Origin: Candidatus Anaerostipes avistercoris
GTDB taxonomy: Bacteria > Bacillota > Clostridia > Lachnospirales > Lachnospiraceae
NCBI GenBank assembly: GCA_019119895.1
Contig: DWWD01000017.1
Coordinates: forward strand, 1-46,539
Direction: 5' to 3'
DNA: 46,539 nt
In this document: positions 1 through 46,539 of the stretch, one piece after another
Layout: each line of letters opens with the position of its first letter
Numbering within the stretch: position 1 is the first letter of the stretch
The notes under the pieces: generated by a model
Database searches by the model: none
Told to the model about the DNA's origin: nothing
What the model saw: the letters and a program-made list of their open reading frames with translations, nothing else
Position numbers and translations under genes: made by a program

Positions 1-111
1 CGTTGACTATAATCATGTACGCCCTCACAGCTTCAACGGCTATCGCACACCATACGAGGCACGAATGGCAGCATAGTTGCCAAGCGATATTTTTTAGCCA
101 CAAGTGTTACA
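1..111 (+). mobile_element. Right end of an IS3-family insertion sequence (partial)
   Basis: The window opens inside the last codons of an IS3-type transposase. The short flank after the stop ends in TGTTACA at 105-111, which could be the terminal inverted repeat, since IS3 elements usually end in CA. The left end lies outside the window, so the exact boundary and any target duplication cannot be checked. Confidence 0.6.
2..76 (+). CDS. IS3-family transposase (OrfB), C-terminal fragment
   Basis: An open frame enters from the left edge and ends at TAG 74-76. Its 24 residues contain YNHVRPHSFNGYRTPYEA, the classic C-terminal signature of the IS3-family rve integrase-core transposase (general form YN..RPH..L.Y.TP..Y or F). 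The rest of the protein, including the DDE residues, lies outside the window. The family assignment is firm; whether the element is intact cannot be judged. The adjoining genes to the right are all decayed, consistent with an insertion-prone region. Confidence 0.75.
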   Translation, partial: VDYNHVRPHSFNGYRTPYEARMAA

Positions 112-355
112 AAAAAGCTTGACCACAACAAAGATTGTCGATTTTTTTGTCCAATATTGAAAAGATGAGGGTAAATAGTAAAATAAAAATGTCAAAGACA
201 ATTTGATACAGGCTAGTGCAGCTGCCGGTCTGTGTTTTGCGGATTTATATTTATTACAGTTTCAATGGGTTGGATAAGGGATAATCGAGAATATAAGAAT
301 ACTAGGGGAAGAGTATTAAAACCACAGAAGCAAAACATATCAGACCGAGCTGGAA

Positions 356-407
356 AAGGACCAGTGCCGGGCGGATGAAAATCTGCAGGCATTGGTCTTT
401 TTCTTTT
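356..407 (+). terminator. Intrinsic terminator
   Basis: The arms 356-368 and 388-400 pair over 13 positions (two G-T), close a 19-base loop and are followed by a T-rich run to 407. No gene lies immediately upstream, so it may end a small RNA or a gene removed by rearrangement. Confidence 0.65.
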
Positions 408-568
408 GAAGAAGAAAGTATATAAAAAATGTTCATTTTTGTCCAATGTTGAATGGAATATTCTATATGATAAAATATAAGCGCAATTATAAAATTGTGA
501 AAATTACATTTTTGTACTCACAAATAAATCTTTTGTGCTATAATACTTTAAAAATAAATCAATCAGCC

Positions 569-602
569 AAAGGTGTCTGTATTTTATACAGGCGCCTTTT
601 CT
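569..602 (+). terminator. Hairpin with T-tract ahead of the ornithine cyclodeaminase pseudogene (terminator or attenuator)
   Basis: The arms 569-581 and 587-599 pair with one mismatch and run into TTTT. A TATAAT sequence at 539-544 sits just upstream, so a transcript from it would meet this hairpin after about 20 bases, before the gene starting at 652. It is either a leader attenuator or the terminator of something upstream; the sequence does not decide. Confidence 0.5.
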
Positions 603-651
603 GCTTTTCAGGAATTTATTTTGACATCAACGACAGACAGGAGGGAGACAA

Positions 652-1728
652 AATGGACAGTAAAGTTAGTTTTCTGTATCTGAGCGAACCGGATATGATC
701 AAAGCCGGTGTCACAGATATGAAACAGTGTATGGAAACAATGGAGGATATGCTGGTGACGCTGAAAAAGGGCGATTACATTATGGCAGGACAAAACCATA
801 ATTCTCACGGCGCACAGTTGTCATTTCCGGATCATCCGAAATTTCCGGGGATGCCGAAAAATGCGGATGACCGACGTTTTATGGCAATGCCGGCTTATCT
901 GGGTGGAAAAACGCAGATGGCGGGAATGAAATGGTATGGATCAAATGTGGAGAATAAAAAGCAGGGGCTTCCAAGATCCATTCTGATGATGATGCTGAAT
1001 GATAAGGACACAGGCGCGCCGCTGGCAATGATGTCAGCAAATCTGGTCAGCAGTTACCGGACGGGAGCGATTCCGGGAGTGGGGGCAAAATATCTGGCGA
1101 AAAAAGATGCTGCTTCCGTAGGAATCATCGGTCCCGGCGTTATGGGAAAGACATCTTTGAAAGCATTTATCTGCGCCTGCCCAGGGCTGGATACAGTATA
1201 TATAAAGGGAAGGGGAAAGAGATCACTGGATTCTTTTCTGCAGTTTGTAAAGGAAGAATGTCCGGTTATAAAGAAGAGATTGTCTGTGAGACAGAAGAGG
1301 AAGCCGTGAGAAACAGCGACATCGTATGTGTAACAGCGACAGCTCCGGTGAAGGAAAAAGATTTTCTGTATCTTAACAAGGAGTGGATTAAAAAAGGAGC
1401 GCTGATCTGTCTGCCGTCCGCAGCCAGATTTGATGATGATTTTCTGATCAGCGGATGCAGACGGGTAGTAGATCATTATCAGTTATACGAAGCCTGGGCG
1501 GAGGAATTCCCGTATCCGAGCTTCGAGCTGGTACAGATTATCGGATCTAAATTTACAGATCTGATGCATGAAGGAAAACTTTCCAGAGATGATATCATCG
1601 ATCTTGCAGATATCATAGCTGGGGATGTGCCGGGAAGAGAGAATGATGATGAAATCATCCTTTATTCTGTGGGCGGGATGCCTGTCGAAGATATTGCGTG
1701 GGGAGGTGTTGTTTACAGGAATGTCTAA
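652..1728 (+). pseudogene. Ornithine cyclodeaminase / mu-crystallin family protein, frameshifted and 3'-truncated
   Basis: Members of this family are NAD(P)-dependent enzymes acting on amino acids or imines (ornithine cyclodeaminase, related dehydrogenases). The start at ATG 652 follows a GGAGGGAGA ribosome site. The N-terminal half carries the usual substrate region (AGMKWYGSN, about residue 87) and the dinucleotide-binding GIIGPGVMGKTSLKA. At about 1263-1265 one G is missing, so the frame shifts and continues through TEEEAVRNSDIVCVTATAP to a stop at 1726-1728. The end breaks off right after VVYRN, where relatives have a further C-terminal stretch. The downstream frame then changes abruptly to P-II-like sequence, so a deletion has joined the two genes. 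No active product is expected. The family call is strong; the exact substrate is unknown. Confidence 0.8.
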
Positions 1729-1858
1729 ACTGCCAAATCTGAAAAAAGTACTGAGCAAAGCCGGGATTCGTGGAATGACGGTCATTCAGGTTCTGGGATG
1801 CGGTATTGAAAAAGGCACCCGGGTCCGTACTGGTGACGAGGGCATGGATGCCTTATAA
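1721..1858 (+). pseudogene. P-II (GlnB/GlnK) nitrogen-regulatory protein remnant, internally deleted
   Basis: This 45-residue frame resembles P-II proteins at both ends. KLPNLKKVLSKAGIRGMTV and the following VLGCGIEKG match residues of roughly 9-40 of P-II, and the last residues, VRTGDEGMDAL, match its C-terminus (usual form V.IRTG....AL). The middle, including the uridylylation T-loop and most of the trimer core, is absent. The N-terminal strand is also missing, having been joined to the cyclodeaminase remnant. Normal P-II length is about 112 residues. I read this as a gene that lost its 5' end and its centre in two deletions. P-II beside an amino-acid permease and a cyclodeaminase suggests a former nitrogen-responsive amino-acid use cluster. 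Confidence 0.65.
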
Positions 1859-1878
1859 AAACAGGGGGTGGAAGCGAT

Positions 1879-3202
1879 ATGGAAGAAAAGAAACTCGGAT
1901 TAAGAAATGTAATTTCCGTTTCAGTCGGTCTGGTCATAGCAACCAGCTGTCTTGTATCTCTGGGACAGGGAGCAGGAACCATAGGAGTTGTATTTATTTT
2001 TGCCATGGTCATTGCCTGTCTTCTGAATATGACGACGATAGCGTCGCTTTCCGAATTAAATGCCCTGATGCCAAATACAACCGGAGGACTGGCTCAATAT
2101 ACACTGGCCAGCATGGGTCCGTTTCCTACGATGATTTCAATGGTAGGAGGCTATCTCCTGTGTAATGTATTATCATCCGGTGTGGAAGCATCCATTTTTG
2201 CTTACGCTATGGAACAGACCTTTCATCTGCCGATTCCGCGTCTGGCATATACCATCATCATGTCTGTTATTTTGATGATCGCGAATCTGAAAGGTGTGGA
2301 TATGTTTGCCAAAATACAGGACTGGGTGGCATATCTGCTGGTAGGCTCCATGGCTCTAATGGGACTGATCGGAGCTTTAGGGCTTGGAACCGGTACAGAA
2401 GTGAATCAGCTCTATGTTATGGCATCTGATTTTTCCTCCATTATTTCTATGACAGCGGTTGCCTTCTGACTGTTTATCGGAGCGGAATACGCGATACCAA
2501 TTTCCAAAGAAGTAAAAAATGCGAAAAGAAATGTTCCGCTGGGCATGATGCTGGGACTGATTATTATCTGTGTGGTACAGTCCATCCTTGTTCTTGGATT
2601 TCATAATTATACGGACTGGGAAGGACTGGCTGATTCAGCGGCTCCTCATCTGCTGTATGGAGTCAATCTGCTGGGACGTCCCGGTATGATCTGGATGGCG
2701 TTTGTAGCGGCTCTGGCGGTGATTAGTTCACAGAATTAAAAATGGAGTACCATATGTGGGAGTCTGGTTTGTGAGCATTGCGATCATGATTTTTGCAGTG
2801 GCCAGCAATGGTTCCACAGATGCCATCAGTTTTATGATTCTGGCAGGATCTGTTTTCTGGATGATTTCTTATATTCTGGCGCATTTTGACGTGATCATCC
2901 TGCGGAGAAGACTGCCGAAAGCGCCGCGATCCTTCAAGAGTCCGGGAGGAATCATTTTACAGGTGATCGGAATTGCCGGAACCGTATATATGGTGCTGAA
3001 TATTTCCACAGATCCGGCAGAACGGCATGCCATCTGGATTCTGACAGCAGCAGTTTTTGCTGTTCTGGCAGTGTATTCCTTTTTCTGGATTAAATATAAA
3101 ATGAAAATGCCTGTCTTTCAAAGTGTTCCTCTGAAGAAAGTTATGGCCATGGAAAACAGTATGTATTATCTGGTGAGACGCAGGCGGGGCTTGTGTAAAT
3201 AA
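1879..3202 (+). pseudogene. APC-superfamily amino-acid permease, broken by a stop codon and a deletion
   Basis: The start follows an AGGGGGTGG ribosome site. The frame encodes a hydrophobic APC-type transporter with several membrane segments (for example SVSVGLVIATSCLVSLGQG near the start). At 2467-2469 a TGA interrupts AFWLFIGAEYAIPISKE, most simply a TGG-to-TGA change. The same frame continues to TAA near 2737, and a shifted frame then resumes with NGVPYVGVWFVSIAIMIF to 3202. Family members have a further loop and helix at that junction, so sequence was lost there. It probably once imported an amino acid or amine used by the neighbouring cyclodeaminase. It is non-functional unless suppressed. 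Confidence 0.85.
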
Positions 3203-3233
3203 TTTCTTTTTCAGATTTTGAGCTACATAATTC

Positions 3234-3260
3234 TTGACAGTCTGTGCCGTTTATTATAGT
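3234..3260 (+). promoter_or_regulatory. Candidate sigma-A promoter for the GntR-clpC operon
   Basis: A perfect TTGACA at 3234-3239 is followed after 15 bases by TATAGT at 3255-3260. The spacer is short and alternative -10 choices overlap, so the exact start is uncertain. Confidence 0.5.
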
Positions 3261-3292
3261 CTGTATATAACAGTTTGCTGCGTTTCAAACTG
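3261..3292 (+). promoter_or_regulatory. Inverted repeats, possible GntR operator
   Basis: Two small dyads lie between the promoter and the regulator gene: CTGTATATAACAG at 3261-3273, and AGTTTG...CAAACT with an 8-base spacer at 3273-3292. YtrA-type GntR proteins often bind dyads just downstream of their own promoter; autoregulation here is inferred. Confidence 0.35.
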
Positions 3293-3359
3293 TAAAGAAA
3301 CGGCAGGGCTGCTGCCGGGGAAGGAAACTACATAAGCAAAAAGAAAGAAGGGATTGCAT

Positions 3360-3749
3360 ATGATATTGGAGATTGATTTCAATAGTGATGAGGCAATCTA
3401 TGTGCAGCTTCGAAATCAAATCGTACTTGGAATTGCGTGTGCAGAGTTTACGGACGGACAATCCCTGCCGTCTGTCCGTCAGCTTGCCCAGGTTCTGGGA
3501 GTCAACATGCATACAGTAAATAAGGCTTATTCTATTTTAAGAGAAGAAGGGTACCTGAAGCTTGACAGAAGAAAAGGCGCTGTCATCAGCGTGGAGACAG
3601 AGGAGAAGCAGAAAGAGCTGGACAGCATAGCTCAGCAGCTGCAGCTTCTGATCGCTCAGGCAATCTGCAAAGGAATTTCAAAAGATGAGCTGTGCGATTT
3701 AGTGGAGTGCATGTATCAGAAATTAGATAGAAACCAGGAGGAATTATGA
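3360..3749 (+). CDS. GntR-family (YtrA-type) transcriptional regulator
   Basis: This 129-residue DNA-binding protein has a winged helix-turn-helix (LPSVRQLAQVLGVNMHTVNKA, residues about 35-55, then YSILREEGYLKL) and a short C-terminal helical dimerisation tail (residues 80-129) with no ligand-binding domain, which is the YtrA subfamily plan. ATG 3360 is chosen because AGAAAGAAGGG lies 7 bases upstream; a TTG two codons earlier is in frame but badly placed. The stop overlaps the clpC start (ATGA, 3746-3749), so the two are translationally coupled. Its position suggests it controls clpC, a role played by CtsR in Bacillus. YtrA relatives usually sit beside ABC transporters, so this pairing is unusual. 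Confidence 0.9.
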   Translation: MILEIDFNSDEAIYVQLRNQIVLGIACAEFTDGQSLPSVRQLAQVLGVNMHTVNKAYSILREEGYLKLDRRKGAVISVETEEKQKELDSIAQQLQLLIAQAICKGISKDELCDLVECMYQKLDRNQEEL

Positions 3750-6208
3750 AGCGATTACCATTTACAAATTTAGCGGCGAGAGCTTTGGAAGAGGGAAAAG
3801 ATATTGCAGGCTATCTCGGATTCCGGGATGTCAGCAGTATTTTTCTTCTGCTCGGACTGTATGGAACGAAAGGTTCCATGGCAAGGGAAGTGCTTAAGAT
3901 GCACGGGCTGACCCGCGAAATGATGGAAAATGATATCAGGGAGAAAGCAAAGCTTCCGAGGGACGGAAGAAAGAAGCTCTCTTATACGCCAAAGGCAGAA
4001 GAACTTCTTGAACTGGCCGGAGAACTGGCTGTCAAATACGGAAGTGACGCCATCGGATCTGAGCATATCTTAATGGCGATCATCCGGGACGGCGACAATG
4101 AGGCGGTCAATGTCCTGAAGAAAAATAAACTTGCGATGGACGGGATTTTTACAGATATTCTCGTAACATCCGGAATGGATTATAAAACCGCAAAGACAGA
4201 ATATACACAGGCAATTCATGCGGAAATGCTGGAGGCAGAGGGAAGCGGAGATTCTCTGCTGCTTCAGTACAGCACAGATCTTACGGAAAAGGCAGCGGAA
4301 AAAGAGCTGGATCCGATGATCGGAAGGGAAGAAGAAATGGAGCGTCTGATGCAGGTGCTCTGCAGACGGACCAAAAACAATCCGTGTCTGGTGGGAGATC
4401 CCGGCGTCGGAAAAACAGCGATCGTAGAGGGGCTTGCGCAGAAGATCGTGGACGGAACGGTTCCGTCTCTCCTTCGCGGAAAGCATCTTCTTTCTCTGGA
4501 TCTCACCAGAGTGATCGCTGGTACCAAATACCGTGGAGAATTTGAAGAGAGGATGAAGAAAATCGTAACGGAAGCAACCGAAGACCCTTCCGTCATCTTA
4601 TTTATCGATGAGATTCATACGATGATCGGAGCAGGAGGTTCCGAAGGAGCCATGGACGCATCCAATATTTTGAAGCCGGCCCTGGCAAGAGGAGATTTCC
4701 AGCTGATTGGAGCCACAACCAGTGAAGAATATACAAAGTATTTTGAAAAGGACGCAGCGCTGGTGCGCCGTTTCCAGCCGGTACGGATCGAGGAACCGAC
4801 ACTGAAAGAGTCTGTGACTATTTTGAAGGGATTAAAGCATCGGTTTGAAGATTACCACAAAGTTCTGATTCCGGAAGAGGTTCTGGAATTTGTTGTGACA
4901 CTGTCTGACCGCTATATTGCGGATCGGTTTCTTCCGGACAAGGCAATTGACCTGCTGGATGAGGCCTGTGCAAAGAAAAGAATGGGACTCCTGAAGGTTC
5001 CGGAAAACCTGAAAGACGAACAGAAGCAGATGGATCGTCTGGTGGAGGAAATCGAGGGATGCATCGCGCAGGGCGATATGAACGGCGCGAAGGAGAAAAA
5101 AGAAGAGAAGAAAAAAATCGAAAAATCCATTGCACGGAAACAGAACAGAATAGAGAAAAAGCAGAATGAAATCCCGAAGCTGACAGAAGCAGATGCGGCT
5201 CAGGTGGTTTCTTTGTGGACAAAGATTCCAATCAGCCAGCTGACCAGAGGAGATATGGAACGTCTGCGCAATCTGGAGAAAGAACTGCATAAACGCGTGA
5301 TCGGACAGGATAAGGCAGTGGAAGCGGTGGCAAAGGCTGTCAAGAGAAGCAGAATCGGACTGAAGAATCCGAAGCGGCCAATTGGCTCCTTCCTGTTCCT
5401 GGGACCGACCGGAGTCGGAAAAACAGAATTATCCAAGGCTCTGGCAGCGGCGATGTTCGGACGGGAAGAGGATCTGATCCGGGTCGATATGTCAGAATAT
5501 ATGGAGAAACACAGTGTATCCAAGATCATCGGATCTCCTCCGGGATACGTGGGATTTGGAGAAGGCGGACAGCTGAGCGAGCAGATCCGCAGACATCCGT
5601 ATTCTGTTATTTTGTTTGATGAGATTGAGAAAGCGCATCCGGATGTTTTCAATATCCTTCTGCAGGTTCTGGATGACGGACACATTACGGATTCCAACGG
5701 AAGAATGGTAGATTTTAAGAATACGATCATTATCATGACTTCCAATACGGGAGCGAACCGGATCATTGCGCCGAAACAGCTGGGATTTGCTGCGGAAACA
5801 GACCGGGAGAAAAATCACGAAGTGATGACGAAAGGCGTTATGGAAGAAGTAAGACAGATTTTCCGCCCTGAGTTTTTAAACCGAATTGACGAGACCATCG
5901 TTTTTGCGGTACTGACGCAGCAGGAAGTGCGGCAGATCGCAAAAATCTTTATCCGGGATATTGCGAAACGTCTGGAGGAAAGCCGCCATATTTCTCTGAA
6001 GGTAACGCCGGGAGCCTTTGACTGGCTGGCTCAGAAGGGATATGATGAACATTACGGAGCAAGACCTTTAAGAAGAGTTATCCAGAACGAGATTGAGGAT
6101 GTACTGGCGGACTGGATCCTGGATGGAAAACTTCACGACGGAGACTGTATGACCATTGGAAAGAAAGACAAAAAATTGACTTTTTCCAGAAAGGAAACTA
6201 GTAAATAA
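3746..6208 (+). CDS. clpC: ATP-dependent Clp protease ATP-binding subunit ClpC
   Basis: This 820-residue Hsp100 unfoldase feeds substrates to ClpP. An N-terminal Clp-N region (about 1-145) has a weak first repeat. AAA-1 carries Walker [10 protein letters not shown] (about 216) and Walker [10 protein letters not shown] (about 283). A short charged middle segment (about 400-470) with EEKKKIEKS fits the ClpC M-domain. AAA-2 has Walker [10 protein letters not shown] (about 552), [12 protein letters not shown] (about 621) and an LGF tripeptide in KQLGFAAE (about 678), the ClpP-docking loop. [10 protein letters not shown] marks the C-terminal part. Intact motifs argue for an active protein. The gene overlaps the GntR gene by 4 bases. 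The mcsA-mcsB-ctsR genes of the Bacillus operon are absent, while radA downstream keeps the common clpC-radA order. Confidence 0.95.
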
Positions 6209-6281
6209 CTAGGAAATATTATATAATAAAACGTACACATGGTGAAAATATAACCACATATTTTTATAGGAGGATAAGACA

Positions 6282-6695
6282 ATGGCAGTGGTAACTGAAT
6301 TATTTCGCAGCGAAGACAATGGCACTCTTTGCTTTGGTGACTACACGTTAGAAACGAAGGCGAAGAAAGGCGACATCGAATTTGAAGGAGATATCTATAA
6401 GATCAAGACCTTTAAGACCATGACAAAGCTGGATAAGAACGGACAGCTGATCTTTGAGTCTGTGCCGGGTTCCAGTGTTCACAATTTTGTGGCAACAACA
6501 GACGGGGTGGCATTTGATATCGAGTCCAACGGAGATGTCCAGGTGACATTGGAAGTGGAGCCACAGCAGGAATATAGAGTGTATATCGACAATACCAACA
6601 TTGGAAGCATGAAGGCTAATCTCGCAGGAAAACTTACATTAAGCGTTGAGTTAAACGGCGGAATTCCTGCATCTGTCAGAGTGAAAAAGCAGTAA
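6282..6695 (+). CDS. Conserved-looking hypothetical protein between clpC and radA
   Basis: The protein has 137 residues, an acidic, beta-rich composition, and no signal peptide, membrane segment or cysteine pair. I do not recognise a catalytic motif. It starts at an ATG with an AGGAGG site 10 bases upstream. The final third (LAGKLTLSVELNGG.PASVRVKK) reads as alternating strands. A TATAAT at 6222-6227 in the 73-base gap could give it its own transcript, though no good -35 accompanies it. Similar proteins in Lachnospiraceae are sometimes annotated endosialidase, but I see no glycosidase motif to support that. Its place between a protease chaperone and a DNA repair gene may mean a stress-linked role; this is inference only. 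Confidence 0.8.
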   Translation: MAVVTELFRSEDNGTLCFGDYTLETKAKKGDIEFEGDIYKIKTFKTMTKLDKNGQLIFESVPGSSVHNFVATTDGVAFDIESNGDVQVTLEVEPQQEYRVYIDNTNIGSMKANLAGKLTLSVELNGGIPASVRVKKQ

Positions 6696-6736
6696 TGCTG
6701 ACGGATCGATTAAAATTATAGGAAGAAGGAGAATTT

Positions 6737-8095
6737 ATGGCAAAATCAAAGACAGTATATTTCTGCAGCGAATGCGGTCATGAATCCTCCAAATGGATGG
6801 GGCAGTGTCCTGCCTGCAAACAATGGAATACGTTTGTGGAGGAGAAAGCTGCGCCGGCAGGCCGCAAGGGAGGGGCGAAGACTGGGAAGACTTCTGCCTC
6901 TCCCATGAATATATCTCAGGTTGCTGTGCAGGAAGAGGAGAGAATTTCCACGGGGATTCATGAACTGGACCGGGTCCTTGGCGGAGGGATCGTGAAGGGC
7001 TCCCTGTCTCTGGTCGGAGGTGATCCCGGAATCGGGAAATCCACACTGCTTCTGCAGGTATGCCGCAATATGGCCAACGCGGGCAGGAAGGTTCTCTATA
7101 TTTCAGGGGAAGAATCCATGCATCAGATCAAGATGCGTGCAGAGCGGATTGGAACCTTTGAGAAGGAAATGCTCCTGTTTTGTGAGACGGATCTCGGAGA
7201 GATTACCGGTGCGATTCTGAAAACCAATCCGGAATTTGTTGTCTTAGATTCCATTCAGACGATGTACAGCGCTGAGCTGACTTCAGCTGCGGGAAGCGTT
7301 TCACAGGTCAGGGAAGTAACATCGCAGATGATGCGCCTTGCCAAGGAAAATAATGTTGCCGTGTTTATTGTCGGACATGTGACGAAAGAAGGCGTTGTTG
7401 CCGGTCCGAGGACACTGGAACACATGGTGGATACCGTATTGTACTTCGAGGGAGAAAGAGAAGCAGCATACCGGGTCCTGCGGGGTGTAAAGAATCGTTT
7501 CGGATCGACCAATGAAATCGGCGTATTTGAGATGTGCGGGAACGGACTGATGGAAGTTGAGAATCCTTCGAAGACAATGTTAAACGGGCGGCCGCTGGAC
7601 GCGTCAGGTTCTGTTGTGGTATGCTCTATGGAAGGCACCAGACCGATTCTTATTGAGATTCAGGCGCTGGTCTCACCTACAAGCTTTCAGATGCCGAGAA
7701 GAACAGCAGTCGGAATCGATTATAACCGTGTCAATCTTCTGATGGCCGTTTTGGAAAAGAGAGTCGGTTACCAATTGGGAGGGTGTGACGCCTATGTCAA
7801 TCTGGCAGGAGGAATGAGGCTTGGAGAGCCGGCAATCGATCTGGGAATTGTCATGGCCATTGCATCCAGTTATAAAAATACAGCACTGCCGGAAGATACG
7901 ATCATTTTTGGCGAAGTTGGGCTGGTCGGCGAAGTCCGGGCGGTTTCAGGAGGAGAAGCCAGGATCAAAGAGGCTCAGAAGCTTGGATTTAAGAACTGCA
8001 TTCTTCCGCAGGCAAATGTAGACGCGCTGAAGGTTCAGCCGAAGATGCGTTTGATGGGAGTTTCAAACATAAGAGAAGCCCTTGATTACATATAA
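6737..8095 (+). CDS. radA: DNA repair protein RadA (Sms)
   Basis: This 452-residue RecA-like ATPase is a DnaB-type helicase that promotes branch migration in recombinational repair. An N-terminal C4 zinc finger uses C10, C13, C24 and C27 ([18 protein letters not shown]). The RecA core has Walker [11 protein letters not shown] (about 94-103), followed by the RadA-specific KNRFG motif (about 252-256). The C-terminal 170 residues are the Lon-like P domain ([19 protein letters not shown]). The length is normal and all key motifs are present. A GGAAGAAGGAG ribosome site precedes the ATG. It lies 41 bases after the hypothetical gene and 32 bases before glnS, so co-transcription is likely. Confidence 0.96.
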
Positions 8096-8127
8096 AAGAT
8101 AAAAATATATGGAGGACAGAGAAGGAT

Positions 8128-9786
8128 ATGGAAGAAACCATTTCAAAAAATTTTATTGAGCAGATAATTGAAAAAGACATAGAGGAAGGCCGCTGTAAGA
8201 AAGTTGTAACGCGTTTTCCGCCGGAGCCTAATGGCTATCTTCATATTGGACATGCGAAATCCATTTTATTAAACTATGGTCTGGCAAAAGAATACGGAGG
8301 AGATTTTCACTTCCGTTTTGATGATACAAACCCGACAAAAGAAAGAGAAGAATATGTAGAGTCTATCAAAGAAGATGTGGAATGGCTGGGAGCCGATTAT
8401 GACGGATCGATCTATTTTGCGTCTGACTACTTTGACAAGATGTATGAATGCGCGGAATTCCTGATCAAAAAGGGAAAAGCATATGTTTGTGATCTGACAC
8501 CGGATGAAATCCGCGAATACAGAGGAACACTGACAGAGCCTGGGAAGAACAGTCCTTACCGTGACCGCACGCCGGAAGAGAATCTTCAGCTGTTCCGTGA
8601 TATGAAGGCAGGAAAGTATCCGGATGGAAGCAAAGTGCTGCGCGCAAAAATCGATATGACATCCGGAAATATGAATATGAGAGATCCAATCCTCTATCGT
8701 ATTGCAAGGATGGAACATCACAATACAGGAAATAAATGGTGCATTTATCCGATGTATGACTTCGCTCATCCGCTGGAAGATGCATTTGAGGGCGTGACTC
8801 ATTCCATCTGTACGCTGGAATTTGAAGATCACAGACCATTATACGACTGGGTGGTCCAGGAATGTGAATTTGAAAATCCACCGAAACAGATTGAATTTGC
8901 GAAGCTGTATCTGACTAATGTGGTAACAGGAAAACGTTACATCAAGAAACTGGTAGATGACGGAATCGTGGATGGCTGGGACGATCCGCGCCTGGTAACA
9001 TTATCAGCCCTGAGAAGAAGAGGCTACACACCGGATTCTATCCGCAAATTTATGGAACTGGTCGGAGTTGCCAAGAGTCACAGCTCTGTGGATTACGCAA
9101 TGCTTGAGTACTGTATTCGTGATGATCTGAAATTGAAGAGACCGAGAATGGCAGCAGTTCTGGATCCGGTCAAACTGGTGATCACCAATTATCCGGATGA
9201 CCAGGTAGAATATGTAGATGTGCCAAACAACCAGGAAAATGAGGAAATGGGAACGAGAAAAGTTCCTTTTTGCAAAGAACTCTATATTGAGAGAGAAGAC
9301 TTTAAGATTGAGCGTCCGAAAAAATACCGCCGTCTCTATATCGGGAATGAAGTGCGCCTTATGAATGCGTATTTTGTGACCTGCACAGGATATGATGCCG
9401 ATGAAGACGGAAATGTAACGACAGTGTACTGTACTTATGATCCGGCATCCAGAGGCGGAAACAGCCCGGATGGAAGAAAGGTAAGAGGAACCATTCACTG
9501 GGTGGCTGCTCCATACGCAAAACAGGCAGAAGTACGTCTCTATGAAAACATTGTAGATGAAGAAAAAGGCGTTTACAATGAAGACGGAAGCATCAACCTG
9601 AATCCAAACTCTCTTACTATTATTAAAAATGCCTGTGTGGAGCCGACCCTGGGAGAATACAAACCGGGCGACAGCTTCCAGTTCATGCGGACAGGATACT
9701 TCTGCATGGACATCAAAGATTCAACAGAAGAACACAGGGTATTCAATCGAATCGTAAGCCTCAAAAGCTCATATAAACCAAACTAA
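8128..9786 (+). CDS. glnS: Glutaminyl-tRNA synthetase
   Basis: This class Ic synthetase charges tRNA-Gln with glutamine. It has 552 residues: a catalytic Rossmann domain with [15 protein letters not shown] (HIGH at 39-42), the [10 protein letters not shown] segment, and the GlnRS-typical GTL(T)[11 protein letters not shown] insertion. C-terminal beta-barrel anticodon-binding domains follow from about residue 335. The usual KMSKS region reads [12 protein letters not shown], where many bacterial enzymes have SKRKL, so the second signature is altered but basic. The start follows GGAGGACAGAGAAGG. A long hairpin terminator follows. The presence of GlnRS implies direct charging rather than only the GatCAB route. 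Confidence 0.95.
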
Positions 9787-9795
9787 AGGACTCCG

Positions 9796-9877
9796 CTCCC
9801 CTGCCTGCCGGAACGCTTCCCTCGCTGGCTGTATGCCAGTTCAGTCCAGAAGTATCCGGCGCCGCAGGGGAGTTTTT
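9796..9877 (+). terminator. Intrinsic terminator after glnS
   Basis: The outer arms CTCCCCTGC (9796-9804) and GCAGGGGAG (9864-9872) pair, as do the inner arms GCCGGA (9807-9812) and TCCGGC (9855-9860), with TTTTT at 9873-9877. It separates the convergent glnS and MATE genes; the T-run serves the plus strand. Confidence 0.8.
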
Positions 9878-9888
9878 GACGGTAAGCT

Positions 9889-11214
9889 TTATCTGTGACT
9901 GGCGATTCTTTTCTTTCTGACTGACAGAAAGAACAAGATTCCCATGACTGCAACAAGAAGTTCTGTTGCAGGAAAAGAGCACCAGATACCGTGAATGTTT
10001 CCGATAGCTGAGAGCAGGAATGCCATTGGGATGATAACCAGGAAGCCGCGAAGGATTGAAATGATATGTGCCGGTTTCGGGAATTCAGTGGATGTAAAGT
10101 ATATGGAGATAATAACATTAAAGCCGGCAAACGGACATGCCGTAAAGTACAGACGCAGCCCATCAGAGGCAATTTTCTGCAGGGTGGCATTGTGCTCACT
10201 GTTGAAGATGCCGGCAATCTGGTCAGCGCCAAAGAATACCACAGCATAAATTCCGATGGAAAATATCAGCATTGTGATGAGGGCGTACCGGAGGATGGTT
10301 CCGACAGTGCGGGAATCTCCTCTGCCGTAGTTCCGGCTGACGACCGGCTGGATTCCCTGAGCGATTCCGGTATAGATAGCAATAATGACCAGGGACAGGT
10401 TGGCGATCACTCCATATGCTGCAACACCTGCATTTCCTTCCAGTGCCATGATAATGGTGTTGAACACGATGATCACAATGCCGGAGGATACTTCTGTTAC
10501 CAGGGAAGGAACTCCGCTGGACAGGATTCCTTTGATCAGAGAGCCTTCCGGTCTGTATTTTGTAAAGTGGAATTGATTTTTCTTCCGGATAAAATGAGGA
10601 GACAAAATCAACATACTGAAAATCGGAGCCAGCCCGGTGGCGAAAACAGCGCCAAAGATACCCATCTGACACGGAAAGATAAAGACCCAGTCCAGTATCA
10701 CATTTGACAGACTTCCGCCGATCATGGCAGCCATGGAAAGCTGAGGAGCACCGTCATTTCGCACAAAACACAAAAGTACGTTATTCATCAGAAATGCAGG
10801 CGAAAACAGCATAATAACCCGCAGATATGTCTTTGCCATGCCAAAGACGGCGGAATCAGAAGTAAACAGTGAAATTGCGGGACCGGGCAGAAAGATGCTG
10901 ATCAGGACAAAAACAACTGCGAAACAGGCTGCCAGGATGACTGCGCTGGTGAAAGTGCGGCTGGCATATTTGTGAGATCCCTGGCTTTTCTGGATTGAAT
11001 ATTTTGTACCTCCGCCCATTCCGATCATAAGACCGCTTCCATGAATGAAGCTGTAAAATGGAATTGCGAGATTCAGAGCTGTCAGTCCGTTGGTTCCCAG
11101 TCCTTTGGACACAAAGAAAGTGTCAGCCAGAATATAACAGGATAATCCGATCATTCCCATGACATTAAGGGACGAATATTTTAAAAAATCTTTGAGACAA
11201 TTGTTGTTTTTCAT
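9889..11214 (-). CDS. MATE-family multidrug/organic cation exporter
   Basis: This 441-residue inner-membrane protein has about 12 hydrophobic segments and the MATE/DinF repeat pattern (LNVMGMIGLSCYILADTFFVSKGLGTNGLTALNLAIP near the N-terminus; an internal repeat with GVAAYGVIANLSLVIIAIYTGIAQGIQPVVSRNYGRG). MATE proteins export drugs or metabolites in exchange for Na+ or H+. I chose ATG 11214, which has AGGAGG 4 bases upstream. An in-frame TTG at 11268 with its own AGGAGG would add 18 residues, but that stretch forms a terminator hairpin and is hydrophilic, so it is more likely leader. The gene lies downstream of the flavin-binding gene on the same strand and seems to depend on readthrough of the hairpin. 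The substrate is unknown. Confidence 0.92.
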   Translation of the reverse strand: MKNNNCLKDFLKYSSLNVMGMIGLSCYILADTFFVSKGLGTNGLTALNLAIPFYSFIHGSGLMIGMGGGTKYSIQKSQGSHKYASRTFTSAVILAACFAVVFVLISIFLPGPAISLFTSDSAVFGMAKTYLRVIMLFSPAFLMNNVLLCFVRNDGAPQLSMAAMIGGSLSNVILDWVFIFPCQMGIFGAVFATGLAPIFSMLILSPHFIRKKNQFHFTKYRPEGSLIKGILSSGVPSLVTEVSSGIVIIVFNTIIMALEGNAGVAAYGVIANLSLVIIAIYTGIAQGIQPVVSRNYGRGDSRTVGTILRYALITMLIFSIGIYAVVFFGADQIAGIFNSEHNATLQKIASDGLRLYFTACPFAGFNVIISIYFTSTEFPKPAHIISILRGFLVIIPMAFLLSAIGNIHGIWCSFPATELLVAVMGILFFLSVRKKRIASHR

Positions 11215-11215
11215 A

Positions 11216-11266
11216 CTACCTCCTGAAAAAGGCAGGTCCATATTGTACTTCATGGGCCTGCCGCAC
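11216..11266 (-). CDS. Candidate leader peptide of the MATE gene
   Basis: This is a 16-codon ORF with a GTG start, preceded at 8 bases by a perfect AGGAGG. It spans the whole terminator hairpin and stops at TAG 11216-11218, one base before the MATE ATG. Its sequence (MRQAHEVQYGPAFFRR) is not recognised. The geometry is that of a translated leader controlling termination and coupling; expression is inferred. The same Shine-Dalgarno could alternatively serve the overlapping TTG at 11268, in frame with the exporter. Confidence 0.4.
   Translation of the reverse strand: MRQAHEVQYGPAFFRR
11226..11262 (-). terminator. Intercistronic terminator/attenuator just before the MATE ribosome site
   Basis: On the minus strand GGCAGGCCCAT and ATGGACCTGCC (arms 11252-11262 and 11231-11241, one mismatch) form a hairpin followed by TTTTT, immediately ahead of the AGGAGG of the MATE gene. 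Any transcript reaching the exporter must pass it. Confidence 0.65.
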
Positions 11267-11295
11267 AATTTAAACCTCCTGTGGGTGTTGATGTT

Positions 11296-11787
11296 TTATT
11301 GTTTCGATGCTGCCAGTTCAATAGCCTGTTTGCCGGAAATATGATCGATTGACATTTCCAGCATGCAGAGCCGCTTCCAGCTGTGCCGGATGACTTCTTT
11401 TAAATGTACATGACTGTCATCCGGCGCATACCTGAGTCCCAGTATTTCTGCGGCGGCTTGTTTTTCCTGAGCATTTTCAATGATCTTTACGGAACCGGAC
11501 ACCATAACACTTTGAAAGTAAGTGGTGTATTCGTCTGATACAATCTGATCTTTTCCGATCACACAAAAGGATGCCTTGGGATTTTCACGGATGATATCCA
11601 GTTTTCTTCCCTCAGTCGCACAATGGAAAATAAGTCTGGAGTCATCATATACATAACTCAGAGGGACGCCGTAAGGATAACCGTCGTTTCCGCATAAGGA
11701 CAGAACGCCGGAAGTACCGTCATGCAGAAGTTTTTCACATTCTTCTATGGATAATTTTTGCTTTTTTCGACGCATTTTGCGAAACAT
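11296..11787 (-). CDS. Pyridoxamine 5'-phosphate oxidase-family flavin-binding protein (NimA-like)
   Basis: This 163-residue split-barrel protein is of the FMN-binding PNPOx-like superfamily. MRRKKQKLSIEECEKLL followed by G.SGVLSLCGNDGYPYGVPLSYVYDD is the typical N-terminal half of NimA-like proteins of gut anaerobes, and KLDIIRENPKASFCVIGKDQIV is the matching core. Some relatives reduce nitroimidazole drugs; most are uncharacterised, so the substrate here is unknown. The start follows AAAGGAGG at 11794-11801. It is the first gene of a two-gene minus-strand unit with the MATE exporter (81-base gap) and is preceded by a promoter, a leader ORF and a terminator, suggesting inducible detoxification plus export. 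Confidence 0.88.
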   Translation of the reverse strand: MFRKMRRKKQKLSIEECEKLLHDGTSGVLSLCGNDGYPYGVPLSYVYDDSRLIFHCATEGRKLDIIRENPKASFCVIGKDQIVSDEYTTYFQSVMVSGSVKIIENAQEKQAAAEILGLRYAPDDSHVHLKEVIRHSWKRLCMLEMSIDHISGKQAIELAASKQ

Positions 11788-11833
11788 AGTTTTCCTCCTT
11801 TTTCATACCGCAGCAGATAAGGGGAATTTCATA

Positions 11834-11914
11834 TTATAGGGACGCAGTTCTTATGAAATAAAAAAGCATTGATTTTCGTATCTTCAAAGGCCTAACGATA
11901 CGAAACCAATGCAT
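11834..11914 (-). CDS. Candidate 26-residue leader peptide of the NimA-like/MATE operon
   Basis: The ORF begins at ATG 11914 on the minus strand, ends at TAA 11834-11836 and begins MHWFRIVRPLKIRKSMLFYF. It is basic and aromatic. The hairpin of the attenuator starts at its second codon, so a ribosome paused early in the ORF would cover the left arm and allow readthrough. The Shine-Dalgarno is weak (GGGTAAG about 6 bases upstream). The frame could be fortuitous, but its overlap with a perfectly placed terminator and a promoter argues for a regulatory peptide. Confidence 0.45.
   Translation of the reverse strand: MHWFRIVRPLKIRKSMLFYFIRTASL
11857..11912 (-). terminator. Leader terminator (attenuator) ahead of the NimA-like gene
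   Basis: The arms 11866-11882 and 11897-11912 pair almost perfectly (GCATTGGTTTCGTATC against GATACGAAAATCAATGC, one bulge) around a 14-base loop. On the minus strand the hairpin is followed by TTTTTTATTT. It lies about 70 bases upstream of the gene start and downstream of the promoter, so it must end most transcripts unless disrupted. Confidence 0.75.
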
Positions 11915-11959
11915 GTGATCTTACCCGGCGGCAAGTATGTTCTATTCTATTCAGTCTAT

Positions 11960-11988
11960 ATCTATCATAAGATGGAATGCTTGTCAAG
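11960..11988 (-). promoter_or_regulatory. Sigma-A promoter of the NimA-like/MATE unit
   Basis: Minus-strand TTGACA (11983-11988) and TAGATA (11960-11965) are separated by 17 bases. The transcript would start near 11953 and carry the leader ORF and terminator. Confidence 0.6.
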
Positions 11989-12033
11989 GAGTTAACTGAT
12001 AAATGTAAAAATAAATGCCAGACAAAAAAGTCT

Positions 12034-12061
12034 TTGACAAAGAGCCGAAGCATTGTATTTT
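12034..12061 (+). promoter_or_regulatory. Sigma-A promoter of the 2H phosphoesterase-like gene
   Basis: TTGACA at 12034-12039 and TATTTT at 12056-12061 are separated by 16 bases, about 80 bases ahead of the gene. Confidence 0.55.
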
Positions 12062-12138
12062 ACATTTTACTTTTATATAATTAACACATAGGTAACAATG
12101 TTTGGAGGAAGGAATACGGAACGAAAGGAGAGATAGCT

Positions 12139-12837
12139 TTGGAGAATTTAGCGGGATACCGGCAGCGGACCAGAGGCTTTATGCTGGACAGCCTGCCTCT
12201 GGCCGGCGGATTTGAGACAAATCCTGAGCTGTGGAAAAAAGTAGATGAACAGGGACATCTGCGTCCTTTTCGAGGCGATACTGTTGTTTTTCAGACCGAT
12301 GATATACTGAAGAGACGGGCACAGGAACTGCAGAAAGTTCTGTACAGGAACTGCGGTGATATGATGGCAGATCCTTTAAAACCAGAGACCTTTCATATGA
12401 CACTGCATGATCTGAGCAATGATGGGAACGGAGATGAATTTGAACGGAAAATGGAGCAGAACCGTCAGGATACGGCAAGAATCCTGAGACTGGTAAAGAT
12501 GGAGGCTTCAGAAAATATTCATATTAATACGGTCGGCGTATTTAACATGGTAAGTACAAGTGTAGTGCTGGGGCTGGAACCGGCGGATGAATTTTCCTGC
12601 ACCCGCCTGATGGAATTATATGAGCGGCTCCAGACAGTGGTGTCCCTGGATTATCCGCTGACATTGCATATCACCCTTGGTTACTATCGTCCGGGCGTTT
12701 ATTCTTCTGAACAGAGGCGCAGGCTGCAGGGGACGTTTGCCAGACTGAATCGGGAAATGGGACAGGAATTTTATCTGAAGGAAAGCAGGATCATGTATCA
12801 GCGTTTTGAACATATGAATCATTATGAGACACTGTAG
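12139..12837 (+). CDS. 2H phosphoesterase (LigT/CPDase-like) superfamily protein
   Basis: This 232-residue soluble protein carries two H-x-T motifs about 90 residues apart: FHMTLH (H86, T88) and LHITLGYY (H177, T179). That pair is the defining active site of the 2H superfamily, whose members hydrolyse or ligate 2'-5' or cyclic phosphodiester bonds in RNA or nucleotides. The rest is not familiar. The start is TTG 12139, supported by AAAGGAGAGA 8 bases upstream; no ATG with a ribosome site is near. It is monocistronic with its own promoter and a perfect terminator. The substrate cannot be predicted; the motif assignment was made by eye and should be tested by profile search. Confidence 0.75.
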   Translation: MENLAGYRQRTRGFMLDSLPLAGGFETNPELWKKVDEQGHLRPFRGDTVVFQTDDILKRRAQELQKVLYRNCGDMMADPLKPETFHMTLHDLSNDGNGDEFERKMEQNRQDTARILRLVKMEASENIHINTVGVFNMVSTSVVLGLEPADEFSCTRLMELYERLQTVVSLDYPLTLHITLGYYRPGVYSSEQRRRLQGTFARLNREMGQEFYLKESRIMYQRFEHMNHYETL

Positions 12838-12911
12838 GTTGGAAAAGAGATGATGATCGGAGAAGGGGGACATGCGAAGTCAAAGGCAATTGCATAAAAT
12901 TTGGAAACCTG

Positions 12912-12946
12912 AAATTCCAGGGACTGGCAGCAGTCCCTGGAATTTT
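12912..12946 (+). terminator. Intrinsic terminator after the 2H gene
   Basis: Perfect 14-base arms at 12912-12925 and 12932-12945 enclose a 6-base loop, ending in TTTT. Confidence 0.8.
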
Positions 12947-12988
12947 AAGCTGCTGGGCAGAGTTTACAATTTTTTTATAAAAAAGGGG

Positions 12989-13016
12989 TTGCATTTTTTT
13001 CTTCCAGTGATATACT
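12989..13016 (+). promoter_or_regulatory. Sigma-A promoter of groESL
   Basis: TTGCAT at 12989-12994 and TATACT at 13011-13016 are 16 bases apart and lie directly before the CIRCE operator. Confidence 0.75.
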
Positions 13017-13029
13017 AAGAAACATAGAG

Positions 13030-13056
13030 TTAGCACTCGATTAAAGTGAGTGCTAA
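13030..13056 (+). promoter_or_regulatory. CIRCE operator (HrcA binding site)
   Basis: A perfect TTAGCACTC-N9-GAGTGCTAA is present, arms 13030-13038 and 13048-13056. It matches the CIRCE consensus exactly and sits at the expected transcription start, so groESL is repressed by HrcA and induced by heat or misfolded protein. hrcA itself is not in the window. Confidence 0.97.
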
Positions 13057-13109
13057 CAATAAAAGATAAAAAAGGACAATTTTCTAAATTCTTAGGAGGT
13101 AATATTATT

Positions 13110-13382
13110 ATGAAATTAACACCATTAGGAGACAGAGTTGTTTTAAAACAGCTTGAAGCAGAAACAACAACGAAATCTGGAATCGTTCTGACAACAGCTT
13201 CTCAGGAAAAACCACAGGAAGCGGAAGTCGTTGCTGTAGGTCCTGGAACAGAAGATGTAAAGATGGAAGTTTCTGTGGGACAGAAAGTTATTTATTCTAA
13301 ATATGCAGGAACAGAAGTAAAGCTGGAAGATGAAGAGTACATCATCGTAAAACAGAATGACATCTTAGCTGTAGTGGAATAA
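13110..13382 (+). CDS. groS: Co-chaperonin GroES (Hsp10)
   Basis: This 90-residue cap of the GroEL chamber contains the family signature LTPLGDRVVLK at the start and a mobile-loop region TTTKSGIVLTTASQEKPQEA (about 20-39). KYAGTEVKLEDEEYIIVKQNDILAV forms the roof and C-terminal strands. ATG 13110 is chosen because AGGAGG lies 9 bases upstream and it gives the normal length; the longer in-frame extension from 13050 runs into the CIRCE element. It is co-transcribed with groL, 22 bases downstream, under CIRCE/HrcA control. Confidence 0.98.
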   Translation: MKLTPLGDRVVLKQLEAETTTKSGIVLTTASQEKPQEAEVVAVGPGTEDVKMEVSVGQKVIYSKYAGTEVKLEDEEYIIVKQNDILAVVE

Positions 13383-13401
13383 TTTAATTGGAGGTATGTG
13401 A

Positions 13402-15030
<1,629 letters not shown>

Positions 15031-15191
15031 GCATTAAGCACTTAGCGAGAACGAGTGAAAATGAAGTTCGAGGTTAGTGCGAAAGCCGTTACTCGTACTC
15101 AATGAAGCAGAGCCGGAGGCGAAAGCTGAATGCTAGTACGATGTAACTACAAACCGAAGCGTAAGCGAAGGATGGGTGCTTAGTGCGAGGC
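15031..15191 (+). repeat. Structured intergenic repeat element downstream of groEL
   Basis: A purine-rich, non-coding stretch with nested inverted repeats: TAAGCAC (15035-15041) with GTGCTTA (15176-15182) outside, and GTTACTCGTACT (15088-15099) with AGTACGATGTAAC (15135-15147) inside, the latter pairing with one extra base. GCGA/CGAG motifs recur (GCGAGAACGAGTG, AAGTTCGAGG, GGAGGCGAAAGC, GCGTAAGCGAAGG). It lies between the groEL stop and the operon terminator, so it would be transcribed. It matches no RNA family known to me. It may be a dispersed repeat or an mRNA 3' structure. Confidence 0.5.
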
Positions 15192-15225
15192 AATTACCTA
15201 AGAATTTAATACCTTGATAATTTTC

Positions 15226-15255
15226 GCAGGAGCCAGTTTCTGGCTCCTGCTTTTC
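15226..15255 (+). terminator. Intrinsic terminator of groESL
   Basis: A perfect GCAGGAGCCAG/CTGGCTCCTGC stem (15226-15236, 15240-15250) with a 3-base loop is followed by TTTTC. Confidence 0.92.
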
Positions 15256-15260
15256 TTCTA

Positions 15261-15289
15261 TTTACCGAAGAAAAAAATCATGCTAAAAT
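15261..15289 (+). promoter_or_regulatory. Candidate promoter of sbcDC
   Basis: An extended -10 TGC-TAAAAT (15281-15289) lies 17 bases after a weak TTTACC (15261-15266), upstream of sbcD. Confidence 0.45.
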
Positions 15290-15346
15290 GAGGACAGAAA
15301 TCTGGTACAGACACATAGAAATATCATGGAGAAGGAGTTTTTGATA

Positions 15347-16483
15347 GTGAATATTTTACATCTGGCAGATCTTCATCTTGGAAAGCGTGTCAATGAATTT
15401 TCCATGATCGAAGATCAGAAATATATATTGCAGCAGATTCTTAAAATTGCAGAGGAAGAAAAGATTGATGTGGTCATGCTGTGCGGAGACATTTATGACC
15501 GGACGATTCCTTCGGTGGAAGCAGTGGAGCTGCTGGATGAGTTCCTATGTGAATTAAATAAAACCGGAAAGACAGTGCTTATGATCAGCGGAAATCACGA
15601 TTCCGGGGATCGGCTGGCGTTTGGGACCAGTTTTTTTCGAAAATCTGATCTTTACATTTCATCCCGCTTTCATGGAGAGCTGGATCGTTATATTGCGGAG
15701 GAAGGAAATACAAGGATTAATTTCTGGATGCTTCCCTTTGTAAAGCCTGTCTATGTCAATCATCTGCTGGATATCCACACAGAAAGTTATGAGGAATGTG
15801 TGCGTTATCTGATTGAACATACTGAAATCAATCCAAAAGAAATAAATATCCTGATGGCACATCAGTTTGTTACGGCAGGATCTGGTCAGCCGGAATTGTC
15901 TGATTCTGAAACCAGCAGCCTGGGCGGTCTGGACAACGTGGATTACAGAATATTTGATGATTTTGACTATGTAGCCCTGGGACATATTCACAAACCGCAG
16001 GCCATGGGAAGACCGCAGGTCCGGTATGGAGGATCCATTTTAAAATATTCATTTTCTGAAGTGAAGAAAGACAAAGAAGCGGTGGTTCTTCACATTGAGG
16101 ACGGACAGCTGATGGAAATGTCTTTCCGGAAACTGACGCCGCTTCGTGATATGAGAGAAGTCAGAGGCACCATCGGACAGATCATGAATGGGGAAATACA
16201 GCTGGGAGACACACAGGATTATGTGCAGGTGATTCTGACCGATGAAGAGGAAATCATAGACGCCATCGGAAAGGTCAGGAAAGTATTTCCAAATGTGATG
16301 CAGATCCGGCTGGAAAATCAGAGATACGTAAATCCCGGACAGATTGCCATGGAGGAAGAGGATATGATGCGTCAGGACAGGATGTCTCTGTTTACGGAAT
16401 TTTACGCTATGCAGAATCATGTGGACATGGGAACGAAAGAAAGAGAATTTTTACAGTCAGTGTTTGAGGAGGTTGGAAAATGA
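15347..16483 (+). CDS. sbcD: Exonuclease subunit SbcD (Mre11-like nuclease)
   Basis: This is the nuclease partner of SbcC; the complex opens hairpins and processes double-strand breaks. The calcineurin-like metallophosphoesterase motifs are in order: DLHLGK, GDIYDR, SGNHDSGDR and GHIHKPQ, which supply the Mn ligands. A C-terminal SbcC-binding region follows. I chose GTG 15347, because GGAGAAGGAG lies 9 bases upstream and the protein then begins VNILHLADLHLGK as usual for SbcD; the in-frame ATG 15326 has no ribosome site. The length from GTG is 378 residues, normal. The stop overlaps sbcC (ATGA, 16480-16483), giving coupled synthesis. Confidence 0.95.
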   Translation: MNILHLADLHLGKRVNEFSMIEDQKYILQQILKIAEEEKIDVVMLCGDIYDRTIPSVEAVELLDEFLCELNKTGKTVLMISGNHDSGDRLAFGTSFFRKSDLYISSRFHGELDRYIAEEGNTRINFWMLPFVKPVYVNHLLDIHTESYEECVRYLIEHTEINPKEINILMAHQFVTAGSGQPELSDSETSSLGGLDNVDYRIFDDFDYVALGHIHKPQAMGRPQVRYGGSILKYSFSEVKKDKEAVVLHIEDGQLMEMSFRKLTPLRDMREVRGTIGQIMNGEIQLGDTQDYVQVILTDEEEIIDAIGKVRKVFPNVMQIRLENQRYVNPGQIAMEEEDMMRQDRMSLFTEFYAMQNHVDMGTKEREFLQSVFEEVGK

Positions 16484-19400
16484 GGCCGGTACGGTTGACT
16501 ATGAGGGCGTTTGGACCGTTCGCAAAGACCATAGAAATTGATTTTTCCAGGTTCCGCCAGGGAATTTTTCTGATTTCCGGGGAAACCGGAGCGGGAAAAA
16601 CAACGATATTTGACGGGATTTGTTTTGCTTTGTATGGGGAAGCCAGCGGCGAGACCAGAAAAACGGATATGCTCCGCAGCGATTTTGCTCCGGAAGATGA
16701 AGAGACCGGCGTTTGGTTTTCTTTCCAGCACCGGGAAAAGCAGTATGAGATCCGGAGGAATCCGGCGTATATACGCAAAAGCAAAAGAGGATCCGGAACG
16801 ACCATGCAGAAGGCGGAGGCAGAATTGTATGAAGAAGGAAATCTTCTTATATCCGGAAGCCGTGAGGTCACAAAGAAAGTGGAAGAAATTCTCGGGATCA
16901 GCAGGAATCAGTATAAACAGATTGCGATGATCGCTCAGGGAGAATTTCTGAAGCTCTTAAACGCGCCAAGTAAAGACAGGGGAGAGATTTTCCGGAAAAT
17001 TTTCGGAACAGAAATTTTGTACCGGATCCAGGAGGAATTAAAACATAAACATCTGGAACATAAAAACCAGTATAAAAAAATAGAAGATCATATTTTTCTG
17101 CTGCAAGGGCAGGCTAAAATCGGTCCGGAGGAAGAAGAGTATGAAGAATATCAGGAACATCTGGAGCAGCCGTATCACGGACGGGAATTCCTGGAGGTTT
17201 TAGAGAACTGCGTGGAAAGAAAACAGGGAATGTATGACACGATTTCTGATGAAATCAGGAGGCTGAAGAAAGAAGCGGATCGTCAGAATATTGCCAGAGA
17301 ACAGGCCGGAGATCATAACCGGCGGCTGGAAGAACTGGAGGAAACAGACCGGGAACTGGAACGGCTGACAGGGAAGAAGCAGCAGATGGAACAGATGGGA
17401 GAAGAAACGGATCTGGCAGAACGGATTCTGCAGCGTATTGTTCCTCTGGAAGAGCAGCTGAGCCGGAAAAAAGAGCAGATCGAAGAGAGCCGGAAGAGGA
17501 TCGAAACATGCAGGAAGGAAAAAGAAGAAGCCTGGGAAAATCAGGTGCAGAAAGAAGAAAATTATAAGAAGATGATGGAGCGGGAGCCGGAGCTGGTCTC
17601 TCTCAGGCAGCAGATGGAAGAGCTGAAAGAGCAGCAGGAAGATTACCGGCAGATGGAAATCATCAGGACGGAAGCCGGCCGGTTCGCAAAAGAGCGGGAT
17701 CAATGCCGGGAGCAGAAAGAAGCTGTAAAAAAGAAACAGGAAATTCTGGACAAAGAAAGAAATGAGCTGGAAATTTTTCTGGACGATCACGGGAACATCC
17801 GCCAGATTCTGCAGGAAAAGCGGGAAGCTGAGCTGCGAAAAAATCAGGAAATGGAAACCTGGGAAAAGCTGCAGGAAAAGGTGAAACGATGGGAAAAGCA
17901 GGCGCAGGAACACAAACAATATACGGAAAAATTTGTACAGGCCCAGGCGAAGAAAGACGAAGCAAAGAAACAGTATGAGGAATGCCGGAATCAGTATGAC
18001 GCAAATCAGGCGGGAATTCTGGCACAGAATCTGAGAGATGGGGAAAGATGTCCTGTCTGTGGATCTGTCTCACATCCTCATAAAGCCCGGCTGATCTACA
18101 CAGATGTGACGCAGGAAATGCTGGAAGAAAAAGAAGCCGGAATGCATGCCGTGGAAGAAGTGTATCAAAAGGCGCTGGAAGCCGCCAGAGAGGCGCTGGC
18201 AAGGAAAGAGGAACTGGCTGCGGATATTACGCAGGAAAGTGACTATGAGGAGTCTTCTTTCAAAAAGATAAAAAAGAGGCTGGCGGACTGCAGGGAACAG
18301 GCGGAAGCGGCGAAGACTGCGAGGGAAGAAATCCAAAAACAGGTGCTTGATCTTGAAAAGAAAACAGAGAGGAAGAAAGAACTGGAAGAGGAGGATTCCG
18401 GACTGCAGGAACAGTATCTGAAGCTTCGGGATCAGGAAAATACAAACGATACAGAATTCAGAATCAGGGAGGCCCGTTACCAGCAGATCCGGAAGAAGCT
18501 TTTATTTGACTCTTTCCGGGAAGCGGAAGAAAAAAGGCAGCAGCTGGAAAAAGAGGAAGCCGGGCTCAGGCAAAGGATCGAGAGCTTTCGGGAGGAAAAA
18601 GAAAAGGCCCGGGAGCAGAGCATTGCGGCGGCAGAGGCGGAAAAGGAAGCACGGAAAACAAAAAATCAGCAGGAAGAAGAACGGGAGACTCTGGAAAAGC
18701 AGCTGAATCTCCGAACAGAAGAAATGGGACTGACAAATAAGAACGCCGGACGGCTTACTGCGCAGGAAATAAAGAAACGCCGAGACGATATTCTGGAATA
18801 TCAAAAGCAGCTGCATGAAAAAGAAGAAACGAAAAAACGTCTGGAAACCCGGCTGAAAAAACGGGAAAAAGAGGACATCTCCAGATTTGATGAAAAGATA
18901 AAACAGCTGTCAGAAAAAGAGGTCCGGCTCACCGAACGCCAGAAAGAATTATGGGAAGAAATTTCCATCAACCGGCAGACCGCAAGGAAGCTGAAAGAGC
19001 AGCTGGAAGAAAGCGAAAGGGTTGAGCAGGATTATGCAGTGTGGAAACGGCTGTCTGATACGGCCAACGGTGAGATCGCAGGGAAAGAAAAAATTACGTT
19101 TGAGCGCTTTGTCCAGTCAGCTTATCTTGACTGGGTGCTGCGGGCAGCCAATGTAAGGCTGCTGAAAATGAGCGATGAGAGATACCAGCTGGTGCGAAAG
19201 GAAGAAGCAGACCGGAAAAATTCCCAGACCGGACTGGATCTGGAAGTGCTGGATCAGTGGACAGGGAAAAACAGAAATGTTCGTTCTCTGTCCGGAGGAG
19301 AATCATTTAAGGCGGCGCTGTCTCTCGCCCTCGGTTTAAGTGATGTGATTCAGAGCCAGAAAGGAGGAATCCAGATTGACACCATTTTCATTGATGAAGG

Positions 19401-19581
19401 ATTTGGAACTCTTGATGGGGAGTCTCTTGCCCGGGCAATGGAAATCATACAGTCTCTTTCCGCTGACGGCAGCAAAATGGTGGGAATTATTTCTCACGTG
19501 GAAGAACTGAAGGATCAGATCGATCAGAAAATCCAGGTGACCCGGGGCAAAGAAGGAAGTCAGGTCAATGTAGTATATTAG
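16480..19581 (+). CDS. sbcC: Exonuclease subunit SbcC (Rad50-like SMC ATPase)
   Basis: This 1033-residue SMC-family ATPase works with SbcD. The N-terminal half-ATPase has Walker A GETGAGKTT (about 34) and a Q-loop region IAMIAQGEFLKLL. Two very long coiled-coil arms rich in E, K, Q and R (about 190-880) flank a zinc hook CPVCG (C524, C527). The C-terminal half carries the ABC signature LSGGESFKAALSLALGL and Walker B TIFIDEGFGTLD. The size is typical. It starts by ATGA overlap with sbcD. About 190 bases separate it from nfnA, with no clear hairpin terminator seen. Confidence 0.96.
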   Translation: MRPVRLTMRAFGPFAKTIEIDFSRFRQGIFLISGETGAGKTTIFDGICFALYGEASGETRKTDMLRSDFAPEDEETGVWFSFQHREKQYEIRRNPAYIRKSKRGSGTTMQKAEAELYEEGNLLISGSREVTKKVEEILGISRNQYKQIAMIAQGEFLKLLNAPSKDRGEIFRKIFGTEILYRIQEELKHKHLEHKNQYKKIEDHIFLLQGQAKIGPEEEEYEEYQEHLEQPYHGREFLEVLENCVERKQGMYDTISDEIRRLKKEADRQNIAREQAGDHNRRLEELEETDRELERLTGKKQQMEQMGEETDLAERILQRIVPLEEQLSRKKEQIEESRKRIETCRKEKEEAWENQVQKEENYKKMMEREPELVSLRQQMEELKEQQEDYRQMEIIRTEAGRFAKERDQCREQKEAVKKKQEILDKERNELEIFLDDHGNIRQILQEKREAELRKNQEMETWEKLQEKVKRWEKQAQEHKQYTEKFVQAQAKKDEAKKQYEECRNQYDANQAGILAQNLRDGERCPVCGSVSHPHKARLIYTDVTQEMLEEKEAGMHAVEEVYQKALEAAREALARKEELAADITQESDYEESSFKKIKKRLADCREQAEAAKTAREEIQKQVLDLEKKTERKKELEEEDSGLQEQYLKLRDQENTNDTEFRIREARYQQIRKKLLFDSFREAEEKRQQLEKEEAGLRQRIESFREEKEKAREQSIAAAEAEKEARKTKNQQEEERETLEKQLNLRTEEMGLTNKNAGRLTAQEIKKRRDDILEYQKQLHEKEETKKRLETRLKKREKEDISRFDEKIKQLSEKEVRLTERQKELWEEISINRQTARKLKEQLEESERVEQDYAVWKRLSDTANGEIAGKEKITFERFVQSAYLDWVLRAANVRLLKMSDERYQLVRKEEADRKNSQTGLDLEVLDQWTGKNRNVRSLSGGESFKAALSLALGLSDVIQSQKGGIQIDTIFIDEGFGTLDGESLARAMEIIQSLSADGSKMVGIISHVEELKDQIDQKIQVTRGKEGSQVNVVY

Positions 19582-19606
19582 AAAGGAAATTTCTTCGAAA
19601 ACCACA

Positions 19607-19634
19607 TTGACAAAATAAAATTTCGTGATATAAT
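19607..19634 (+). promoter_or_regulatory. Strong sigma-A promoter upstream of nfnAB (P1)
   Basis: A perfect TTGACA (19607-19612) and a perfect TATAAT (19629-19634) are 16 bases apart. The first copy of a 17-base direct repeat covers the -35/-10 spacer, so a repressor there would block polymerase. Confidence 0.8.
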
Positions 19635-19663
19635 CTAAGTACAAAATAAAATTTCGTACGAAA
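19610..19663 (+). repeat. Direct repeat pair and palindrome at the nfnAB promoter, candidate operator
   Basis: ACAAAATAAAATTTCGT occurs exactly twice, at 19610-19626 and 19641-19657, 31 bases apart (about three helical turns). The second copy merges into the perfect palindrome TTTCGTACGAAA (19652-19663). The first copy overlaps the promoter and the second lies just past the start site, an operator-like layout for an unidentified regulator. Confidence 0.55.
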
Positions 19664-19710
19664 AAATAAAAATGGAAGTACGCTTTTTTGCAGGAAAAAG
19701 AAAAAAGTAC

Positions 19711-19739
19711 TTTCATAATAAGTTGTGACAAGGTATAAT
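19711..19739 (+). promoter_or_regulatory. Possible second promoter of nfnAB (P2)
   Basis: TATAAT at 19734-19739 is preceded 17 bases upstream by a poor TTTCAT (19711-19716). It lies 32 bases before the gene. Confidence 0.35.
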
Positions 19740-19770
19740 AAACAAAGATACAATTTAGAAAGAGGTGTAA

Positions 19771-20595
19771 ATGGTGTATAAAATCGTAAAGAAGACGAAG
19801 CTTAACAGCTTGGTTGAACTGATGGAGATTCATGCTCCATATGTAGCGAGAAAATGCGAACCAGGACAGTTTATTATTATAAGAGTAGACGAAGACGGAG
19901 AGAGGGTTCCTTTAACGATCGCTGATTATGACAGAGAGAAAGAAACTGTTACCATTATTTATCAGATTGTAGGATATAGTACAGAAATGCTCAGCAGGAA
20001 AGAAGAAGGAGACTATGTGCAGGACTTCGTTGGTCCGCTGGGACAGCCTTCTCCGTTACATAAGTGCGGCCGGGTGATCGGAGTTGCCGGAGGTGTCGGA
20101 GCGGCGCCGCTGTATCCGCAGCTTCGTAAACTGTCAAAGATGGGAGTTCCGGTTGATGTGATCATCGGTGGAAAGAGCGCGGAATTTGTGCTTATGAAAG
20201 ATTTATTTGCAGAATTCTGCGATCATGTATATATTGCCACAGATGACGGAAGCCTTGGAACAAAGGGATTTGTTACCACCGTTCTGGAAGACTGCATCAA
20301 TTCCGGTACAAAATACGATGAAGTGATCGCCATCGGACCGCTCATCATGATGAAGAACGTGGTGAATATCACAAAAGAACATAACATCCCGACAACCGTA
20401 TCTCTGAATCCGATCATGATCGACGGAACAGGAATGTGCGGCGGATGCCGTGTCACAGTAGGCGGAGAGACAAAATTTGCCTGCGTCGACGGCCCGGATT
20501 TTGACGGATTTAAAGTTGATTTTGATGAATGCATGCAGCGTCAGGGCATGTTCAGAGAAGAAGAGCATCAGTGCAAAATCGGAAGGGGGATGTAA
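19771..20595 (+). CDS. nfnA: NfnA / SudB-type FAD-[2Fe-2S] subunit of NADH-dependent ferredoxin:NADP+ oxidoreductase
   Basis: This 274-residue ferredoxin-NADP reductase-like protein has an FAD-binding barrel (GERVPLTIADYD), an NAD-binding region (GVAGGVGAAPLYPQLRKL, about 110) and C-terminal [2Fe-2S] ligands in GMCGGCRVTVGGETKFACVDG. With the next gene it forms the Nfn complex, which bifurcates electrons between NADPH, NAD+ and ferredoxin in anaerobes; the same pair has been called sulfide dehydrogenase SudBA. The start is ATG 19771 with GAGGTG just upstream. It lies 3 bases from nfnB. The pair is clearly recognisable; the physiological direction is not shown by sequence. Confidence 0.9.
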   Translation: MVYKIVKKTKLNSLVELMEIHAPYVARKCEPGQFIIIRVDEDGERVPLTIADYDREKETVTIIYQIVGYSTEMLSRKEEGDYVQDFVGPLGQPSPLHKCGRVIGVAGGVGAAPLYPQLRKLSKMGVPVDVIIGGKSAEFVLMKDLFAEFCDHVYIATDDGSLGTKGFVTTVLEDCINSGTKYDEVIAIGPLIMMKNVVNITKEHNIPTTVSLNPIMIDGTGMCGGCRVTVGGETKFACVDGPDFDGFKVDFDECMQRQGMFREEEHQCKIGRGM

Positions 20596-20598
20596 GTC

Positions 20599-21990
20599 AT
20601 GGCAAATATGAGTCTTAAGAAAGTGGCAATGCCGGAACAGGATCCGAATGTTCGAAATAAAAATTTTGACGAGGTTGCCCTCGGATATACAAAGGAAATG
20701 GCAATGGAAGAAGCGACACGCTGCTTAAACTGCAAGAACAAGCCTTGTGTCAGCGGATGTCCGGTCAATGTGCCGATTCCGGAATTTATCGCGAAAGTGG
20801 CAGAAGGAGATTTTGAGGGCGCTTATGAAGTTATCACAAGTGAAAATGCCCTTCCTGCAATCTGCGGACGTGTCTGTCCTCAGGAAAACCAGTGTGAAGG
20901 AAAATGTGTCCGCGGCATCAAGGGCGAGCCGGTAGGTATCGGCCGCATGGAGCGTTTTGTCGCAGACTGGCATATGGCAAATGCCAAACCGGCGGAAGTC
21001 AGGATTGAAAAGAATGGAAAGAAAGTAGCCGTTGTAGGATGCGGACCTGCAGGTATCACATGCGCCGGAGAACTGATCAAGAAGGGTTACGATGTAACTG
21101 TTTTTGAGGCTCTTCACAAACCGGGCGGAGTATTAAGCTACGGAATTCCTGAATTCCGTCTGCCGAAAGACCTGGTGGCAAAAGAAATTGAGACGGTAGA
21201 GAAACTCGGCGTGGACATTGAGACCAACGTGATCGTAGGACGTTCCATTACCATCGACGAACTGATAGAAGACGGATATGAAGCTGTTTTCGTTGGAAGC
21301 GGAGCCGGTCTTCCGAGATTCTTAAATATTCCTGGAGAGAACCATCTGGGCGTATATTCTGCCAATGAGTTCCTGACCAGGGTCAACCTTATGAAAGGTT
21401 ATAAATTCCCAGAGTGCCCGACACCGGTCAAAGTCGGAAAGAGAGTTGCCGTAGTCGGAGCCGGAAACGTTGCGATGGACGCTGCAAGAACAGCAAAACG
21501 TCTCGGCGCAGAGGAAGTTTATATCGTATACCGCAGAAGCGAAGAAGAAGCACCGGCACGTCTGGAAGAGCTTCATCACGCAAAAGAAGAAGGAATTATC
21601 TTTAAATTCTTAAATAATCCGGTTGCCATCAAAGCCAATGAAGACGGCTGGGTCAGTCAGATGGAGATTGTAAAACAGGAACTGGGAGAGCCGGATGAAT
21701 CCGGAAGAAGATCTCCACATCCGATCGAGGGATCCAATTATGATATCGATGTTGATACAGTCATCATCGCCATCGGACAGAGTCCGAATCCGCTGATCCG
21801 TCAGACAACACCTGGACTGGAGACCCAGAAATGGGGCGGAATCATTGTAGACGAAGATACAATGAAGACGAGCAAAGACGGTGTTTATGCCGGAGGAGAT
21901 ACGGTAACAGGAGCTGCCACCGTAATTCTTGCCATGGGAGCAGGAAAAAAAGCTGCAGCCGCTATTGATAAACAGTTACAAGGTGAATAG
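20599..21990 (+). CDS. nfnB: NfnB / SudA-type flavoprotein (glutamate synthase small-subunit-like)
   Basis: This 463-residue flavoprotein has two N-terminal [4Fe-4S] binding segments (CLNCKNKPCVSGCPVNVPIP and CGRVCPQENQCEGKC), an FAD site VVGCGPAGITCAGEL (about 138) and an NAD(P)H site VVGAGNVAMDAARTAKRLG (about 285), ending with GVYAGGDTVTGAATVILAM. It is often annotated gltA, glutamate synthase (NADPH) homotetrameric, but the immediate partner NfnA makes the Nfn oxidoreductase the better reading. A GGAAGGGGG ribosome site overlaps the end of nfnA. It is probably transcribed with nfnA and the following IIA-like gene, 10 bases downstream. Confidence 0.92.
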   Translation: MANMSLKKVAMPEQDPNVRNKNFDEVALGYTKEMAMEEATRCLNCKNKPCVSGCPVNVPIPEFIAKVAEGDFEGAYEVITSENALPAICGRVCPQENQCEGKCVRGIKGEPVGIGRMERFVADWHMANAKPAEVRIEKNGKKVAVVGCGPAGITCAGELIKKGYDVTVFEALHKPGGVLSYGIPEFRLPKDLVAKEIETVEKLGVDIETNVIVGRSITIDELIEDGYEAVFVGSGAGLPRFLNIPGENHLGVYSANEFLTRVNLMKGYKFPECPTPVKVGKRVAVVGAGNVAMDAARTAKRLGAEEVYIVYRRSEEEAPARLEELHHAKEEGIIFKFLNNPVAIKANEDGWVSQMEIVKQELGEPDESGRRSPHPIEGSNYDIDVDTVIIAIGQSPNPLIRQTTPGLETQKWGGIIVDEDTMKTSKDGVYAGGDTVTGAATVILAMGAGKKAAAAIDKQLQGE

Positions 21991-22000
21991 GAGGATTTCC

Positions 22001-22369
22001 ATGAGCAAGGTGATATTTCAAACAGAGGTCATTGATCTGGGAGAGCAGGTAGATGCTTTCTTTGAAGAAGGAATGTTTGTGCTGTTCGGAGAGAATGTAC
22101 CGGACACATTAAAAGATTTCTGCTACTTCATTAATTCAAAAGATGTAGACGGGACGATCAAACAGGGAGATCGTCTGATAATTGACGGAAGCGAATTTCT
22201 AATTACTGCGGTAGGAGATATTGCCCAGTCCAACCTGGAAGCTTTGGGACATTTAACAGTGGTATTCAGCGGAGCGAAGGAAGCAGGACTTCCTGGAAGC
22301 ATTTGTGTGGAAGCGAGACCGATGCCGAACTTAGTTGAAGGAAGCAAGATTTCCATTGTAGAAGAATAA
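22001..22369 (+). CDS. PTS glucitol/sorbitol IIA-like (GutA/SrlB-type) protein, orphan
   Basis: This 122-residue protein matches the GutA IIA family along its length: VIFQTEVIDLGEQVDAF, VLFGENVPDTLKDFC, ITAVGDIAQSNLEALGHLTVVFSG and LPGSICVEA. In a sorbitol PTS, IIA carries phosphate on a histidine near position 43. Here that segment reads FCYFINSKDVDG with no histidine, so phosphotransfer is doubtful. No IIB, IIC or sorbitol dehydrogenase gene is nearby. It starts at ATG 22001 with AGGAGG, 10 bases after nfnB, and is followed by a terminator. A regulatory or structural role linked to Nfn is possible but speculative. The histidine comparison relies on my memory of E. coli SrlB. Confidence 0.85.
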   Translation: MSKVIFQTEVIDLGEQVDAFFEEGMFVLFGENVPDTLKDFCYFINSKDVDGTIKQGDRLIIDGSEFLITAVGDIAQSNLEALGHLTVVFSGAKEAGLPGSICVEARPMPNLVEGSKISIVEE

Positions 22370-22390
22370 AAAACGGAACTTGACAAAGAA

Positions 22391-22428
22391 AAAGGGGTTA
22401 TTGCTGCGAAGCAATAATTCCTTTTTTT
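22391..22428 (+). terminator. Intrinsic terminator of the nfnAB unit
   Basis: The arms 22391-22404 and 22411-22424 pair, with a TGCGAA loop and a long T-run. Confidence 0.88.
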
Positions 22429-22472
22429 CAAAAGACAGGAAAAAAATTTTCCTGGGTGATAAAAGATCATCT

Positions 22473-22501
22473 TGACATAAAGAGAAAAGTTTGTTAGCAT
22501 G
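22473..22501 (+). promoter_or_regulatory. Promoter of guaB
   Basis: TTGACA at 22473-22478 and TAGCAT at 22496-22501 are 17 bases apart, with an upstream TGT extending the -10. No purine riboswitch fold was recognised in the short leader. Confidence 0.7.
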
Positions 22502-22520
22502 TTTAACAATATAAATTTAG

Positions 22521-23999
<1,479 letters not shown>

Positions 24000-24063
24000 A
24001 TCTTACAAAAATATTACATGTATACGGGCTGACTTTACTTTTAAAGGAAGGGAAGCTATAATG

Positions 24064-24101
24064 AATAAGGATCATATCTGTGGCAGGATATGATTCTTAT
24101 T
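24064..24101 (+). terminator. Probable terminator after guaB
   Basis: The 15-base arms 24064-24078 and 24087-24101 pair well (AATAAGGATCATATC with its near complement), but the following T-run is poor, so it may be a regulatory dyad instead. Confidence 0.5.
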
Positions 24102-24147
24102 CTCATTTAAAGAGATTTATCATTAGATTTTAAGGGAGGGTAGGCTG

Positions 24148-24876
24148 ATGATAAAGCAAAAGGATTATATTTTAAAAATAGTGCCGAAATACGCAGTTCT
24201 TCCTTTGATTTTTTCTTTTGTTCTGAATATGGTGATCTACGCGGGGACAATGGTATTGTGCGCGGATTTTTATCATCATGACTTTACGACGGCGTTTGAC
24301 CGGGCGGTTCCGCTGATCCCGGAATTCACCAGTATCTATCTGATCTGCTATGTTTTCTGGATAGCAAATTATATTATGATCGCAGGAATCGGAAAAGAGC
24401 ATATGTACCGGTTTCTCACAGGAGATTACATTTCCAGGATTGTCTGCGGACTGTTTTTTGTCTTTCTGCCAACGACACTTGTCCGCCCGGAAATTACTGG
24501 AAACGGATTATGGGAACAGATCCTGAAACTGGTTTATACGGTTGATCAGTCTGCGAATCTGTTTCCGTCCATTCACTGTCTGGTAAGCTGGTTCTGCTAT
24601 GTGGGAATCCGGAAACAGAAACAGATTCCAGCCTGGTATCAGAGATTTTCTCTTGTTTTTGCTATCCTGGTCTGCATTTCCACTCAGGTGACAAAGCAGC
24701 ATTATATCATAGATGTGTTTGGCGGTATCCTGCTGGCAGAGATATGCTGGCAGATCGGACAGAGGACAGAATGGTATCAGAGCGTGGAGAAATTTTTTGA
24801 CAGGATCATCCGGCTGTTTTCTTCCAGGGACCGTGGGAAAGCGGGACATGGAGGATTGTCGGAGGTAAAGGAATAA
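24148..24876 (+). CDS. PAP2-family membrane phosphatase
   Basis: This 242-residue integral membrane protein has about six hydrophobic segments. It carries PAP2 motifs 2 and 3 as PSIHCLVSWFCYVG (catalytic His in SIH) and TKQHYIIDVFGGILLAE (His and Asp). Motif 1 (KX6RP) is seen in part as LPTTLVRPE. PAP2 enzymes remove phosphate from lipids such as phosphatidate, phosphatidylglycerophosphate or undecaprenyl pyrophosphate, or act as head-group transferases. The gene leads a tight set with a flippase-like protein, pssA and psd, so a phospholipid substrate is likely. The start has AAGGGAGGGTAGG upstream, and the next gene begins 7 bases later. Confidence 0.88.
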   Translation: MIKQKDYILKIVPKYAVLPLIFSFVLNMVIYAGTMVLCADFYHHDFTTAFDRAVPLIPEFTSIYLICYVFWIANYIMIAGIGKEHMYRFLTGDYISRIVCGLFFVFLPTTLVRPEITGNGLWEQILKLVYTVDQSANLFPSIHCLVSWFCYVGIRKQKQIPAWYQRFSLVFAILVCISTQVTKQHYIIDVFGGILLAEICWQIGQRTEWYQSVEKFFDRIIRLFSSRDRGKAGHGGLSEVKE

Positions 24877-24882
24877 ACGGCT

Positions 24883-25908
24883 GTGAAGAATAAGAAAAAG
24901 ATCATCGGCAATGCGGTATTCTTTTTAGCTCTTTTCGGACTGACTGTTTATGCCGTTTTGAAAGGAAAAGAATTGTCACAGCTGGTCAGGGTGATGCATT
25001 CCGTCCGGCCGGCGTATTATGCAGCAGGATTTGTTTTCATCAATCTTTTTGTCTGGTGTGAATCGTATATTATTTACCGGCTGCTGCGGGTTCTTCAGTA
25101 CCGGCAGGTGCCTGGAAAAAACTGCATCAAATATTCTTATGCAGGGTTCTTTTTCAGCTGCATCACACCGTCCGCGTCAGGTGGACAGCCGGCGCAGCTG
25201 TACTATATGAACCGTGATAAAGTAGACGTGTCAGTGGGAGCGGTCATTTTACTGATCGTGACGATACTATATAAGTTTGTTCTTGTGTTTCTGGGAACAT
25301 TGATCTTTGTGTTCCATCATTCCCTTATTTCGGATTATGTCCGGGGAGCATCCTTTTTCTTCTATTTGGGAATGGCGCTTAATGTAATCTGTGTCGTCGT
25401 TATGTTTCTGCTGGTCTTTCAGCAGACGCTGGCGAGCAAAATGATATTCGGACTCATGAAGGGTCTGGAAAAGATGCACATTCTGAAAAGGAAAGAAGAA
25501 CGGATCCGGAAGCTGGAGGATTCCATGATGGAATATCATAAGGCCGCGGCGGTGATCCGGGAACATAAGAAACTGATCTTTGGCATGTTCATTGTTACGC
25601 TGGTGCAGAGAATCATCCACTTTTCGATTACATATCTGATTTACCGGGGACTGGGACTTTCGGCGCTCAGCGCAGCGGATGTGATCGCGCTTCAGTGTAT
25701 CATATCAATTTCTGTGGATATGCTTCCGCTGCCGGGCGGAATGGGAATCAGCGAAGGACTGTTCCTGAGTATTTTCCGCAGGATTTTTACCGGAGGACTG
25801 CTGTATCCGGCAATGCTTTTAAGCCGCGGAATCAGTTATTACGCGCTGCTGCTCATCAGCGCGGCTATGACTGGTGTTGCGCATTTAACAATAAAACAAA
25901 AGGAGTAG
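24883..25908 (+). CDS. Lysylphosphatidylglycerol synthase/flippase-like (UPF0104, YbhN-type) membrane protein
   Basis: This 341-residue polytopic protein of the LPG-synthase-TM family corresponds to the MprF flippase half without the tRNA-dependent synthase domain. The family features FFSCITPSASGGQPAQLYYM (about 88-107) and DMLPLPGGMGISEGLFL (about 279-295) are both present, in eight or more hydrophobic segments. The start is GTG 24883 with a GGAGGTAAAGG ribosome site inside the end of the PAP2 gene. Adjacent pssA and psd suggest movement or remodelling of phosphatidylserine or phosphatidylethanolamine-derived lipid, but no substrate is proven for this type. Confidence 0.85.
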   Translation: MKNKKKIIGNAVFFLALFGLTVYAVLKGKELSQLVRVMHSVRPAYYAAGFVFINLFVWCESYIIYRLLRVLQYRQVPGKNCIKYSYAGFFFSCITPSASGGQPAQLYYMNRDKVDVSVGAVILLIVTILYKFVLVFLGTLIFVFHHSLISDYVRGASFFFYLGMALNVICVVVMFLLVFQQTLASKMIFGLMKGLEKMHILKRKEERIRKLEDSMMEYHKAAAVIREHKKLIFGMFIVTLVQRIIHFSITYLIYRGLGLSALSAADVIALQCIISISVDMLPLPGGMGISEGLFLSIFRRIFTGGLLYPAMLLSRGISYYALLLISAAMTGVAHLTIKQKE

Positions 25909-25920
25909 AGAGGGATTTGT

Positions 25921-26532
25921 ATGATAGGATTTTATAATGTTTCAGTTATTTTAACATATTTGGGAGTTGTCAGTGCCGTGTTCGGAATGACGGCGGCGTT
26001 TCATGGAAATTTCAAAATAGCGATGCTGTGCCTGATGCTGTCCGGACTTACGGATATGTATGACGGAACCATAGCAAAGAAGATCAAAAGAACCGATGAT
26101 GCAAAGAAATTCGGAATTGAGATTGATTCTCTGTGTGATCTGATCTGCTTCGGCGCTTTTCCGGTGGTCATCGGATTCGCACTTGGAATGGATCACTGGT
26201 ACGCCAGGATTGCCTATATGCTTTATATTCTCGGCGCTGTGATCCGGCTGGCATATTTCAATGTCACAGAGGAACAGAGACAGGCCGGCACGGCAGCCAG
26301 AAGGAAACACTATCAGGGACTTCCGGTGACATCAGTAGCGCTGATTCTGCCGATCGTCTATCAGCTCAGACGCTTTTATCCGGAACAGTTTCCGTATATT
26401 TACGTATTGACAATTTTTATTATTGCCCTGTTGTTTGTGATTGACTTTAAAGTATTCAAACCGGGCTGGAAATGTATGCTTGGCTTTGTGGTGATCGGGG
26501 CAGTGATTGCTGTTAAAATGTTTTGTTTATAA
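25921..26532 (+). CDS. pssA: CDP-diacylglycerol-serine O-phosphatidyltransferase
   Basis: It joins serine to CDP-diacylglycerol to give phosphatidylserine at the membrane. The protein has 203 residues with several membrane helices. The CDP-alcohol phosphotransferase motif is present as DMYDGTIAKK...FGIEIDSLCDLICFG, with the conserved D-G, G and two spaced aspartates. The neighbouring psd, which starts 18 bases after this stop, favours serine over glycerol-phosphate or inositol as the acceptor. The ATG follows AGAGAGGGATTT. It is probably one operon with the two upstream genes and psd. Confidence 0.9.
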   Translation: MIGFYNVSVILTYLGVVSAVFGMTAAFHGNFKIAMLCLMLSGLTDMYDGTIAKKIKRTDDAKKFGIEIDSLCDLICFGAFPVVIGFALGMDHWYARIAYMLYILGAVIRLAYFNVTEEQRQAGTAARRKHYQGLPVTSVALILPIVYQLRRFYPEQFPYIYVLTIFIIALLFVIDFKVFKPGWKCMLGFVVIGAVIAVKMFCL

Positions 26533-26549
26533 AACGCGGGAGAAGAAGG

Positions 26550-27431
26550 ATGAAAGATACAGAGAGAGATGAAAAGGAAATAAGACAGGGAACGGACATG
26601 GCAAATGCCCAGGACCGTCTTTTGAATCTTCTGTATTCTACCACTGCGGGCCGTACAGGACTGAAGATCCTTACCAGGCCATGGATATCGAAATTAGGGG
26701 GAGCTTTTATGAGTTCTCCTTTTTCGGTTTGTATGATCAGAAGATTCATCGAGGCAAATCATATTGATATGAGTCAGTATGAGCCGGTCCGCTACCGGTC
26801 TTACAATGAATTTTTCACAAGAAAAATCAGACCGGGCATGCGGCCTCTGCCGGAGGATCCCGATGTTCTGTTCAGTCCCTGTGACTGTAAAGTCAGCGTC
26901 TATCCGCTGGATGAGGGAGCGTCCTTTATTGTGAAAGACACAGAATATACGGCGGCCTCCCTGCTGAGAAGCCGGAAGATCGCAAAGCATTTTAAAGGCG
27001 GGTATGCAGTGGTGCTCCGCCTGACCGTCGACGACTATCACCGGTACTGTTATATTGATGACGGCGTAAAAAGTGAAAATTACTTTATACCAGGTATTTA
27101 TCATACAGTCAATCCCATCGCCAATGATTATGTAAAAATCTACAAAGAAAACGCGAGGGAGTTTACTATGATGAAGACAAAGCATTTTGGGAATGTAGTA
27201 CAGGTGGAAGTAGGAGCCCTTATGGTAGGAAGAATCCGCAACCTGCAGGGAGCAGGGAAGATGAAGCGCGGTGAGGAAAAAGGTTATTTTGAATTCGGCG
27301 GCTCTACGATCGTTCTCTTGCTGGAGCAGGGACGGGTCAGCATAAGAGAAGATCTGATCCGACGGACAAGAGAACAGAAGGAGACAAAGATTCTTCAGGG
27401 AGAACCGCTGGGGAAAGTATCTTCTATTTAA
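26550..27431 (+). CDS. psd: Phosphatidylserine decarboxylase proenzyme
   Basis: It decarboxylates phosphatidylserine to phosphatidylethanolamine using a pyruvoyl group made by self-cleavage. The 293-residue precursor carries FEFGGSTIVLL, a GGST variant of the LGST cleavage site, with cleavage predicted before Ser252. An upstream LTVDDYHRYCYID and H-rich substrate motifs fit the family (type II-like, with the NEFFTRKIRPGMRP segment). ATG 26550 is preferred: GGAGAAGAAGG lies upstream, whereas the TTG at 26523 overlaps pssA and lacks a site. Together with pssA it makes phosphatidylethanolamine, a precursor of plasmalogens in many clostridia. Confidence 0.94.
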   Translation: MKDTERDEKEIRQGTDMANAQDRLLNLLYSTTAGRTGLKILTRPWISKLGGAFMSSPFSVCMIRRFIEANHIDMSQYEPVRYRSYNEFFTRKIRPGMRPLPEDPDVLFSPCDCKVSVYPLDEGASFIVKDTEYTAASLLRSRKIAKHFKGGYAVVLRLTVDDYHRYCYIDDGVKSENYFIPGIYHTVNPIANDYVKIYKENAREFTMMKTKHFGNVVQVEVGALMVGRIRNLQGAGKMKRGEEKGYFEFGGSTIVLLLEQGRVSIREDLIRRTREQKETKILQGEPLGKVSSI

Positions 27432-27468
27432 TATAGAGACCAGAGACAGAGAAAAGGAGGCCAGGCTT

Positions 27469-28695
27469 ATGGATCACAGGGTCATATTTCATATTGATGT
27501 GAATTCCGCTTTTTTAAGCTGGGAAGCCGTATACCGGCTGAAACAGTCTCCGGACGCGGTGGACCTCAGGAAAATTCCGGCAATCATTGGCGGAGATGAG
27601 AGCAGAAGGCACGGGATTGTTCTGGCGGCATCTCTTCCGGCGAAAAAATATGGCATCCGCACGGCAGAAACCGTGAGAGAAGCTGTGACGAAATGTCCGG
27701 ATCTGACTTTGTGCCGCCCAAGGTATTCCATGTACCAGGAAGCTTCCAGAGCTTTTGTGGAGGAGGCCCTGAAATTTTCACCGGTTCTGGAGCAGTACAG
27801 CATCGATGAAGTGTTTCTGGATATGACAGAGTCTATTCACGCCTACGAGAGTCCCCGGCAGGCGGCGGTCCTGTTAAAAGACAGGATCCGGGATCACCTG
27901 GGATTTACCGTCAATATCGGCGTGGCACCCAACAAGCTGCTTGCCAAAATGGCGTCAGACTTTGAGAAGCCGGATAAGGTTCATACGCTGTTTCCGGAAG
28001 AAATTCCGGAGAAAATGTGGCCTCTGCCGGTAAAGGATTTATTTCTCGTTGGAAAAGCTACCCAGAAGAAACTCAGTCTCCTGGGGATTCGGACCATTGG
28101 AGAGCTTGCTCAGATGGATCTTAAAATGCTGCAGGCTCATGTGGGCAATAAGCACGGACAGACACTGTACAATTATGCCAGAGGAATCGATCTCTCTCCG
28201 GTGGATCCGGAGGAGGGGCTGAATAAAGGATACGGCAACAGCATTACTCTGGCCAAAGATATTGATACACTGGAGGAAGCGGATCATGTGCTGATTTCTC
28301 TGTCAGAAATGGTGGCCTCCAGGCTCAGGAAAGATCATGTGCGCAGTTCCTGCATTTGTGTGGAAATCAAAGGAACGGATTTCAGAAGGAGTACTCATCA
28401 GCGAAAGTTAAGGACGCCGACCGATATTACCAATGAGATCTCCAGGACAGCCAGAGAGCTTTACCGGGAAAACTATACAGGCAGATCTGTCCGGCTGATC
28501 GGAGTCCGCGCCACGGATATTACAGAGGAAGAATTTGCCCAGCTGGATCTTTTTGAGCAGGAGCAGCGGGAAAAATTAAGAAAACTGGATGCATCCATTG
28601 ATAAAATCCGGGCGAAATTCGGGAAGGATTCGGTGCAACGGGCCAGCTTTCTGAAGGGAGATATCGGTCACATGACAGGAGGGCACAGAGAATAG
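27469..28695 (+). CDS. dinB: DNA polymerase IV (Y-family translesion polymerase)
   Basis: This error-prone polymerase copies damaged DNA. It has 408 residues. The catalytic acidic residues appear as HIDVNSAF (Asp10) and YSIDEVFLD (Asp113, Glu114). A helix-hairpin-helix region (GKATQKKLSLLGIRTIGELAQM, about 185-207) and a C-terminal little-finger domain complete the fold. The last 50 residues include QLDLFEQEQREKLRKLD, which contains a QxxLF-like clamp-binding motif, more usual at the extreme end. It starts with AAAGGAGG 9 bases upstream, 37 bases after psd. No LexA-like box was noticed. Confidence 0.94.
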   Translation: MDHRVIFHIDVNSAFLSWEAVYRLKQSPDAVDLRKIPAIIGGDESRRHGIVLAASLPAKKYGIRTAETVREAVTKCPDLTLCRPRYSMYQEASRAFVEEALKFSPVLEQYSIDEVFLDMTESIHAYESPRQAAVLLKDRIRDHLGFTVNIGVAPNKLLAKMASDFEKPDKVHTLFPEEIPEKMWPLPVKDLFLVGKATQKKLSLLGIRTIGELAQMDLKMLQAHVGNKHGQTLYNYARGIDLSPVDPEEGLNKGYGNSITLAKDIDTLEEADHVLISLSEMVASRLRKDHVRSSCICVEIKGTDFRRSTHQRKLRTPTDITNEISRTARELYRENYTGRSVRLIGVRATDITEEEFAQLDLFEQEQREKLRKLDASIDKIRAKFGKDSVQRASFLKGDIGHMTGGHRE

Positions 28696-28732
28696 AAACA
28701 TTTTGTTAATAAAAAATTAACAATTGAAATAC

Positions 28733-28761
28733 TTGATTAACATAATAAAACTTGGTATAAT
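28733..28761 (+). promoter_or_regulatory. Promoter of the secreted C39-like peptidase gene
   Basis: TTGATT at 28733-28738 and a perfect TATAAT at 28756-28761 have a 17-base spacer and TGG just upstream of the -10. Confidence 0.7.
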
Positions 28762-28809
28762 CTCGATTAAAAGGGAATTGTCGAAGAACAGGTTTTACCG
28801 GAGGGTTTT

Positions 28810-29523
28810 ATGAGAATCATGAAAAGAACCGGCAGGTATCTTGCCGCAATTTGTTTCAGTGTACTTATGGCAGTACAGCCGGCAGCAGTGAAAGCTGACG
28901 AAGAACAGCAGACGAAGGAATTAAACGTGGTATATTATAATCAGGCAGATTATCCGGGAGAGAAGATAGGGGGCAGCACCATTCAGGCAGCCGGATGCGG
29001 ACCTACATGTGTCGCAGTAGCCTACAGCTCTCTGACAGGAAAAGAAGCCGATGTGCCGAAGATGTGTGATCAGGCATATGAGAACGGCTGGTATTTTACC
29101 GGACAGGGCTGTACCCATAATGTAATTCCGGGACTGTGTGATATGTACGGGCTGGACTGCACCGGACTGGGAATGGATATCAGCGCCATTAAGAAAGCTC
29201 TTCGGGCAGGACATCCTGTGATCGCTCTGATGGGGCCGGGAGACTTTACAGACAACGGACACTTTATCGTCCTGACCAAGATGGTCGGAGAGGACAAGGT
29301 TCAGGTAGCGGACGTAGGAAGCCGTGCCAATACTGCAAAGACATGGTCGCTGAAAGACGTTGTCAGCCAGGGAAAACAGGGTGCCAAAGTGGGCGGTCCG
29401 TTTTGGGAGATCAGTAAAAGAGAAAAGAAAACAGAGAAAGTAGATTATAAAGAGAAAGTTCAGGAAGAACAGGAACAATTAAACGCAGTACCGACTGCAA
29501 TTGAAAATATCATACATGAATAA
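28810..29523 (+). CDS. Secreted C39-like cysteine peptidase domain protein
   Basis: The 237-residue protein starts with a signal peptide: basic MRIMKRTGR, a hydrophobic core, and a likely cut after VKA about residue 29. The mature part is a papain-like C39-type domain with catalytic Cys63 in QAAGCGPTCVAVAYSSLTG, His151 in DNGHFIVLT and Asp168 in VADVG. Such domains cut peptides, often at double glycine in bacteriocin leaders, but here no transporter or bacteriocin gene is near, and stand-alone secreted forms are common in Lachnospiraceae. The C-terminal tail (about 200-237) is highly charged. It has its own promoter and a strong terminator. Substrate unknown. Confidence 0.85.
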   Translation: MRIMKRTGRYLAAICFSVLMAVQPAAVKADEEQQTKELNVVYYNQADYPGEKIGGSTIQAAGCGPTCVAVAYSSLTGKEADVPKMCDQAYENGWYFTGQGCTHNVIPGLCDMYGLDCTGLGMDISAIKKALRAGHPVIALMGPGDFTDNGHFIVLTKMVGEDKVQVADVGSRANTAKTWSLKDVVSQGKQGAKVGGPFWEISKREKKTEKVDYKEKVQEEQEQLNAVPTAIENIIHE

Positions 29524-29529
29524 AAAACA

Positions 29530-29577
29530 GGACCGCATGCAGGAATACCAGAAGGTATCCGGCCATGCGGTCTTTTT
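29530..29577. terminator. Bidirectional terminator between convergent genes
   Basis: GACCGCATG (29531-29539) pairs with CATGCGGTC (29564-29572), with an inner GGAATACC/GGTATCC stem. T-runs stand on both strands, serving the peptidase gene and the leftward CoA-transferase gene. Confidence 0.85.
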
Positions 29578-29584
29578 CTGCCTT

Positions 29585-30889
29585 TTAAGCCTCGTAAGGA
29601 CAGTGGAATCGTTCTTCAAATGTCTGGATCAGATCCGCTCTGAAATCAGGATGTGCAATCTTGATCAGTGCTTTTGCACGGTCTCTTAAAGTCTTTCCTT
29701 TCAGATGAGCGATTCCATATTCCGTTACGACATAATCGATATCATTTCTGGAAGTGGTGACAGCAGCCCCCTCGTCCAGAAGCGGTACGATTTTTGAGAT
29801 TTTGCCTTTGGCAGCTGTGGATGGCATTGCAAGAATAGCGATGCCGTTTTTGGCCATGGAGGCGCCGCGGATGAAATCCACCTGTCCTCCGGTTCCGCTG
29901 ATCTGTTTTAATCCGATGGATTCGGAACATGCCTGTCCCATCAGATTGATCTGTACGCTGGAATTAATGCATACAATATGATCATTTTTCGCGATAACAA
30001 CAGGATCATTGGTAAAATCCGCAGGGTACATAGCAACACTTTCATTATGGTCTACAAAATCATATAAACGTTTGCTTCCCATGAGGAAATTTGCCACCAT
30101 TTTTCCCGGCAGAAGTTCCTTCTTCTTGTTGGTGATAACACCGGCTTCCACTAATTCAACCACTCCGTCGGAGAACATTTCAGAGTGGATGCCCAGATCC
30201 TTTTTACCTTTCAGGCTGAGAAGCACCGCGTCAGGGATCGCGCCGATTCCCAGCTGTAAGGTGTCGCCGTCGTGGATCAGGGAAGCGCAGTTAGCGCCTA
30301 TGGCCTTTTCCACATCGCCAAGGACAGCAGGCTTTAACTCAGGAAGAGGAGCGGAGTGTTCCACGAAATAATCAATTTCAGAAACATCCATCTGGCTGTC
30401 GCCGTAAGTATAAGGCATCTGATCATTCACCTGGGCGATTACGATTTTCGCGTTTTTGGCGGCGGCCCTGGTGTAATCGACGGAGACACCGAGACTTACT
30501 TTTCCGTGCTGATCCGGCGGTGTGACCATGATCAGCGCGACATCGACCGGAATCTCTGTCTCGAATAACCTTGGAACTTCATAGAAGAAACAAGGAGTGT
30601 AATCTCCTCTTCCTTCGCTGACAGCCTGTTTTGTATTCGCGCCCACAAAGAGCGCGTTATGGCGGAAGTGTCCTTCCATGCCTTTCTGACAATATTCATT
30701 TTTGCCGAGAGAAACCATATGGCATATTTCTACATCCTGATACCACTCTTTGTGTTCAGACATGACGGTTAACAGGTAAGAAGGTTCTCCGGCAGCGTGA
30801 CCGGAAACGACCCGGCTGCCGTTGGAAATATGTTTTAATGCTTCTTCGGCTGAAGTGGTTCGCTGTTTATATAATGTTTCCCAATCCAT
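29585..30889 (-). CDS. abfT: 4-Hydroxybutyrate CoA-transferase (acetyl-CoA hydrolase/transferase family)
   Basis: This 434-residue family I CoA-transferase moves CoA from acetyl- or butyryl-CoA to 4-hydroxybutyrate. The conserved C-terminal region VVTEYGIAHLKGKTLRDRAKALIKIAHPDFR includes the catalytic glutamate of this family (EYG), and QLGIGAIPDAVL (about 216-227) is the CoA-binding signature. Its pairing, 20 bases downstream of the 4-hydroxybutyryl-CoA dehydratase gene, fixes the likely substrate; other short hydroxy acids remain possible. The ATG has GGAGGAATT upstream. It is transcribed leftward from the sigma-54 promoter before abfD and ends at the shared terminator. Confidence 0.88.
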   Translation of the reverse strand: MDWETLYKQRTTSAEEALKHISNGSRVVSGHAAGEPSYLLTVMSEHKEWYQDVEICHMVSLGKNEYCQKGMEGHFRHNALFVGANTKQAVSEGRGDYTPCFFYEVPRLFETEIPVDVALIMVTPPDQHGKVSLGVSVDYTRAAAKNAKIVIAQVNDQMPYTYGDSQMDVSEIDYFVEHSAPLPELKPAVLGDVEKAIGANCASLIHDGDTLQLGIGAIPDAVLLSLKGKKDLGIHSEMFSDGVVELVEAGVITNKKKELLPGKMVANFLMGSKRLYDFVDHNESVAMYPADFTNDPVVIAKNDHIVCINSSVQINLMGQACSESIGLKQISGTGGQVDFIRGASMAKNGIAILAMPSTAAKGKISKIVPLLDEGAAVTTSRNDIDYVVTEYGIAHLKGKTLRDRAKALIKIAHPDFRADLIQTFEERFHCPYEA

Positions 30890-30909
30890 AATAATTCCTC
30901 CCGGATTCT

Positions 30910-32361
30910 TTAGTCTTCGATCTTTGCGATCGCTTTTGCGAGTTTCTTCTTCATGCGCATATTGCTCTGACGGGAAATCATGATTCTCTGTGCCTGAGGA
31001 GAACCTGCTCCGTGCATAGATTCAGTGCGGTATCCGACAGCGGCACTTCCCAGTGTCAGGTTTTCGATCAGACGCAGGATTCTCATTCTGTTTTCCGTTG
31101 ATACGTCGGCAACGCCGCGGAAGTATTTATCAATGTATGCTCCAAGTTTCGGATCTTTCATATCTTTCTCAGAAGGAGCGGTTACCATAAGGCCTCCGGC
31201 AATATCCTCTGCCAGGCGGGCGATTTCATATGGGAAACGTGTAACGTTCTGCTTGCAGACATTGGCAAGAAGCAGGTCGATCAGATAGTTTCCTGATTTT
31301 GTCGGAGAACCTTCTGCGGAACAGGCAATGCCGCAGCAGTATAAAGTCTCGTTTAAATGTGTCATTTCAATTAATTTATCTTTAATATGAGAAGCTCTCT
31401 GAGCACCGTTATATTCGGCGGCAACAGCAGCGGCTCCGATCAGCACATCTCCTACGCCGACTTTGCATCCGCCGTAGGACTGTCTGTGATATCCGGCGAA
31501 ACGTTCTACCAGAACACCTGCAAATTCATATTCTCCATTTAAGAAAATTCGGTCATTTGGTACGAAAACATCATCAAATACAACCAAAGCTTCCATTCCG
31601 CCATACTGAGAGTTTCCGACATCAATCTCAGAACCTTCCAGTTTTCTTGTATCGCAGGACTGGCGGCCGACAACCATGAAAATTCCTTCCGCATCGGTTG
31701 GAACAGCAAATGATACGGCGTAATCTTTATCGTCTTCTCCCATAGCGATGGTCGGCATAACAATCACTTCGTGAGAGTTGATAATACCGGTCTGATGGGC
31801 TTTGGCGCCTCGTACGACAATTCCGTCCGGACGAGTTTCAACAACATGGAGGTAAAGATCCGGATCTGCCTGCGCATGAGGCGCCAGAGAACGGTCACCT
31901 TTCGGATCCGTCATAGCTCCGTCTACAGTCAGGTCATTTTCCTGCACATATTTTAAGAATTTTTTGAAATTTTCATGATAATTGGTTCCATGAGCTTCAT
32001 CTGTTTCATATGTTGTGCTGTAAACAGCATTGAACGCATCCATTCCAACGCATCTCTGGAAACAGGCAGCTGTTTTCTGTCCGCACAGACGCTGCATCTT
32101 AACCTTTTTCATCAGATCATCGGTGTTTTGATGGATGTGAGTGAAACGATTGACACGAGTTCCTGTGATCGTAGACTGCGCTGTCATCAGATCTTCATGT
32201 TCCGGCATCTGAGCCAGATCATAAGTTGCCTTTACGGAATTCAGAGACGGACGAAGAATCGGATGATCAACCGGATTCTCGATTCTCTCCCCGAACATAT
32301 ATACCTGAAGATTCAGTTTGCGCATGCTTTCCACATATTCATTTCCTGTCATTAATGCCAT
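30910..32361 (-). CDS. abfD: 4-Hydroxybutyryl-CoA dehydratase / vinylacetyl-CoA isomerase
   Basis: This 483-residue FAD and [4Fe-4S] enzyme converts 4-hydroxybutyryl-CoA to crotonyl-CoA by a radical mechanism. Cluster ligands can be seen as C100 and C104 in KTAACFQRC, H292 and C299 in AGYHRQSYGGC; the characterised clostridial enzyme uses C99, C103, H292 and C299, so all four are kept. The 4-hydroxyphenylacetate hydroxylase-like fold is evident throughout. With the CoA-transferase it funnels 4-hydroxybutyrate (from succinate or GABA) to butyrate-type fermentation. No 4-hydroxybutyrate dehydrogenase is adjacent. The start is ATG 32361 with GGAAGGTTA upstream. A 236-base leader separates it from the sigma-54 promoter. 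Confidence 0.94.
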   Translation of the reverse strand: MALMTGNEYVESMRKLNLQVYMFGERIENPVDHPILRPSLNSVKATYDLAQMPEHEDLMTAQSTITGTRVNRFTHIHQNTDDLMKKVKMQRLCGQKTAACFQRCVGMDAFNAVYSTTYETDEAHGTNYHENFKKFLKYVQENDLTVDGAMTDPKGDRSLAPHAQADPDLYLHVVETRPDGIVVRGAKAHQTGIINSHEVIVMPTIAMGEDDKDYAVSFAVPTDAEGIFMVVGRQSCDTRKLEGSEIDVGNSQYGGMEALVVFDDVFVPNDRIFLNGEYEFAGVLVERFAGYHRQSYGGCKVGVGDVLIGAAAVAAEYNGAQRASHIKDKLIEMTHLNETLYCCGIACSAEGSPTKSGNYLIDLLLANVCKQNVTRFPYEIARLAEDIAGGLMVTAPSEKDMKDPKLGAYIDKYFRGVADVSTENRMRILRLIENLTLGSAAVGYRTESMHGAGSPQAQRIMISRQSNMRMKKKLAKAIAKIED

Positions 32362-32606
32362 AGTGAGTAACCTTCCTTTCGTAAATAAATCATTATTATA
32401 TGTATCTGTGTCTCCTTTGCGGAGTGTTGAACAAAGTGATAATCAGCCAGACCGGCATCATCCGGATGGATATTTGTTTGGATACGGATACAATAGCTCT
32501 TGACTGTACGGGGCAACAGCACAAAGAGTGAGGATAAATGAGGAACGTCATGGATGGACGTTTCTTGATCATCCGGAACCGCCGGCTGAGCTTACACTTA
32601 ATTTAA

Positions 32607-32624
32607 AAGCAAGAATTGTGCCAA
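32607..32624 (-). promoter_or_regulatory. Sigma-54 (-24/-12) promoter of abfD-abfT
   Basis: The minus strand reads TTGGCACAATTCTTGCTT. GG and GC are exactly 10 bases apart and nearly every consensus position of TGGCAC-N5-TTGCW is matched. The start would be near 32597. Confidence 0.88.
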
Positions 32625-32700
32625 CCCAATGGAAAAATAAAAAAATTTTTTTATAAAAAAGCAAAAACCTGTTTTTTTGTCCATAAAAAGAGGGTGACAG

Positions 32701-32812
32701 CCCGGATTTATACTTTTCAGCTGCATGAAAAGGAAGCTGTTTTATCCGGGACAGCAGCGTTTGTTTTGGTGCAAATATGAAACAATTGAGAAAATTGATG
32801 CAAAACTGCAAC
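32701..32812. promoter_or_regulatory. Candidate activator-binding (UAS) segment between the two sigma-54 promoters
   Basis: CCCGGAT (32701-32707) and ATCCGGG (32744-32750) form a perfect spaced dyad, with CAGCT/AGCTG (32718-32722, 32735-32739) inside it. TGCAAA-type repeats stand at 32770, 32799 and 32807. The PAS activator encoded downstream is the obvious candidate ligand, but no binding motif is known to me. Confidence 0.35.
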
Positions 32813-32853
32813 AAAACAGCGAAAAAAAGAAAGCAAGATACAGGTAGAAACAG

Positions 32854-32869
32854 TGGCATAAGATTTGCT
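32854..32869 (+). promoter_or_regulatory. Sigma-54 (-24/-12) promoter of the nifU-like/lux-type cluster
   Basis: The sequence TGGCATAAGATTTGCT keeps GG and GC exactly 10 bases apart and matches the TGGCAC-N5-TTGCW consensus except for T in place of the final C of the -24 element. The start would be near 32880. Confidence 0.85.
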
Positions 32870-32940
32870 ATATATAAATTACAGAAAGAAAAATTTCACA
32901 GATAAAATAAATCAATTAAGAGAGAAGGAGGAAGAAGCGT

Positions 32941-33168
32941 ATGCTGCAGACGATTGAAGAGGTGCTGGACAATAAAGTCCGGCCGAAACTGCTGGAACAC
33001 GAGGGAGATGTAGAAGCAGTAGAATATAAAGAAGGAATTTTGAAAGTAAGGCTGCTGGGACAGTGTGCAGGATGTCCGTCTGCCCAGCTGACGACGGAAG
33101 AGCTGATCAGCGATGTGATTTGCTCAGAAATTCCTGAAGTAAAAGAAGTGGTCTTGTACATGAAGTAA
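32941..33168 (+). CDS. NifU C-terminal domain-like protein
   Basis: This 75-residue protein equals a single NifU-C (Nfu) domain: TIEEVLDNKVRPKL...EGDVEAVEY, then LLGQCAGCPSAQLTTEELI with the CxxC pair that holds a labile Fe-S cluster during transfer to client proteins. Its strong GAAGGAGGAAG site and its place as the first gene behind the sigma-54 promoter suggest a dedicated cluster donor for this operon. A possible client is the CGGC domain next door; the divergent dehydratase, an Fe-S enzyme, is another. Both links are inference. It looks intact. Confidence 0.88.
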   Translation: MLQTIEEVLDNKVRPKLLEHEGDVEAVEYKEGILKVRLLGQCAGCPSAQLTTEELISDVICSEIPEVKEVVLYMK

Positions 33169-33231
33169 GTCCGGATCTGCTTGATATGGCCAGGAACATT
33201 TTAAACCGCAGACATACATCGGAGGATTCAT

Positions 33232-33975
33232 ATGAAAGCAGGAATTAAATTTTGCGGCGGGTGTAATCCAAGATACGACAGAGGCAGCCAGACGACCGGT
33301 CTGAGAGAAAGGCTGAAGGAAGTACAGTGGGTTTCCGGAGATGATTCTCAGGTCTGCGATTTCTGGCTGATCATATGCGGATGCTCCAGAGCCTGTGTCA
33401 GTACAGAAACGTTATCTGCGAAACAGAAGATTCTGGTCATAAAAAGTTTGATGGATTTTTCCAGGGCTGAAGAAGAGATAAAAAAGGCTGTGGGACAGGA
33501 GAAAAAGCAAAACAGACAGAGAAAGTACCTGAAAGTGGGAATGACAGCCTCCATGGAAAAACAGATAACAAAGAAAGATGTGGAAGAATTCGCGGGATTG
33601 ACCGGTGACTATAACAAAATGCACATGGATGAAGCATTTGCAGCAGATCAGTGGTTTCAGAAAAGAGTGGTTCACGGTATGTTCAGTTCCAGTCTGCTGT
33701 CTTCTGTTATGGGAATGAAACTTCCGGGAGATGGAACAATTCTGATGGAAGAATCATCAGAATTCAGAAAACCGGTCTTTTTGGGAGATGTGCTGACAGC
33801 AGAGATTACATTTACCGGATACCATGAAGAAAAGATGTTTTATATTGGTAAGTTTACTGGAATCTGCAGGAATCAGAAAGGTGAAGTTGTGACAGAAATG
33901 AAAGCCAGGCAGATGATGATGAAAAGATTATTTAAGATAGGAGGAGTTAACAATGACAAATCTGGAAAAATATGA
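33232..33975 (+). CDS. Fusion protein: CGGC-type cysteine-rich domain plus MaoC-like (R)-enoyl-CoA/ACP hydratase
   Basis: The protein has 247 residues. The first 75 or so form a small cysteine-rich module: IKFCGGCNPRYDRG (C8, C11), then LIICGCSRACV with three more cysteines, possibly binding a metal or Fe-S cluster. A basic linker (QEKKQNRQRKYLK) leads to a hot-dog MaoC domain (about 100-240) with the catalytic pair Asp126 and His131 in LTGDYNKMHMDE and VVHGMFSSSLLSSVMGMKLPG. MaoC hydratases interconvert (R)-3-hydroxyacyl and enoyl thioesters. It ends 23 bases inside the acyl carrier protein gene. No stop or shift separates the two halves, so it is a true fusion as read here. Confidence 0.82.
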   Translation: MKAGIKFCGGCNPRYDRGSQTTGLRERLKEVQWVSGDDSQVCDFWLIICGCSRACVSTETLSAKQKILVIKSLMDFSRAEEEIKKAVGQEKKQNRQRKYLKVGMTASMEKQITKKDVEEFAGLTGDYNKMHMDEAFAADQWFQKRVVHGMFSSSLLSSVMGMKLPGDGTILMEESSEFRKPVFLGDVLTAEITFTGYHEEKMFYIGKFTGICRNQKGEVVTEMKARQMMMKRLFKIGGVNNDKSGKI

Positions 33976-34192
33976 CAAAGTATTTCGGCGGGTGCTGAAA
34001 AAGGAACAGGATGAACTAAAAGATCTCAGATACCGCGGAGTACCAAGCTGGGATTCTCTCGGACATATGAATCTGATCGGAGAATTGGAAGAAATGTTTG
34101 ATGTTATGCTGGAAACTCCGGATATGCTTGCTTTCTCTTCATACGAGAAAGGAAAAGAAATTCTGAAAAAATATGGTGTGGTGATCCAGTGA
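33953..34192 (+). CDS. Acyl carrier protein, cluster-specific
   Basis: The protein has 79 residues and an ACP-like helical bundle: WDSLGHMNLIGELEEMFDV carries the phosphopantetheine serine (Ser35) in the DSLGHM form, followed by an acidic recognition helix. It overlaps the MaoC gene by 23 bases and has an AGGAGG site 8 bases before its ATG. It would carry acyl chains for the MaoC hydratase, the acyl-AMP ligase and the LuxE/LuxC-like proteins encoded after it. The gene appears intact although its downstream partners are not. Confidence 0.85.
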   Translation: MTNLEKYDKVFRRVLKKEQDELKDLRYRGVPSWDSLGHMNLIGELEEMFDVMLETPDMLAFSSYEKGKEILKKYGVVIQ

Positions 34193-34193
34193 G

Positions 34194-34328
34194 ATGGGAC
34201 AGATAGAAGTATTCACAGATTCTCTCACGGACAGCCGCTGTTACTGCATAGAAGAGGAAGGGAAAGTCCTGATCATAGATCCCAATCAGGGAGAAGAAGT
34301 AATCACCAGATTTCCAGGAGAAAGTTGA
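34194..34328 (+). pseudogene. Metallo-beta-lactamase-fold protein, N-terminal remnant
   Basis: A 44-residue frame starts one base after the ACP stop. It begins IEVFTDSLTDSRCYCIEEEG followed by KVLIIDPNQGEE, the usual first strands of a metallo-beta-lactamase-fold hydrolase (general form P...NCY.I......IIDPG). The HxHxDH metal motif and the rest of the roughly 200-residue fold are absent; the sequence runs straight into LuxE-like coding sequence in another frame near 34311. A deletion therefore joined the two genes. The short match makes the family call moderate. Confidence 0.55.
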
Positions 34329-34870
34329 AAAGATGGCGGATGTTCCAATGATGCCGGTCAATGCATTTAAAAAATACGAACTCAGGAGTATCGGGGAAGA
34401 AAAAATTTTTAAGATTCTTACATCCTCCGGGACTTCAGGTCAGAGAACGTCAAAAATTTATTTGGATGAAGAAACGGCAGCCCGTCAGCAGCAAACTCTG
34501 TTCCGGATTCTGGAAGAGAGACTGGAAAGGCGTGAGCCGTTTTCTGAAAGCATACGCCGGACAGCCGGTGCTGATTTTCGGATGTATTTATCTGGAGTGC
34601 GGATGCGGTCACCTTCATGCCAGCACTTATTCTGATCTTATCATCCGGGATATGGAAGATTTTTCGGAATGTCCGGTGGGGAAAGAAGGTGTGATCCAGG
34701 TTCTGTCTCCGATGGCAGCTTCTTATCCGGGGCATTCTATCCTGACAGAAGATCAGGGAATCCTGCTGGGAATTGATGACTGTCCGTGTGAAAGAAAAGG
34801 AAAGTATTTTAAAATTACAGAGAGAATTCCGAAAACGGAGATAAGGGGGTGCAGCGATGTTTATGGATGA
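34312..34870 (+). pseudogene. LuxE-like acyl-protein synthetase, internally deleted and frameshifted
   Basis: LuxE-type proteins activate a fatty acid with ATP and pass it to LuxC. The first frame (from about 34312, ATG at 34333) reads MPVNAFKKYELRS and then ILTSSGTSGQRTSKIYLDEE, the adenylation signature. After about 34500 the coding sense moves to the frame with FLKAYAGQPVLIFG, which jumps directly to CIYLECGCGHLHASTYSDLI, LLGIDDCPCERKGKYFKI and EIRGCSDVYG, the family C-terminus. Around 150 or more central residues seem to be missing, so the protein is dead. Its end overlaps the LuxC-like start at 34857. Confidence 0.7.
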
Positions 34871-35678
34871 TAGGAGAATAAAGAAGTTTGCAGGCGGATG
34901 GCATGGACAGAGAGTAAATGCGTCCGTCCCTTTTTCAAATGAGGCTGTACATTTTCTCGGAGATTTGTCCGAGGAGATAAGAAAGGATCCAGAGACAGCG
35001 GCTACAGAAGATTTTTCCGCTTTTGGATTCTGGTGCAGAAAAAAGCAGCTGGAAGCCTGGAAGAAAGAATATATGGATCGAAATCAGAGACTTGGATGGG
35101 GACTGATCCTGCATATTGCACCCTCAAATATTCCTGCACTGTCCGCCTATTCTATGGTTTTTGGTCTGCTGCCAGGCAATGGGAATCTGATTCGGGTTTC
35201 CAGACGGACAAAAGAAGAGACTGCTCCTCTGTACCGGGTCATAGAGCAGGTGATGAGCCGTCCGGAACATAAGAAGTTATACGAGGAAAACCTGATTTTT
35301 ACATGCGGTCATGAGGAAGAAGAAAGAAACCAACTGGCTGTGAGATTTTATAATGACACCTATCATATGGACCAGAATGCCTGCTCCAGTCCTAAGATGC
35401 TGTTCTGGCTGGGAGATGACGAAGCAGGCATCGAAGCCTGGTGGAAGGCAGTCAGGACAGCTGCGGAGAAATATCATCTGGATGCGTGGAAGGTCTCCCG
35501 GAAGTATGAAGAAATCTGTTTTGCTGCCATGGAAAAAGAAGAAATCCGCAGTGAGATCATCCGGACCGGAGCCAGAGGCGGAGACAGGATCGTGCCGGCG
35601 GGACAGGCACTGACAATGGGACTTGTATGGGATGGAAAAGATATGATACGGAATTTGTCCCGGCGGATCATTGTGTGA
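34857..35678 (+). pseudogene. LuxC-like acyl-CoA/acyl-protein reductase, shortened by internal deletions
   Basis: LuxC enzymes reduce activated fatty acids to aldehydes with NADPH. The frame is open for 273 residues, but family members have about 400-480. Recognisable parts are LGWGLILHIAPSNIPALSAYSMVFGLLPGNGNLIRVS, the catalytic region NDTYHMDQNACSSPKMLFW (Cys176) and the C-terminal DRIVPAGQ...MGLVWDGKDMI. Compared with the family, sequence is missing between about residues 155 and 158 (nucleotide-binding part) and again near residue 222. Both losses keep the frame, so a short protein could be made, but an active reductase is unlikely. The comparison is from memory of the family. Confidence 0.7.
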
Positions 35679-35695
35679 CGGAAAGGAGGAAGAAA

Positions 35696-36480
35696 ATGTA
35701 CTTTTTTGAGGAAGGACAGTGGGAAAAGAACAGACCGTTTCTGATTTCAGATCAGGAGGGGACCGTGACGTATGGTGATCTGGACAGTTTTACAGAAATA
35801 ATGGGAAAAAAATTAAAAAAAGGAAACTGGTGTTTTTACTGTGCAGAAATACGCCGGGATCTGTTATGGGATATTTTTCCTTCCAATAAAAGGGGTAGTT
35901 CCCCTTTTATTGGAAGGAGAAATAGAGTATGATAAGGTTAAAAGACTAATGGAACGTTATGAACCGGATTATCTCGCTCTTTTGCTGACAACCTCAGGCA
36001 GCACAGGAAGTCCCAAACTGGTACGTCAGAGCTATGAGAATATCCAGTCCAATGCAGAAGCCATTGTCCGGTATCTGGAGCTGGACAGCAGAGAAAGGCC
36101 TATCACCACACTGCCTATGAGCTATACATATGGGTTGTCTATTATTCACAGCCATGCGGCGTGCGGCGCTGCAGTTTTGATGACGGAATTTTCCATGTTC
36201 CAGCAGGAATTCTGGGATTTTTTCCGGAAAGAGAAGGCAACTTCTTTTGGAGGAGTATGCGGAAATCACCGCAGTCTGTACTGGAAAAGATGACCACCTT
36301 AACATTTTTGTGGAAAAAAAGGAAAAAATTCAGGAAGCAGAATTGCTGGATTTTATCAGCGGAAGTCTGCATATGAATGAAAGTTCTTGTCATTTAATCC
36401 GGCTGGAACGGTTTCCGGTAAATGAATCAGGGAAAATACGATACAGCGAATTGGAGGGAGGAGAATGTCTTACGAATTAG
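35696..36480 (+). pseudogene. Acyl-AMP ligase (AMP-dependent synthetase family), multiply broken
   Basis: A good AAAGGAGG site precedes ATG 35696 and the first 40 or so residues (FLISDQEGTVTYGDLDSF) look like an adenylating enzyme N-terminus. The frame then breaks around a large perfect palindrome (35878-35918). It resumes in another frame with KGVVPLLLEGEIE and ALLLTTSGSTGSPKLVRQSY, the AMP-binding motif, and TLPMSYTYGLSIIHSH. Near 36245 another deletion joins this to the C-terminal hinge part (FPVNESGKIRYSELEGG) in a third frame, ending 36480 inside rpoN. Intact relatives have about 450-500 residues. It once probably loaded the ACP. Confidence 0.75.
35878..35918. repeat. Perfect 18-base inverted repeat within the ligase pseudogene
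   Basis: The left arm 35878-35895 and right arm 35901-35918 (core CCTTCCAATAAAAGGGG and its exact complement) enclose a 5-base loop. It lacks a T-run, so it is a poor terminator, and it coincides with the frame break in the ligase gene. Confidence 0.85.
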
Positions 36481-37769
36481 AGTTAGAACAGGGATTGTCT
36501 CAGCAGCTGAATCAATTTCAGATCCAGTCGCTGAATATCCTGGCATTGGATAATTATGAACTGGAACAGTTTATGCAGAATGAATTTGCGGAAAATCCCA
36601 TGCTGGAACATCACCCTTCTGATCAGCCGCCAATTTCCAAAGCAAATGCAGGCGGATGGAAAGAAAGGAAAGAAATGCCGTGGAAGGATGAAGCTGCCGG
36701 AAACAGAAAATGGATGATTCTGGATCAGCTGAATCCATCAGATTATACGAAAGAACAGTGGCGCATCATGGAATATCTGGAAGAATGTGTCGATGACACA
36801 GGAATTCTGGATATTTCCATGGAGCAGGTGAGCCGTTATCTGGATGTATCCAGGGAAGCATGCGAGTGGTGCTGGAAGGAACTAAAAAAATTGGATCCGC
36901 CGGGTGTTTTTGCAAGAGATCTGAGGGAATGTCTCTGGATTCAGCTGGAACGTTCCGGGCGCGGAAATGAGCATTTGCGCAGAATTCTGCAGGATCATCT
37001 GATGGATGTGGCAGATGGAAGAATTTCAGATATTTCCAGAGACTTGAATATTACAACAGCGCAGGTGAGGAAATATATTTTCACGATCCAGTCCCTGAAT
37101 CCAAGACCGTTATGGGGATATTCAGAAGAAAAGGAAGATTATATTATTCCGGATATTCTGCTGGTGGAAGAAAAAGATCAATGGCATGTGGAACTGAATG
37201 ACAGCTGGATGGGCGATTACGCCATGAATGACTATTATCTTAAAATGTTTCATCAGATTGAAGATCCGGAACTGAAAGCTTATTTCCGCCGGAAGTATGA
37301 ACGGTGCTGTTTTATTTTTCGCAGTATTGAGCAGAGAAGTGAAACAATATTGAAAATCTGCCAGGCTGTTGTCAGGAGACAGGAGGCCTATTTTTTAAAA
37401 GAAGGGAAACTTCAGCCGATGACTATGAAGGAAGTGGCCGATGAAATTCAGATGCATGTTTCAACGGTCAGCCGGGCTGTAAAAGGAAAGTATATTCAGT
37501 CCCGGCGGGGAACAACAGGGCTGAGAGAAGTGTTCCAGTCAGCAGCTTCTTTCGGCAGCAAAGAGAATACAACAAAAGACATTAAAGAAAAACTGCTGGA
37601 AATCATCAGAGAAGAGGATGCCAGCCGTCCGTACAGTGATCAGAAACTGTCAAATCTTTTGGAACAAGCTGGAATCCGTATATCCAGGAGAACAGTGGCA
37701 AAATACCGGAAAGAAATGGGGATCAAAGGAACTTACGAGCGGAAGATAAGCGCAGGGAAAACCGGATAA
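36465..37769 (+). CDS. rpoN: RNA polymerase sigma-54 factor
   Basis: This alternative sigma factor needs an ATP-driven activator to open -24/-12 promoters. It has 434 residues. The N-terminal glutamine-rich region I (LSQQLNQFQIQSLNILALDNYELEQFMQNEFAENPMLE) contacts activators. The central core-binding region is followed by the DNA-binding helix-turn-helix MTMKEVADEIQMHVSTVSRAVKGKYIQ (about 318-344) and the RpoN box SRRTVAKYRKEMG (about 408). All regions are intact. It starts at ATG 36465 with GGAGGGAGGAG, overlapping the ligase remnant by 16 bases, and is followed within 45 bases by an activator gene. The upstream sigma-54 promoter could give autoregulated expression. Confidence 0.96.
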   Translation: MSYELELEQGLSQQLNQFQIQSLNILALDNYELEQFMQNEFAENPMLEHHPSDQPPISKANAGGWKERKEMPWKDEAAGNRKWMILDQLNPSDYTKEQWRIMEYLEECVDDTGILDISMEQVSRYLDVSREACEWCWKELKKLDPPGVFARDLRECLWIQLERSGRGNEHLRRILQDHLMDVADGRISDISRDLNITTAQVRKYIFTIQSLNPRPLWGYSEEKEDYIIPDILLVEEKDQWHVELNDSWMGDYAMNDYYLKMFHQIEDPELKAYFRRKYERCCFIFRSIEQRSETILKICQAVVRRQEAYFLKEGKLQPMTMKEVADEIQMHVSTVSRAVKGKYIQSRRGTTGLREVFQSAASFGSKENTTKDIKEKLLEIIREEDASRPYSDQKLSNLLEQAGIRISRRTVAKYRKEMGIKGTYERKISAGKTG

Positions 37770-37813
37770 AAAAACGCCGGCAGACAGGAATGTGGTCAGA
37801 AAGGATGGAAATT

Positions 37814-39250
37814 ATGGAGGAAGATAAAAGAAATCGTATTTTTCAGACTGCAGAAGAAGCGCAGAAACATTTGGAAGAAATCATAGAACATTCCTTTGAC
37901 GGGATCTATATTACAGATGGAAATGGAAATACGATTATGGTCAATCGTGCCTATGAACAGATTACGGGTCTTAAGAAAAAAGAAGTACTGGGGAAGAATA
38001 TGGAATCTCTGGTGCGGTCAGGGGTAATTTCTGTATCCGGATCTCTTCATGCGATCAGGGAAAACAGAGTGGTTACATTGTCCCAGGAATTCAAGACCGG
38101 AAAGAAGGCAGTCATTACCAGCTCTCCGATTTATGATGAGGATGGGGACATATCTATGGTCGTAACCAATGTAAGAGATCTGACAGAAATCTATCAGTTA
38201 AAGGAAAGAGTGGTGGAGCAGAAACAGGAAGAAGAGAAACTCCGGCAGAATCTCATGCATGTACAGAACCAGATGATGGAGGAAGATATGATCGTTCAGG
38301 ATGAGAACGCTCTGAGAGTCGTGTTTATGGCGGATAAAGTGGCGCCGCTGGATGCTACGGTTATGCTGCTGGGAGAAACCGGCGTTGGAAAGGAAGTATT
38401 CGCACGGTATATTTTCAAAAAGAGTCACAGAAAAGATCAGAATTTTATCAAAGTAAACTGCGGCGCGATTCCGGAAAATCTTCTGGAAAGCGAGCTCTTC
38501 GGTTATGAAAAGGGAGCTTTTACCGGAGCCAGCCGCAATGGAAAGATTGGTCTGTTTGAGCTGGCGGATAAGGGAACCATATTTCTGGACGAAATAGGAG
38601 AACTTCCCCTGAATATGCAGGTAAAACTTTTGCGCGCCATTCAGGAAAAAGAAATTGAGAGGATAGGGGGAACCAGACCGATCAAGATCGATGTTCGTAT
38701 TATTGCGGCGACTAATCGGAATCTGGAGGCGATGATGCAGGAAGGAAAATTCCGGGAGGATTTGTACTATCGCCTGATGGTATTTCCGATTCAGATTCCT
38801 GCTCTGAGGGAGAGACCGGGAGATATCGAACCCCTTGCCGGATTCTTCCTGGAAAAGTTCAATAAAAAATATAATTTTCATAAAAGATTCTCGGAGGGAA
38901 CTATGTATCTCCTGAAAGAATATCAATGGCCGGGGAATATCAGGGAATTGAAAAATATAGTAGAGAGGGCGATCATTATCAGCAATGGCGATGAAATCGA
39001 TCAGGATGCCGTGCCGATTTTCCATCGGGATACCAGCGCACGGCAGACAAAGAGAACGCGGCGACCGGTTCGTGATCTCAGACGGGAATTGCAGAGAATT
39101 GAAGCAGAGTATATGGAGGAAGCATATGAAAAATACGGCAATGTCAGAGATGCAGCCGCAAGCCTTGGAATGAATGCGTCAACCTTTGTGAGGAATAGGA
39201 AAAAGTATCGGGAAACTATAGGAAAAGCCACACAGGAAGGTGTTGAATGA
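37814..39250 (+). CDS. PAS-domain sigma-54-dependent transcriptional activator
   Basis: This enhancer-binding protein has about 478 residues. An N-terminal PAS sensor domain (about 20-120; HSFDGIYITDGNGNTIMVNRAYEQITG) is followed by a short coiled linker. The AAA+ domain has Walker A GETGVGKE (about 187), the sigma-54 contact loop GAFTGA (234-239), Walker B GTIFLDEIGELP and LREDLYYRL. A Fis-type helix-turn-helix (about 440-475; GNVRDAAASLGMNASTFVRNRKKY) binds DNA. I prefer ATG 37814 (AAAGGA 9 bases upstream); ATG 37790 would add eight residues with poor spacing. It sits right after rpoN and most likely controls the two divergent sigma-54 promoters, sensing an unknown small molecule. Confidence 0.93.
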   Translation: MEEDKRNRIFQTAEEAQKHLEEIIEHSFDGIYITDGNGNTIMVNRAYEQITGLKKKEVLGKNMESLVRSGVISVSGSLHAIRENRVVTLSQEFKTGKKAVITSSPIYDEDGDISMVVTNVRDLTEIYQLKERVVEQKQEEEKLRQNLMHVQNQMMEEDMIVQDENALRVVFMADKVAPLDATVMLLGETGVGKEVFARYIFKKSHRKDQNFIKVNCGAIPENLLESELFGYEKGAFTGASRNGKIGLFELADKGTIFLDEIGELPLNMQVKLLRAIQEKEIERIGGTRPIKIDVRIIAATNRNLEAMMQEGKFREDLYYRLMVFPIQIPALRERPGDIEPLAGFFLEKFNKKYNFHKRFSEGTMYLLKEYQWPGNIRELKNIVERAIIISNGDEIDQDAVPIFHRDTSARQTKRTRRPVRDLRRELQRIEAEYMEEAYEKYGNVRDAAASLGMNASTFVRNRKKYRETIGKATQEGVE

Positions 39251-39459
39251 TATATCATTTTGGAGATTATGAACAGGAAGGGATTTTTGAGGAAAATGGA
39301 TTTCTTAAGATTTGTGCTCATCCACCGGAAAAGATAAGTAAATATTTCAAATTGATATACAGTATTTACAGTGAAATAACAAGGGAAGAAAAAATATTGG
39401 TAAAAACATATAAAAACATTTCCCAAAATATAAATTTTGTGTTACAATTAGTCCAATGA
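39247..39459 (+). CDS. Possible small ORF after the activator gene (doubtful)
   Basis: A 70-residue frame overlaps the activator stop by ATGA and has AGGAAGG about 6 bases before its ATG, which favours translation. Against it, the sequence is unrecognised, AT-rich, and its last codons run through the probable -10 box of ppdK (39443-39448). It has no membrane segment or motif. It could be a decayed or spurious ORF. Confidence 0.2.
   Translation: MIYHFGDYEQEGIFEENGFLKICAHPPEKISKYFKLIYSIYSEITREEKILVKTYKNISQNINFVLQLVQ
39443..39448 (+). promoter_or_regulatory. Candidate extended -10 of ppdK
   Basis: TACAAT is preceded directly by TGT (39440-39442), an extended -10. The -35 region (TTTCCC) is weak. 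Confidence 0.4.
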
Positions 39460-39496
39460 CATATGATGTGACAATATGTATTTAGGAGGTATAAAC

Positions 39497-42121
39497 ATGT
39501 CAACAAAATGGGTTTACAAATTTAGCGAAGGAAACGCTGATATGCGTAATCTTCTTGGCGGTAAAGGTGCCAATCTGGCTGAGATGACCGGATTGAATCT
39601 GCCAATCCCTCAGGGCTTTACTGTAACCACAGAAGCCTGCACAAATTACTATGAGTGCGGAGAAAAAATCAGTGATGAGGTTGCAGAACAGGTATATGCA
39701 GCAATGAAAGACCTGGAAGAAATCCAGGGCAAGAAGTTCGGAGATCTGGAAGATCCGCTTCTGGTATCCGTTCGTTCCGGAGCTCGTGTATCTATGCCGG
39801 GTATGATGGATACGATCCTGAACTTAGGTTTGAATGATGAAGCTGTAGAAGGATTTGCCAAGAAGACAGGAAATCCTCGTTTCGCATATGATTCATATCG
39901 CCGTTTCATCCAGATGTTCTCTGATGTTGTAAAAGAAGTGGACAAAGACAAGTTCGAAGAAGTGCTGGATCAGATGAAAGCTGAAAAAGGCGTAGAATAT
40001 GATACAGATCTGGATGCAGATGACATGAAAGAAGTCATCAAGAGATACAAAGCAATTTACAAGACAGCTCTGGGAGAAGATTTCCCACAGGATCCGAAAG
40101 AGCAGCTGTTCGAGGCAATCAAAGCTGTATTCCGTTCCTGGGATAATCCTCGTGCGATCTACTATCGTCGAATGAATGACATCCCTGGAGACTGGGGAAC
40201 TGCTGTTAACGTACAGACCATGGTATTCGGTAACATGGGAGACACATCAGGAACAGGTGTTGCATTTACAAGAAACCCATCTACAGGTGAGAAACAGATT
40301 TATGGTGAGTACCTGATCAACGCTCAGGGTGAAGACGTTGTTGCCGGCGTTCGTACACCACAGCCGATCACCAAATTGAAAGAAGACCTGCCGGAATGCT
40401 ATGAACAGTTTATGAACATTGCGCATACACTGGAAGAGCATTATCGTGATATGCAGGATATGGAATTTACGATCCAGGAAGGTAAATTATACTTCCTTCA
40501 GACAAGAAATGGTAAGAGAACAGCAGCAGCAGCTCTTCGTATTGCCTGCGAATTAGTAGACGAAGGAAAGATCACAAAAGAAGAAGCTGTATCCAGAGTA
40601 GAAGCAAAATCACTGGATCAGTTATTACATCCAAACTTTGATCAGGAAGCTTTAAAAGCAGCAGTACCGATCGGACAGGCTCTTCCGGCTTCTCCGGGAG
40701 CTGCAGCTGGTAAAGTTTACTTTGATGCAGAGACAGCCAAGATCCACCATGAAGCAGGATTAAAGGTTATCCTTGTACGTCTGGAGACATCTCCGGAAGA
40801 TATCGAAGGGATGCATGCAGCTGAAGGTATCCTGACAGCTCGTGGAGGAATGACATCCCATGCAGCCGTAGTTGCCCGTGGTATGGGTACAGCCTGTGTA
40901 GCAGGATGCGGAGATATTGAATTTGCAGAAGATGGAAAATCCTTTACATTAGGCGGAAAGACTGTCAATGAAGGAGATTACATTTCCCTTGATGGTTCTA
41001 CAGGTAAGATTTACCTTGGTGAAGTACGTACAGTACCTGCAAGCATCAGCGGTAACTTTGACCGTCTCATGAAATGGGCAGATGAGATTCGTACATTACG
41101 GGTAAGAACAAATGCAGATACACCTGCAGACGCTTTGAACGCAGTAAAATTCGGTGCGGAAGGTATCGGACTCTGCCGTACAGAGCATATGTTCTTCGAT
41201 GCAGAGAGAATTCCGAAGATTCGCCGTATGATCCTCTCTACAACGAAAGAAGCAAGAGAAGTTGCATTAAATCAGCTGATTCCTTATCAGAAACAGGACT
41301 TCAAAGAATTATACGAGGTAATGGAAGGAAGACCGGTCACAATCCGTTTCTTAGATCCGCCTCTTCATGAGTTCCTTCCTAACACAATGGAAGAGATCAG
41401 TGCTCTTGCACAGGATATGGGAGTTACAGTAGAAGAAATCAATATGAGACGTGCAGCTCTTCATGAGTTCAACCCAATGATGGGTCACCGTGGATGCCGT
41501 CTGGCAGTTACTTATCCTGAGATTGCCAAGATGCAGACAAGAGCCGTAATGGAAGCTGCCATCGAAGTAAAACAGGAAAAAGGATATGATATCGTTCCTG
41601 AAATCATGATCCCATTGGTAGGAGAAAAGAAAGAGCTTGCGTTTGTTAAGAATGTAGTCGTTGAGACAGCTGAAAAAGTAAAAGAGTACTATGAGTCTGA
41701 CATCCAGTACAAAGTTGGTACTATGATCGAGATTCCTCGTGCTGCACTTCTTGCTGACGAGATTGCAGAAGAAGCAGAATTCTTCTCCTTCGGAACAAAC
41801 GACTTAACACAGATGACATTCGGATTCTCCCGTGATGACGCTGGTAAGTTCTTAGATGCATATTATGACAACAAGATTTACGAGTCTGACCCATTCGCAA
41901 AACTGGATCAGAAAGGTGTTGGTCAGTTAGTTGAAATGGCAGCTAAGAAAGGAAAAGCAACTCGTCCGGACATCCATCTTGGAATCTGCGGGGAGCATGG
42001 TGGAGATCCATCTACTATCGACTTCTGCTACAGAGCCGGACTGGATTATGTATCCTGCTCACCATTCCGTGTACCAATCGCAAGACTGGCAGCTGCTCAG
42101 GCAGTTCTCAACAATAAATAG
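39497..42121 (+). CDS. ppdK: Pyruvate, phosphate dikinase
   Basis: It interconverts pyruvate, ATP and phosphate with PEP, AMP and PPi; in anaerobes it often replaces pyruvate kinase or feeds gluconeogenesis. It has 874 residues with the normal three-domain order: ATP-grasp nucleotide domain (GGKGANLAEM, SVRSGA), phospho-His domain with GGMTSHAAVVARGMG (His455, the same number as in the Clostridium symbiosum enzyme), and PEP/pyruvate TIM barrel with catalytic Cys in ICGEHGGDP. ATG 39497 with TTAGGAGGT is the family-typical start (MSTKWVYKF); the extension to 39476 uses that ribosome site as codons. No regulatory kinase/phosphatase gene is adjacent. The coding bias suggests high expression. Confidence 0.97.
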   Translation: MSTKWVYKFSEGNADMRNLLGGKGANLAEMTGLNLPIPQGFTVTTEACTNYYECGEKISDEVAEQVYAAMKDLEEIQGKKFGDLEDPLLVSVRSGARVSMPGMMDTILNLGLNDEAVEGFAKKTGNPRFAYDSYRRFIQMFSDVVKEVDKDKFEEVLDQMKAEKGVEYDTDLDADDMKEVIKRYKAIYKTALGEDFPQDPKEQLFEAIKAVFRSWDNPRAIYYRRMNDIPGDWGTAVNVQTMVFGNMGDTSGTGVAFTRNPSTGEKQIYGEYLINAQGEDVVAGVRTPQPITKLKEDLPECYEQFMNIAHTLEEHYRDMQDMEFTIQEGKLYFLQTRNGKRTAAAALRIACELVDEGKITKEEAVSRVEAKSLDQLLHPNFDQEALKAAVPIGQALPASPGAAAGKVYFDAETAKIHHEAGLKVILVRLETSPEDIEGMHAAEGILTARGGMTSHAAVVARGMGTACVAGCGDIEFAEDGKSFTLGGKTVNEGDYISLDGSTGKIYLGEVRTVPASISGNFDRLMKWADEIRTLRVRTNADTPADALNAVKFGAEGIGLCRTEHMFFDAERIPKIRRMILSTTKEAREVALNQLIPYQKQDFKELYEVMEGRPVTIRFLDPPLHEFLPNTMEEISALAQDMGVTVEEINMRRAALHEFNPMMGHRGCRLAVTYPEIAKMQTRAVMEAAIEVKQEKGYDIVPEIMIPLVGEKKELAFVKNVVVETAEKVKEYYESDIQYKVGTMIEIPRAALLADEIAEEAEFFSFGTNDLTQMTFGFSRDDAGKFLDAYYDNKIYESDPFAKLDQKGVGQLVEMAAKKGKATRPDIHLGICGEHGGDPSTIDFCYRAGLDYVSCSPFRVPIARLAAAQAVLNNK

Positions 42122-42151
42122 AATAATCAATGAATGAACATTGATTGTATC

Positions 42152-42198
42152 CGGACGGCACATCATCCCTTCGGAGGGTGGGTGCCGTCCGCTTTTTG
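42152..42198 (+). terminator. Intrinsic terminator of ppdK
   Basis: GGACGGCAC (42153-42161) pairs with GTGCCGTCC (42182-42190), with further pairing inside (CCCTTCGGAGGG), and CTTTTT follows. Confidence 0.88.
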
Positions 42199-42275
42199 TG
42201 CGATACGCCCGGAGGGCGACCGCCGTGCTTGCATGAGCGGGCGTCCGAAGGGCAACGGTCATCGAGCGGCAGACA
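42199..42275 (+). repeat. GC-rich intergenic element before the TetR gene
   Basis: This stretch is much richer in G and C than its surroundings. It holds pairs of self-complementary pieces such as CGCCCGGAGGGCG and GGGCGTCCGAAGGGC, plus GCGGGCG with CGACCGCC. No gene or known RNA is recognised. It resembles a small mobile or repeated palindromic unit, or a leader structure of the regulator mRNA. Confidence 0.4.
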
Positions 42276-42289
42276 AGGAGATTATATCA

Positions 42290-42859
42290 ATGACGGATGT
42301 ACAGAGAACGAAAGACAGGATGAAATACCGCCTGGCAGAAGCCATGAAAGAATGTATGAGGCGTTCACCGGTGGAGAAAATCACAGTAAAAGAGATTACG
42401 GAGACCTGCGGAACCACCAGACAGACGTTTTACCGGAATTTTCAGGATAAATACGATCTGATCAATTGGTATTTTGACAAAATTCTGCTGGAATCTTTCG
42501 AGCATATGGGCGAGGGAAAGACGGTTCGGGAAGGGCTTGTCAATAAATTTCATTATATAGAACAGGAGAAGCTGTTTTTTAAAACTGCTTTTAAAAATGA
42601 TGATCAGAATAATCTCCGGGATCATGATTTTCATTTGATTCTCAGATTTTATACAGAGAGAATTGAAAAGAAATCCGGACAGAAGATGTCAGAACATTTA
42701 AGATTCCTTCTGGAAATGTACTGCCAGGGATCTGTTTATATGACGGTACAGTGGGTGTTCGGAAAGATAGAAGGAACGCCGGAACAGCTGGCGGAATCTC
42801 TGATTGCCGCTATGCCGGAAGAACTGACAGGGGTTTTTAAAGAATTGGAACTTCTGTAA
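42290..42859 (+). CDS. TetR/AcrR-family transcriptional regulator (DhaS-like)
   Basis: This 189-residue regulator has an N-terminal helix-turn-helix KITVKEITETCGTTRQTFYRNFQDKYDLI (about 26-54), a standard TetR DNA-binding head. The all-helical C-terminal domain (KTAFKNDDQNNLRDHDF...) resembles the DhaS-type group, which activates dihydroxyacetone or glycol metabolism. ATG 42290 is chosen for its AAGGAG site; the longer frame from 42134 would translate through the ppdK terminator. It lies 118 bases before the lactaldehyde reductase gene on the same strand and is its likely regulator. The ligand is unknown. Confidence 0.88.
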   Translation: MTDVQRTKDRMKYRLAEAMKECMRRSPVEKITVKEITETCGTTRQTFYRNFQDKYDLINWYFDKILLESFEHMGEGKTVREGLVNKFHYIEQEKLFFKTAFKNDDQNNLRDHDFHLILRFYTERIEKKSGQKMSEHLRFLLEMYCQGSVYMTVQWVFGKIEGTPEQLAESLIAAMPEELTGVFKELELL

Positions 42860-42977
42860 ATGTGACAGATTGCTCCTTTTGTAACTTTCTATTTTTGGGA
42901 GATATTGTTAAAATATAAACAGAGTAAGCCGGAGGGAACCGGCGGACAAAAATATAAAGAAAAGGAGATTGATAATT

Positions 42978-44123
42978 ATGGCAGACAGAATCATGCTCAA
43001 TGAAACATCTTATCACGGAGCAGGGGCAATCCAGGAGATTGCGGCAGAAGCAAAGGCAAGGGCATACAAAAAAGCTTTCGTATGTTCTGATCCGGATCTG
43101 ATCAAATTCGGTGTTACGGGAAAAGTAACAGATGTATTGGATAATGCGGGACTGGCTTATGAGATTTATTCTGATATCAAAGCAAATCCAACCATCGAGA
43201 ACGTACAGCACGGCGTACAGGCTTTCAAAGATGCTGAGGCAGACTATATCATTGCCATCGGCGGCGGATCTTCCATGGATACGGCGAAAGCCATCGGCAT
43301 TATCATTGCTAATCCGGAATTTGAAGATGTGAGAAGCCTTGAGGGAACGGCGGCTACGAAAAATCCGTGCGTTCCGATCATTGCGGTTCCGACAACAGCA
43401 GGAACAGCAGCCGAAGTTACGATCAATTATGTCATTACGGATGTTGAGAAAAAGAGAAAATTTGTATGTGTTGACCCGCATGATATGCCGGTGATCGCGG
43501 TTGTGGATCCTGATATGATGTCATCTATGCCGAAAGGACTGACAGCTTCCACAGGTATGGATGCTCTGACGCATGCGATCGAAGGTTATACAACAAAGGC
43601 CGCCTGGGAGATGACGGACATGTTCCACCTCAAAGCAATCGAGATTATTTCAAGATCTTTGAGAAGCGCCGTAGCCAATGAGAAAGAAGGACGTGAAGGC
43701 ATGGCGCTCGGACAGTATATCGCCGGAATGGGATTCTCCAACGTCGGACTCGGAATTGCTCATTCTATGGCCCATACACTGGGTGCCGTATATGACACAC
43801 CACACGGCGTTGCCTGCGCAATGATGCTTCCAATCGTTATGGAATATAATGCAGACTGTACAGGAGAAAAATACCGTGAGATCGCAAGAGCCATGGGTGT
43901 CAAAGGTGTGGATGATATGTCTCAGGAAGAATATAGAAAAGCAGCTGTAGATGCAGTGCGCAGGCTTTCTGAAGATGTGGGAATCCCTGCGAAACTGGAT
44001 GCCATCAAAGATGAAGATCTTGATTTCCTTGCAGAGTCCGCATATGCAGATGCGTGCGCTCCGGGCAATCCAAAAGACGCAAGCGTAGAAGATCTGAAAG
44101 ATCTGTTCCGAAAGATTATGTAA
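42978..44123 (+). CDS. fucO: Lactaldehyde reductase / 1,2-propanediol oxidoreductase (iron-dependent group III alcohol dehydrogenase)
   Basis: This 381-residue enzyme reduces lactaldehyde (from fucose or rhamnose) to 1,2-propanediol with NADH, or acts on similar diols. It is close to E. coli FucO along its length: MADRIMLNETSYHGAGAI at the start, AIGGGSSMDTAKAIGII (NAD-binding), PTTAGTAAEVTINYVITD, and the metal ligands Asp195, His199, His262 and His276. An AAAGGAG site lies 11 bases before ATG 42978. No fucose or rhamnose genes are present in the window. The alternative, a 4-hydroxybutyrate dehydrogenase related to the abf genes, fits the sequence less well. A terminator follows. Confidence 0.9.
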   Translation: MADRIMLNETSYHGAGAIQEIAAEAKARAYKKAFVCSDPDLIKFGVTGKVTDVLDNAGLAYEIYSDIKANPTIENVQHGVQAFKDAEADYIIAIGGGSSMDTAKAIGIIIANPEFEDVRSLEGTAATKNPCVPIIAVPTTAGTAAEVTINYVITDVEKKRKFVCVDPHDMPVIAVVDPDMMSSMPKGLTASTGMDALTHAIEGYTTKAAWEMTDMFHLKAIEIISRSLRSAVANEKEGREGMALGQYIAGMGFSNVGLGIAHSMAHTLGAVYDTPHGVACAMMLPIVMEYNADCTGEKYREIARAMGVKGVDDMSQEEYRKAAVDAVRRLSEDVGIPAKLDAIKDEDLDFLAESAYADACAPGNPKDASVEDLKDLFRKIM

Positions 44124-44149
44124 GATATCCGACGCAGGACGGAAGAAAA

Positions 44150-44191
44150 AGAGCCGCAGCTTCATATATATGGAGCCGCGGTTCTGTTTTT
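44150..44191 (+). terminator. Intrinsic terminator of fucO
   Basis: AGAGCCGC (44150-44157) pairs with GCGGTTCT (44178-44185), with an inner GCTTCATA/TATGGAGC stem, then GTTTTT. Confidence 0.8.
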
Positions 44192-44242
44192 GGAAATCAG
44201 AAACTGCTTCAAAACCGGCTTCAGGATTTTGTCGGATTTTGG

Positions 44243-44272
44243 TTGACGGTTTCAGATAATTTATGCTATACT
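44243..44272 (+). promoter_or_regulatory. Promoter of the licT-type gene
   Basis: TTGACG (44243-44248) and an extended TGC-TATACT (44264-44272) have an 18-base spacer. Confidence 0.65.
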
Positions 44273-44286
44273 AAACAAAGAGAAAA

Positions 44287-44317
44287 GGGATAGTGATTGT
44301 GCAGACAAGCTAAACCT
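44287..44317 (+). promoter_or_regulatory. RAT-like ribonucleic antiterminator sequence
   Basis: The leader segment beginning GGGATAGTGATTGTGCAG and ending AAACCT resembles RAT sites bound by LicT/BglG proteins (GGAT...GCAGGCAAAACC). It overlaps the left arm of the following terminator, as it must for mutually exclusive folding. Confidence 0.6.
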
Positions 44318-44377
44318 ATATGCAGAAATTAATTTGGAAGTTTTCTTTCAGGTTTTTTTGTGCATATAGGTTTTTTT
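44312..44377 (+). terminator. RAT-controlled leader terminator
   Basis: AAACCTATATGCA (44312-44324) pairs perfectly with TGCATATAGGTTT (44361-44373), followed by T's. It lies between the promoter and the antiterminator gene, so the gene would control its own readthrough. Confidence 0.85.
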
Positions 44378-44421
44378 ATGCCCAAAGAAGCACAGCAATC
44401 CGTACAGGAGGAAAAGTATTG

Positions 44422-45036
44422 ATGAAGATTTTTAAGATACTGAATAACAATGTGGCAGTCATTCTAAATGAGGATGGGCAGGAACAGATTGTAATGGGCC
44501 GCGGCATCTGCTTTAAAAAGAGAGCAGGGGATGAGATTCCTGACGATATGATCGATAAGGAGTTTCATCTGTCTACACCGGAGGCTCACAATAAGTTCAG
44601 AGAACTGATCCAGGACATTCCCATGGAACATATTTCCCTGGGAGAAGAAATCATAGCAGAGGCAAAGAAGCGTCTGGAACGCAGACTGAATGATATGATT
44701 TACATTTCTCTGATTGATCACGTTCATACGTCGATTCTTCGCTTCCTGGATGGCATCACAGTGAAAAATGTTCTGCTGTGGGATATTCAGAAATTTTATA
44801 AAGACGAATATCAGATCGGATTGTGGGCGCTGGATCTGATCGAAAAACAGTGCAAAGTACGGCTTCCGGAAGACGAGGCGGGATTCATCGCTCTCCATCT
44901 GGCCAACGCCCAGATGGATGAGGAGGTCATGCACGATATGTATGAGATCACAAAGATTATGCAGGAGCTGATCAATATAGTAAAATATTATTTTCATGGG
45001 TTAACTGAAATCTTTACTGCAACATTGAAGTTGTAA
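44422..45036 (+). pseudogene. BglG/LicT-family transcription antiterminator, truncated by an insertion sequence
   Basis: The protein binds RAT RNA when a sugar PTS leaves it active. The N-terminal co-antiterminator domain (MKIFKILNNNVAVILNEDGQEQIVMGRGICF, residues 1-55) and the first PRD domain (SLIDHVHTSILRF, LPEDEAGFIALHLANAQ with its regulatory histidines) are intact. The second PRD begins with IMQELINIVKYYFH and ends abruptly at about 44997; the last 13 residues (GLTEIF...) come from the inserted element. Normal length is about 280 residues, here 204. ATG 44422 has CAGGAGG upstream. Without PRD2 the protein may lose PTS control, and the PTS genes that should follow are displaced or absent. 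Confidence 0.85.
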
Positions 45037-45221
45037 CCGCACATTGGAAACCTTATGAAGTTGTAATTGCACCCTGTCATGAGTAACTGCAACAGTTCTA
45101 TTCCGTTTTTTCGAGCTTTGGATTGCCTTTTCCCTGCTTTCCATGTAAAATCTCTTAAAGGAAGGCATGACAAAACACAGACTGCATTTTTTACTTTTTT
45201 CAGAAGTTGTAACTGCACCCT
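45027..45221. repeat. Three direct repeats at the IS30 left end
   Basis: GAAGTTGTAA followed by two variable bases (CC, TT, CT) and GCAC occurs at 45027, 45057 and 45203; the last two copies continue with CCTG. A related GTAACTGCAAC sits near 45082. They may be transposase binding sites near the element end. Confidence 0.6.
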
Positions 45222-45276
45222 GTTTGTGTTTCTGTTTTTTTTAATAATCCTGCCTTCTCTTATTATTGATCCCGGC

Positions 45277-46539
45277 TTATTTCAATAATGCCGGTGTCAG
45301 GTTTATGGAATCGGATGGGATTTTCTCAAGGCCCAGGAGAGTTGCGGTCTCCTGACCATAGATCTTAATAAAAAGATCTACAGGTGCCTGTCCGTTCCAT
45401 TTTTTTCGCGAGTAGGAATTGATATGGTTCATCATTTTCCTGATCTCTTCTCTCGTATATCCATCCTTTGCATGTTTTTTCGGGATGATATAACGGATCA
45501 ATTCATGGTTCCGTTCACAGTTGCTCTTCTGGTTTACATTCATCGGATCACAATAGAATACCCGGCACTGGATCTCTCCGGTCTCCAGATCTGTTTCGAT
45601 CTTTTCGGGATCGCTGAATTCGCTCCCCCGATCCGTAAGGATGACCTGGAACAGCATCCGAAACTTCTTATCTCCAAGAGATTTCCTCAGCCACTGGAAT
45701 ATTTCCGTTACAGATCCCGCTGTGTTGCGTTCTCTCAGAAACATGAGCTGCAAATCACAGTTGGTAAACAGAATCGTCAGTAGTGTCTGACCTCCTTTGT
45801 GTATGACCACGCTGTCCATCTGGCTGACCATGGCATCTGGATTCTGGCGCATATATTCTTCGTATTCTTCATAGCTGCGTCCGATATGGCATTTTCGGTC
45901 TACCCTGAGAACCGGACCGCTCTTTTTCCGCTCCGGTCTGCGCAGTTTCCTTCTCAAGTCTATATTTCTGGCATCCAAAAGGCCTGCATCAATATAGGAA
46001 TAGATGGTCCGGTCCGATACTGGCAGTTCATCTCTGTAACGTTCACAGATAACAGGAAGTGACTGCCCCTTTTTTAACAGCGGTGTGATCGTATCACTGA
46101 TCCGATTTAATTCCTGTTCTGTGAGGGAGATCCCTTTACGGGACTCAGAGAGCCTCTGCTCATACTGTTGCTGAGCATATTTTGCATCATAGAGCATCCT
46201 TCGCAGGCGGCACCGAAGCCGATGGTCACAGGCATTGCAGACAAACGGAGATTTTTCATAATCTGTACAGAACTCTTCCTGATAATCCGTGCATCCTTCC
46301 TGGCATCGACCACAGGCCGTCTGGCACTGTTTCTTTCCGCGGAAACAGTCTGAACGGCAGTCAGGGATCCGGATGCAGGTACGATGATAGATGCAATTGT
46401 TGCCTTTAGAAGTGGAGACCAATCTGCGGTGTGCTTTGATCTCTCTGCTGACAGTGGACCTGTGCTTTCCGATATTTTTAGCAATCTGTGCTACTTTCAG
46501 CCCCTGCTGCAGACCCGCCTGAATTACCAGTCTGTCATC
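45277..46539 (-). CDS. IS30-family transposase (5' end outside window)
   Basis: The minus-strand frame is open to the right edge; about 420 residues are visible. It begins with a helix-turn-helix GLKVAQIAKNIGKHRSTVSREI, typical of IS30. A cysteine-rich zinc-binding segment (CFRGKKQCQTACGRCQEGC and CNACDHRLRC) follows. The DDE catalytic core has the first Asp in SQMDSVVIH, the second in ILTDRGSEFSDPEKIE and the Glu near CERNHELIRYIIPKK. The frame is undisturbed, so the transposase may be active. The internal ATG-like starts near 46422 are not needed, since the HTH lies upstream of them. Confidence 0.9.
   Translation of the reverse strand, partial: DDRLVIQAGLQQGLKVAQIAKNIGKHRSTVSREIKAHRRLVSTSKGNNCIYHRTCIRIPDCRSDCFRGKKQCQTACGRCQEGCTDYQEEFCTDYEKSPFVCNACDHRLRCRLRRMLYDAKYAQQQYEQRLSESRKGISLTEQELNRISDTITPLLKKGQSLPVICERYRDELPVSDRTIYSYIDAGLLDARNIDLRRKLRRPERKKSGPVLRVDRKCHIGRSYEEYEEYMRQNPDAMVSQMDSVVIHKGGQTLLTILFTNCDLQLMFLRERNTAGSVTEIFQWLRKSLGDKKFRMLFQVILTDRGSEFSDPEKIETDLETGEIQCRVFYCDPMNVNQKSNCERNHELIRYIIPKKHAKDGYTREEIRKMMNHINSYSRKKWNGQAPVDLFIKIYGQETATLLGLEKIPSDSINLTPALLK

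What the first reader, a model, noticed from the sequence alone, without database searches (positions are those of the whole stretch)
32600..32885. Back-to-back sigma-54 promoters between a 4-hydroxybutyrate branch and a lux-type acyl cluster
Minus strand TTGGCACAATTCTTGCTT (32607-32624) and plus strand TGGCATAAGATTTGCT (32854-32869) both show the strict GG-N10-GC spacing. rpoN and a PAS-type activator lie at the end of the rightward cluster. Seen directly: the promoter sequences and gene order. Established: sigma-54 needs an activator with GAFTGA, present here. Inferred: the one activator serves both promoters and so links 4-hydroxybutyrate use to acyl-thioester metabolism.
Basis: partly seen in the sequence, partly recalled or inferred. 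Interest (0 to 1): 0.8.

Follow-up and report, generated by a model that had tools for sequence, protein, structure and literature searches.

The report
Divergent sigma-54 promoters controlling 4-hydroxybutyrate genes
Two facing-away sigma-54 promoters, with probable activator binding sites between them and the activator and a sigma-54 gene downstream, very probably switch on a 4-hydroxybutyrate fermentation locus; similar wiring was already predicted in Clostridium, and here the linked acyl-reduction genes are broken.

Summary
In detail: both -24/-12 elements are where stated and are the window's only exact matches. Exact matches alone prove little; genus members without an RpoN match hold 5-16 each. 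Conservation is the evidence. Of 38 abfD (dehydratase) genes compared, 15 have an exact site within 400 bp upstream; in the other 23, sites with GG and GC intact have at least three mismatches. All 14 genomes with such a site that were searched have rpoN; none of the 13 without rpoN has the site. Ten of the 15 have a second, outward site before a nifU-like gene. A conserved palindrome, TGTTGCA-N4-TGCAACA, lies between the promoters. The one-activator idea is well supported but essentially published: Nie et al. 2019 list XanR with targets abfD-nifU-hyp-ach-golB and acp-caiC-luxEC. Apparently new: the outward-facing layout, a paralogous rpoN inside the regulon, and decay of four lux-side genes in this strain, so the acyl link looks vestigial here. 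Three related activators near abfD have lost the sigma-54 contact loop; their abfD genes lack -24/-12 sites but keep palindrome cores.

The parts
32607..32624 (-). -24/-12 (sigma-54) promoter of the leftward operon (4-hydroxybutyryl-CoA dehydratase, 4HB CoA-transferase); 262 bp before the start codon
   Evidence: exact counterpart upstream of 15 of 38 abfD genes, this one included
32854..32869 (+). -24/-12 (sigma-54) promoter of the rightward operon (nifU-like gene onwards)
   Evidence: counterpart before the nifU-like gene in 10 of the 15 loci, this one included, two of them with one mismatch
32767..32784 (.). probable activator binding site (UAS), TGTTGCA-N4-TGCAACA with 2 mismatches
32796..32813 (.). 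probable activator binding site (UAS), 1 mismatch
   Evidence: one of only 2 places with 0-1 mismatch in the genome
30910..32361 (-). abfD: 4-hydroxybutyryl-CoA dehydratase/vinylacetyl-CoA isomerase
   Evidence: Pfam HpaB_N/HpaB; 1u8v E=1.7e-246, with CFQRC and HRQSYGGCK stretches identical
29585..30889 (-). 4-hydroxybutyrate CoA-transferase
   Evidence: best matches 3eh7, 3gk7/3qdq
32941..33168 (+). NifU-domain protein with CxxC (possible Fe-S carrier for AbfD; inferred)
33232..33975 (+). CGGCNPRYDR stretch followed by a MaoC-like domain; frame intact
33953..34192 (+). small acyl-carrier-protein-like protein, frame intact (name by position and recall; no Pfam match)
34188..34304 (+). remnant of a metallo-beta-lactamase-fold gene (39 of 223 residues)
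   Evidence: against the G254 gene
34318..34864 (+). luxE remnant in two frames
34857..35678 (+). luxC remnant, one frame, two internal stretches missing
35696..36456 (+). AMP-ligase remnant in three frames, residues 230-387 missing
36465..37769 (+). rpoN (sigma-54), the paralogue of this locus
   Evidence: TIGR02395 above cut-off; RpoN box SRRTVAKYR
37790..39250 (+). PAS - AAA+ (GAFTGA) - Fis-type HTH activator (XanR-like)

Best explanation
This is a XanR-type sigma-54 regulon. A PAS-domain activator binds palindromes (TGTTGCA-N4-TGCAACA) between two outward-facing -24/-12 promoters. On an unknown small-molecule signal it remodels sigma-54 RNA polymerase at both. Leftward it switches on 4-hydroxybutyryl-CoA dehydratase and CoA-transferase (4-hydroxybutyrate towards crotonyl-CoA and butyrate). 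Rightward it switches on a nifU-like protein, a MaoC protein, an ACP-like protein and, further down, rpoN and the activator gene itself, giving a possible positive loop. In relatives such as G254 the rightward operon also encodes an acyl activation/reduction set (AMP-ligase, LuxE, LuxC, MBL); in this strain that set has decayed. Shown: sequence elements, gene identity by homology, conservation, co-occurrence, decay. Inferred: binding, activation, the operon reaching rpoN, the loop, the signal, the enzyme functions.
For: Exact -24/-12 before 15 of 38 abfD genes; among the other 23 the best sites with GG and GC intact have three or more mismatches, and only 4 (G330, G071, G084, G091) have a two-mismatch site, each with GG or GC broken. 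Random 400-bp pieces of the same loci, true sites not removed, reach one mismatch or fewer in 159 of 7800. Site and rpoN: 14 of 21 genomes with rpoN, 0 of 13 without (Fisher p=1.6e-4). Activator homologue in the fetched locus: 14 of 15 with a site, 5 of 23 without (4 of 23 within 12.5 kb, p=5e-6). In the genus the activators that are not LevR-sized occur in the same 4 of 11 genomes as abfD. Palindrome: 13 of 24 sites with up to 2 mismatches fall in 1.7% of the sequence scanned; leaving out G254 and G048, which suggested the motif, 9 of 17. Two of the genome's 13 such places lie between the promoters. Gene content matches the XanR row of Nie et al., as does the Clostridium drakei locus.
Against: No transcript data. 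Six of the 15 loci with a site lack the palindrome core (up to 2 mismatches) upstream of abfD: G251, G025, C. drakei, G067, G373, G298. Cores are also enriched upstream of abfD genes that have neither a site nor a loop-less activator (17 in 9.0 kb, 137 in 329 kb elsewhere), so part of the enrichment is unspecific. In the window alone the count up to 3 mismatches is unremarkable (5 found, 6 of 100 shuffles reach it). Five of the 15 have activators of two other clades. The rightward UAS-promoter gap here is only about 40 bp, shorter than the 100-250 bp common in Nie et al.. G255 has abfD, rpoN and an activator with a GAFTGA variant but no -24/-12 before abfD. C. drakei was found through its activator. 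Related genomes are not independent, so the p-values are optimistic; several genomes are incomplete.
Confidence: 0.82

Rival explanations
1. Chance matches: one or both -24/-12 elements are fortuitous and the operons use sigma-A promoters.
For: Genus members carry 5-16 exact matches even where no RpoN match was found; the class with up to 2 mismatches is at chance level.
Against: Position-specific conservation across 15 loci, near all-or-none distribution, and co-occurrence with rpoN and the activator.
Confidence: 0.04
2. Only the leftward promoter is activator-controlled now; the rightward one is a relic, because the lux genes it used to serve have decayed.
For: Four consecutive rightward genes are broken.
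Against: The rightward -24/-12 is exact, and nifU-like, MaoC, ACP-like, rpoN and activator frames are intact; in G251 a nifU-activator pair with no lux genes found next to it keeps the same promoter.
Confidence: 0.1
3. The two promoters depend on the other sigma-54 system of the cell (LevR-like activator and its own rpoN) rather than on the local activator.
For: A LevR-like activator with GAFTGA, a mannose-type PTS operon with a -24/-12 site and a second rpoN lie together at C35. Either sigma-54 might read both promoter sets.
Against: LevR-sized activators are present in genus members in which no abfD was found (G252, G253, G256), while the PAS activator tracks abfD.
Confidence: 0.05

Closest known systems
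XanR sigma-54 regulon of Clostridium (Nie, Dong, Yang 2019, BMC Genomics 20:565, PMC6615313, Table 1)
   Same: Same target families: abfD, nifU, a hypothetical gene, a CoA-transferase/hydrolase, and ACP, acyl-ligase, LuxE, LuxC, under one enhancer-binding activator with -24/-12 promoters.
   Different: The paper lists XanR in Clostridium only and reports one sigL per genome. Here: outward-facing promoter pair, rpoN inside the regulon, a second rpoN in the genome, MaoC and MBL genes, decayed lux genes. The published UAS motif and operon maps are in a figure and supplement that I could not see, so a divergent layout there is not excluded.
PrdR / NifA-type enhancer-binding proteins
   Same: PAS-AAA+-Fis architecture; the best NCBIfam scores are PrdR and NifA, both below cut-off.
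   Different: Different neighbourhood and targets (4-hydroxybutyrate locus, not proline reductase or nif).
GAFTGA-less enhancer-binding regulators of sigma-70 promoters (TyrR, DhaR, Rhodobacter and Caulobacter NtrC; PMC3162934, PMC10274813, passages)
   Same: Like the loop-less activator homologues near abfD in G054, G318 and G071.
   Different: Those three belong to PAS/4-hydroxybutyrate loci; the window's own activator keeps GAFTGA.

Membership tests
sigma-54 promoter | GG-N10-GC with -24/-12 consensus | tested here: met
sigma-54 promoter | element conserved at the same position in relatives with rpoN and absent in relatives without it | tested here: met
   (14 of 21 genomes with rpoN; 0 of 13 without)
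sigma-54 promoter | transcription start about 12 bp downstream and dependence on rpoN | not testable with these tools
   needs RNA
XanR regulon (Nie et al. 2019) | enhancer-binding activator with GAFTGA and Fis-type HTH, encoded near its targets | tested here: met
   HTH_8 scores just under its cut-off (21.6 vs 22)
XanR regulon (Nie et al. 2019) | target genes abfD-nifU-hyp-ach-golB | tested here: inconclusive
   abfD, nifU-like, a CGGCNPRYDR gene and CoA-transferase present, split over two divergent operons; what golB is was not tested, and the permease-like gene that fills its place in C. drakei was not found in the window
XanR regulon (Nie et al. 2019) | second target operon acp-caiC-luxEC | tested here: inconclusive
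   all four families recognisable, but luxE, luxC and the ligase are decayed here; full-size frames in G254, G292 and G278
XanR regulon (Nie et al. 2019) | published XanR UAS motif | not testable with these tools
   motif only in Fig. 3 / Table S3, not held
4-hydroxybutyryl-CoA dehydratase | Fe-S and catalytic residues (C99, C103, H292, Y296, C299, K300; numbers recalled) | tested here: met
   CFQRC and HRQSYGGCK identical in the alignment with 1u8v
4-hydroxybutyryl-CoA dehydratase | enzyme activity | not testable with these tools
   -
RpoN (sigma-54) | curated family model and RpoN box | tested here: met
   TIGR02395 355 bits vs cut-off 277

The most novel reading that the evidence does not exclude
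The locus is a self-contained sigma-54 module, its own sigma-54 gene, activator and promoters in one regulon, working beside an independent LevR-like/rpoN pair in the same cell. In a related group the same kind of PAS regulator was rewired to ordinary sigma-A promoters by losing the GAFTGA loop, with loss of -24/-12 and retention of the operator, so these bacteria would offer a before/after series of a sigma-factor switch at one metabolic operon.
Probability: 0.35. Interest if true: 0.62.

Novelty: new variant of a known kind. Interest (0 to 1): 0.42.

Why it matters
It extends a regulon predicted in Clostridium to an unnamed family of relatives (probably Lachnospiraceae; my inference). It gives a concrete operator sequence and promoter pair to test for control of a pathway that can feed butyrate formation. 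It also suggests that sigma-54 control of the same genes comes and goes as a unit (promoter, contact loop, rpoN), which makes the evolution of sigma-54 dependence testable at one locus.

Tried and rejected
Counting exact -24/-12 matches genome-wide as evidence was rejected: genus members without an RpoN match have as many or more. An identical 16-mer in G243 (C5:108740) was checked as a relic of the locus and rejected: no abfD-locus gene in the 11 kb fetched. A structured RNA leader in the long abfD 5' region: no Rfam family reached its gathering score in 28000-40000, and the leader had no similar DNA in the other loci then held (E up to 0.01). Viral carriage of the activator: one weak partial hit in IMG/VR, not pursued. 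Of the five genome-contig loci found with the activator, only C. drakei was used for the abfD counts: L046, L047 and L049 had no abfD, and L050 was only scanned for sites. Naming the organism by plasmid records gave nothing useful; no call names it. Literature searches for XanR with abfD and for luxC/luxE with 4-hydroxybutyrate terms showed no other paper on this link in the titles and abstracts listed (one search listed 6 of 67, one search listed 20 of 21); other searches. From Nie et al. I read parts 1 and 2 of 6 and passages; from PMC12316311, PMC10274813 and PMC3162934 passages only; the rest as search listings.

Full report
Observation. Both elements are at the stated places and are the only exact TGGCAYNNNNNTTGCW matches in the window; looser matches are at chance level. 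The genome (G000, 2.83 Mb) has four exact matches: these two, one before a mannose-type PTS operon beside a LevR-like activator, and one near genes I take from recall for spoVG/murC. The bare count is uninformative: the four genus members without an RpoN match have 5, 9, 16 and 10. What matters is two outward-facing sites in one intergenic region, where about 0.002 are expected.

Genes. Leftward: abfD (4-hydroxybutyryl-CoA dehydratase; 1u8v) and a 4-hydroxybutyrate CoA-transferase. Rightward: nifU-like, CGGCNPRYDR-MaoC, ACP-like, remains of MBL, luxE, luxC and AMP-ligase genes, then intact rpoN and PAS activator with GAFTGA. Against the proteins of genus member G254, MBL keeps 39 of 223 residues. 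LuxE pieces lie in two frames. LuxC keeps one frame but lacks about residues 149-209 and 287-332 (two pieces overlap, so the edges are rough). The ligase lies in three frames and lacks residues 230-387. By contrast the NifU-like (72 of 92 residues), MaoC, ACP-like, RpoN and activator proteins each align in one frame, the last four nearly end to end. Several separate deletions in four neighbouring genes are hard to explain by sequencing error, but one assembly is all I have.

Conservation. I gathered every abfD place of a 397-genome family sample (34 places in 31 genomes at E up to 1e-150), the further genus members G254, G251 and G255 and the Clostridium drakei locus, which was found through its activator: 39 loci, 38 with a usable abfD start (L145, a fragment, was left out). 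Fifteen abfD genes have an exact -24/-12 within 400 bp upstream. For the remaining 23 the best site with GG and GC intact has three or more mismatches; with GG or GC broken, four have a two-mismatch site. Random 400-bp strand-specific pieces of the same loci reach one mismatch or fewer in 159 of 7800, true sites not removed. An activator homologue lies in the fetched locus for 14 of the 15, against 5 of 23 (4 of 23 within 12.5 kb, Fisher p=5e-6). For the fifteenth, G278, the contig ends inside abfD, and another contig ending in abfD carries the activator. Of 34 genomes searched for the RpoN DNA-binding domain, 21 have it; all 14 genomes with the promoter are among these, and none of the 13 without it has the promoter (p=1.6e-4). 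C. drakei was not in that search. Relatedness makes these p-values optimistic. A low-stringency BLAST of the window's whole intergenic region against the other loci (E up to 0.1) returns six short patches: three on the rightward -24/-12 (G254, G251, C. drakei), two on the palindrome stretch (G254, G021), and one in G255 that looks like chance.

Back-to-back pair. Of the 15 loci, six including the window have an exact second site facing the nifU-like gene (window, G254, G251, G048, G292, G278) and G352 has one with one mismatch. In G021, G265 (exact) and G170 (one mismatch) the activator gene sits between the two promoters. So 10 of 15 share the pair; five do not.

Operator. In G254 and G048 perfect palindromes TGTTGCA-N4-TGCAACA lie between the promoters. 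With this motif the window has TGATGCAAAACTGCAACA (32796-32813) and TGGTGCAAATATGAAACA (32767-32784); in the window alone the count up to three mismatches is not striking (5 found, 2.1 expected, reached by 6 of 100 shuffles). Across the genome 13 places have two or fewer mismatches, two of them here, and only two places have one or none; the pattern read backwards has 1 place. In the fetched loci 13 of 24 such sites fall in the 4.5 kb of promoter regions out of 264 kb; without G254 and G048, from which the motif came, 9 of 17 in 3.9 of 237 kb. Against: six of the 15 loci lack the 14-bp core upstream of abfD, and the 20 loci with neither a site nor a loop-less activator also show some excess of cores there (17 in 9.0 kb, 137 in 329 kb elsewhere). 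G025/G298 and G067/G373/G352 have activators of other clades, and G025/G298 show a TCTCA-N4-TGAGA-like repeat instead.

Sigma-54 paralogues. The window rpoN is only 30-31% identical to the LevR-linked rpoN. It falls in a clade (support 0.99, midpoint-rooted) with the rpoN genes of G254, G251, G048, G170, G265, G278 and G292, which have close relatives of the window activator (G292's is cut by the contig end), and also with those of G253, G255 and G256 (G021's rpoN was too short for the tree). rpoN sits inside the rightward operon in the window and G254, and elsewhere in the fetched locus in G292, G278, G265, G352, G373 and G388. In genus member G253, rpoN (52%) lies beside the same C39 peptidase gene that flanks the window's locus, while abfD and the PAS activator were not found, as if the locus was lost, or never gained, around a resident rpoN.

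A switch away from sigma-54. Five loci keep abfD with ACP-like, ligase, luxE and luxC genes but have no -24/-12 before abfD: G330, G384, G054, G318, G071. G330, G384 and G054 have no RpoN match; G318 and G071 do. In G054, G318 and G071 an activator homologue in the fetched locus (next to abfD in the first two, 12.6 kb away in G071) has lost the GAFTGA loop: four alignment columns deleted and the rest replaced. These three form a clade of their own (support 1.00), placed near the XanR-like clade with weak support. Their abfD upstream regions hold palindrome cores (nine in 1.35 kb against 37 in 53 kb elsewhere), in the sequence shown close to TATAAT-like boxes (by eye). In G071 a TGGCACGGATTATGTT stretch, -24 half kept and -12 half broken, may be a relic. 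Loss of GAFTGA with a move to sigma-70 promoters is known for TyrR, DhaR and some NtrC proteins; here it would be a further case. G298 (GAFTGG) keeps the promoter.

Known work. Nie et al. 2019 predicted the XanR regulon (abfD-nifU-hyp-ach-golB; acp-caiC-luxEC) in Clostridium, with one sigL per genome. C. drakei is in their genome set and its locus here has that gene order; that its activator is their XanR, and that the permease-like gene is their golB, are my inferences. A 2025 survey also notes sigma-54 control of the abfD family (COG2368) in Clostridia.

Noticed in passing
L125:7398-8810, L126:10821-12248, L129:531-2000: Activator homologues near abfD that lost the GAFTGA loop; their abfD lacks -24/-12 but has palindrome cores upstream, near TATAAT-like boxes.
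   Followed up: partly
L014 (G000:C35:33000-45000): Second sigma-54 system: LevR-like activator (878 aa, GAFTGA), -24/-12 site, mannose-type PTS operon and its own rpoN.
   Followed up: partly
window 34188-36456: MBL, luxE, luxC and AMP-ligase genes decayed by several deletions while downstream rpoN and activator are intact.
   Followed up: yes
window 32362-32607: The abfD leader is unusually long (promoter 262 bp from the start codon, against 48-156 bp in the 14 other loci with a site) and had no similar DNA in the other loci held.
   Followed up: partly
L082:7159-9323: In G253 rpoN lies beside the C39 peptidase gene that flanks the window locus, while abfD and the PAS activator were not found in that genome; a LevR-sized activator is present.
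   Followed up: partly
L059:5739-7182; L048:8214-9575; L119:6555-7971: A permease-like protein of about 450 aa (no Pfam match for the G254 and C. drakei copies) accompanies the regulon in several relatives, with its own -24/-12 site in G254 and G265.
   Followed up: no
L129 (G071), about 340 bp before abfD: TGGCACGGATTATGTT: a possible broken -24/-12 site in a locus whose activator homologue lacks GAFTGA.
   Followed up: no
window 45277-46539: IS30-family transposase frame at the contig end.
   Followed up: no
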